Source: Streptomyces nigrescens
GTDB taxonomy: Bacteria > Actinomycetota > Actinomycetes > Streptomycetales > Streptomycetaceae
Length of the DNA: 64,000 nt
Assembly: GCA_024349765.1 (NCBI GenBank)
Contig: AP026074.1
Coordinates: 62,001 to 126,000 of the forward strand
Direction: 5' to 3'
Shown: positions 1 through 64,000 of the stretch, one piece after another
Layout of the letters: every line of letters starts with the position of its first letter
How positions within the stretch are numbered: the stretch's first letter is position 1
Notes under the pieces: generated by a model
Told to the model about the DNA's origin: nothing
Seen by the model: the letters and a program-made list of their open reading frames with translations, nothing else
The model's database searches: none
Translations under genes and position numbers: made by a program

Positions 1-2300
1 GCGCTGCCCGCGCGGACCGTACGGGAGATCCGCCGGACCATGCCGGCCTGCGAGATCGCCAACATCTACGGTCCGACCGAGGCCACCGTGTACGCCACGG
101 CGTGGTTCGCCGGCGACGGCACCCCCGAGCAGGCCCCGCCGATCGGCCGACCGGTCGCCCGGACCCGCGCCTACGTCCTCGACAGCCGGCTGCGGCCCCA
201 ACCCCCGGGCGTGACGGGGGAGTTGTACCTCGGGGGCGGCGGGCTGGCCCGGGGCTACCTCCGACGGCCCGGGCTCACCGCCGCCCGGTTCGTCGCCGAC
301 CCGTTCGCCGGACCGGGCAGCCGGATGTACCGCACCGGCGACCTGGCGCGGTGGACCGCCGACGGCGAGCTGGAGTACCTGGGCCGGGCCGACCACCAGG
401 TCAAGGTGCGGGGCTTCCGGATCGAACTCGGCGAGGTCGAGGAGGCCCTGCTGGCCTGCGACAACGTCACCCAGGCCGCCGCCACCACCCGGGAGGACGA
501 CGGCCACAAGCGGCTGATCGGCTATGTCGTCCCGGCGCCCGGAACGGAGGCCGACCCGGACGCGATCCGCCGCGCGCTCGGCCGCCGGCTGCCCGACTAC
601 ATGGTGCCCGCCGCGGTCGTCGTCCTGCCGGCGATGCCGCTCAACCCCAACGGCAAGCTGGACCGCGACCGGCTGCCCGCCCCCGACCGGTCCGTCGGGA
701 CCACGACCGACTACGTGGCACCGCGCACCGCCACCGAACGGGCGCTGGCCGCGGTCTGGGCCGACGTGCTGCGGGTGGAACGGGTCGGCGTCGACGACAA
801 CTTCTTCACGCTGGGCGGCGACTCGATCCTCAGCATCCAGGTGGTCGCCCAGGCCCGGCAGGCCGGCCTGGCCGTGACCTCGCGCGACGTCTACCGGCAC
901 CAGACGGTCGGCGCACTCGCCCAGTGCCTGGACGCCGCCGATCGTCCCGCCGGGCCCGCGCGCGCCGAGGAGGCCGCCACCGGCGACGCACCGCTCACCC
1001 CGATCCAGCACTGGCTCTTCGAGAGCGACGCCGAGCGGGCCGGCCACTTCGGGCAGACGCTCTCCGTCGAACTCCCGGACGACCTCGACCCGTTGGCGCT
1101 GGAGCAGGCGCTGCGCGACCTGGTCGCCCACCACGACGCGCTCCGCTCGCGCTTCGACCGCGACGACGACGGCCGCCGGCGGCAGCACATCGACGCCGCG
1201 CCGCCCCACCTCGTCCTGCACCGGCACACCGGACCCGACGACGACGCACCCCACCTGGGCCCGTTCGACCTCGCCCGGGGGCCGCTGCTGCGCGCCGTCC
1301 TGCACGACCGCGCGGACGGACGGCCCGCCGTCCTCCACCTGACCGTCCACCACCTGGTCGTCGACGGCGTCTCCTGGCGGCTGCTGCTGGCGGACCTGGA
1401 CCGCGCCTACCGGGCCCGCCGCGAGGGTGAACCCGCCGCCCTGCCGCCGAAGTCCACCCCGCTGCGCCACTGGGCGCGCCGGCTGACCGACCACGCCGAC
1501 GCCGGCGGCTTCGACGACGAGGCCGGCTACTGGACGGACCTGGCCGCCGGCTGCGACCCCGCGCTGCCGACCGATCTCGACGGTCCCAACACCTACGCCT
1601 CGGCCCGCTCGGTGACCGTCCGCCTCACCCCGAAGACCACCGCCGTCCTGCTGCACACCCTCCCCGCCGCCTACCGCACCCAGGTCAACGACGTGCTGCT
1701 CAGCGCGCTGGGCCGGACGCTGCGCGACTGGACCGGCCGCGACCGGACCCCGGTCGACCTGGAGGGCCACGGCCGCGAGGAACTCTTCGAGGACGTCGAC
1801 CTGAGCCGTACGGTCGGCTGGTTCACCACCCGCTACCCGGTCGCCCTCACCGTGGCACCGGACGCGGACTGGGGCACCGTGCTCAAGTCCGTCAAGGAAC
1901 AGCTGCGCGCGGTGCCCCGCCGCGGCCTCGGCCACGGCGTCCACCGCCATCTGCGCGGCACGGCCGGCCTGCCCGAGGCGCCGACCGCCGGCCTCAGCTT
2001 CAACTACCTGGGCCAGTTCGGTCTGCCCGACGGCGACGGCGGCCTCTACCGCGGCCTGCACCGCGGGCTGTCACTGGACGCCGACCCCGCCGCGGCACGG
2101 CCGCACGCACTGGAGGTCGTCGGCCAACTCGACGGCGACGCGCTGGAGTTCACCTGGTTCTACTCGGCGAACCTGCACCACGAGGGGACCGTCGCCCACC
2201 TCGCCGGGCAGTTCGCCGGGGCGCTGGAGGAGATCGCCCGGCACGGTGCCCGGCCCGGGGCGGGCGGGCGCACCCCGTCCGACTTCCCGCTGGCCGACCT
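1..2300 (+). other. NRPS module 0 (partial A)-T-E
   Basis: Only the C-terminal half of the A domain is present. Visible pocket positions are I322, V330 and Y331, the same three as in module 2, which suggests a shared substrate. The T serine lies in LGGDSILSI near 820-845. The E domain (about 985-2260) carries [10 protein letters not shown], so the residue is delivered in D form. The E-to-C linker [15 protein letters not shown] follows near 2264. Confidence 0.9.
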
Positions 2301-5300
2301 CGACCAGCCCACCGTGGACCGGCTGGTGGGGCACGGCGGGACCGTCGAGGACATCCACCCGCTCACCCCCACCCAGGCCGGCATGCTCTTCCACCGGCTG
2401 TCCCAGGACGACCAGAGCGTCTACCACCAGCAGCTCACCTTCGTGCTGGACGGCGTGCCCGACCCGCGGACGCTGGCCGCGGCCTGGCAGCGGATGACCG
2501 ACCGGACCGAGGTGCTGCGCGGCCGCGTCGTCTGGCACGACGTGCCCGAGCCGCTGTTCGTCGTCGAACGCCGCGCCGAGGTGCCGGTCACCCACCTGGA
2601 CTGGCGCGGCCTCACGGACGACGAACGGCAGCAGCGGCTGCGGGACCTGCAGGACCGGGACCGGCGGCGCGGCATCGACCTGGACACCGCCCCGCTGCAG
2701 CGCCTGACCCTGGCCCGGCTGTCCGCCACCGAAGTGCAGGTCGTGTGGTCCTTCCACCACCTGGTACTCGACGGCTGGAGCCTGTTCCAGGTGCTCTCCG
2801 ACGTGTTCCGCGGCCACGCGCTGCTGCGGGGCCCGGACGGCGGTGACGACGGCACCCCGACCGACACCGGTCTGCCGGTCCGCCGGCCGTTCCGCGACTA
2901 CGTCGCCTGGCTGCGCGACCGCGACCGGACCGAGGCCGAACGGCACTGGCGGGACCGCCTCGCCGGGCTCGGCGAACCCACCGCGCTGCCCTACGACCGC
3001 GAACCCACCGAGACCCATCGCGCGGAGTCCTCCGCGGCGGTGCGGGTCACCCTGCCCGCCGCCACCTCCCGCCGCCTGGACGACCTGGCCCGCGGCGCCG
3101 GCCTGACCGTCAACACCCTCGTCCAGGGCGCCTGGGCGCTGCTGCTGGCCCGCCAGACCGGCCGGCCGGACGTCGTCTTCGGCACCACCGTCTCCGGCCG
3201 GCCGCCCGAGCTGCCCGGCGTCGAGGCGATGAACGGCCTGTTCATCGCGACCGTCCCGACCCGGCTGACCGTCCCCGCCGACGGCACCGTGCGGGACTGG
3301 CTGCGCCGGGTGCAGGAGATCCAGAGCGACGACCGGCGCTTCGACCACGTACCGCTCGCCCGGCTCAAGGGCCTCACCGAACTCCCCGAACAGGCCCGGC
3401 TCTTCGACAGCATCGTGGTGTTCGAGAACTATCCGGTCGGCGACGATCTCGCCGCCGCGCACGGCCTGCGGCTGACCGGACTCGACGGCATCGAGACCAC
3501 CAACTATCCGCTCAGCCTCGTCGCCTACCCCGGGCCCGAACTGGCCCTGCGGCTCGGCTACGACCCGGAGCTGTTCGACGCCGCCACCGTCGAGCGGATG
3601 GCCGAGTACCTCACGGTCCTGCTGGCGGAGATGGCCGACGACGCCGGGCGCCCGCCGGCCCGGCTGCCGGTCCTCGGCGCCGCCCGCCGCCGGCAGGTGC
3701 TGGAGGAGTGGAACGACACCGCCACCGCACTGCCCGAGGACACCGTCGCCGGGCTGTTCGCCGCCCAGGTCCGGCGCACCCCCGACGCCCCCGCCCTGGA
3801 CACCGGCGACGGCACCCTGAGCTACCGCCAACTCGACGCCCGCGTCGAGGCGTTGGCCCAGCGGCTGACCGCCCTCGGTGTCCGCCCCGAACACCCGGTC
3901 GCCGTCCTCATGGATCGCTCGGCCGCCCTGGTCGTCGCCCAGCTGGCGCTCGCCAGGACCGGTGGCGTGTACGTTCCGCTGGACGGCCGCGCGCCCGAGC
4001 AGCGGCTGCGGCAGGTGCTGACGGAGAGCACCGCGGACCTCGTCCTCACCGACGCCGCCTGGCAGGACACCGCCGCCGCGGTGGCACCCGGCGGGCGCAC
4101 CCTGCTGGTGACCGACGAAGCGGGCGAGCCCGCCCCGGCCGACCTGCCCGCACCCGCGGTCCACCCGGACCACGTGCTCCAGCTGATGTTCACCTCCGGC
4201 TCCACCGGGCGGCCCAAGGGCGTCGCGGTGCGCCACCGGGACGTCGTGGCGCTCGCCTCGGACCGCGCCTTCGCCGGACACGACCGGGTCCTGCTGCACT
4301 CCCCGCAGGCCTTCGACGCCGCCACCTACGAGCTGTGGGTGCCGCTGCTGCGCGGCGGCCGGGTCGTCCTGGCCCCGCCCGCGGACGTGGACGCCGCCAC
4401 GGTCCGCCGCGCTATCGCCGAACAGGGCGTGACCTGCCTCTGGCTGACCGCCGGACTGTTCCGGCTGCTGGCCCAGGAGGACCCCGGCTGCCTGCGCGGC
4501 GCCCGGGAGGTGTGGACCGGGGGAGAGGCCGTACCGGGCGGGGCCGTGCGCCGCGTCCTGGAGGCCTGCCCCGGCCTCACCGTGGTCGACGGCTACGGAC
4601 CCACCGAGACGACGACCTTCGCCACCCGGCGGGTCTTCCGGGCCGGCGACCCGCTGCCCGCCACCCTCCCCATCGGACGCCCGCTGGACAACACCCGGGT
4701 CTACGTCCTCGACGGCACCCTGCAGCCCCAGCCGCCGGGCATCCCCGGTGAGCTGTACCTCGCCGGGGCCGGGCTCGCCCGCGGCTACCACGGCCGGCCC
4801 GGCGCCACCGCGGAGCGCTACCTCGCCGACCCCTTCGGCCCGCCCGGCAGCCGGATGTACCGCACCGGCGACCTCGTGCGCTGGAGCCCGGACGGCGAAC
4901 TGCACTTCGTGGGACGGGCCGACGACCAGATCAAGATCCGCGGCTTCCGCGTGGAACCGGCCGAGATCGCCGACCGGCTCACCCGCCACGACGCCGTCGC
5001 CGAGGCGCTGGTGGCCGTCCCCGCGGACGGCGGCCGCAAGCGCCTGGTCGCCTACCTCGTGCCCGCCGCGGGCGCGAGCCTGCCGCCGGTGGACGAGCTG
5101 CGCGCGGCGCTCGCCGCCGAACTGCCCGACTACATGGTCCCGGCCGCGTTCGTCACCCTGGACGCACTGCCGCTCACCGCCAACGGCAAGGTCGACCACC
5201 GCCGGCTGCCGACCCCCGACTGGTCCGCGGCCGGTGCCGGGGAGCATGTGGCGCCGCGCACCGAGACCGAGCGGATCCTCGCCGGGATCTGGTGCACCCT

Positions 5301-8300
5301 GCTGGGCGTGGCACGGGTCGGTGTCGAGGACAACTTCTTCACGCTGGGCGGCGATTCGATCCTCAGCATCCAGGTCGTCTCGCGCGCCCGGAAGGCGGGC
5401 CTGACCCTCACGCCCCGGGACGTGTTCCGGCACCCGACCGTCGCGGCCCTGGCGGCCGCCACCGGTTCCACCGCGCCCGTCACCGGCACCGACCCGGTCG
5501 ACGGGGACGTCGACCTCACCCCCATCCAGCACTGGTTCCTCGACGCCGACCCGCAGCGCCCCGGGTACTTCAACCAGTCCGTCGTCATCGAACTGGCCGA
5601 GGACCCCGACCCGGAGGCGCTGGAGACGGCGCTGCACGCGCTGTGGCGTCACCACGACGCGCTGCGGGCCCGCTTCGACCGGCGCCCGGACGGCACCTGG
5701 CACCAGCACTGCCCCGGCCCGGACGCGACGGACCCGCAGCTGCTGCGGATCCACCACCTGGCCGGCCGCACCGTCGAGGAGCGCACCGCCGAGGCCGACG
5801 CGGCCATGGCCGAGGCCCACGGCGGCTTCCGGCTCGCGGACGGCCCGCTGCTCGCCGCCCGGCTCTTCACGGGGAGACAACTCCCGGCATCCAAGCTCTT
5901 TCTGACGGTGCATCATCTGGTCGTCGACGGCGTCTCCTGGCGGGTCCTGCTGGAGGACCTGGAGACCGCCTACCGCCAGGCACGCACCGCCGAACCGGTC
6001 CGGCTGCCCGCCCGTACCACCTCCGTCCAGGAGTGGGCCCGGCGGCTGCGGGCCCACACGGAAGCCGGCGGATTCACCGGCGAGAGGGCCCACTGGGAGA
6101 CGGTGGCCGAGCACTGCGCGGCCCCGCTGCCGGTCGACGCCGACGGCGGCAACACCGTCGCCGACCTGCGCTCGGTCACCGTCCGCCTGGACCCGCGGGA
6201 CACCGCCGACCTGCTGCACAAGGTGCCCGGCGTCTACCGCACCCGGATCAACGACGTCCTGCTCACCGCGCTCGGCCGGGTACTGGCCGACTGGACCGGC
6301 CGCCGCACCGTCGCCGTCGGCCTGGAGGGCCACGGCCGCGAGGACCACCTCTTCGACGGCGTCGACCTGTCCCGTACGGTCGGCTGGTTCACCAGCCTGT
6401 TCCCGGTCGCCCTCGACGTGCCGGCCGGCGGCTGGGCCGATGCCCTCAAGTCGGTCAAGGAGCAGCTGCGCGCCGTACCCGGCCGGGGCCTCGGCCACGG
6501 AGCGCTGCGCCATCTCGCGCCCACCGCCGGGATCGCCGACGCAGCCCTCCCTCCGATCAGCTTCAACTACCTGGGCCGCTTCGACTGGACCGCCGACGGC
6601 GGCGGCCTGATCCGCGCGGTACGCGGTGGACTCGGCGGCGCCGCCGCACCCGAGTCCGTACGGCCGCACCTGCTCGACGTCGTGGGCCGGGTCGAGGGCG
6701 GCAGCCTGGAACTCACCTGGCACTACAGCCGCGGCGTGCACCGCGAGGAGACGGTCACCGCCCTGGCCGAGGGCATGCGCACCGCCCTGACGGAGCTCGT
6801 CGCGCACTGCGCCGCCCCGGACGCCGGCGGCCGCACCCCCTCCGACTTCCCGCTGGCCCGCCTCGACCAGACGGCCGTGGACCGGATCGTGGCCGACGGC
6901 CGCACCGTGGAGGACGTCTACCCGCTGACCCCGATGCAGGCCGGCATGCTCTTCCACGGCCTGATGGACCCGTCCTCCGACGCCTACTTCAACCAGGTCC
7001 AGCTGCTGCTGACCGGTGTCACCGACCCGGCGGCGCTGGCCACTGCCTGGCAGCAGACCGCCGACGCCAACCCCATGCTCCGCACGCGACTGGTGTGGCA
7101 GGAGACCCCCGAGCCACTCCAGATCGTCCAGACCCGGGCCACCGTCCCCGTCACCCACCACGACTGGACCGGCCGAAGCGCCGAGCGCGGCGAGGAGGCG
7201 CTGGCCGCCCTGCTCGCCGAGGACCGGGCGGCCGGCCTCGACCTCACCACCGCGCCCCTGATGCGGCTGACCCTGATCAGGCTCGCCGCCGACCAGGTGC
7301 GCCTCGTGTGGACCTTCCACCACATCCTGCTCGACGGCTGGAGCGCGGCCCAGGTCGTCGACGAGGTCTTCGAGCGGTACGCCGCGCTCACCGCCGGCCG
7401 CCGCCCCGAGGTCCCCTCGCGGGCGCCGTTCGCCGGCTATCTGCGCTGGCTGGCGGAGCAGGACGACACCCACGCCGAGCAGTACTGGCGCCGCACCCTG
7501 GCCGGCTTCACCGCGCCCACCGAACTGCCCCGCGACCGCACGCCGTTGGAGGCCCACCGCAGCGCGTCCTCGGACACCGTGCACCTCACGCTGGACGCGG
7601 CCGACTCCGCACGGCTGCGGGAGACCGCGCAGCGGGCCGGCCTCACCATGAACACCGTGCTCCAGGGCGCCTGGGGGCTGCTGCTCGGCCGCTACGGCAA
7701 CACCGACGACGTGGTCTTCGGCAGCACCGTCTCCGGCCGGCCCGCCGACCTGCCCGGCGTGGAATCCATGGTCGGCGTGTTCATCAACACCCTGCCGACC
7801 CGGGTGCGGATCGACGCCGACCGCCCGCTGCTGGACTGGCTGCGCGAGGTGCAGAGCGCCCAGTCGGAGTCCCGCCGGCACGACTTCGTCTCCCTCGCCC
7901 AACTGCAGAACTGGAGCGAACTCCCCGGCGGCGTCGGCCTGTTCGACAGCATCGTGGTCTTCGAGAACTACCCGTTCGACCGCGATGCCCTCGCCCGGCA
8001 CGGCCTGCGCGTGGCCCAGCAGCGCGAACTGGAGCCGACCAGCTACCCGCTCAGCGTGGTCGTCGCCCCCGGCGAGCGCCTCACCATCGCCCTGGACTAC
8101 GACCCGGCCGCCTTCGACGCCGCCACCATCGAGCGGCTCGGCGGCTGCCTGCGCGTGCTGCTCACCGAAATGGCCGCCGACCCGGAGCGCCGGCTCGCGG
8201 ACCTGCCGCTGCTGACCGCGGAGGAGAGCGCCCGCCTCCTCGACCGGTCCGGCGCACCGGCCGCCGCGACGCCGGACCGCGTACTGCCGGAGGTCTTCGA

Positions 8301-11300
8301 GGAACAGGCGGCCCGCACCCCCGACGCCGAGGCCGTGGTGGCCGGGACCGAAAGCCTCACCTACCGGGAACTCAACGCCCGCGCCAACCGGCTGGCCCGG
8401 CTGCTGATCGCCTCGGGCGCCGGCCCGGAACGGTTCGTCGCCCTCGCGCTGCCGCGCACCGCCGACCTGCCGGTGGCCCTGCTGGCCGTCCTCAAGAGCG
8501 GCGCCGGCTACCTGCCGGTCGACCCGGCGTACCCGGCCGAGCGGATCTCCTTCCTCTTCGACGACGTCCGGCCGGACATCCTCCTGACCACCTCCGACCT
8601 CGCCGCCCGCCTGCCCGACGGGCCCACCGTCCGCCTCGCGCTGGACGACCCGGCGCTCGCCGGACGCCTCGCGGAGCAGTCCGCCGCCGACCCCGCCGCC
8701 GCCGAGCGGACCGGCGCCCTGCTGCCCGCCCACCCCGCCTACGTCATCCACACCTCGGGCTCCACCGGCCGCCCCAAGGGCGTGGTCGTCACCCACGGCT
8801 CGGTGGTGGCCCTGGCCGACTGGGCGGCCACCGCGTTCGGCAGCCGGGGCCTGGCCCACGTCGTCGCCTCGACCTCGCTCAACTTCGACGTCTCGGTCTT
8901 CGAGCTGCTCTGCCCGCTGCTCTGCGGCGGCCGCATCGACCTCGTACCGGACCTGCTGGCGCTGGCCGAACGCACCGAACCCTGGACCGCGAGCCTGCTC
9001 AGCGCCGTCCCCTCCGCCCTCGGCCGGCTGCTCGCCGAGGACACCGTGCACGTCACCGCGGACACCGTGGTCCTCGCCGGCGAGGGGCTCGCCGCCCGCA
9101 CCGTCCGCGACGTCCGCGCCGCCGTCCCCGGCTGCACGGTCGCCAACATCTACGGCCCCACCGAGGCCACCGTCTACGCCACCGCCTGGACCTGCGACCC
9201 CGCCGACCCGGACCGCACCCCGCCCATCGGCAGCCCCGTCGGCGGCGCCCGCGCCTACGTCCTCGACGCCCGGCTCCGGCCGGTACCGGCCGGCGTACCC
9301 GGCGAGCTCTACCTCGCCGGCACCGGCGTGGCCCGCGGCTACTTCGCCCGGCCCGGCCTCACCGCCCGCCGGTTCCTCCCGGACCCGTACGGCCCCGCGG
9401 GCGCACGGATGTACCGCACCGGCGACCTCGTACGCCGGGACGCCGACGGCCAGTTGGTGTACCTCGGACGGACCGACGACCAGGTCAAGGTGCGCGGCTT
9501 CCGGATCGAACTCGGCGAGGTCGAGGCCGCGCTGACCCGCCACCCCGACGTGGCCGAGGCCGCCGCGCGGGTCGTCGAGACCGACGGCCACAAGCGCCTG
9601 ATCGGCTACGCCGTCGGCCGGGGCGCGACCCGCCCCGACCCCGCCGAGGTACGCGCCTTCCTCGCCGCGCGCCTGCCCGACCACCTGGTCCCCGCGGTCG
9701 TCGTCCCCCTGGACCGGCTCCCGCTGGGCACCACCGGCAAGCTCGACCGGCGCGCCCTGCCCGCCCCCGACTGGACCGCCCCCACCGGCGGCCAGGTGGC
9801 CCCGCGCACCGACACCGAACGGACGCTGGCCGCCATCTGGGCCCAGGTGCTGGGCGTGGAGGCGGTCGGCGTGGAGGACAACTACTTCACCCTCGGCGGC
9901 GATTCGATCCTCAGCATCCAGATCGTCTCCGCGGCCCGCCGCGCCGGCCTCGACCTGGCACCCCGGCACCTGTTCGTCCACCAGACCGTCGCCGAACTGG
10001 CCGCCGCCGTCGGGCAGTTGCCGGCCGCGGCGGTCCCCGCCGACCAGGGCCCGGTGGTGGGGGAGGTGCCGCTCACCCCCGTCCAGCACTGGCTGTTCGA
10101 GACCCTGCCCGGCACCGCGGCGCACTTCACCCAGTCGCTCTCCTACGAACTCACCGCCGACACCGACGAGGACGCGCTGCGCACCGCGCTGGCCGCGGTG
10201 CTGGAACACCACGACGTGCTGCGCTCCCGGTACGCACCGGCCGCCGACGGCCGCTGGCGGCAGCACACCGCGGCCCCCGGCGCGGCCCCCGACCTGGAGG
10301 TCCGCGACCTGCCCGGCCGGGACCCGAAGGACCGGGCCACGGCGCTGCGCGCCCTGTCCGATGAGCTCTGCGCGGGCTTCGACCTGGCCCACGGGCCGCT
10401 GCTGAAGACCGTGCTGTGCCGCCCGGCCGACGACGAGGAGGCCCGCCCGGTGCTGCTGCTGGCCGCCCACCACCTGGTCGTGGACGCGGTGTCCTGGCGC
10501 ATCCTGCTGGAGGACCTCGACACCGCCTACCGCGCGGTGCGCGCCGGGGGCCGGGCCGGGCTCGGGCCCCGGACGACCTCCTTCCGGGACTGGGCGCAGC
10601 GGCTCCGGGACCACACCGCGGCCGGCGGCTTCGACGACGAACTCCCGTACTGGACCCGGGCGCACGCGCCCGCCGCCCTGCCCACCGACCGCACCGGCCG
10701 CAACACCGCCGCCTCCGAGGACACCGTGACCGTCCGGCTGGAGGCCGAGGAGACCCGCCGGCTGCTCCAGGACGTGCCCGACGCCTACCGGACCCGGATC
10801 AACGACGTCCTGCTGTGCGCCCTGGGCCGCGTACTGGCCCGCTGGACCGGGCACGACCGGGTACTGGTCGGGCTGGAGGGCCACGGCCGCGAGGAGATCT
10901 TCGACGACGTCGACCTGTCCCGCACGGTCGGCTGGTTCACCACCATGTTCCCGGTCGCGCTGGACGTGCCGCCGGGCGCCGGCCTCGCCACGGTCCTGAA
11001 GTCGGTGAAGGAGGGCCTGCGCGCGCTGCCCCGGCACGGCCTCGGCCACGGCGCCCTGCGCCACCTGCGCGGCCCCGCCGCCCCGGGCCTCCCGGACGCC
11101 CCGCAGATCGGCTTCAACTACCTCGGCCAGCAGGACTGGCACGCCTTTGCCGGGGACGGCCTGCTGCACGCACCGTACGGCCCGCTGGAGGGCGGCATGG
11201 ACCCGGCGGCCGAACGGCCCCAGCTGATCGACGTGGTCGGCCGGGTGACGGACAAGCGGCTGGAGTTCAGCTGGTCGTACTCGACCGAGCGGCACCTGCC

Positions 11301-14300
11301 CTCCACCGTGACCCGGCTGGCCGAGGAGATGGCCGCCGAACTGCGGGAGATCGTCCGGCACTGCGCAGAACCGGGTGCCGGCGGTCGCACGCCCTCCGAC
11401 TTCCCGCTGGCCCGCCTCGACCAGGACACCGTCGACCGGCTGGTCGGCACCGGCCGGGACGTCACCGACCTCTATCCGCTGACCCCCACCCAGACCGGCA
11501 TGGTCTTCCACGGCCTCGACGCCCCCGAGGAGGGCCTCTACGTCGAACAGGCCACCTTCGTCGTGGACGGGGTGCGCGACCCGCGGGTGCTGGCCGCCGC
11601 CTGGCAGCACGTCGTCGACCGCACCCCCGTGCTGCGCACCGCGGTGCTGCTGCACGAGGCGCCCGCCCCGCTGCAGGCCGTGCACCGCTTTGTCGCCCTG
11701 CCGGTGACCGAGCTGGACTGGAGCGACCTGCCGCCGGTCGAGCGGGCGGCCGCGCTGGAACGGCTGCTCGCCGAGGACCGGGCCCGCGGCATGGCCCTGG
11801 ACCGGGCCCCGCTGCTGCGGCTCACTCTCATCCGGCTCGCCCCGTCCGAGGTCCGGGTCGTGTGGACCTTCCACCACGTCCTGCTGGACGGCTGGAGCGT
11901 CTTCCAGGTGCTCGCGGACGTCTTCGCCTGCCACGCCGCCCTCACCGTCGGCACCGAGCCCCGGCTGCCGGACCGCAGACCGTTCGCGGACCACGTCGCC
12001 TGGCTCGCCGCCCAGGACCCGGCCCCGGCCGAGGCGCACTGGCGCCGGGCGCTGGCCGGGCTCACCGCCCCCACCCCGCTGCCCTACGACCGGCGCCCGG
12101 CCCCCGGCGCCGCCACCCGCTCCGGCACCTGGCTGTCGCTCCACCTCGACGAGGAACGCACCGCCGCGCTCCAGGACTTCGCCCGGCGCCACCACCTCAC
12201 CCTCAACACCGTCGTCCAGGGTGCCTGGGGCCTGCTGCTGTCCCGCTGGAGCGGCGAGCGGGACGTCTGCTTCGGCTCGACGGTCTCCGGCCGGCCCGCC
12301 GACCTGCCCGGCGCCGAGGCCATCCCGGGCCTGTTCATCACCACCCTGCCGGTACGCGTGGACGTCACCGGCGACACGCCCCCGGCCGAGTGGCTGCGCG
12401 GCGTCCAGACCGCGCAGGCCGACGCCCGCGGATGCGACCACGTCGCGCTGTCGGACCTGCACGACTGGAGCGAACTGCCCGCCGGCACCCCGCTGTTCGA
12501 CAGCCTGGTGGTCTTCGAGAACTACCCGATCACCACCACGGCCGCCACCGCGCACGGCCTCCGGGTACGCGATCTGCACGCGCTGGAGGCCACCAACTAC
12601 CCGCTGACCGTGGTGGTGTCGCCCGGCTCCCGGCTGACCGTCGAACTCGGCTACGACCCGCGGTACTTCGCGGAGTCCACCGCCGGGTCCCTGGCCGGAC
12701 AGCTCGTGCACACCCTCGGCGCGCTCGCGGAGCCCGGTGCGGCGACCTCCCTGGACCGCATCGACGTGCTGCCGCCGGAGGAGCGCGCCCGGCTGACCGA
12801 TCGGTCCGCCCGGCCGGACGGCGACGCCGTGCCGCCCGCGACCCTGGCCGCGCTCATCGAGGCGACGGTCGACCGCTCACCCACCGCGCCCGCGCTGGAG
12901 GATCCCGAACTGCGGCTCAACTACGCCGAGTTGGAGGACCGTGCCAACCGCCTCGCGCACCGGCTGATCGCCCGCGGAACCGGCCCCGGCGATCTCGTCG
13001 CCCTGGTGCTGCCCCGGTCGGCCGACATGATCGTCGCCCAGCTGGCCACCGCCAAGGCGGGCGCCGCCTACCTGCCCGTCGACCCCGGCTACCCGGACGA
13101 GCGGATCGCCCTGATGCTGCGCGACGCGGCCCCCGCCGTCACCCTGCGGGCCGCGGACGTCCGGGACCTCCTGGCGGCCGGCCCGGACGGCACCCCGTCC
13201 CACCGCCCCACCGACCGCGACCGGACCCGCCCGCTCGACCTCGACGACCCGGCCTACGTCATCTACACCTCCGGATCCACCGGCACCCCCAAGGGCGTCG
13301 TCGTCACCCACCGCGGACTGGCCGGCTTCGCCGCCGCCGAGGCCGACCACTACCAGGTCCGGCCCGGGGACCGCGTGCTGGCCTTCGCCACGCCCAGCTT
13401 CGACGCGTCCGTACTGGAGCTCTGCATGGCCCTGCCGGCCGGCGCCTGCCTGGTGGTCCCGCCGCCCGGCCCGCTGCTCGGCGCGCAACTCGCGGACGTG
13501 CTGCGAACCGCCCGCATCACCCACACCCTGCTGCCACCCGCCGCGCTCGCCACCGTCCCGCCGGACACCCCCGGCACCCTGCCGGACCTGCGCACCCTCA
13601 TCGTCGGCGCGGACACCTGCGGCGCCGAACTGGCCGGCCGCTGGGCCCCGCACCACCGGATGGTCAACTCCTACGGCCCCACCGAGACCACCGTCGTCGC
13701 CACCTGGTCCGATCCGCTGCCGGCCGACGGCGGTACGCCCCCGATCGGCCGCCCGCTGCCCGCCACCGGCGTCTACGTCCTCGACGCCCGGCTCCGCCCG
13801 GTCGCCGACGGCGTCCCCGGCGAACTGTGGATCAGCGGCCCCTCCCTGGCCCGCGGCTACCTGGGCCGCCCCGGCCTGACCGCCGCCCGCTTCCTCGCCG
13901 ACCCCTACGGCCCGCCGGGCACCCGCATGTACCGCACCGGCGACCTGGTGCGGCGCGACGCCCACGGCGACCTCCACCACCTCGGCCGCACCGACCACCA
14001 GATCAAGCTGCGAGGCCACCGCATCGAGGCGGGCGAGGTCGAGGCCGCGCTCGCCCGCCACCCGGCCGTCCGCGACGCCGTGGTGACCGTACGGGAGGAC
14101 GAGCCCGGACGGCCGCGGCTGGTGGCCCATCTGCTGGCCGCACCCGGGGCCGACACCCCGATCGGGCCGGAACTACGGGCCTTCGCCGCCCGTACGCTGC
14201 CCGCCCACATGGTCCCCGCCGCCTTCGCCGTCCTGGAGCGCTTCCCGCTCACCGAGAACGGCAAGACCGACCGCGCCGCCCTGCCCGCGCCGGAACCGGA

Positions 14301-14604
14301 ACCCGAAGGGCCCGCCGGGCACACCGCCCCGCGCACCCCCACCGAGGAAGTCCTCGCGGACCTCTGGTCCCAGGTCCTGGAGACGGCCGTGGGCGTCGAG
14401 GACGACTTCTTCGCCCTCGGCGGCGACTCGCTGCGCAGCCTGCACATCGCCGCCCGCGCCAACGAGACCTTCGGCGTGGCCCTGACCCCCCGGGACGTTC
14501 TGGCCTCCCGCACCGTCGCCGCCCTCGCGGAGCTGGTGGAGGAGCACGTCCTGCGCGAACTCGAAGACGCCGCACGCGGCGACCACGACCCCGACGAACG
14601 GTGA
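1..14604 (+). CDS. Nonribosomal peptide synthetase, 5'-truncated by window edge: (A)-T-E / C-A-T-E / C-A-T-E / C-A-T
   Basis: Cytoplasmic multimodular enzyme that activates amino acids as aminoacyl-AMPs, loads them on carrier domains and condenses them. The reading frame is open from base 1 and begins inside an A domain (core A5 region, [15 protein letters not shown]), so the true start lies upstream. At least 4867 residues are visible. All four T domains keep LGGDS. The three C domains keep HHxxLDGWS. The three E domains keep HHLVVD(G/A)VSW and SRTVGWFT. The last module ends in T (LGGDSLRSL) with a short acidic tail and no E domain or thioesterase. The stop is 11 bp before the next NRPS start, so the two are co-transcribed and probably consecutive in the assembly line. 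The product is unknown. Confidence 0.97.
2340..6880 (+). other. NRPS module 1: C(D-accepting)-A-T-E, Val-like pocket
   Basis: The C domain starts at [16 protein letters not shown] and has HHLVLDGWS. The A pocket read by eye is D-A-Y-W-W-G-G-T-F-K. This resembles the established valine code DAFWIGGTFK, differing at two positions, so a branched aliphatic residue is inferred. T (LGGDS near 5350) is followed by E with [10 protein letters not shown], giving a D residue. Confidence 0.85.
6900..11430 (+). other. NRPS module 2: C(D-accepting)-A-T-E, unassigned pocket
   Basis: C begins at [16 protein letters not shown]. The A pocket reads D-V-F-S-V-A-I-V-Y-K, which I cannot match to a known code. The E domain has [10 protein letters not shown] (Ala for the usual Gly, common in the family) and SRTVGWFT, so it looks active. 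A D residue is expected. Confidence 0.85.
11455..14604 (+). other. NRPS module 3: C(D-accepting)-A-T, unassigned pocket shared with module 8
   Basis: The C domain ([25 protein letters not shown]) accepts the D residue from module 2. The A pocket reads D-A-L-L-I-G-S-V-V-K, identical to module 8. There is no E domain, so an L residue is expected. The following gene accordingly opens with an LCL-type C domain. Confidence 0.85.
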
Positions 14605-14615
14605 GGACCGACGAC

Positions 14616-34694
<20,079 letters not shown>

Positions 34695-34741
34695 ACCACA
34701 ACCACCGGCCCACCAGAACCCTTCAACCCACCTCCACCCAC

Positions 34742-34771
34742 CTCAATCCGGCTCAATCCGGCTCAATCCAA
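34742..34771 (+). repeat. Three tandem 10-bp units upstream of mbtH
   Basis: The unit CTCAATCCGG occurs twice exactly (34742-34751, 34752-34761) and a third time with the last two bases changed (34762-34771). The third unit runs into the AAGGAG ribosome binding site of mbtH at 34770-34775. Possibly slippage-prone; function unknown. Confidence 0.85.
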
Positions 34772-34782
34772 GGAGAATCGAC

Positions 34783-34986
34783 ATGGACGAGAACGCCCGC
34801 TACCAGGTCCTGCGCAACGACGAGGACCAGTACTCGCTCTGGCTCGCCGACCTGGAGATCCCCGCCGGCTGGCACGCCGTCGGCAAGGAGGGCACCCAGG
34901 ACGAGTGCTCCGCCTACGTCGACGAGGTCTGGACCGACATGCGCCCCCGCAGCCTGCGGGAGCGCATGGAGAACGCCGACGCCTGA
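34783..34986 (+). CDS. MbtH-like NRPS accessory protein
   Basis: A 67-residue protein with the family signature (WLADLEIPAGWHAVGKEGT, then YVDEVWTDMRPRSLRERM), including the conserved tryptophans. MbtH-like proteins bind adenylation domains and are needed for their folding or activity. It lies 88 bp after the second NRPS gene, in the same direction. A strong AAGGAG sits 7 bp before the ATG, so it is most likely the last gene of the NRPS operon. A perfect hairpin follows at 35005. Confidence 0.97.
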   Translation: MDENARYQVLRNDEDQYSLWLADLEIPAGWHAVGKEGTQDECSAYVDEVWTDMRPRSLRERMENADA

Positions 34987-35004
34987 CCGGCCGTCACCGG
35001 CACC

Positions 35005-35032
35005 GTGGGGCGCGGCAACCGCCGCGCCCCAC
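35005..35032 (+). terminator. Terminator hairpin after mbtH
   Basis: Perfect 12-bp inverted repeat GTGGGGCGCGGC / GCCGCGCCCCAC around an AACC loop, 19 bp past the mbtH stop. There is no T-run, as is usual for terminators of this GC range. It likely ends the NRPS-mbtH transcript. Confidence 0.75.
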
Positions 35033-35131
35033 GCCGACCGAGCGACACGTCCCCCCACACACCCCGCACCCTCGGACATCCCTATGTGGTCCTTCGCCCG
35101 CGGCCCTCCCATCGAGACAAGGACGTCTGCC

Positions 35132-35656
35132 ATGACCCCGACCCTGCGTACCGCACGGCTGGTCTTCCTCCCCTATCGCCCCGAGGACGAGGACGTCTTC
35201 GTCGAGCTCCTCAGCGACGAAGTGGTCTGTCGCTGGATGGGCCAGGAGAGATGCTCCGAACCGGAGATCCGCACCATCTACCGCTCGATCCTCACCGACG
35301 TCTACGGCAAGAACCTCTTCGACGTGTGGGGCGTGTGGTCCGACGGCGACTACATCGGCCACGCCGAGATCAAGAAGACCGGCAACGTCGACGGCCACGA
35401 GGCCATCGCCGCCCTGGTCAGAAAACACTGGGGCCAGGGCTTCGGCAGGGAGCTCGTCGAGGGCCTGTTGGCCTACGCCGCGGACACCCTCGGCGTCAAA
35501 GAGGTCTACGGCATGGTCGGCGCCGAGAACACCGCCAGCCTCGCTCTCTGCGAACGACTCGGCTTCCGCCATGTGCGCGACGTGGTCTCGGACACCGGGA
35601 CGGTCACGAAGATGCTGGTGGTGTCCACGGTGAACGACACCCCGGGCTTCTCCTGA
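35132..35656 (+). CDS. GNAT-family N-acetyltransferase (RimJ/RimL-like)
   Basis: A 174-residue acetyl-CoA-dependent acetyltransferase. It begins LRTARLVFLPYRPEDED, as RimJ/RimL-type enzymes do. It has the acetyl-CoA loop region VRKHWGQGFGRELVEGLL and the C-terminal GAENTASLALCERLGF motif. The ATG at 35132 is chosen over one at 35084 because AAGGA precedes it and the first family residues start there. It follows the mbtH terminator in the same direction, so it has its own promoter or readthrough. The substrate is unknown; acetylation of a peptide amine for self-protection is possible but unproven. Confidence 0.9.
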   Translation: MTPTLRTARLVFLPYRPEDEDVFVELLSDEVVCRWMGQERCSEPEIRTIYRSILTDVYGKNLFDVWGVWSDGDYIGHAEIKKTGNVDGHEAIAALVRKHWGQGFGRELVEGLLAYAADTLGVKEVYGMVGAENTASLALCERLGFRHVRDVVSDTGTVTKMLVVSTVNDTPGFS

Positions 35657-35674
35657 AGCGACCACCGGAGCCGT

Positions 35675-35910
35675 TGACCGCCGCGACTCCCTCCGGCCTG
35701 ACAGGCTCGTTCGCGGTGCTCGACGAACGGCGGGTGGCCTACCTCGACTTCGCCGGCAGCAACGCCGAAACCATCGCCCACCTGCGGGAGAACGGCCGTA
35801 TCACCCTGATGTGGTGCGCGTTCCAGGGCCCGCCGAACATCGTGCGCGTGCACGGTCACGGCGAGCCGGTCTTCCGCGACGACCCGCGCTTCGAGGAACT
35901 GCTCAGGCAC
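35675..35910 (+). pseudogene. Fragment of a pyridoxamine 5'-phosphate oxidase-family protein
   Basis: The frame reads GLTGSFAVLDERRVAYLDF then AETIAHLRENGRITLMW and RVHGHGEPVFRDDPRFEEL. These are typical of the PPOX-class flavin-binding proteins of actinomycetes. The usual 40-50 N-terminal residues and everything after EELL are missing. The frame then runs into unrelated sequence containing a terminator hairpin. I read it as a decayed remnant, not a working gene. Confidence 0.75.
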
Positions 35911-35934
35911 GATCCTCCTCAGCCTGCCCGCCGG

Positions 35935-35961
35935 GGCCGCACCCCCTGCCGGGGTGCGGCC
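35935..35961. terminator. Bidirectional terminator hairpin
   Basis: Perfect 11-bp stem GGCCGCACCCC / GGGGTGCGGCC with a CTGCC loop. It lies between the PPOX remnant (+) and the convergent VOC gene (-), whose stop is at 35976. Confidence 0.75.
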
Positions 35962-35975
35962 TTCGGCGCAGGTGC

Positions 35976-36365
35976 TTATGCCGGCCAGCCGCCGTACGGC
36001 ACGGTGATGAGCTCCATCGCATGACCCGCCGGGTCCAGGAAATACACGCCCCGGCCACCGTCGTTGTGGTTGATCGAGCCGGGGTGCTGCTGGTGCGGAT
36101 CGGCCCAGTGCTCGATGCCGCGCTGCTCGATCTGCGCGTACGCCTGGCCGAACTCCTCCTCGGAGACCAGGAAGGCGTAGTGCTGCGGGGTGATGTCGTC
36201 CGCGGGGATCGTGGCGAAATCCAGCGTGACGCCATTGCTCAGACCGACGGCGATGAACGGGCCCCACTCCGCGGTGATGTCAAGGCCCAGCAGGTCCGCG
36301 AAGAAGGTGGCGGACTCCCGGTTGTCCCGGGCGTGGATGATCGTGTGGTTCAACTCGACTGACAA
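35976..36365 (-). CDS. VOC-superfamily protein (glyoxalase/bleomycin-resistance fold)
   Basis: A 129-residue single-domain vicinal-oxygen-chelate protein. It begins LNHTIIHARDNRESATFFADLLG and ends VYFLDPAGHAMELITVPYG, with candidate metal ligands His near the N-terminus and Glu in HAMELIT. The start is taken as TTG at 36365, because GGAGG lies 6 bp upstream and no ATG or GTG fits the family N-terminus. Members include lyases, dioxygenases and drug-binding proteins, so no substrate is assigned. The ribosome site lies in a small hairpin (36369-36384). Confidence 0.88.
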   Translation of the reverse strand: MSVELNHTIIHARDNRESATFFADLLGLDITAEWGPFIAVGLSNGVTLDFATIPADDITPQHYAFLVSEEEFGQAYAQIEQRGIEHWADPHQQHPGSINHNDGGRGVYFLDPAGHAMELITVPYGGWPA

Positions 36366-36368
36366 GGA

Positions 36369-36384
36369 ATGCCTCCGAAGGCAT
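36369..36384 (-). promoter_or_regulatory. Hairpin containing the ribosome site of the VOC gene
   Basis: ATGCCT and AGGCAT form a perfect 6-bp inverted repeat with a CCGA loop. The GGAGG of the VOC gene (opposite strand, 36376-36372) sits in the loop and one arm, so pairing would hide it. Whether this regulates translation is inference. Confidence 0.4.
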
Positions 36385-36468
36385 CTCCCGACACCTCCAT
36401 GCCTCACCCAGCCGGTGACCGACACGCGATGTCGCCGCAGAGCGTAGCCGACCTGTCCGCGCAGTGCG

Positions 36469-37272
36469 TCACAGGCCCAGCAGCTCCGCCAGGTTCCCGC
36501 CCAGCACGCGCTCCAGGACCTCGCCGGGCGGCGTGACCCGCTCCACGGTGGCGCGGGACAGGACGGGGTCGCCGTACGGGGCGTCGGAGCCGAAGAGGGT
36601 GCGGGTGGGGAGTTCCTGGATGGCCAGGCGGACGGCGAAGACGATGTTCGCGGTGGACAGTTCCAGGTAGAGGTTGGGCGTGGCCCGGGCAAGTTCGATC
36701 GCTGCCATCCAGTGCGCCCCGGCCAGTTGGCTGATCACCAACGGCACCTTCGGGTAGCGGGCCGCAAGTTCCGCCAGGGTTCGCACGTCCGCCGCCGTCG
36801 TGGGGGCGTAGCCGTGGACGACCACGGGGAGCCCGCCGTGGTCGTGGGCGGCCCGGAGCACCGGCTCGACCAGGGCCGCCCCGTCCGGGGGCGGGGTGAG
36901 CTCCCCGATGCCGTGCAGTCCGCGACCGGCCACTTCCCGCGCCACCCACGCCGCCGTCCCGGCCTCGTCCAGGCCCAGGGGCACGGAGCCGAAGCCCAGG
37001 AATCGGGTGGGGTGGGCGGCCAGCGCCTCGTCCAGCTCCCGCCACGCAGCGGCGTACCCGTCGTCACCGGCCGGGCCCGTACGGCCGTCGGAACCACCGC
37101 TCAGCGCGCGTTCCAGCACGCCCATCTCGTGGCGCAGGGAGGCCAGGTCCGTCGCCCGCTCCGGGTGCGGACGCGTGGGGAAGAGGACCGTGCGGTCCAC
37201 GCCCGCGTCGTCCAGCGCGGCCAGGTGGAGGTCCAGCGGGTCGTGGACGTGGCTGTGGGCATCGATGATCAT
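36469..37272 (-). CDS. Amidohydrolase-family protein (metal-dependent hydrolase)
   Basis: A 267-residue protein of the amidohydrolase-2 type (TIM-barrel metal hydrolase or decarboxylase). It has DAHSHVH at residues 4-10 (metal-binding HxH), VVVHGY in mid-protein and FGSDAPYGDP near the C-terminus, which supplies the conserved Asp. The ATG at 37272 has AGGAAGG upstream. It is divergent from the MerR gene at 37371 with a 98-bp gap, so that regulator probably controls it. The substrate is not predictable. Confidence 0.92.
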   Translation of the reverse strand: MIIDAHSHVHDPLDLHLAALDDAGVDRTVLFPTRPHPERATDLASLRHEMGVLERALSGGSDGRTGPAGDDGYAAAWRELDEALAAHPTRFLGFGSVPLGLDEAGTAAWVAREVAGRGLHGIGELTPPPDGAALVEPVLRAAHDHGGLPVVVHGYAPTTAADVRTLAELAARYPKVPLVISQLAGAHWMAAIELARATPNLYLELSTANIVFAVRLAIQELPTRTLFGSDAPYGDPVLSRATVERVTPPGEVLERVLGGNLAELLGL

Positions 37273-37326
37273 GTGGGCCTTCCTGAGGTGCCGGCCACCG
37301 GCGGAATGCGGGCGGCGGGACCAGTG

Positions 37327-37354
37327 TTGATCCCTGACACCGTGGGAAGGTCAA
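37327..37354. promoter_or_regulatory. Candidate MerR operator/promoter between amidohydrolase and MerR genes
   Basis: An imperfect dyad: TTGATCCC, nine bases, then GGGAAGGTCAA. The minus strand reads TTGACC here as a possible -35 box for the amidohydrolase gene. MerR proteins typically bind such dyads between -35 and -10. No good -10 was found, so confidence is low. Confidence 0.4.
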
Positions 37355-37370
37355 GCGAGAGGGGGAGGCC

Positions 37371-37745
37371 GTGCTGATCGGGGAGCTGGCCGAGCGGACC
37401 GGGACCAGCGAGCGGCTGCTGCGCTACTACGAGCGGGCGGGGCTGCTGCGGCCCGAGCGGCTGGCCAACGGCTATCGGGCCTACACGGACTCCGACGCCG
37501 CCGCCGTACGGCGCATCCGGGCCCTCCTCGCGGCCGGGCTGCCCACCCGGGTCATCCGCCAGGTGCTGCCCTGCACCACCGACACGGCCGCGGTACAGCC
37601 CTGCCCCGGCGTGCTCGACGCGCTCCGGGACCAGCTGCGCGCCCTCGACCGGCGGTCCGCCGAGCTCGCGGCGGCCCGCGAGGTGCTACGGGAGACGATC
37701 GCGGGCGCGGAGGGGCGGCGCGGGGCCGCCCCGCTCGGCCCTTGA
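37371..37745 (+). CDS. MerR-family transcriptional regulator
   Basis: A 124-residue regulator. The N-terminal winged HTH reads IGELAERTGTSERLLRYYER then GLLRPERLANGYRAY, the classic MerR DNA-binding region. It is followed by a long helical segment ending LRALDRRSAELAAAREVL for dimerization. There is no large effector domain; the two Cys residues (TTDTAAVQPCPG and LPCT) could be sensory. GTG start at 37371 behind GGGGGAGG. Divergent from the amidohydrolase gene and likely autoregulated. Confidence 0.95.
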   Translation: MLIGELAERTGTSERLLRYYERAGLLRPERLANGYRAYTDSDAAAVRRIRALLAAGLPTRVIRQVLPCTTDTAAVQPCPGVLDALRDQLRALDRRSAELAAAREVLRETIAGAEGRRGAAPLGP

Positions 37746-37750
37746 ACTCC

Positions 37751-37903
37751 TCACTCGTCGTCTTCCGCCCGGCGCTCGCCCTCCGCCTGGGAAGGCTGGG
37801 TCCGCATCGTCTCGGGGTGCTGCGGCTGGCCCGGATCCATGTCCTCCTCCAGCCGTTCGCCCTCGGCCTGCGACGGAGTCGTGTATTCGTCGTACTGGCT
37901 CAT
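37751..37903 (-). CDS. Small acidic hypothetical protein
   Basis: 50 residues starting MSQYDEYTTPSQAEGERL and ending SQAEGERRAEDDE. It contains the motif PSQAEGER twice, separated by about 25 residues, and is highly hydrophilic and acidic. I chose the ATG at 37903 because GGAGG lies 5 bp upstream; an ATG at 37960 lacks a ribosome site. Convergent with the MerR gene (5-bp gap). Similar small hydrophilic proteins are common in Streptomyces, and no function is known to me. Confidence 0.7.
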   Translation of the reverse strand: MSQYDEYTTPSQAEGERLEEDMDPGQPQHPETMRTQPSQAEGERRAEDDE

Positions 37904-38064
37904 GGCCGCCTCCGCGTACTGGCTCGTGGCCGCCACTGCGGTCGGAACGCCTGCCTGCATCACGAGCGTAACGCTTCCGGTGACCCGCGGCCCGTGCTGG
38001 CCGGCGACCCTCGCGACCGGCACCCCGCCGCACACGCGGACGAGGGGAGGAGGAGAATCGGGCC

Positions 38065-38199
38065 ATGGCAAATAGCGCAGGGGCAAAGGCAGTTGTGATC
38101 GGAATCGCCGCGCTCGGGGTGGTCGCCGCGCTCGCCGTGCTGTGGGTGCTCAGCCTCTTCGGATCGATCTTCTTCGGCTGGGAGCCCGTGGGGCCCTGA
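38065..38199 (+). CDS. Small single-pass membrane protein
   Basis: 44 residues: MANSAGAKAV, then a hydrophobic stretch of about 25 residues (VVIGIAALGVVAALAVLWVL) and a short tail ending FGWEPVGP. A very strong GGGGAGGAGGAG lies 10 bp before the ATG. One transmembrane helix is expected. It is divergent from the 50-aa gene and convergent with the TetR gene. Function unknown. Confidence 0.75.
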   Translation: MANSAGAKAVVIGIAALGVVAALAVLWVLSLFGSIFFGWEPVGP

Positions 38200-38231
38200 G
38201 CGGCCGTGCGGGGCGCCCGCGCAGCATGCCT

Positions 38232-38257
38232 CCCCGCGACCGCCGCCCTCCGCGGGG
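38232..38257. terminator. Hairpin between convergent small membrane gene and TetR gene
   Basis: CCCCGCG and CGCGGGG form a 7-bp stem with a 12-base loop, directly next to the TetR stop codon (38258). Confidence 0.5.
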
Positions 38258-38815
38258 CTACCGCAACGCGGTCCCGATCAGCCCCCGGATCTCCTCCTCC
38301 AGCACGCCCCCGCCGCCCAGCAGCCGGTCGAAGACCAGCCCGTCCACGCAGGCCAGCAGGGTGAGCGTGCGGCCCTCGGCATCGGCCACACCCTGCGCGG
38401 CCAGGAAGTCGCGCACGGTGTCCCGGCCGGCGTTCTCCCGCGGTACCAGGATCTCCCGCAGCTCCGGATGGCGCGCGCTCTCCAGGGCGCACGCATAGCG
38501 CGCGAGGGACCGCTGCCGCCCTTCCCCGGTGAGCCGCTGCTCGACGAACGCACTGATCTGAGCGGCCAGTTCGTCGGCGTCGCGCGGCGCAGGCAGCTCT
38601 TCCCCCGCCCTTTGCAGTTCCGCCTGGTCGCGTGCGACGAGCCGCCGGACCAGCGCGGTGAGCAGCGCCTGCCGGGTGCGGAAGTACGCGGAGGTGGTGC
38701 CCGGCGGCAGGTCCGCCGCGCGGTCCACGGCCCGGTGGGTCAGTCCCCGCATCCCGTCATCGGCGAGTACGTCGATGGCGGCGTCGGCGAGGACCGTACG
38801 TCGATCTGTGGTCAC
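38258..38815 (-). CDS. TetR-family transcriptional repressor
   Basis: 185 residues. The N-terminal HTH (MRGLTHRAVDRAADLPPGTTSAYF) is followed by a helical ligand-binding domain. The start is GTG at 38815, because an in-frame stop lies nine bases upstream; its ribosome site AAAGGAGG is unusually close. Divergent from a FAD monooxygenase gene across a 92-bp gap holding two palindromes. By family behaviour it probably represses both itself and the monooxygenase until a small ligand binds. Confidence 0.94.
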   Translation of the reverse strand: MTTDRRTVLADAAIDVLADDGMRGLTHRAVDRAADLPPGTTSAYFRTRQALLTALVRRLVARDQAELQRAGEELPAPRDADELAAQISAFVEQRLTGEGRQRSLARYACALESARHPELREILVPRENAGRDTVRDFLAAQGVADAEGRTLTLLACVDGLVFDRLLGGGGVLEEEIRGLIGTALR

Positions 38816-38823
38816 CCCTCCTT

Positions 38824-38837
38824 TCTACACCTGTAGA
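38824..38837. promoter_or_regulatory. TetR operator candidate, site 1
   Basis: Palindrome TCTACA-CC-TGTAGA, overlapping the 5' leader of the TetR gene. Confidence 0.7.
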
Positions 38838-38852
38838 GGAAGGGGATACGAT

Positions 38853-38870
38853 CTTCTACATCTGTAGAAG
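38853..38870. promoter_or_regulatory. TetR operator candidate, site 2
   Basis: Perfect palindrome CTTCTACA-TC-TGTAGAAG, with centre 31 bp (about three helical turns) from site 1. Same half-site TCTACA. It lies upstream of the monooxygenase start. Confidence 0.75.
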
Positions 38871-38907
38871 GCCATAAGGGGCCTGCGGGGGAAGAGAGGG
38901 GACCGTT

Positions 38908-40065
38908 GTGGGCAGCAGTGCGGTGGTGGTCGGGGGAGGCATCGGCGGGCTGGCCGCGGCGCTCGGCCTGCGCCGGATCGGCTGGGAGGTGACCGTCGTC
39001 GAACGCGCCCCGGTCCTCGACGACGCCGGCGCGGGCATCTCCCTGCACGCCAACGGCATCCGCGCCCTGGACGCCCTCGGCGTCGGCGCAGCGGTACGGG
39101 CAGCCGCCCGGCCGCAGTACGTCGGCGGCACCCGCACGCCGGACGGACGCCGGCTGGCCCGTATGGACGGCGTCGCGCTGGAGCGCGAACTGGGCACCCC
39201 GATCGTGGGCATCCCGCGCGCGGCGCTCCACCGGGTGCTCCGCGAGGCCTTGCCGGCCGAGTCACTCCTCATCGGCGCCGAGGTGACCTCCGTCGACCGC
39301 ACCGACCCGGCCCGGGTGCGGATACCCGTGGGGGAGACCGTTCTCGACGCGGATCTGGTCGTGGCCGCCGACGGCATCAACAGCCGGCTGCGCGGCCGGC
39401 TCTTCCCCGGCCACCCCGGTCCCGCCTACAGCGGCTCGACCGTACTGCGCGCCATCACCGAGCACCCGGTCGCGCTGCGCACCGACTTCGAACTGACCTG
39501 GGGCCCGGGCGCCGAGTTCGGCCACATCGCCTTCACGGACGGCCGCGCCGAATGGCACGCCGTCCTCAACTCGCCCGCCGGCGTGCGCTTTCCCGACCCG
39601 CTCGCCGAGATGCGCCGCCGGTTCGCCGACTGGCACGACCCCATCCCGGCACTGCTGGACGCCACCCGTCCCGAGGCCGTCCTGCACCACGACATCAACG
39701 AACTGGCCATCCCGCTGCCCGCCTACGCCGTGGGCCGGATCGCCCTGCTCGGCGACGCGGCGCACGCCATGACCCCGAACCTGGGCCAGGGCGCCTGCCA
39801 GGCACTGGAGGACGCGGCCACACTCGCCGCCGCCCTGGCCACCGAGCCCGGCGTCGAGGCGGCGCTGACCCGCTACGACGCGGAACGCCGCCCCCGTAGC
39901 CAGTCCGTCGCCCGCGCCGCCCGCCAGGCCGGCCGGGTGGGACAGCAACTGACCCACCCCGTGGCCCTCGCCCTGCGCAACACGGCCCTCCGACTCGCCC
40001 CGCCCCGCGCCACCGTCCGCACCATCCTGCGCCATGCCGACTGGACACCGCCGCGACTGCCCTGA
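38908..40065 (+). CDS. FAD-dependent monooxygenase (aromatic hydroxylase family)
   Basis: 385 residues. N-terminal FAD motif VVVGGGIGGLAAALGL, then the acidic end of strand 2 (VVERAP), the DG-type motif VVAADGINSRLR, and the C-terminal FAD site LLGDAAHAMTPNLGQGACQALEDA. This is the PHBH/salicylate-hydroxylase class, which uses NAD(P)H and O2 to hydroxylate small, often aromatic, substrates. GTG start at 38908. It is the likely target of the divergent TetR gene and may be a detoxification or tailoring enzyme; the substrate is unknown. Confidence 0.94.
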   Translation: MGSSAVVVGGGIGGLAAALGLRRIGWEVTVVERAPVLDDAGAGISLHANGIRALDALGVGAAVRAAARPQYVGGTRTPDGRRLARMDGVALERELGTPIVGIPRAALHRVLREALPAESLLIGAEVTSVDRTDPARVRIPVGETVLDADLVVAADGINSRLRGRLFPGHPGPAYSGSTVLRAITEHPVALRTDFELTWGPGAEFGHIAFTDGRAEWHAVLNSPAGVRFPDPLAEMRRRFADWHDPIPALLDATRPEAVLHHDINELAIPLPAYAVGRIALLGDAAHAMTPNLGQGACQALEDAATLAAALATEPGVEAALTRYDAERRPRSQSVARAARQAGRVGQQLTHPVALALRNTALRLAPPRATVRTILRHADWTPPRLP

Positions 40066-40137
40066 CGGAGACGTAGCGAGGGTCGGGGGACTGACGCGGT
40101 ACGTACCGGACGCGCGTCAGCCCGTGCCACCTGGTGG

Positions 40138-40164
40138 ACTTGAGCCTCCAGTAAGGGGAGACGC
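40138..40164 (+). promoter_or_regulatory. Relict MerR-type promoter
   Basis: TTGAGC followed by CCTCCAGT-AA-GGGGAG, a damaged dyad of the CTCCAGT/ACTGGAG kind typical in front of MerR genes. It precedes the start codon of the decayed MerR gene. Confidence 0.4.
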
Positions 40165-40176
40165 AAAGGTAAGGAC

Positions 40177-40706
40177 ATGCACGGCGACACCCTCCGCTCC
40201 AATGACTCCGACGGCTCCCCTCTGCGGTCCTGACGTTGACCCCGAACGCCCGGAATTCACGGCGATCGTGCGCTCGATGCCCCCCGAGCTGCCCGACGAC
40301 CCCGACGCCGAGCAGGTCCGGGCCTGGGTGGAACTCGCCGAACTGTCCCTGGACAGGGACTTCCGGGCCGCGGTGCGCCGGATGGTCGAGGAGTACGCCG
40401 CCGAACAGCCCGGTGCCGCCGTGGGCCCGCGCCCCGACCTGGCCGCGGCCGTCCGCGCGCACGTCGGTCCGGCTCTCGCCGCGGGCATCGACCCGGCCGC
40501 CGCCCCCGGCCGATCCGGCCGTCGCGGCCCTCACGGCCCACTACGCGGCCGTGCTGCGCGGCCCTGACGCCCCCGAAGACGCCCCCGCAGTCCACCGGCA
40601 GCTGCTGCGCCGCCTGGAATCCATGAACGACCCCCGCAGGGACCGCTACTTCCAGCTGCTCGCGGCGATCAACGGCTGGCCGGCCCCGGACGCCCTGGCA
40701 CCGGTG
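40177..40706 (+). pseudogene. MerR-family regulator remnant lacking its DNA-binding domain
   Basis: A decayed gene. At 40177 an ATG behind AAGGTAAGG starts MHGDTL, the beginning typical of one Streptomyces MerR subfamily, but the HTH is absent and that frame stops after 18 codons. In another frame, from about 40215, the C-terminal domain is intact in outline (PELPDDPDAEQVRAWVELAE). A +1 frame change near 40495-40515, in a C-rich run, is needed to continue into AVAALTAHYAAVLR and RYFQLLAAINGWPAPD. So there is a large internal deletion plus a frameshift. A degraded promoter dyad lies upstream. Confidence 0.75.
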
Positions 40707-41210
40707 TCCTCACCTTCGGCGGCCACGGGCTGCAGCGCCTCGCTCGACAACCAGGCGTCGTGCCGCGTGGCGGAGAAGGCTCACTTCGCCTTCGACCGCG
40801 TCCTTCCGGCCGCGCCGCCCGGGCAGGCGGTCAACGCCGCCGCCGCGGAGATGGCCGAGTACGTCAAGATCGTCGCAGCGGGCGGCGAGGGCTGGATCGG
40901 CTACTGGTTGCATCCCGACGAGCCCGCGGGCCGCCCTTGGCCCGTGATCGAGCTCGACACCGAGTTCTCGTACCGGGGCATGGTGGGCGGCACCCTGGCC
41001 GAAGCCTGCCTCGCCGAGCACATCCGCTACCAGGACGAGCCCGACGAACAGCTCGCCTTCTCCCGTCTGTCCGCCCGGCTCGCGGACCTCGGTCTGCGCC
41101 TCGGCGTGCAGGACTACGACGCCCTCCACGAGCCCGAGTTGACGGTGGCCCCGGAGGAACTCACCGAGGAACTCCTCGACATCGAGCGCGCGAGGCGCGG
41201 CCTGTCCTGA
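40707..41210 (+). pseudogene. N-terminally truncated hypothetical protein fused to MerR remnant
   Basis: The frame that finishes the MerR remnant continues, without its own start or ribosome site, into an unrelated sequence. This reads EAEMAEYV-like helix, then GWIGYWLHPDEPAGRPWPV, ELDTEFSYRGMVGGTLAEAC and an acidic tail ending ERARRGLS. The Gly/Trp/Tyr and Pro pattern resembles SMI1/SUKH-type immunity proteins, but I cannot assign the family firmly. It looks like the 3' part of a gene joined to the MerR tail by a deletion. Confidence 0.5.
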
Positions 41211-41236
41211 GTGCCGCACCGCCTCGGGCGGCCGGG

Positions 41237-41635
41237 CTATTCCGGTCGCTGCTCGCCGCGGCGGCCGGAAACCGTGTCGAAGAGGCGCCAGCCGTCCATC
41301 TCCTCGGTCAGGGGATCGTCGGGCTGCCAGCCCTTGGCCAGGGCCTCGTCGAGGAAGGCGCGTACCGTCCCCGGCTCGTGCAGGTTCAGCAGGGGGCCGT
41401 CGGCGGTGCCGACCGCACCGGAGAACATGAGGTAGCCGTCCGGGACGAGCCTGCCGGGGCCGCTCCGGAACACGATGCGCAGCCGGCCGCGCGCCTTGAA
41501 CGGGCGGATGACGAGGATTTCGCAGCAGCCGTGGTACTGACCGTTGCCCACCGCGTCGTGTGTGTGGTGCAACGACCACAGAAAGGTTTCGCCCTCCACG
41601 ACGAGGCGGCGTGCTGTCTTTTCCCTGCGGGGCAT
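41237..41635 (-). CDS. Conserved hypothetical protein
   Basis: 132 residues from MPRREKTARRLVVEG, with GETFLWSLHHTHDAVG, RLRIVFRSGPGRLVPDGYLM and LNLHEPGTVRAFLDEALAKG. Soluble, with no signal or membrane segment. The sequence looks like a small beta-rich protein seen in many Streptomyces, sometimes near SMI1/SUKH genes; no function is known to me. The ATG at 41635 is the best fit but has no clear ribosome site, and the frame stays open further upstream. Convergent with the truncated hypothetical frame ending at 41210. Confidence 0.75.
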   Translation of the reverse strand: MPRREKTARRLVVEGETFLWSLHHTHDAVGNGQYHGCCEILVIRPFKARGRLRIVFRSGPGRLVPDGYLMFSGAVGTADGPLLNLHEPGTVRAFLDEALAKGWQPDDPLTEEMDGWRLFDTVSGRRGEQRPE

Positions 41636-42062
41636 CGGCAGATGGTAGCCGCATCCGCGTGCCGGCCGGCATGCGACCGGCAAATGGAGACTGGAAATCC
41701 ACTTCCGCTGTGCATGATGTGTGGCGGAGGGCGTAGTTGGACGCGTGCGACGCGCCTCGGATCTGCATATTGCCACTCCATTCAAAATGTTGAGTTCTGA
41801 AGCAGATTTGGAATGTCAAATTCCGGACGATCCGGAACCGGGTGAAACGTCCCTAGTCGAAAAAATGTCCTGTACGAACCGTGCTGGCGTGTGGCACCAT
41901 TTGAGCGTCGCGGACTCGGGGGACAAGTAGGCGACAAACGGGGGGAAGCCATCTTCTGCATGTCTGCGTATTGACCGGGCGCAGTGAGTACGCCCATGGG
42001 TTCTCGCAATTTCGGACCGGGCCGCACGTCTGCGTGCCCGCACTCAACAGTGTTGGATTTCC
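41636..42062 (+). promoter_or_regulatory. 427-bp gene-free region upstream of the diaminopropionate operon
   Basis: Clearly less GC-rich than its surroundings between about 41760 and 41900. It holds a perfect palindrome TTCCGGA-CGA-TCCGGAA (41821-41837), an adjacent GGAAT/ATTCC repeat (41809-41823), a GCACG/CGTGC hairpin (42024-42037) and CAACA-G-TGTTG (42045-42055) just before the GTG start at 42063. It also holds only very short frames: MSAY at 41959, and a 28-codon frame from 41996 overlapping the first gene. I take it as the operon's promoter and leader; no clear -35/-10 pair was picked. Confidence 0.55.
41821..41837. promoter_or_regulatory. Operator-like palindrome
   Basis: TTCCGGA-CGA-TCCGGAA, perfect 7-bp arms, 226 bp before the first gene of the diaminopropionate operon. 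Likely a binding site for an unidentified dimeric regulator. Confidence 0.5.
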
Positions 42063-43046
42063 GTGATAGCAGAAGAAATTTATGATCTGGTCTTGGATGA
42101 CTTGTTCATCCGGGCCGATCATCTCGTACCTGGAAGTTCAGTCTTCCTCAAACTTGAGGGCCTGAATCCGGCAGGCTCGGTCAAGCTCAAGACGGCCATC
42201 GCCCTGGTGGCCCAGGCCGAGGACTCGGGGCGTGAATTTCCGCGTACCCGCCTCATCGAATCGACATCGGGGAATCTCGGCGTGGCCCTCGCCATGGTCT
42301 GTGCGGCCAAGGGGTACCGCCTGACCTGTGTGACGGATCCCAATGCCAACGCGCAGTCCGTGCGGCTGATGCAGGCGCTCGGCGCAGAGGTCGTCGTCAT
42401 CGACATCCGCGACGGCAACGGCGGCTATCTGCAGTCCCGTATCAACTACATCCGCGACCGCCTGGCATGCGAGCCCGACACGTACTGGCTGAACCAGTAC
42501 GCGAATCCGGCCGGCCCCCAGGTGCACCGCGACCGCACCGGGCGCTCCGTCCTCGACGAGATCGGCCACGTCGACTACGCCTTCATCGGGGCCGGCACGA
42601 CCGGGACCCTGATGGGATGCGCGGAGTACTTCCGGCAGCACAGCCCGGCCACCCGGATCATCGCCGTCGACGCCGTCGGGTCGGTGTCCTTCGGCGGCTC
42701 GCCCGGCCGGCGCCACATCCCGGGGCTCGGCACCAGCCGGCGTCCCGAAATCCTCGACGAGCGCCGTATTGACGAAGTCGTCATGGTGCCCGAAGCGGAT
42801 GCCGTGGAAATGTGCAGAATGCTTGCCGAAGAACGTGGGCTGCTGCTCGGTGGGTCCAGCGGGACGGTGCTGTCCGCGGTACGGGCCAAGGCCAAGGAAA
42901 TCCCCGAGGGAAGCGTCGTGGTCGCCCTTTCACCGGACTTCGGTGAACGCTACCTGGAGACCATCTACAACGACTCCTGGGTGGCCGACCGCTGGCCCGA
43001 ACTCATCTGCTCGGAAATTTCGGAAGTTTCTCAGGCCGGCGCCTGA
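42063..43046 (+). CDS. sbnA: SbnA-like 2,3-diaminopropionate biosynthesis synthase (ACEGA synthase)
   Basis: A 327-residue PLP enzyme of the cysteine-synthase fold. SbnA-type enzymes join O-phosphoserine and glutamate to make N-(2-amino-2-carboxyethyl)glutamate, the precursor of L-2,3-diaminopropionate. Visible features: PLP lysine K41 in NPAGSVK, the substrate loop ESTSGNLGVALAM (residues 66-78), NQYANPAG, the phosphate-binding GAGTTGTLMG, and AVDAVGSVSFG, all in SbnA order. GTG start at 42063; the first codons are AT-rich and the ribosome site is weak. The next gene, its obligate partner SbnB, begins 17 bp after the stop. The family call is strong; the reaction is by analogy to Staphylococcus. 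Confidence 0.9.
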   Translation: MIAEEIYDLVLDDLFIRADHLVPGSSVFLKLEGLNPAGSVKLKTAIALVAQAEDSGREFPRTRLIESTSGNLGVALAMVCAAKGYRLTCVTDPNANAQSVRLMQALGAEVVVIDIRDGNGGYLQSRINYIRDRLACEPDTYWLNQYANPAGPQVHRDRTGRSVLDEIGHVDYAFIGAGTTGTLMGCAEYFRQHSPATRIIAVDAVGSVSFGGSPGRRHIPGLGTSRRPEILDERRIDEVVMVPEADAVEMCRMLAEERGLLLGGSSGTVLSAVRAKAKEIPEGSVVVALSPDFGERYLETIYNDSWVADRWPELICSEISEVSQAGA

Positions 43047-43063
43047 GGAGAGGTGTGTTTTTC

Positions 43064-44065
43064 ATGTTCGACTTCGACGTGGTGGCGGGCGAGACCGTAC
43101 GCGAGATCCTGAGCGACCAACGGGCCGAGGTCCTCGGCATCGTCAGCCAGGCATATCGCAGCCATGAGGCCGGGGAAAGCATCAACCCCGACAGCTATTT
43201 CCTCCGGTTCCCGGAGAAGCCCGACTCCCGGATCATCGCGCTGCCCGCCTACCTCGGCGCCGACGTCCAGCTCGCGGGCATCAAGTGGATCGCCAGCTTC
43301 CCCAAGAACACCCAGGTCGGGAAGCCCCGCGCCTCGGCCGTGCTCATCCTCAACGACTACGAGACCGGCTACCCGATCGCCTGCCTGGAAGCCGCGAACA
43401 TCAGCGCCGCCCGCACCGCGGCGTCCGCCGCCGTGGCCGCAACCACCCTGCGCCCGGGCGGATTCGAGGGCACGCGGATCGCGATCGTCGGCGGCGGTGT
43501 CATCGCCCGCAACATCTGCGACTACCTCCACGCCGCAGGCGCGACCACGGACGCCTACCTCGTGCACGACCTCCACGAGGAGTCGGGTCAGGCCCTCGTC
43601 GACCACCTGCGCACCACCCAGCAGCGCCCCGCCTCCTTCACCCCCGACCTGGGCACGGCGCTGGAGGCCGAGACCGTGGTCTTCGCCACCACCGCCCTGG
43701 AGCCGTACGTCACCACGCCGTTCAAGCCCGGCCAGCTCGTGCTGAACATCTCGCTGCGGGACCTCGCGCCCGAGGTGGTGCTCGCGGCGGACAACGTCCT
43801 CGATGACGTCGACCACTGCCTGAAGGCCAACACCTCGCCGCACCTCGCGGAGCAGCTGACCGGCTCGCGGGACTTCGTGACCGGCACGCTCGCCGGCGTC
43901 CTGAACGGCGAGGTGACGGTGTCCGAGGAACGCCCGGTGATCTTCTCGCCGTTCGGCCTCGGCGTCCTCGACCTGGCCGTCGGCGCGTACGTCCTGCAGC
44001 AGGCCCGGGAGGCCGGCTCGGCCATCGCGGTCCCCAACTTCTTCGGGGAGACCCGCCGGTGGTAA
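43064..44065 (+). CDS. sbnB: SbnB-like N-(2-amino-2-carboxyethyl)glutamate dehydrogenase
   Basis: A 333-residue member of the ornithine cyclodeaminase/mu-crystallin family. SbnB oxidatively cleaves the SbnA product with NAD+ to release L-2,3-diaminopropionate and 2-oxoglutarate. The Rossmann motif IAIVGGGVIARNI lies near residue 139. The N-terminal part has SYFLRFPEKPDSRIIALPAY and GIKWIASFP, typical of SbnB. The ATG at 43064 is preferred because GGAGAGG lies 10 bp upstream; a GTG at 43055 is too close to it. The 3' end overlaps the next gene by 7 bp. Confidence 0.9.
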   Translation: MFDFDVVAGETVREILSDQRAEVLGIVSQAYRSHEAGESINPDSYFLRFPEKPDSRIIALPAYLGADVQLAGIKWIASFPKNTQVGKPRASAVLILNDYETGYPIACLEAANISAARTAASAAVAATTLRPGGFEGTRIAIVGGGVIARNICDYLHAAGATTDAYLVHDLHEESGQALVDHLRTTQQRPASFTPDLGTALEAETVVFATTALEPYVTTPFKPGQLVLNISLRDLAPEVVLAADNVLDDVDHCLKANTSPHLAEQLTGSRDFVTGTLAGVLNGEVTVSEERPVIFSPFGLGVLDLAVGAYVLQQAREAGSAIAVPNFFGETRRW

Positions 44066-46002
44066 CGACGGAGCAGTACGCAGACCACGGGCAGCGCGCG
44101 GGGGCCCCGTCGGCCACCCCGGCGGGCACCTGGGACGCCGAACGGCACACCACCCTCGCGATCGTGGGGGCCGGTTCGCGCGGGCTGGGCATCGTGGAGC
44201 GGCTCGTCAGCCAGTGCCTGGCGGAGCCCTTCCCGGTCACCGTCCACCTCGTGGACCCCCAGCCCCTCGGCCCCGGTTTCCACCTCCGCGACCAGCCCGA
44301 CCACCTCCTGCTCAACACGGTGTGCGCGCAGATCACAGCCTTCGCGGACGACGAGATGGTGGACGGCCCCACGCGGATCAGCGGCCCGTCCCTCCACACC
44401 TGGTGCCAGGAGAGGGACTTGCGGCTGGGCGCGGACGGATACACCGTACGGGCCGGGGAGGGCCGGGAGATCCGGCCGAACGACTTCCTCCCCCGGAGGC
44501 TGCTGAGCGAATACCTCACCTGGGCGGCCGAACGCATCGTCGCCGCCGCACCGCCCTGCTTCGTCCTGATGCGGCACGCCACCACGGCCACCGACATCCG
44601 CCCCGGCGAGGACGGCGGTGAGGTCGTCCGCCTCGCCGACGGCACCCACCTGGAGGCCGACGCGGTCTTCGTGACCGTCGGCCACCACACCCTGCACCTC
44701 CCGGCCGCCGCGCAGCCCGAACCGCCCGCCGGCCATGGCCTGATCACCCGCCCCTACCCGCTGCCCGGCGCCCTGGACGGCATCGCCCCCGGCGACGACG
44801 TCGCCGTGCTGGGCATGGGGCTGACCGCCATGGACGTGATCGCCAGCCTGACGCTGGGACGCGGTGGCCGGCACGAGCCGGCGGACGACGGCGGACGGCT
44901 GCGGTACGTACCCAGCGGCCGCGAACCGCGGATCGTGCTGGTCAACCGTTCCGGGATGCCCTCGCGCAGCCGTCCGCACCTCAATCCGGGCCGGGCCCGC
45001 TTCGCGCCCCTCGTCCTGACGACGGACCGGATCGAGGCCCTGCGCCGGCAGCGTGCGGACGGTCGGCTCGACTTCCTCGACGACGTACTGCCGTTGGTCG
45101 AGGCCGAGATGGAACTGACCTACTACCGCACCGTCCTGGCCCGTAGGACGGGCGATGCCGCGGCCGCGGCCGCGGAGTTCGCCCATCGGGTGGCCACCTC
45201 GGGCGGTGACCGGGCGCTGGCCGCCGCACGGGCGGAGTTCGGGCCGTACCCGCTGCACGGCGTGCTGACCGAGGAGCCCGCCGACCGGCAGTGGGCCGAC
45301 GCGGAGGCGTACGCCGAGTGGTTCGCCGCCCGGGTCGCGGACGATCTGGCCGAGGCCCGCGAAGGACTGGGCGCCAGCCCGGTCAAGGAAGCCCTGGAAG
45401 TGCTGCGCGACCACCGCGACGTCCTCCGGGCCGTCATCGACCCGCCGGGTGTCGACGACCCTTCGCTGGACCACTTCTTCGGGGAGTTCAACTCCGCCGT
45501 CAACCGCCTGGTGATCGGCCCGCAGCTGGACCGGTCGGCGGAACTGCTGTCGTTGTTGGACGCCGGTGTGCTGCGGCTCGGCCCCGGGCCGCGCCCGAAG
45601 GTCATCGCCCCGAGCGGCCAGGGCCCGTGGCGCCTGGAGTCCACCTGCCTGGCCGGCCCGGAGAGCGTCGAGGTCGGGCACGTCGTGCACGCCCATGTCG
45701 CCGAGCCGAGCGCGGACCGGCTGCCCACCTCGCTGCTGGGCCGGCTCGTCGCGGCCGGCCGCGTCTCCACCCTGGCCCGGCGCGGCACCCGGGTCGCCGG
45801 ACTCCACGTCACCCGCGAGGGACAAGGCATCGGTCCCGCCGGGGAGGTCCGGCGCACGCTGTTCTTCCTCGGCCCGCACACCGAGGGGTCCAGCTACTAC
45901 AACCACTACGTTCCCTCGCCCGGCGCGCCGTCGCGCGCGCTGAAGGACGCCGAACTCGCCCTCCGCACCGCCCTGCCGGCCCTGACCAAGAGGACATCAT
46001 GA
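44059..46002 (+). CDS. FAD/NAD(P)-binding oxidoreductase
   Basis: 647 residues. The N-terminal FAD motif LAIVGAGSRGLGIVERL (about 33-49) is followed by a second Rossmann-type motif VAVLGMGLTAMDVIASL. This matches the FAD-NAD(P)-binding family that includes E. coli YdhS, whose members are mostly uncharacterised. The GTG start overlaps the sbnB stop (GTGGTAA), and GGGGAG lies 9 bp upstream, so translation is coupled. By context it may oxidise or hydroxylate a diaminopropionate-derived intermediate, which is inference. It is not a clear relative of the ornithine/lysine N-hydroxylases. Confidence 0.88.
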   Translation: MVTTEQYADHGQRAGAPSATPAGTWDAERHTTLAIVGAGSRGLGIVERLVSQCLAEPFPVTVHLVDPQPLGPGFHLRDQPDHLLLNTVCAQITAFADDEMVDGPTRISGPSLHTWCQERDLRLGADGYTVRAGEGREIRPNDFLPRRLLSEYLTWAAERIVAAAPPCFVLMRHATTATDIRPGEDGGEVVRLADGTHLEADAVFVTVGHHTLHLPAAAQPEPPAGHGLITRPYPLPGALDGIAPGDDVAVLGMGLTAMDVIASLTLGRGGRHEPADDGGRLRYVPSGREPRIVLVNRSGMPSRSRPHLNPGRARFAPLVLTTDRIEALRRQRADGRLDFLDDVLPLVEAEMELTYYRTVLARRTGDAAAAAAEFAHRVATSGGDRALAAARAEFGPYPLHGVLTEEPADRQWADAEAYAEWFAARVADDLAEAREGLGASPVKEALEVLRDHRDVLRAVIDPPGVDDPSLDHFFGEFNSAVNRLVIGPQLDRSAELLSLLDAGVLRLGPGPRPKVIAPSGQGPWRLESTCLAGPESVEVGHVVHAHVAEPSADRLPTSLLGRLVAAGRVSTLARRGTRVAGLHVTREGQGIGPAGEVRRTLFFLGPHTEGSSYYNHYVPSPGAPSRALKDAELALRTALPALTKRTS

Positions 46003-47201
46003 GCAACCGCGAGACCTACACTCCCTGGACCAGGGAGTACCGCGTCGAGACCCGAGCCGCCCAGGGCGACGGCTGGCGCTGCCCGACCACCGGTGCCGTG
46101 CCGCCGCCGGTGAGCATGGGGGCGACCTTCGCCCGCGACGACCAGTACCGCACCCCGGCCGGCCTCGCCTATCTGCGGGACCAGGGCACCCCGGGCTACG
46201 AGCAGGTCGAGGGCGTCGTCGCCGGGCTGGAGGGCGGTTCCGACGCGCTGGTCTTCTCCTCCGGCATGGCCGCCGCCACCGCCGTCTTCCAGGTCCTGCC
46301 CGCCGGGGCCCGGGTCGTGGTGCCGCAGACCATGTACTTCGGCCTCACCAAGTGGCTGCTGGAGTTCGGGCAGCAGCGCGGCCTGGAGGTCGTACGCGTC
46401 CCGATGGACGACCTGGACGCGGTGGCCCAGGCGGTCAACGCGGCGCCGACCGCCCTGCTGTGGGCGGAATCCCCGGCCAACCCCACCTGGCTGGTCACCG
46501 ACCTCGAAGCCTGCGCCGAGATCGCCCACCGGGCCGGCGCGTTGTTCGGCGTGGACAACACCGTCCCCACGCCGGTGCACACCCGGCCCTTCGACCTCGG
46601 CGCCGACCTGATCATGCACTCCGGCACGAAGTACCTGAACGGCCACAACGACGTGGTGGCCGGCCTCCTCGTGGCCGCCCCGGACCCGACCGAGGAGCAC
46701 CAGGCGCTCTGGGAGCGGCTGCGCCTGCACCGCCGTCTGACCGGCCCGATCCTCGGCCCCTGGGAGACGTACCTGCTGCTCCGCGGCATACGGACGCTCT
46801 TCCCGCGCATGCGCCAGATATCGGCCTCCGCCATGACCCTGGCCGAGCACTTCTCCGCCCACCCGCTGGTCAGCCGGGTCGCCTACCCGGGCCTGCCCAC
46901 CGACCCGGGGCACAAGGTCGCCTCCCGGCAGATGACCGGCGGCTACAGCGGCATGCTCTCGCTGCACATCGCCGGGGACTGGACGCGTTCGCTGCGCGCG
47001 GCCGAACATTGCGAACTGTTCATTCGCGCCACATCCCTGGGTGGGGTGGAAAGCCTGATCGAACACCGCTACACATTCGAGGGACCGGACAGCACATCAC
47101 CCAAGGACATGCTCCGGCTGTCCATCGGCGTCGAGGACCCGGCCGACCTCATCGCCGATCTGGAGCAGGCACTGGAACGCGCCGCGAAGGACGCCCCGTG
47201 A
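45999..47201 (+). CDS. Cys/Met-metabolism PLP-dependent enzyme (cystathionine gamma-synthase/lyase family)
   Basis: 400 residues, fold-type I PLP enzyme. YGRxxNPT-like N-terminal region (DQGTPGYEQVEGVVAGLEGG), SSGMAAATA, and the PLP lysine near residue 211 in MHSGTKYLNGHNDVVAG. C-terminal SLGGVESLIEHRYTFEGPD, where cystathionine enzymes have SLGGVESLIEHPA. Family members catalyse beta- or gamma-elimination and replacement on amino acids such as O-acylhomoserine. The ATG overlaps the preceding stop (ATGA). Its place in a diaminopropionate operon suggests replacement or elimination chemistry on a related amino acid and not methionine metabolism. Confidence 0.9.
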   Translation: MSNRETYTPWTREYRVETRAAQGDGWRCPTTGAVPPPVSMGATFARDDQYRTPAGLAYLRDQGTPGYEQVEGVVAGLEGGSDALVFSSGMAAATAVFQVLPAGARVVVPQTMYFGLTKWLLEFGQQRGLEVVRVPMDDLDAVAQAVNAAPTALLWAESPANPTWLVTDLEACAEIAHRAGALFGVDNTVPTPVHTRPFDLGADLIMHSGTKYLNGHNDVVAGLLVAAPDPTEEHQALWERLRLHRRLTGPILGPWETYLLLRGIRTLFPRMRQISASAMTLAEHFSAHPLVSRVAYPGLPTDPGHKVASRQMTGGYSGMLSLHIAGDWTRSLRAAEHCELFIRATSLGGVESLIEHRYTFEGPDSTSPKDMLRLSIGVEDPADLIADLEQALERAAKDAP

Positions 47202-48565
47202 GCTCAGACACCAGCAACACCAGCACCACCGACAGCACCAGTTCAAGTACCAGCACCACCGGCAACACCAGCACGAGCACCACCAGTAGCGCGAGCACCG
47301 GCACGACGGGCGGTACGGGCACCCCGGCACCCACGAATTCCGGCCAACCTGCCGCCCGACGGGGCGTGATGGGCGACCTCTCGCTGTCCGCGGTCCTCGC
47401 CGGGTTCGTGGCCGTCGTGGTCTCGTACTCCGGCCCGCTGGTGATCGTGCTCGCCGCCGCCACGGCCGGCCATCTGAACCAGGCACAGACCGGCTCCTGG
47501 GTCTGGGCCATCTCCATCGGCAGCGGTCTGACCTGCATCGGGCTCAGCCTGCGGACGAAGATGCCGGTCATCACCGCCTGGTCGACGCCCGGCGCGGCGC
47601 TGCTGGTCACCAGCCTGGGCGCCTACTCGTACCCGGAAGCCATCGGCGCGTTCCTCGTCACCGGTGTCGTGATCACCCTGGTGGGACTCACCGGGGTGTT
47701 CGGGTGGCTCATCCGGCAGGTACCCACGGCCGTGGTGTCGGCCATGCTCGCGGGCATCCTGTTCTCCTTCGGCACCGGTCTCTTCACCTCCCTGAAGACC
47801 GCGCCGTGGATCGCCGGGCCCGTCCTGCTGGCCTATCTGCTCGGCAAGCGGTGGCTGCCGCGGTACGCCGTGCTGATCGCGCTGGCCACGGGCGTGGTGT
47901 GCAGCGCCGTCACCTCGCGACTGCACATCAACCTGCACAGCATCGAGCTGGCCCGCCCCGTGCTGACCACTCCCGAGTTCTCGGTCGCCTCGCTCATCGG
48001 CATCGCGGTGCCCATGATCCTGGCCACCCTGGCCTCGCAGAACGCCCCCGGGATGGCGGTCCTCACCGCGTCCGGATACCAGCCCAAGGACCGGCTGCTG
48101 ATCGGCTCGACCGGCCTGGTGTCCACGCTGCTCGCCCCGTTCGGGTCGCACGCCATCAACCTCGCGGCCATCACCGCGGCGATCTGCACCGGACCCGAAT
48201 CCCACCGCGACCCCAAGCGCCGCTACATCGCCGGCGTCGCGTGTGGAGCGTTCTACCTCCTGATCGGCGCGTTCGGCACCACCCTCGTGGTCTTCTTCGC
48301 GGGCCTGCCCAAGGAACTGGTCGCCGCCATCGCCGGCGTCGCCCTGCTCGGGGCGCTGGCCGGCGGCCTGACCGGAGCGGTCACCGAGGAGAAGGACCGC
48401 GAGGCCGCCCTGATCACCTTCCTCACCACCGCATCGGGAGTCACCCTCCTCGGCGTCGGCTCCGCCTTCTGGGGCCTCGTCTTCGGCGTCGTCTCGCACC
48501 TCGTCCTCACCCGCTGGCGCAACACCCGCAACGGCGCGAACACCCCGCAACCCGCCACCAAGTAA
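47198..48565 (+). CDS. BenE-family membrane transporter with Ser/Thr-rich N-terminal extension
   Basis: 455 residues. From about residue 58 on (MGDLSLSAVLAGFVAVVVSY) it is a polytopic membrane protein of about 12 helices with the BenE signature regions (SYSGPLVIVLAAA, TAWSTPGAALL, GSHAINLAAITAAICTGPE). BenE is the benzoate/H+ symporter of aromatic degraders. GTG start at 47198 overlapping the preceding stop (GTGA), with GAAGGA 7 bp upstream. Family proteins are about 390-400 residues, so the 57-residue N-terminal region, nearly all Ser, Thr, Asn and Gly, is extra. No benzoate genes are nearby. It probably moves the operon's product or a precursor; direction unknown. Confidence 0.9.
   Translation: MSSDTSNTSTTDSTSSSTSTTGNTSTSTTSSASTGTTGGTGTPAPTNSGQPAARRGVMGDLSLSAVLAGFVAVVVSYSGPLVIVLAAATAGHLNQAQTGSWVWAISIGSGLTCIGLSLRTKMPVITAWSTPGAALLVTSLGAYSYPEAIGAFLVTGVVITLVGLTGVFGWLIRQVPTAVVSAMLAGILFSFGTGLFTSLKTAPWIAGPVLLAYLLGKRWLPRYAVLIALATGVVCSAVTSRLHINLHSIELARPVLTTPEFSVASLIGIAVPMILATLASQNAPGMAVLTASGYQPKDRLLIGSTGLVSTLLAPFGSHAINLAAITAAICTGPESHRDPKRRYIAGVACGAFYLLIGAFGTTLVVFFAGLPKELVAAIAGVALLGALAGGLTGAVTEEKDREAALITFLTTASGVTLLGVGSAFWGLVFGVVSHLVLTRWRNTRNGANTPQPATK
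47208..47330 (+). repeat. Low-complexity ACC/AGC-rich repeat in the transporter gene
   Basis: Imperfect repeats of ACCAGC and AACACCAGCACC encode the Ser/Thr/Asn tail (for example TSNTSTTDSTSSSTSTTGNT). Probably grown by slippage; length may vary between strains. Confidence 0.7.
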
Positions 48566-49491
48566 CGGCGCACGTGGCACGGCCCGTTACCGGGACCGAC
48601 CCGCCACCCGCTGAGCGGCCGCCCCGACCATCCGGTGGGGGCGGCCGTTACGGTTTCATCGCCCGTGCCCGTGTCGGGGTCGGTGCCTTCGGTGAGCCAG
48701 AAGAACCCGTCGGCCTGTTCCGTGCTCGCCCACTGCAGGAGCCCGCCGGGTGCGGGGTACAGCTCGTACGGTTCCCACAGGCGGCTGCCTCTCGCGCTTG
48801 CCCACTCGCTCAGCCACTCCGTGTGCCGGACGAGGTCAGTGGTCTTGAAGCAGGCGCCGGGAACGTGGAGTTGGAGAAAGTCGTCGAAGGCGCCGTCCCC
48901 GAAGAGGTCGACGAGGCGCTTGTAGTCACTGGGCAGCCGGGTCCCGATCCGGTCCTCGATCGCCGCCCAGTCGACCGTACGTGTGCCGGAGACGTCCCAT
49001 CCCGTCACGGCGACGACCCCGTCCACCCAGGAAGAGCCCTCCGGTACGTCCGCGGCCGGATCCTGCCCTTCCGCGACCAGCACCACGGACCGTATGCCGT
49101 CGTCGAAACGGGCGCTACCGCAGCCGATCCACCGGCCCCCGTGCGCCCAAGCGCGCATCTCGACGAGCCGTTCACCGAACGGGGTCAGGAGTGGCAGCCC
49201 CGTCCGCAGGGTGACGGTCGGATCGGTGTACCCGTCCATCGCCAGATTGCGCGGCTGCCCGTAGCGTCCGCTGAGCGCCTCCTGGAGTGCGGAGAGGTCG
49301 GGCCGGCGCGAATGGTCCGATGGGCGCGAAGATCCCGAAGGGTGCACAGGGGGCGAAGGTGGCCACAGGCATACGTGTCCCGACGGGTGGCCCGCCTCTT
49401 CGCACGCCAGGTCGCCGGTGCCCGGCCAGGACAGGCGGTGGATGGCCGAGAGGAGTGCTTCCTGGGCGGCCTGATCTTTCCGTTCGTTCAT
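48253..49491 (-). pseudogene. SMI1/KNR4 (SUKH)-like protein, C-terminus lost
   Basis: Starting at MNERKDQAAQEALLSAIH, residues to about 280 read as a normal protein. There is an N-terminal domain (ALQEALSGRYGQP to SVVLVAEGQDP), then a SUKH-like domain with WAAIEDRIGTRLPSDYKRLV, GDGAFDDFLQLHVPG and ADGFFWLTEGTDPDTG. Past about 48655 the frame has no stop and runs through the operon terminator and 313 bp antisense into the transporter gene, giving basic nonsense. The usual C-terminal part of the SUKH domain is missing. SUKH proteins are often toxin immunity proteins. The start is uncertain (no ribosome site; a GTG at 49539 is also open). Confidence 0.65.
48616..48647 (+). terminator. Terminator hairpin after the diaminopropionate operon
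   Basis: CGGCCGCCCC and GGGGCGGCCG, a 10-bp stem with a 12-base loop, 50 bp after the transporter stop. Confidence 0.7.
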
Positions 49492-49580
49492 GGCAGGCAG
49501 TGAAGCGGACCCCACTGACATCGGGGCCGTGAGCGACACTGAGGGCAGGCGTGATGATCAGTACGGGGAGAGGTGTGTCC

Positions 49581-50543
49581 ATGCGCGCGATGCAGTACGA
49601 GCGGTTCGGTGGCCCCGAGGTCCTGCGGGAGGCCGATGTGCCGGACCCGGTGGCGGGGGCGGGCGAGAGCCTCGTGGTGGTGGAGGCCGCCGGCGTCAAT
49701 TTCGGCGACATCAAGCAGATCGCCGGCGAGCACACCGAGGGACCGTACGCCCCGGAGGGGCCGTTGCCGCGCATCCCCGGCATGGAGGTCGTCGGCCGGA
49801 CCCCGGACGGCCGACGGGCGCTCGGCTATGTGGCACAGGGCGGTTACGCCGCGAAGACGGTCGTCGCCGACCGCGACCTGGTCGCGCTACCGGACGGGGT
49901 GAGCGCGGGCGAGGCGCTGGCGTTGCTCGTCCAGGGGCTGACGGCCTGGCATCTGCTGCGCTCGGTCGCGCGGATACGGCCCGGTGAGAGCGTGGTGGTC
50001 CACGCCGCCGCGGGCGGGACGGGCAGTCTCGCCGTCCAGCTGGCCCGGGAGTTCGGCGCCGGGCGCATCATCGCCACCGCGTCGTCCGACGAGAAGCGTG
50101 CCTTCGCCCTGGAACTCGGCGCGGACGTGGCGATCGACGGTGATCCGGAGGGCTACCGGGAGCGCGTCCTCGACGCCAATCACGGACACCCGGTCGACAT
50201 CATCCTGGACGCCATCGGTGGCCCCGTCCTCGACTCCGCACTGGACGCACTCGGATACCTGGGACGCCTGGTGACGTACGGCGCCTCCTCCCGGCAGCCC
50301 GCCGCGCCCCTCGCCCCCGGTCGCCTCGCGGTGGACAGCATCACCGTCGCCGGCTTCTGGCTCATCCCGCTGATCGCCCGGAAGGGGGCCGGTGGCCCGG
50401 CACTGGAGGAACTGCTCGACCTCGTCGCGCGGCGACGCCTGCGGCCGCTGGTGGGTGCCGCATACGACCTCGGGCACGCGCGCGACGCCCAGGAGGACCT
50501 GCTGGCCCGCCGCACCAAGGGCAAGTTGATCCTCCTCCCTTGA
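49581..50543 (+). CDS. NADPH:quinone oxidoreductase-like, zinc-independent MDR-family protein
   Basis: 320 residues. Starts MRAMQYERFGGPEVLREADV, with the cofactor motif HAAAGGTGSLAVQLAREFGA and ATASSDEKRAFALELGAD, as in quinone oxidoreductases/zeta-crystallins. The zinc-binding cysteines of alcohol dehydrogenases are absent. The ATG at 49581 is chosen because GGGGAGAGG lies 8 bp upstream. It reduces quinones or enones with NADPH in family members; the substrate is unknown. Divergent from the SUKH-like gene and single in its transcript. Confidence 0.93.
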   Translation: MRAMQYERFGGPEVLREADVPDPVAGAGESLVVVEAAGVNFGDIKQIAGEHTEGPYAPEGPLPRIPGMEVVGRTPDGRRALGYVAQGGYAAKTVVADRDLVALPDGVSAGEALALLVQGLTAWHLLRSVARIRPGESVVVHAAAGGTGSLAVQLAREFGAGRIIATASSDEKRAFALELGADVAIDGDPEGYRERVLDANHGHPVDIILDAIGGPVLDSALDALGYLGRLVTYGASSRQPAAPLAPGRLAVDSITVAGFWLIPLIARKGAGGPALEELLDLVARRRLRPLVGAAYDLGHARDAQEDLLARRTKGKLILLP

Positions 50544-50564
50544 GGCCGAGGGACTGTCCTTCGG

Positions 50565-50612
50565 ACGGACGGACAGACGAACGGACGGATAGACGAACGG
50601 ACGGACAGACGG
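50565..50612. repeat. Three tandem 16-bp units
   Basis: Units start at 50565, 50581 and 50597 (ACGGACGGACAGACGA and two single-base variants), themselves built from GGAC/AGAC tetramers. They lie in the gap after the quinone oxidoreductase gene. Confidence 0.9.
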
Positions 50613-50700
50613 ACGGCCGGCTCGCCTCGCAGGGCTGGTTGTATCGCCCCCCCCGGCAAGGCTGGTGGCCGGCCGCCCCTCGGCGCGGGCGGCTGTGGCG

Positions 50701-51252
50701 TCATGCCGCGAGTGATGTGCCGATCGGCTGGTGCGTGGCCGGGCGGCGACGGTACAGCGGGGCGAAGGAGACCAGCAGGAGTGCGGCTCCGAGCGGTATG
50801 AGGTCCTTGTCGGCGAAGGGCAGGGTGGTGTCGATGAGGACGAGGACGGGCGCCCAGGGCTTGAGGATGCGCCGCACGGCGAGTTGGGCGACGAGGATGA
50901 GCTGGCCGACGAAGAAGAGCAGCGGCCCGAAGTCGTAGAACGCCGGAAGTACTCCCGGTATCGCCTGGATGCGGGCGAAGAGCTCCTGCATGGCGCCGTG
51001 GTCGGCAGAGACGAATCCGACGGCGAGGTCGATGAGGAACTGCACCGCGACGGCGACGGCTCCCGCCGTGCCGGTCCAAAGACCCACCGTGGCCAGCCGG
51101 TTGCGACCCGCCCACGCGCGCATCATGCCGAAGCCCCGAACGAAGAAGGCGATCCCGCCGAGGAAGCACAGGTGGCCTGCGGTCCATGCGGGGCCCGGTC
51201 CGCGGCTGCCGTCGAGGCCGTCGATGATGCGGAGCACGCCGTACGCGCCCAT
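50701..51252 (-). CDS. Polytopic membrane protein, N-terminus possibly frameshifted
   Basis: 183 residues with about five hydrophobic segments: AGHLCFLGGIAFFVRGF, GLWTGTAGAVAVAVQFLID, FGPLLFFVGQLILVAQLAV, VLVLIDTTLPF and IPLGAALLLVSFAPL. No function is recognised. The ATG at 51252 has no ribosome site. Just upstream on the same strand, another frame reads MTSPRTAFLTAP from an ATG at 51295. Removing one base from the run of six G (plus strand 51259-51264) would join it as TAPILMGAYGVL into this protein. So a real or sequencing frameshift is likely, and the full protein would be about 197 residues. Confidence 0.75.
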   Translation of the reverse strand: MGAYGVLRIIDGLDGSRGPGPAWTAGHLCFLGGIAFFVRGFGMMRAWAGRNRLATVGLWTGTAGAVAVAVQFLIDLAVGFVSADHGAMQELFARIQAIPGVLPAFYDFGPLLFFVGQLILVAQLAVRRILKPWAPVLVLIDTTLPFADKDLIPLGAALLLVSFAPLYRRRPATHQPIGTSLAA

Positions 51253-51438
51253 CAGGATGGGGGGCGGTGAGGAATGCGGTGCGTGGTGAAGTCATGATCA
51301 AAAAGTACGGACTCGGCACCCTGAGCTACATCAGGTACCGGCCCTGAGACATCCCCGAGATCCGGCGCTGAGGTCCACTCGCGCGACCGCCCCGGAGGTC
51401 CCCTCCCCAGGTCATGGTGACGGGCGCACGATCCGCGC

Positions 51439-52098
51439 TCAGGAATCGCCCCGGAGTCGGTCACGCTGGATCTGAGCGGCGAGGGTTCGCCGCGCGGAGG
51501 GGGATCCGGGGGAGGTGGCGGCGCCTGTGCCGGACGTGGCCTTTGAGGGGACGTCGAGCGCCCGGCTGATCTGGTCGTAGGCGTCCCGATGGCTGCCGGG
51601 CAGCAGCGACCGATGCAGCCTCAGGTCCTCCTCGACGAGGCGACGCAGCTCATCGACGTTCTGCGGAGTGAATCGCTTCCGGCCCCGGGCAAGGGCGTTG
51701 ACGTAGCGGGTGCAGCGCGCGGTGTCGTAGCAGGCCTCCGAGATCTCCTCCGCGAGGCCCCAGAGGCGTCCTTCGAGCCATGGGGTGTCGCGCTGGTCGA
51801 GCGAGAGGTCCATCGGGGGCGGTGAGTCGCTCAGCTTCGACTTCGTCACCTGCTTGGACACGGCGGGCTGGCTCATCTCGGTGAGCTGGGCGATCTTCTC
51901 CTGGGTCCAGCCCGATCCGGCCAACATCTTGATCATTTCGGTGCGCAGCTTCCGCATCTCCTCGCCCGCACGAATGACCTCGTTCATGCCGGCGAATATC
52001 CGCGCGGCCTGTTCCTCGGTGAGGGTCTGCGAAGGCTGGTGCGCGCAGCTGCCGTTCCGGTGTCCGTTGTCCTTGCCTGCCACAACACGGTTATACAC
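51439..52098 (-). CDS. Helix-turn-helix DNA-binding regulator
   Basis: 219 residues. The HTH at about 61-88 (GSGWTQEKIAQLTEMSQPAV) is preceded by a helical segment MRKLRTEMIKMLA. The C-terminal half is charged and helical, with no known effector domain. GTG start at 52098; its first codons lie inside an operator-like sequence and no ribosome site precedes them, so it may be leaderless or start at an internal site. Divergent from the alpha/beta hydrolase gene, with a near-perfect palindrome between them, so it likely regulates both. Confidence 0.85.
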   Translation of the reverse strand: MYNRVVAGKDNGHRNGSCAHQPSQTLTEEQAARIFAGMNEVIRAGEEMRKLRTEMIKMLAGSGWTQEKIAQLTEMSQPAVSKQVTKSKLSDSPPPMDLSLDQRDTPWLEGRLWGLAEEISEACYDTARCTRYVNALARGRKRFTPQNVDELRRLVEEDLRLHRSLLPGSHRDAYDQISRALDVPSKATSGTGAATSPGSPSARRTLAAQIQRDRLRGDS

Positions 52099-52100
52099 CT
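52089..52100. promoter_or_regulatory. Second, imperfect operator copy
   Basis: Minus strand AGGTGTATAACC, one base shorter than AGGTTGTATAACC in the main palindrome. It overlaps the regulator's start codon. Confidence 0.5.
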
Positions 52101-52115
52101 GCCCCGTTCGTCGTC

Positions 52116-52141
52116 ATAACCAGGTTGTATAACCTGGTTAT
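52116..52141. promoter_or_regulatory. Strong operator palindrome between HTH regulator and hydrolase
   Basis: ATAACCAGGTT-GTAT-AACCTGGTTAT: perfect 11-bp arms and a 4-bp centre. It overlaps possible upstream start codons of the hydrolase (ATG at 52140) and is placed to block both transcripts. Confidence 0.75.
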
Positions 52142-52160
52142 GGCTGCAAGGATGCGCATC

Positions 52161-53000
52161 ATGTCTCTCACCTTCTCCGCCTCCGATGGCACCCGACTCG
52201 CCTACCGCATACAGGGCGAGGGCCGGCCGGTGGTCTGCCTCCCGGGCGGTCCCGCGGATTCCCGCTATCTCGGCGACCTCGGCGGCCTCTCGGCGCACCA
52301 CCAGGTGATCTTCCTGGACCTCCGCGGCACCGGTAGGTCCGCGATTCCCGAGGACACCTCCACCTACCGCTGCGACCGCCTCGTCGGCGATGTCGAGGCC
52401 CTGCGCGTACACCTCGGACTCGCCCGGATCGATCTGCTGGGCCACTCCGCCGGTGCGAACCTGGCGACGCAATACGTGGCCCGGTACCCGAAGCACGTCA
52501 GCAAGCTCGCTCTGATCGCCCCCAGTACTCGCGCCGTCGGTATCGCGATCACCGGGGAGACGCGACGTCAGCTCGCGCAACTACGGGAAAGCGAGACGTG
52601 GTTCCCCTCGGCGTTCGCCGCCTTGGAAGCGATCACCGAGGGCTCGGGCGGCGACTGGGAAGCCATCGCGCCCTTCTTCTACGGCCGGTGGGACACCGCC
52701 GCGCAGCAGCACCACGTGGCCGGCCGGCCCGACAACCAGGAAGCCGTCGCTCTCTTCGCGGCCGAGGGTGCCTTCGCCCCGGAAGCCACGCGTGCGGCAC
52801 TCGCCGCCTACGAGGGGCCCGCCCTGCTGCTCGCCGGGGAGTTCGACCTGAACAGCCCGCCGCAGTCGGTCGCGGAGTTCGCGGGGCTGTTCCCCGGCGC
52901 CACGCTCTCCGTGCAGCCGGGGGCGGGCCACTACCCCTGGCTCGACGACGCCGACCGGTTTGTGGCGACCACCGCGGCGTTCCTGGGGGAAGCCGCCTGA
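52161..53000 (+). CDS. Alpha/beta hydrolase
   Basis: 279 residues. Oxyanion region CLPGGPADSRYL, DLRGTGRS, nucleophile elbow GHSAGAN with Ser near residue 96, acid GEFDLNSP and base GAGHYPW. It resembles proline-iminopeptidase-like esterases. Starts at 52140, 52152 and 52161 are possible; 52161 is favoured by AAGGA nine bases upstream and by the family N-terminus (FSASDGTRLAYRIQG). Controlled in all likelihood by the divergent HTH regulator. The substrate is unknown; ester or lactone cleavage in detoxification is possible. Confidence 0.92.
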   Translation: MSLTFSASDGTRLAYRIQGEGRPVVCLPGGPADSRYLGDLGGLSAHHQVIFLDLRGTGRSAIPEDTSTYRCDRLVGDVEALRVHLGLARIDLLGHSAGANLATQYVARYPKHVSKLALIAPSTRAVGIAITGETRRQLAQLRESETWFPSAFAALEAITEGSGGDWEAIAPFFYGRWDTAAQQHHVAGRPDNQEAVALFAAEGAFAPEATRAALAAYEGPALLLAGEFDLNSPPQSVAEFAGLFPGATLSVQPGAGHYPWLDDADRFVATTAAFLGEAA

Positions 53001-53057
53001 TCGCCGTCCTGCCGATATTGGTTTCGTGCCGTGGAGGAAGCACCGTACTGTGGCGCG

Positions 53058-53591
53058 GTGGCGACTCAGGTGATCCTTCTCAACGGCGGTTCCAGCTCGG
53101 GGAAGTCCGGGATCGTTCGGTGTCTGCAGGCCGTATTGCCGGATCCGTGGCTGGCGTTCGGCTGTGACTCGTTCGTCGACGCCATGCCCGCGAAGATGCG
53201 GGCGGCGGACGAGGGGATCGTGTTCGCGGCGGATGGCGGGGTGAGCGTCGGGGCGGAATTCCGGGCCCTGGAAGTGGCCTGGACGGAGGGCATCGTGGCG
53301 ATGGCCCGGGCGGGTGCCAGGATCATCGTCGACGATGTCTTCCTCGGCGGCACGGCGTCCCAGCGGCGGTGGCAGAAGGCGCTGGGCGATCTGGCCGTGT
53401 TGTGGGTCGGCGTCAGGTGTGAGAGTGCGGTCGCCGCGGGGCGGGAGGTCGCACGAGGAGATCGCACCCAGGGGATGGCCGCGGCGCAGGCGGATGCGGT
53501 CCACCAGGGCGTGTACTACGACCTGGAGGTGGACACGACGCGTACCGAGTCCCTGGTGTGCGCGCACACCATCGCCGCCCACGTCGGCTGA
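53058..53591 (+). CDS. Chloramphenicol 3-O-phosphotransferase-like protein
   Basis: 177 residues, the same size as the 178-residue S. venezuelae CPT and alike throughout. P-loop GGSSSGKS at residues 10-17, Asp37 in FGCDS (catalytic Asp of CPT), then [18 protein letters not shown] and [15 protein letters not shown] phosphorylates the primary hydroxyl of chloramphenicol with ATP. GTG at 53058 is chosen by alignment with CPT ([11 protein letters not shown]); GGAGG at 53033 is too far away to help. No chloramphenicol biosynthesis genes are visible, so it may be a stand-alone resistance gene or act on another alcohol. Confidence 0.92.
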
Positions 53592-53643
53592 CCGCCGGAC
53601 CGGCGTGATGCGTCGCGGAGTGGTCCCGGAGGTCTCCGCATCG

Positions 53644-53964
53644 TCACCACGACCACGGCACCCGCTCGTCGTGGACTCTCCAGTCGTCGCCCAGCTCCCG
53701 CCGTAGGGCTTCCAGTGCCGCGTCCGATTCCTGGTCGAAGAGGTCCATCTCCGCGCTGGACCACGGAGAAGGGCCGGCTGGATTCTTCCAGTCCATGGAG
53801 GACTGGAACCGCTCGCACAGTCGCGTCAGTTCGGTGCGGGTGGCCGAGCTGATCGGCAGCCGTTGCAGATCGGTGGGGTAGCCGTACGGGCTGTCGATCT
53901 CGTGGGGCCACAGCGGGGTGTGCGGGACGCCGGCTTCGAAGAAGAACCGCAGGTGCTTGGACAT
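53644..53964 (-). CDS. Hypothetical protein
   Basis: 106 residues beginning MSKHLRFFFEAGVPHTPLWP, with YGYPTDLQRLPIS, MDWKNPAGPSPWSS and an acidic helical C-terminus ending HDERVPWSW. Soluble, Trp- and Pro-rich, not recognised. Similar short proteins occur widely in Streptomyces. The ATG at 53964 has only a weak GAGAAG upstream. Convergent with the CPT-like gene. Confidence 0.75.
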   Translation of the reverse strand: MSKHLRFFFEAGVPHTPLWPHEIDSPYGYPTDLQRLPISSATRTELTRLCERFQSSMDWKNPAGPSPWSSAEMDLFDQESDAALEALRRELGDDWRVHDERVPWSW

Positions 53965-54030
53965 GCTGCAGCTTCTCACGGCGGATGAGAGACCCCACCC
54001 TGGTTTTTCCCGCCGGCGTCCTGTCGGCGG

Positions 54031-54082
54031 GGCCGTCGGTCCAGGCCGTCAGTCCGGGCCGTCAGTCCGGGCCGTCAGTCCG
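54031..54082. repeat. Four tandem 13-bp units across the MarR stop codon
   Basis: GGCCGTCAGTCCG at 54044, 54057 and 54070 exactly, preceded by a variant GGCCGTCGGTCCA at 54031. The last unit covers the 3' end of the MarR gene, including its stop (54075-54077). Confidence 0.9.
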
Positions 54083-54509
54083 GGCGTACGGAATCCAGGA
54101 GCGTGGCGCAGCGGCCGAGCAGAGCCACCAGCGTTGCTCGCTCCTCGTCTGTGAACTCCGCGGCCAGGGCGCGCTCGACGCGGATGGCGCGCGCATCGGC
54201 GTCGTTCATCACGGCCCGACCCTGGTCGGTGAGCCGGGTTTCCAGGACGTTCCGGTGCCACTCGTGCGGGGTGCGCTCGATGAGGCCGCGCTCCTGGAGG
54301 TTCTTGAGCACCGTGTTCATGGTCGGCGGTGTCACCGCGCAGGCCCGCGCCAGCGCGGCCGCGGAGATCCCGGGACTCTCGGCGAGGAAGAGCAGGGCCG
54401 CGTACTGCGGAACCGTCAGACCGGCCGGCTTGAGCGCCGCGTGCTTGGCGCTCTGCAGCGCCCGCTCGGCGAGCTTGATGGAGGATCCGAGGCGCTCGGA
54501 GGCGGGCAT
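54075..54509 (-). CDS. MarR-family transcriptional regulator
   Basis: 144 residues. Winged HTH: LTVPQYAALLFLAESPGIS, AAALARACAVTPPTMNTVLK and GLIERTPHEWHRNVLETRLT (the wing). The C-terminal helix EERATLVALLGRCATLLDSV serves for dimerization. An ATG at 54518 has GGAG directly against it, so the ATG at 54509 (MPASERLGS), nine bases from GGAG, is preferred. Divergent from the exported beta-propeller gene, which it probably controls. Confidence 0.93.
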   Translation of the reverse strand: MPASERLGSSIKLAERALQSAKHAALKPAGLTVPQYAALLFLAESPGISAAALARACAVTPPTMNTVLKNLQERGLIERTPHEWHRNVLETRLTDQGRAVMNDADARAIRVERALAAEFTDEERATLVALLGRCATLLDSVRPD

Positions 54510-54590
54510 GGACGTCATCTCCGCATCGTAACGGCTGTGTGGAGGAGGAGACTCCGCGCGTAGGTGAGGGTCTACCTAGCAATTCGAATC

Positions 54591-54620
54591 TTGACGAGCA
54601 TTAGAGGTCTAACTTAGGTT
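54591..54620 (+). promoter_or_regulatory. Promoter of the exported beta-propeller gene
   Basis: TTGACG (54591-54596), 18 bp, TAGGTT (54615-54620), close to the actinomycete housekeeping consensus. The flanks hold a direct repeat of GGTCTA (54569 and 54606 regions) and the palindrome ATTCGAAT (54582-54589), likely MarR contacts. Confidence 0.6.
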
Positions 54621-54722
54621 CGTGTTCATCGCCGGTGGGGGCCCTGCGGTTCCCGGTCCGTGCGTGCTCCGGTCCTGACGTCTGGGACCTGGATCTCCAT
54701 CTGCTACCGAGAGGCGCTCACG

Positions 54723-55790
54723 TTGTCCCGAGAGGCATCCACCTTCTTGTCCCGCACCAACCGGCGCCGTCGCCAGGTGCTGGGCGCGGCCGCGCTGGCC
54801 CTGACGGCCGCGTCCGCCTCGGTCACCGTCGCCGCCACGGCCCAGGCGCACGTGCCCGCCTCGCGTCCGGCCGGCGCCCAGCAGGACGCCCATGCGCGGG
54901 TTTCCGCCGCGTACGACCTGCCCGGTGACCGCGTCTATCCCGAGGGCATCGCCGCCGATCCGGTGAGCGGCGACCTCTACGTCGGCTCGTACACGACCGG
55001 TGCCGTGTACAAGGCGACGCCCGGCCACCGCACGGCCGAGGTCTTCCTGCCGGCCGGTACCGACGGTCGTACCACCGCCAACGGCCTCAAGGTCGACCGT
55101 GCCGGTCATCTCTGGGTCACCGATTCGACGGCCGGCGTCGCCGTCTACGACCTGCGGAGCCGCACACTCGTCGCGCGGTTCGACGTCACGGGGTCGGCCA
55201 AGTCGTTCGTGAACGACCTCGCGATCACTCCTGACGGGACCGCGTATCTGACGGACAGCTACCGGTCCGTCCTCTACCGGGTCACCCCGCAGCAACTGGC
55301 GGCGGCCGCGGCGCACGGCCGGCGGGCCGAGCTGGCCGCCGCGTACGACCTGACCGACGCGCTCGGCCCGCGCCCGGCGGACGCCGTCACGCTGAACGGC
55401 ATCACGGCCGACCGGTCAGGCCGCTATCTGCTGACCGTCGACATGACCGCCGGGACGCTGTACCGCGTCGACCTGCGCTCCGGTGCGGTGCGCCGGGTCG
55501 CGCTGCACGGCGGGAACGTCCTCAACGGCGACGGTCTGGAGCTGCGCGGCAATACGTTGTGGGTCGTCCACAACGTCACCAACACGATCAGCCGCTGGCA
55601 CGTCTTCGACGACGGCGCTTCGGCGCGCCTGGAGCGCAAGGTCACCGACAAGGCGCTGCAGATCCCGACCACCCTGGTCCGCAGCCACGGGCGCACGCTC
55701 GTCGTGCGGTCCCAGTTCGACAAGGGCGGCCCCATGGGGTCGGGAACGCCGCAGATACCGTTCACCGTGGCAGTGGTGTCCGGTATCTGA
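54723..55790 (+). CDS. Exported SMP-30/NHL-type beta-propeller protein
   Basis: About 355 residues. The N-terminus has a Tat-type signal (NRRRRQVLGAAALALTA) with a cleavage site after TAQA near residue 45. The rest repeats blades such as YPEGIAADPVSGDLYVGSY, GLKVDRAGHLWVTDS, FVNDLAITPDGTAYLTDS and LNGITADRSGRYLLTVD, as in SMP-30/gluconolactonase-like lactonases or binding proteins. TTG at 54723 is favoured by GAGAGG eight bases upstream; an ATG at 54660 is open but would hide the signal peptide. Secreted, role unknown, probably under MarR control. Confidence 0.88.
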   Translation: MSREASTFLSRTNRRRRQVLGAAALALTAASASVTVAATAQAHVPASRPAGAQQDAHARVSAAYDLPGDRVYPEGIAADPVSGDLYVGSYTTGAVYKATPGHRTAEVFLPAGTDGRTTANGLKVDRAGHLWVTDSTAGVAVYDLRSRTLVARFDVTGSAKSFVNDLAITPDGTAYLTDSYRSVLYRVTPQQLAAAAAHGRRAELAAAYDLTDALGPRPADAVTLNGITADRSGRYLLTVDMTAGTLYRVDLRSGAVRRVALHGGNVLNGDGLELRGNTLWVVHNVTNTISRWHVFDDGASARLERKVTDKALQIPTTLVRSHGRTLVVRSQFDKGGPMGSGTPQIPFTVAVVSGI

Positions 55791-55807
55791 AGCGGAAGCC
55801 TGCGGGT

Positions 55808-55835
55808 GGCGCCGGCCGACCCTGCGGCCGGCGCC
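55808..55835. terminator. Bidirectional terminator
   Basis: Perfect 11-bp stem GGCGCCGGCCG / CGGCCGGCGCC with an ACCCTG loop, between the convergent beta-propeller and lipoprotein genes. Confidence 0.8.
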
Positions 55836-55849
55836 GTGCCCGGGAGGGC

Positions 55850-56410
55850 TCAGGGGTGCCAGATCTCCTTGATGCTGTTGATCTGACCCTCGGAGTCCAG
55901 GGTGATGTCGTAGATGTTCCCGGAGCAGGTGTAGGGCGCCTTCACGGCACCGGGGTTCGTCATGCAGTCGCCGGCGTGCACCCACAGCTGGCCGACCGGA
56001 ACCGACTTCGTGCGGCCCGGCCCGGTGGACAGTTCCGCCTTGACGTCCTGGGCGAAGAGGTAGTACTTGGCCTTGCCCTGACCGTGGTAGATCCAGTCGT
56101 TGGGCGTGCAGACCGGCTTGGCGTCCTTGGCGGACAAGGAGCCCTTCGACGGGGGAACGGCGGGCTCGACCATCTTGTGCCCGGCCGGCAGCTTCGGCGG
56201 CGTCCCGCAGTCGCCGGGGCCGTCGGCCCGGTCCGTGGCCTTGTCGCTCGGAGCCGGCTTCTTCGACGGCTGGGCGGAGGCGCTGGAGCCACCGCTGCCG
56301 GAGCCGGCGCCGTCGCCGTAGGGGTCGTCCTCCGGGCCGCAGGCGGTGAGGCCGACACCGAGCGTGGCGACGACCGCAAGCGTGCTGATGAGTCGTTGAG
56401 TTGGCTTCAT
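55850..56410 (-). CDS. Lipoprotein, secreted
   Basis: 186 residues. Signal peptide MKPTQRLISTLAVVATLGVG followed by the lipobox LTAC with Cys24. Then a Ser/Gly/Pro/Lys linker and a soluble domain with four further cysteines in DCGTPP, PVCTPN, GDCMTN and YTCSGN, likely two disulfides. Anchored on the outer face of the membrane. ATG at 56410 behind GGGGGAC. No known family recognised. Confidence 0.88.
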   Translation of the reverse strand: MKPTQRLISTLAVVATLGVGLTACGPEDDPYGDGAGSGSGGSSASAQPSKKPAPSDKATDRADGPGDCGTPPKLPAGHKMVEPAVPPSKGSLSAKDAKPVCTPNDWIYHGQGKAKYYLFAQDVKAELSTGPGRTKSVPVGQLWVHAGDCMTNPGAVKAPYTCSGNIYDITLDSEGQINSIKEIWHP

Positions 56411-56524
56411 GCCGAGAGTCCCCCGTGATGTGCAGAATGACGTGATCATGATTGATCGGGAGAGTTCTACACCAGGGAGCTGGGCGCAAGCCAATCGCGG
56501 GGGCGGCGTCCGCCGGAACCCCCT

Positions 56525-56830
56525 TCACCGCTCCGGTACTTCGACCGTCACCAGGGTGCCGTGGCTGCCCGGGCGCACGGCGTGGCGGGTGTCCGCCGCC
56601 ACCAGGTACATCTCGCCCGGGCCCACCGTGACCTCGGCGTCGTCGACGGTCAGTTCCAAGGTGCCGTCGAGTACGAGCAGTACCTCCGGTGTGCGGTGGG
56701 CCTCCTCCTCCAGGGGGAGCTCGTTCATGCGGAGCACTTTGACGGTGGCCGTTCCCACCTCGGCCAGGGGGCGGGAGCTCCAGGCGTCCGGCAATGCGGC
56801 CGCGGTCCGGAAGAGGTTGCTGACATTCAA
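56525..56830 (-). CDS. Small cupin-domain protein
   Basis: 101 residues, one cupin barrel: EEEAHRTPEVLLVLDGTLEL and VGPGEMYLVAADTRHAV. Candidate metal ligands are His, Glu and the second His. ATG at 56830, with GGAGG about ten bases upstream. It lies 117 bp after the NRPS stop in the same direction but probably has its own promoter. Substrate unknown. Confidence 0.88.
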   Translation of the reverse strand: MNVSNLFRTAAALPDAWSSRPLAEVGTATVKVLRMNELPLEEEAHRTPEVLLVLDGTLELTVDDAEVTVGPGEMYLVAADTRHAVRPGSHGTLVTVEVPER

Positions 56831-56931
56831 GACATGCCTCCCGGCGGACCCCTCCGGTGTGGCGGGAGGAGTCCGCGCATCGCGATCAATGGATGCGGGG
56901 AAGCTATCCGACCTGCGACGACAAGTGGTCG

Positions 56932-56941
56932 ACCGATCGGT
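56932..56941. promoter_or_regulatory. Short palindrome upstream of the cupin gene
   Basis: ACCGATCGGT, perfect 10 bp, just past the NRPS stop. Could be an operator or chance. Confidence 0.25.
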
Positions 56942-56947
56942 AAAGCT

Positions 56948-59923
56948 TCATGTTCGGGTGGGCTGCCGGTCCAGGGACGGGGTGATCATCGAGGCGAGGA
57001 CCGAAGCGAGGTCTTCGCCTGGTAGGGGGCGCAGGGCGCGTGCCAGGCGGTCGGAGTCGTAGTGCCAGTGGTGGTCCAGGTCGGGGTGGATGTCGTCCGA
57101 TTCCTCCAAATTGCCTTTCAAGCCGAGGAGTTGGGAGAGCTCGGCGGCGAGGTCCTGCCAGGCGACGTGGCCGCTGATGGCGTTGGCCACGCCGTGGACG
57201 GGGGTGTCCAGGCAGGAGACCACCGCCCGGGCCAGCGCCGCGCCGTGCACCCAGGCGGCGCCGTACCAGGCGTGGCCGCCGGCGCCCGGGCGGGGGACCG
57301 CCAGCGGCCGGCCCTCGCGGATCGCCTGGTAGAGCACCCCGGTGGCGCCCCAGCGCAGCTGGTCGCGCAGTCGGTCGTGCGGGCCCCAGACCAGCGGGGA
57401 ACGGACCGCGCTCGCGCCGCCCCGCCCCGCGGTGCCGGCCGCCCGGAGCAGCCGCGCCTCACAGTCGAGCTTCGCCCGGCCGTAGGGGCTGAGCGGTTCG
57501 TGCGAGGGGGACTCCTCAACCACCCGACCGCCGCCGGGATGCCCGTACGCGTCCACGCTGCTGACGAAGACGAACGGGCCCCGCGACCAGGCGTCCACCA
57601 TGGCGTCCATCGCCGCCACATCCACCTCGGGGCGGGTGAAGGTGCTGGCCGCGTGGATGACGGCGTCCGCGCTCCGGACGGCGGTGCGCAGCCCGTCGAG
57701 GTCGGTGAGGTCGCCCTCGACGACGTCCACCCCGTCCGCCGCGACCAGGTGCGCGGATTCGGGACGCGCCAGGGCCAGTACGGGGCGTCCCTGGGCGGCG
57801 AGTTCCCGCAGGAGGAAGCTGCCGACGCCGCCGGTGGCGCCGGTGACCAGTACGGTGCCCGTCCGCGCGCGGCCCGGCTGTCCCGCCGCTGTCCGGCTCG
57901 TCCGCCCCGTTTGCCCCGGGCGGGTGGCCGGGCGGAGGGACGCGGCGGCGCGTTCCGCCGCACGCCCGTCGAGGAGGGCGGAGACCGCGCGGGGAGTGCG
58001 GGCCTGCATGATGTCCAGGCCGGTCAGGGGCAGGGTCAGCGCACGACGCAGGCGTTCGGCGAGCTGTACGGCGGCGAGCGAGTGGCCACCGAGGGCGAAG
58101 AAGTCGTCGTCCGGGGCGGGAGTGCGGCCCAGCAGCGCCGCGAATCCCTCGCGTACGGCGTCGGCGTGGGGTCCCTCGGGTGCGGGCAGCGAGGGGAGGC
58201 CGGGAAGGCGCACCGGGTCCACCGTGCCGTCGGCGGCGCGAGGGAGAACGTCGAGCAGGGTGACGGCGGCCGGGACGAGGTCGGCTGCCAGGCGGTCCCG
58301 GAGATGGGCACGGAGCTCCGCGGGTGACGGGCCACCGATCTCCCGCAGGACCGCGTAGGCGAGCAGCGGACCACCGGGAGGGGAGACCACCGCGGCGTCG
58401 GAGAGGTGGGGGTGGGAGCGCAGGATCCGTTCGGCCGGGTGCGCGTCACTGTCACCCAACTCGACGGCAGTGGAGGGAAGTTGTACTCCCTCCGCCTCGG
58501 TCAGCTGAGAGAGCGGCAGGTCGTCCGGGGCGGTCGCGAGCGCGGTGAGGAGGGCCGCGTAGGTGGCGCCGAGGCCGGTGGCCGCCTCCTCGTCCAGTGC
58601 GGCGCGGCGGTACTGGACCAGGGCGGCCGGCCGATCGGTGTCCACGAGACCGAAGGAGAGGTCGAACTTTGCTTCGCCCACGCCGACTTCGACGTACTCC
58701 GCGTCCGTCCCGGGCAGGCGCAGCGTCGTCGGTGCGCCGAGGACGTCCGCGGTCACCCGCACCAGGGACGTTCCGTCCGCGCCCCGCGCGGCGGCGCCGA
58801 GCCGGTCCACGATGAGGTCGAACGGTACGTCGGTGTGCTGCTGGGCATCGAGCAGTGCGGCACGCACCCGCTTCAGCAGCGTGCCGAAGGACGGGTCGCC
58901 GGAGGCGTCGACGCGCAGCGGGAGGGTGTTGACGCACAGCCCGACCAGTCCGCGCATGGCCGTTCCCCGGCGGTGCGTACCGGCGATGCCGATCACCAGG
59001 TCGTCCTGCCCGGTACCGCGGTGCAGGGTGGCGAACGCGGCGGTGAGCGCCACGGTGAACGGCGTGGCCTGGTGGCGCCGGCCCAGCTCGCGCAGCGCGG
59101 CCGGCACCTCGGGGGCGAGCGGTGTGGTGTGCGATCCGGTGGGCCGGGCGGTGAGGTCGGTGGGCGGGTGCGCCGGGCCGGGGAGTCGCGGGGGAGCGGC
59201 GCCGTCGAGGAGGGCGTGCCAGTGCCGCAGGCCCTCGTCGAGACGGCCGGGCGCGGCTCGGTGCTCGTGCCGGGCGAAGTCGGCGTACTGGGGCGGTCGG
59301 GGCCGCGGCTGTGCGGGGTGGGATCCGGGGGCGGTGGCGGAGGCCTCCCGGGAGCGGGCGGCGGTCTCGTAGAGCGCGGCGAGCTCGTCCGCCACCATCT
59401 CCAAGGACGGTCCGTCGATGGATATGTGATGGAACGTCAGCAGCGCCGTGTGGTCCTGTGGGCCGTGCCGCAGGACGAGTGCGCGGGGCACGGTCCCGGT
59501 GGCGAGGTCGAACGGGCGGCGGGCCTCCGCGGCCAGCAGCCGTGCGGCCTCTGCCGGGTCGGCCGGGACCACCGGCACCGCGATCGACTCAGGTGCCGGA
59601 AGCACCTCCTGGCACGGCTCGCCGTTCCGCTGTACGTAACGGGTGCGCAGGATCTCGTGCCGGCGGACGAGCCCGGTCAGTGCGGAGGCCAGCGCGTCGA
59701 CGTCGAGCGGGCCGCGCAGCCGGGTGGCGAACGGCACGCTGTACGAGGCGCCGTCGTGACCGAGCCGGTCCATCAGCCACATGCGGTGCTGGGCGCGGGA
59801 GAGCGGTGCCGGGCCGCGGTCGGTGGAACCGGGGCCGGTGGCGGTGCGGGCCGCGGCGCGTTCCCGTGCCCGGCGCAGCAGTTCCTCCTGGAGGGCGGGG
59901 GCGGCGGGGCGGTCAGTGGCCAT
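56948..59923 (-). CDS. NRPS: C - adenylation C-terminal subdomain only - T - SDR/epimerase-like domain
   Basis: 991 residues. A condensation domain (LSRAQHRMWLMDRLG; HHISIDGPS near residue 165) occupies about 35-470. At about 490-575 only the small C-terminal subdomain of an A domain is seen (ERILRSHPHLSDAAVV to LLDVLPRAADGTVDPVRLP). The catalytic lysine motif has become DGTVDPV, and the large ATP- and substrate-binding part is absent. T follows (ALGGHSLAAVQL, Ser near 611), then an extended short-chain dehydrogenase with VLVTGATGGVGSFLL near 690, FVSSVDAYG and the YGRAKLD (YxxxK) catalytic motif. The ATG at 59923 overlaps the previous gene's end. The T domain must be loaded in trans. The SDR may release the product reductively or modify it while bound. 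Confidence 0.9.
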   Translation of the reverse strand: MATDRPAAPALQEELLRRARERAAARTATGPGSTDRGPAPLSRAQHRMWLMDRLGHDGASYSVPFATRLRGPLDVDALASALTGLVRRHEILRTRYVQRNGEPCQEVLPAPESIAVPVVPADPAEAARLLAAEARRPFDLATGTVPRALVLRHGPQDHTALLTFHHISIDGPSLEMVADELAALYETAARSREASATAPGSHPAQPRPRPPQYADFARHEHRAAPGRLDEGLRHWHALLDGAAPPRLPGPAHPPTDLTARPTGSHTTPLAPEVPAALRELGRRHQATPFTVALTAAFATLHRGTGQDDLVIGIAGTHRRGTAMRGLVGLCVNTLPLRVDASGDPSFGTLLKRVRAALLDAQQHTDVPFDLIVDRLGAAARGADGTSLVRVTADVLGAPTTLRLPGTDAEYVEVGVGEAKFDLSFGLVDTDRPAALVQYRRAALDEEAATGLGATYAALLTALATAPDDLPLSQLTEAEGVQLPSTAVELGDSDAHPAERILRSHPHLSDAAVVSPPGGPLLAYAVLREIGGPSPAELRAHLRDRLAADLVPAAVTLLDVLPRAADGTVDPVRLPGLPSLPAPEGPHADAVREGFAALLGRTPAPDDDFFALGGHSLAAVQLAERLRRALTLPLTGLDIMQARTPRAVSALLDGRAAERAAASLRPATRPGQTGRTSRTAAGQPGRARTGTVLVTGATGGVGSFLLRELAAQGRPVLALARPESAHLVAADGVDVVEGDLTDLDGLRTAVRSADAVIHAASTFTRPEVDVAAMDAMVDAWSRGPFVFVSSVDAYGHPGGGRVVEESPSHEPLSPYGRAKLDCEARLLRAAGTAGRGGASAVRSPLVWGPHDRLRDQLRWGATGVLYQAIREGRPLAVPRPGAGGHAWYGAAWVHGAALARAVVSCLDTPVHGVANAISGHVAWQDLAAELSQLLGLKGNLEESDDIHPDLDHHWHYDSDRLARALRPLPGEDLASVLASMITPSLDRQPTRT

Positions 59924-61868
59924 CGGTGTCCTCCGGGGCGTGCGGGTGAAGATCACCGTGCGCGGCGAGCAACGCCCGCTCGACCAGGGCGGCCTGGCCG
60001 GCCACGGTGGGGAAGCCGAAGAAGTCGGCGAGCGACAGCTCGACGCCGAGTTCCTCGCGGAGGTCGTCGGTGACGGCGAGCGCGAGCAGGGAGTGGCCGC
60101 CGAGGGCGAGGAAGTCGGCGTCCGGCCGGGTCACATCACAGCCGAGGGAACGACTCCAGACGTCGGCGACGGCCTGCTCCAGGGGCGTCAGCGGTCCGTC
60201 CGGGGCGGACGCCGGCGACCCGTCCGACGCATCCGCACCGCTTGAACCATCCGAACCCACGGAACCATCGGGCCCGTTCGCGGTGAGCAGGTCGGCCAGC
60301 GCGCGGCGGTCGACCTTGCCGGAGGCGTTGAGCGGCAGGTCGGCGACCACGGTCAGTTCGTCGGGTACCAGATGGGCGGGCAGGGCCGCGGCCAGCCGGT
60401 CGCGCAGGGCGTCCGGCCGGGGGACGGGGCCGGGTGCGGCGACGACGAAGGCGACCAGCCGGGCGTCGTCGGGGGAGGGGCGGTGCACGGTGACGGCCGC
60501 ATCGGCCACCTCGGGCTGCTCCCGTAGCGCGTACTCGACCTCCTGCGGCTCGATCCGGAAGCCGCGCACCTTGACCTGGTCGTCCGTACGGCCGTGGAAG
60601 TCGAGCACGCCGTCCGGGCGCCGGGAGACGACATCGCCGGTGCGGTAGAGGCGGCCCCACTCGGGGTGGGTGGTGAAGCGTTCGGCGGTCAGCTCCGGAC
60701 GGCCGGTGTAGCCCAGCGAGAGGCGACTGCCGCCGACCCACAGTTCGCCCCACTCGCCGTCCGGGACGGGCCGGCCGGCCTCGTCCAGGACGTGCGCGGT
60801 GGCCCCCGCGAGGGGACGGCCGATCGGTATCTGTCCGGCACAGTCGGCGGCGGTGACCCGGTGGGCCGTGGCGAACGTCGTGGTCTCCGTCGGACCGTAG
60901 CCGTTGATCAGCTCCAGCCAGGGGAACGCCTGCAGTACCTCGCGGGCATGATGCGCGGCGAGGGCCTCGCCGCCGACCACGACCGTGCGCAGCGGCGCGA
61001 AGATCCGCGAACGGCGCACCGCGAGCTGGTGGAAGAGCGCGGTGGTGAAGAAGGCCACCGTGACGCCGTGCCGCTCCACCTCCTGTGCCAGGTCCTCGAG
61101 CGAGGGCCGCTCGACGGTGCACACCACGACCGCGGCGCCGTTGGCGAGGGCGCTCCACACCTCGAAGGTCGACGCGTCGAAGGTCAGCGGCGAATGGAAC
61201 AGCACCCGGTCGCGGGGCGTCAGGGTGAGGTACGCCGGGGCGCTGACCAGCTCGGCTATCGCGCGGTGGGCGATCGCCACGCCCTTGGGGCGACCGGTGG
61301 AGCCGGAGGTGAACATGATGAACGCGGCGGCGTCGGGGAGCGGCCCGGCAGCCTGGGGGCCGCCGGCCCGCACCTCGTCGGGCTGCGGTTCTTCCGTATG
61401 CGGTTCGTCGGGCAGGGCGAGGGTCGGGCCGGCCGGAGCGGCGGATTCCAGCAGCTTGGCGTCCCCGACGGTCAGCGTCACACCGGCCTCCGCGGCCAGT
61501 GCCTCGCTCCGCGGGCGCGGGTGCGCAGGATCGAGCGGTACGCAGACGGCGCCCGCCCACCACAGCGCGAGCTGGGCGATGACGGTACGGGCCGAGCGGG
61601 GCGTCAGCAGCGCCACCGCGTCACCCCGGCGGACTCCCCGGCGGCGCAGATGCCCGGCGAGCGCACGGGCGGCACGGGCCAGCTGCGCATACGTCAGCGT
61701 GGAGTCGCCGTCCGCCACGGCCAGCGCGTCCGGGGTCCGTTCGGCGTGCCACGCCACGAGTGCCGGGAGGCCGGTCGGGGCGGGCTCGCTCGACGGGGTG
61801 CTTTCGGTGGGCACGGGCCCTTCCTTCCAGGTGTCGTCGGTGTGCGGAGCCGGCGGAGTGGTGGTCAT
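59913..61868 (-). CDS. NRPS adenylation-carrier didomain (A-T), aliphatic pocket
   Basis: 651 residues. A domain with [58 protein letters not shown] and NASGKVDRR, then T with LGGHSLLAL. The pocket read by eye is D-A-F-F-V-G-G-T-F-K, near the valine code DAFWIGGTFK, so Val or a related aliphatic residue is inferred. The ATG at 61868 lies one base after the upstream stop, and the 3' end overlaps the next start by 11 bp. It has no C domain, so it either starts a chain or supplies the downstream C-T-SDR protein. Confidence 0.93.
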   Translation of the reverse strand: MTTTPPAPHTDDTWKEGPVPTESTPSSEPAPTGLPALVAWHAERTPDALAVADGDSTLTYAQLARAARALAGHLRRRGVRRGDAVALLTPRSARTVIAQLALWWAGAVCVPLDPAHPRPRSEALAAEAGVTLTVGDAKLLESAAPAGPTLALPDEPHTEEPQPDEVRAGGPQAAGPLPDAAAFIMFTSGSTGRPKGVAIAHRAIAELVSAPAYLTLTPRDRVLFHSPLTFDASTFEVWSALANGAAVVVCTVERPSLEDLAQEVERHGVTVAFFTTALFHQLAVRRSRIFAPLRTVVVGGEALAAHHAREVLQAFPWLELINGYGPTETTTFATAHRVTAADCAGQIPIGRPLAGATAHVLDEAGRPVPDGEWGELWVGGSRLSLGYTGRPELTAERFTTHPEWGRLYRTGDVVSRRPDGVLDFHGRTDDQVKVRGFRIEPQEVEYALREQPEVADAAVTVHRPSPDDARLVAFVVAAPGPVPRPDALRDRLAAALPAHLVPDELTVVADLPLNASGKVDRRALADLLTANGPDGSVGSDGSSGADASDGSPASAPDGPLTPLEQAVADVWSRSLGCDVTRPDADFLALGGHSLLALAVTDDLREELGVELSLADFFGFPTVAGQAALVERALLAAHGDLHPHAPEDTDGH

Positions 61869-61869
61869 C

Positions 61870-63876
61870 TCAGTCCCGCCCCGGCTTCGGGTCCGCATCC
61901 GCACGGCGGGCGTCCACCAGGGCCGCCACGGCGCGCAGATCGGGCTGGCGGAGCAGCTCCGGAGCGCGCAGCCGGATGCCGGTGTCGCGCTGGATGGCGG
62001 CCAGCAGACGGGCGGCGATCAGTGAGGTGCCGCCCGCCGCGGTGAAGTTCTCGGCCAACGTGGTCTCCGGGCGGGCGAGCAGATCGCGCACCGCGCCGAG
62101 CACGAGCCGTTCCCCGGGGGTGGCCCCGTCGGAGAGCACCTCGGACCCGGAGGGCTCCGCGGGGCCGGACGGGCCGTGCGAGCCCGGTGATCCGGCCGAG
62201 CTGCCCTCCTCGGTCGCCCGGCGCACCAACTCCGCCCGGTCCACCTTGCCGTTGGCGTCCAGGGGGAAGACGTCGACGAGGCGCACGGCCGAGGGGACGG
62301 CCTGCTCGGGCAGCCAGGCCCGGACCGCCGTCAGCAGCCCCTCCGCGAAGCCCTCCGCCGACGGCGCCGTACCGCTCGGGGTGGTGCCCCCGGCCGGCCG
62401 CACGTACGCCACCAGGCGGGCGCGGCCGTCGGACGTGCGGGGCGCGACGACGACGGCGCTGCGCACCGCCGGGTCCTGCTCGAACGCGGCCGCCACCTCG
62501 GCCGGTTCGATCCGCACACCGCTGATCTTCACCTGGTCGTCGAGGCGTCCGAGGAACTCCAGCTGCCCGTCCTCCCGCATCCGCACCCGGTCCCCGGTGC
62601 GGTACAGCCGGTCCACGCCGGGCGGCAGGGCGAGGCCCGCGGGCGGGGCGGTGAAGCGGCGCGCGGTCAGTTCGGGGTCCAGGTAGCCGAGCGCCAGGCA
62701 CTGCCCGCCGAGACGCAACTCGCCCTCGGTGCCGCGGGGGACGGGGCGGCCGTCGGCGTCGGTGACCACCACGGTGACGCCCGGTACCGGTCCGCCGATC
62801 GGCGGCGCGCTCTCGACGTCCTCCGACCCGGGGGCGTCCGTACCGCGCATGGCGTACGAGGTGGCGAGGACGGTGGCCTCGGCCGGGCCGTAGGCGTTGT
62901 GGACGGTGGCCGTCACCTCCGCGCCCGGACGGCGGCGCAACCGGTCGCCACCGACCATGAGATGACGCAGTGTCAGGCCGCGGGGCCAGGGGCGGTCGAG
63001 GAGCGGCTCGATCATCGGGGTGGCCCCGATCGCCACCGATACCGCCGCCCCGCGCCACCAGTCGGTGAGCACCTGCGAGTCCCAGCGGACCTCGTCCGGG
63101 GCCGGCACCAGCGCGGCGCCGGACGTCAGTCCGGCCCACAGTTCCAGTACGTGCGGGTCGAAGGCGACGCCGATGAGCAGGGAATGGCGGTCGCCCGGAG
63201 CCAGGCCGGTCTCCGCGCGGTACCAGTCGAGCAGGGTGCCGAGGCCCGCCTCGGCGACCGCGACCGCCTTGGGGCGGCCGGTGGAACCAGAGGTGAGTAC
63301 GGCGTAGAACGCCTCGGCGGGGGCACGGCGGGCCCCCTCGCCGGGTCCGTCCGCGAACGCTGCGACGGCCTTCGCGGGGGCATTGGCACCCACCACGGGC
63401 AGGGGCAGCACCACCTCGTCGACCAGCTGCTCGGACGTCCGGAAACGGGGCGGCAGCAGCGCCGGATCGCCGATCAGGCAGGCCACGTCGAGGTCCTCGG
63501 TGACGGCCTCGACCCGGCGTTCACCGGGCTGCGGGCCGAGCGGCAGGTAGACCGCGCCGAGCCGGGCGAGGGCGACGGCGGTCACCACCAGCGCGGCCGA
63601 CCGGTCCAGGCAGACACCCACCAGGTCGCCGGGGCGGACCCGGTCGCGGAGCGCGTCCGCCACCTCGTCGGCGGCGGTGCCGATCTCCCGGTACGTCCAG
63701 GTGTGCGCGCCGTCGACGACCGCGGGTGCCTCGGGTGTGCGGGCGGTCCACTCCGTGAAGCGGGCGAGCACACCGGCCGGGGCGCCGGCCGCGGGCGTGG
63801 CGCCGTGGGCGATGCTCAGCGGGCCGTCCTGGGCCCGGGAGGCCTGGGGTGCCTGGGGGGTCGGGTTCGGGGACAT
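61870..63876 (-). CDS. NRPS adenylation-carrier didomain (A-T), unusual pocket
   Basis: 668 residues. A domain motifs [31 protein letters not shown] (Ala for the usual Thr in GPTE), LYRTGDRV, LGRLDDQVKISGVRIEP and DANGKVDRA. The pocket reads D-P-L-G-M-G-A-V-L-K, which I cannot match to a known code. The T site is GGTSLIAA in place of GGHS; the pantetheine serine is kept. ATG at 63876, GGAGG four bases upstream, overlapping the preceding gene's stop (TGATG). Confidence 0.92.
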   Translation of the reverse strand: MSPNPTPQAPQASRAQDGPLSIAHGATPAAGAPAGVLARFTEWTARTPEAPAVVDGAHTWTYREIGTAADEVADALRDRVRPGDLVGVCLDRSAALVVTAVALARLGAVYLPLGPQPGERRVEAVTEDLDVACLIGDPALLPPRFRTSEQLVDEVVLPLPVVGANAPAKAVAAFADGPGEGARRAPAEAFYAVLTSGSTGRPKAVAVAEAGLGTLLDWYRAETGLAPGDRHSLLIGVAFDPHVLELWAGLTSGAALVPAPDEVRWDSQVLTDWWRGAAVSVAIGATPMIEPLLDRPWPRGLTLRHLMVGGDRLRRRPGAEVTATVHNAYGPAEATVLATSYAMRGTDAPGSEDVESAPPIGGPVPGVTVVVTDADGRPVPRGTEGELRLGGQCLALGYLDPELTARRFTAPPAGLALPPGVDRLYRTGDRVRMREDGQLEFLGRLDDQVKISGVRIEPAEVAAAFEQDPAVRSAVVVAPRTSDGRARLVAYVRPAGGTTPSGTAPSAEGFAEGLLTAVRAWLPEQAVPSAVRLVDVFPLDANGKVDRAELVRRATEEGSSAGSPGSHGPSGPAEPSGSEVLSDGATPGERLVLGAVRDLLARPETTLAENFTAAGGTSLIAARLLAAIQRDTGIRLRAPELLRQPDLRAVAALVDARRADADPKPGRD

Positions 63877-64000
63877 CACGCCTCCGTCGCAGTGGTCGCA
63901 GTGGTCGCAGCAGTCACAGTGGTCACAGCGGTGGTGGCCGTGGTGGTCGTAGGAGCCGCGGCCGCCGTGGGCGCGGCGGCGAAGGCCGCGAGGGCGCCGG
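63876..64000 (-). CDS. Partial gene: Ala/Thr-rich C-terminus
   Basis: In the frame ending at the TGA that overlaps the A-T start (TGATG), the last 40 codons are open to the window edge. They read GALAAFAAAPTAAAAP, then a Thr/Ala/Val tail ending ATEA. The overlap argues for a real, translationally coupled upstream gene of the same operon. Too little is visible to name it. Confidence 0.45.
   Translation of the reverse strand, partial: GALAAFAAAPTAAAAPTTTTATTAVTTVTAATTATTATEA

Follow-up and report, generated by a model that had tools for sequence, protein, structure and literature searches.

The window, that is, the whole stretch of 64,000 nucleotides analysed here, corresponds to bases 62001-126000 of contig 2 (1,073,703 bp) of the Streptomyces nigrescens genome, and carries on its minus strand an NRPS gene of 991 codons whose ATG is at 59923 and whose stop codon ends at 56948. 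Translation and Pfam analysis confirmed the domain order that a preliminary description of this DNA had proposed for it, a condensation (C) domain, the remnant of an adenylation (A) domain, a thiolation (T) domain, and a short-chain dehydrogenase (SDR), the latter called R domain below. The features of this terminal gene are as follows, in window coordinates:

56948..59923, minus strand: terminal NRPS gene, C - A remnant - T - R (P0001), 991 aa
58520..59809, minus strand: condensation domain, residues 39-468 (Pfam, 197.5 bits)
59411-59431, minus strand: condensation active-site motif HHISIDG, canonical
58208..58432, minus strand: A remnant, the C-terminal A subdomain after A8, residues 498-572 (Pfam AMP-binding_C, 498-565)
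58217..58231, minus strand: degenerate A10 motif DGTVD, residues 565-569, in which Thr replaces the catalytic Lys
57968..58159, minus strand: thiolation domain, residues 589-652 (Pfam PP-binding, 589-651, 48 bits)
58079-58081, minus strand: codon of Ser615, within GGHSL of the thiolation domain (from alignment)
56951..57865, minus strand: R domain, an extended SDR of ~300 aa (Pfam Epimerase PF01370, 691-911, 69.5 bits)
57821-57844, minus strand: R-domain motif TGATGGVG
57470-57484, minus strand: R-domain motif YGRAK

The terminal gene belongs to an operon of about 13 kb (L011 1948-15139), made up of five NRPS genes, which together encode three A domains, and an MFS gene. The count of five takes in a weak, stand-alone C-like gene, whose score with the Pfam Condensation model lies below the cut-off of 30.6 bits. 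Gene boundaries were set with a simple GC3-based caller and checked with tblastn. The other members, on the same window scale, are:

59913..61904, minus strand: A-T didomain gene AT2, code DAFFVGGTFK, probably for the third residue
61870..63879, minus strand: A-T didomain gene AT1, code DPLIMGAVLK, probably for the starter residue and a candidate in-trans donor
63876-67841, minus strand: C-A-T gene (ORF), running off the window edge, stop at 63876, likely start near 67202
67391-68716, minus strand, beyond the window (L011 12391-13716): stand-alone divergent C-like gene (Pfam Condensation, 15.5 bits)
68805-70139, minus strand, beyond the window: MFS transporter gene, past the C-like gene

Directly downstream of the synthetase lies a cupin gene (101 aa, 56525-56830), and at 55850-56494 a gene for a 214-aa protein, relatives of which adjoin the terminal gene in loci L013 and L014 (see below). 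On its plus strand, the window also holds another NRPS cluster of very large size (40-14604 and 10416-34694), the first ORF of which encodes 4854 aa with 6 C, 4 A, and 4 T stretches and is followed by an overlapping ORF of 8092 aa; an MbtH gene is located at 34786-34926.

A scan of genome contigs for relatives of the terminal gene gave 26 loci, 18 of which (L013-L030, 52-93% identity) were used, while eight weaker matches (L031-L038, 29-36% identity, not annotated) were left out. With 18 named close relatives, the terminal gene as a unique case could be ruled out. Three alignments were made: A1 with 18 rows (our own copy and 17 loci), A2 with 18 R domains, and A3 with the 15 rows that contain the remnant. 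Locus L029, in which the gene is cut off by the contig end, was left out of all three; as its match extends to query residue 566, the remnant is probably present there too. Using tblastn, AT1, AT2, the C-A-T gene, and the stand-alone C gene were found in 17 of the 18 loci, counting partial matches in L029 (contig end) and for AT2 in L018 and L024, and the MFS gene was found in 15. In L018 (8725-10564), AT2 seems to be split, with the best match covering residues 21-388 and a separate ORF (9590-10564) next to it, possibly as a result of a frameshift or an assembly error.

The preliminary description held that only the C-terminal subdomain of an A domain is left between C and T, and that its GK motif is degraded, and both points were borne out. 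The remnant matches AMP-binding_C with 26.8 bits (cut-off 24.5), and the AMP-binding core, PF00501, gave no match in the terminal protein up to an E value of 1. This absence is specific, since both adjoining A-T proteins do match PF00501 (278.7 and 195.8 bits), as well as the C-terminal part. In an alignment with the intact A domains, of which the operon has three, the remnant, comprising ~75 residues, begins directly past what we take to be the A8 hinge, and its presumed A10 motif reads DGTVD, versus SGKVD, NGKVD, and GGKPD in the intact domains, all three of which have the Lys. None of the 15 aligned remnants has this Lys. By the two features expected of a functional adenylation domain, the PF00501 core (Pfam) and the A10 Lys (15 aligned remnants), the remnant does not qualify as one, and the absence of PF00501, the A8 hinge, and the A10 Lys rules out a full but divergent A domain.

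As had been suggested in the preliminary description, the structure of the remnant was predicted. The AF2 model of the remnant together with the T domain had a mean pLDDT of 85 and a pTM of 0.55, and profile searches matched the remnant to the A subdomain and T region of LgrA, EntF, and SrfA-C (E 1e-19 to 1e-20). Foldseek matched A subdomains alone, e.g. 4gxr with an rmsd of 1.6 over 75 columns; these matches were acyl-CoA ligases, mostly with an rmsd of 1.5-2 over ~75 columns. The best-ranked Foldseek chains cover the A subdomain and T domain together, but the two domains are placed differently there, which makes the rmsd large (12-16), and the matches to the A subdomain alone are the cleaner evidence. 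The remnant is a folded A subdomain that lacks what is needed for adenylation. With neither the A core nor the A10 Lys in the remnant, the T domain depends on charging in trans, as the preliminary description had reasoned.

The remnant is present in 15 rows of A1, and in three relatives the protein proceeds from C to T without it:

L027, 10561-13119: terminal gene without remnant
L028, 10576-13209: terminal gene without remnant
L030, 10534-13173: terminal gene without remnant

Pfam analysis of four relatives agreed with this, finding AMP-binding_C in L023 (25.1 bits) and none in L027, L028, and L030. Phylogenetically, these three genes group together as a clade (support 100/99), and their neighbour in the tree, K. 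paracochleata, still has the remnant; with a midpoint root, from which the direction of change is deduced, this implies a single loss, so that the remnant is dispensable in this clade. Over ten pairs, the dN/dS of the remnant was 0.07-0.51, a rough estimate from 75 codons, which overlaps that of the C domain (0.23-0.42) and exceeds that of the T domain (0-0.19) in all ten pairs. Short and rough as they are, these values point to purifying selection, i.e. to a constrained remnant, which does not say that it is catalytic. A narrow search of the open-access literature returned no description of a truncated A domain or A remnant, which is not proof that it is unreported.

Which A domain could charge the terminal T domain? 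Motif anchors in the alignment, at positions that presumably follow GrsA numbering, gave the A codes DPLIMGAVLK for AT1, DVENVGVISK for C-A-T, and DAFFVGGTFK for AT2, and we take these to be aromatic-like, Arg-like, and Val-like, respectively. The preliminary description had allowed for an A domain out of its sight, and the Arg-like domain in the C-A-T gene, just outside the window, is indeed such a domain. Among our own copy and 17 loci, the codes start with DVEN for C-A-T and DP for AT1 in all 18 cases, and with DAF for AT2 in 17 (DGF in the remaining one). The C domain of C-A-T reads EHHLIHDG, which is the ureido (Curea) signature EHHxxHDG, and this motif occurs in 17 of the 18 named loci, missing only in the truncated L013. 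In the stand-alone C-like protein, the HHxxxDG position reads EHTACDG in our own copy, and the pattern xHTxCDG is found in only 4 of the 18 relatives. According to the accessible text of PMC11212132, ureido formation by Curea domains has been shown for other clusters, the signature is, on current examples, apparently both sufficient and necessary for it, and the loading A-T provides the outer residue whereas Curea-A-T provides the inner one. Together with the A codes, this logic gives Phe-CO-Arg-Val-X-al as the predicted product, in which X is the residue that lacks a dedicated A domain. The codes would fit the scaffold of antipain, chymostatin, and omicsynin. In the known products of this family, the C-terminal residue is the same as residue 1 or 2, chymostatin and MAPI ending in Phe-al, and antipain in Arg-al.

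These C-terminal residues suggest that the terminal T domain may be loaded in trans by the aromatic- or the Arg-type A domain of the operon. The omicsynin strain is described as making both antipain and chymostatin (PMC12783407, accessible text), and antipain and MAPI were putatively identified from strain LN699 (PMC11212599, accessible text), as would be expected if one T domain takes several trans donors. There is precedent in CmnI, a bacterial module without an A domain that was shown to be charged in trans by the A domain of another module (PMC12400406). CmnI and VioI, from the capreomycin and viomycin pathways, resemble the terminal module in that they combine T and C domains and lack an A domain, but differ in comprising these two domains only, with no R domain or A remnant mentioned in the accessible text of PMC12400406, and in acting in a different pathway. 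For the antipain/chymostatin/omicsynin family, no in-trans loading experiment was found in the literature accessible to us. The T domain might instead be charged by an A domain encoded outside the operon, since the genome contains other NRPS loci and three MbtH genes, none of which adjoins the operon, and since charging by the operon A domains is itself deduced indirectly. We consider this very unlikely, as all three A-domain genes adjoin the terminal gene in 17 of the 18 named loci (some matches being partial), and the repetition of residue 1 or 2 in the family products means that no further A specificity is needed.

The motifs GATGGVG and YxxxK, named in the preliminary description, are present in the terminal SDR as TGATGGVG and YGRAK, and all features of a terminal extended SDR of ~300 aa, with TGxxGxxG, Ser, and YxxxK, were found in the R domain. 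The same description regarded this domain as unlike classical thioester reductases, and the HMM comparison that it had proposed supported this. The R domain scored 14.4 bits with NAD_binding_4 (PF07993), below the cut-off of 20.1, and 18.6 bits over 36 positions with Thioester-redct TIGR01746 (cut-off 213.35), a comparison without positive control, in which the best score in our own genome was 122.5 bits and none of 14 control genomes passed the cut-off. It therefore exceeds the curated cut-off of neither classical model; in relative L023, the R domain reaches 19.3 bits versus the cut-off of 20.1 for PF07993. In a sample of 199 genomes from the genus, 18, our own included, had the R domain at an E value of 1e-25 or better; in a phylum-wide sample at E 1e-30 it was found in 1 of 296, our own genome only, so that no relatives of this R domain turned up in other settings.

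The model of the R domain had a mean pLDDT of 82, the five models spanning 66 to 82. Its profile and structure matches were headed by sugar epimerases and NAD-dependent epimerases, and classical R domains were absent among the 60 of 133 PDB profile matches listed and among the 50 matches listed per fold search, although such absence is not proof. These best matches would favour a terminal SDR that acts as an on-carrier epimerase or ketoreductase, with release by hydrolysis or another enzyme. The R domain described here and classical R domains (TIGR01746/PF07993) have in common that they are of the SDR type, follow a T domain, and are proposed to release the chain reductively. The accessible text of PMC12783407 describes OmnF, from the omicsynin cluster of Streptomyces sp. 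1647, as having a terminal extended SDR of ~300 aa that is distinct from characterised R domains and, unlike classical ones, has no C-terminal HTH motif. Deletion of this domain abolished the omicsynin aldehydes and left carboxylates, and purified OmnF gave only trace aldehyde from an SNAC substrate in vitro (PMC12783407). Because the deletion of the comparable OmnF domain had this effect, release of the product as an aldehyde by reduction is the best reading, and probably holds for the R domain described here, whereas epimerase or ketoreductase activity on the carrier is highly improbable. Of the two end steps considered in the preliminary description, reductive release therefore stands and on-carrier epimerisation is disfavoured.

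The loss of most of the A domain could also indicate a decaying, non-functional module. In S. endophytica HNM0140 (L013 9827-13616), the cluster is reduced to the A subdomain and T end of AT2 (its last third) and the terminal gene; in the complete chromosome of this species, the best match to our C-A-T protein has 36% identity and no match listed exceeds 42%, thus the cluster there is truncated. Despite this example, decay is hardly credible for the module studied here: HHxxxDG of the C domain is present in our own gene and all 18 named relatives, Ser615 of the T domain is invariant in all 18 rows of A1, as are T694, G695, T697-G701, Y814, G815, and K818 of the R domain, the C, T, and R domains have dN/dS values of less than 0.45 in every one of the ten pairs, and the operon is complete in our own genome.

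Based on these data, the terminal gene very probably encodes the chain-terminating module of a synthetase that makes ureido tetrapeptide aldehydes and belongs to the antipain/chymostatin/omicsynin type, an assignment set by architecture, signatures, and domain properties, and not by direct alignment with OmnF or proteins of the antipain cluster. The omicsynin cluster likewise has five NRPS genes, three A domains, and a terminal extended SDR of ~300 aa as R domain, and has been called homologous to the deimino-antipain and chymostatin clusters (PMC12783407, accessible text). The paper does not name the five genes in that text, and counting the stand-alone C gene among them is our reading. The omnF complementation fragment measures 2847 bp, versus 2976 bp for the terminal gene here, and the accessible text of PMC12783407 mentions no A remnant for OmnF. 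The deimino-antipain/antipain (MIBiG BGC0002051) and chymostatin clusters, known here via citing papers, also make ureido tetrapeptide aldehydes and are generally homologous to omn, with discrete NRPS modules. The preliminary description had presented the module as an unexplained oddity, which did not hold, as omicsynin and its relatives antipain and chymostatin have been described with the same layout and R domain (PMC12783407, accessible text). A full A domain known as partner in trans from a described cluster would, by that description, have spoken against it, and this applies in part, since complete A domains on other proteins of a described cluster type are candidates for this role. The module is real, conserved, and mechanistically interesting, and its cluster type, unusual R domain, and shortage of A domains have already been described for omicsynin, antipain, and chymostatin.

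The omn cluster also contains omnC, for an AnpI-like arginine cyclase (PMC12783407, accessible text). In 5 of the 18 loci (L023, L027, L028, L029, and L030), an acyl-CoA-dehydrogenase-like gene is located between C-A-T and AT1, for example:

L030, 5345-6502: acyl-CoA-dehydrogenase-like gene

From its position and the order of gene names, we infer that this may be the omnC/AnpI-type arginine cyclase, in which case an unusual type of enzyme would carry out this reaction. Our own genome has 37 matches to this gene, the best by E value with 38% identity and none at the operon, and an arginine-cyclase candidate in our own cluster was therefore rejected, the gene having no close counterpart in our own genome, in contrast to the omn cluster with its omnC. 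For this reason, a product with Arg, and not capreomycidine, would be expected.

The assembly could then proceed as follows. AT1 would load the starter amino acid (aromatic-like), and the ureido-forming C domain of C-A-T would join it to the second residue (Arg-like) via a carbonyl, likely derived from bicarbonate. AT2 would supply the third residue (Val-like), its joining probably being helped by the divergent stand-alone C-like protein. The terminal T domain would receive its amino acid in trans, from an A domain already in use for another position; with AT1 as donor, the product would have the Phe-al end of chymostatin and MAPI, and with the A domain of C-A-T, the Arg-al end of antipain. 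The canonical C domain of the terminal module would add the remainder of the chain. The extended SDR that forms the R domain would release the aldehyde by a two-electron reduction of the thioester, with NADPH as the probable cofactor.

With this, an odd-looking synthetase is now assigned to a class of protease inhibitors of practical use, and its R domain, which is not of the classical kind, seems to be a compact domain for aldehyde release that escapes the standard R-domain models tested. A more speculative and rather doubtful idea is that the remnant is kept as a docking or spacing element that enables aromatic-type and Arg-type A domains to compete in trans for the one T domain. If this were true, the available partners would set the warhead residue of the inhibitor, and the family would represent a natural series of A-domain loss, from an assumed full ancestor via a form with the A subdomain only, under purifying selection, to one with no A domain, the latter being the clade of S. 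netropsis, S. orinoci, and MUM 203J. The 18 close named relatives provide material on how one T domain picks among trans-acting A domains, and on whether the leftover of the A domain helps in this.
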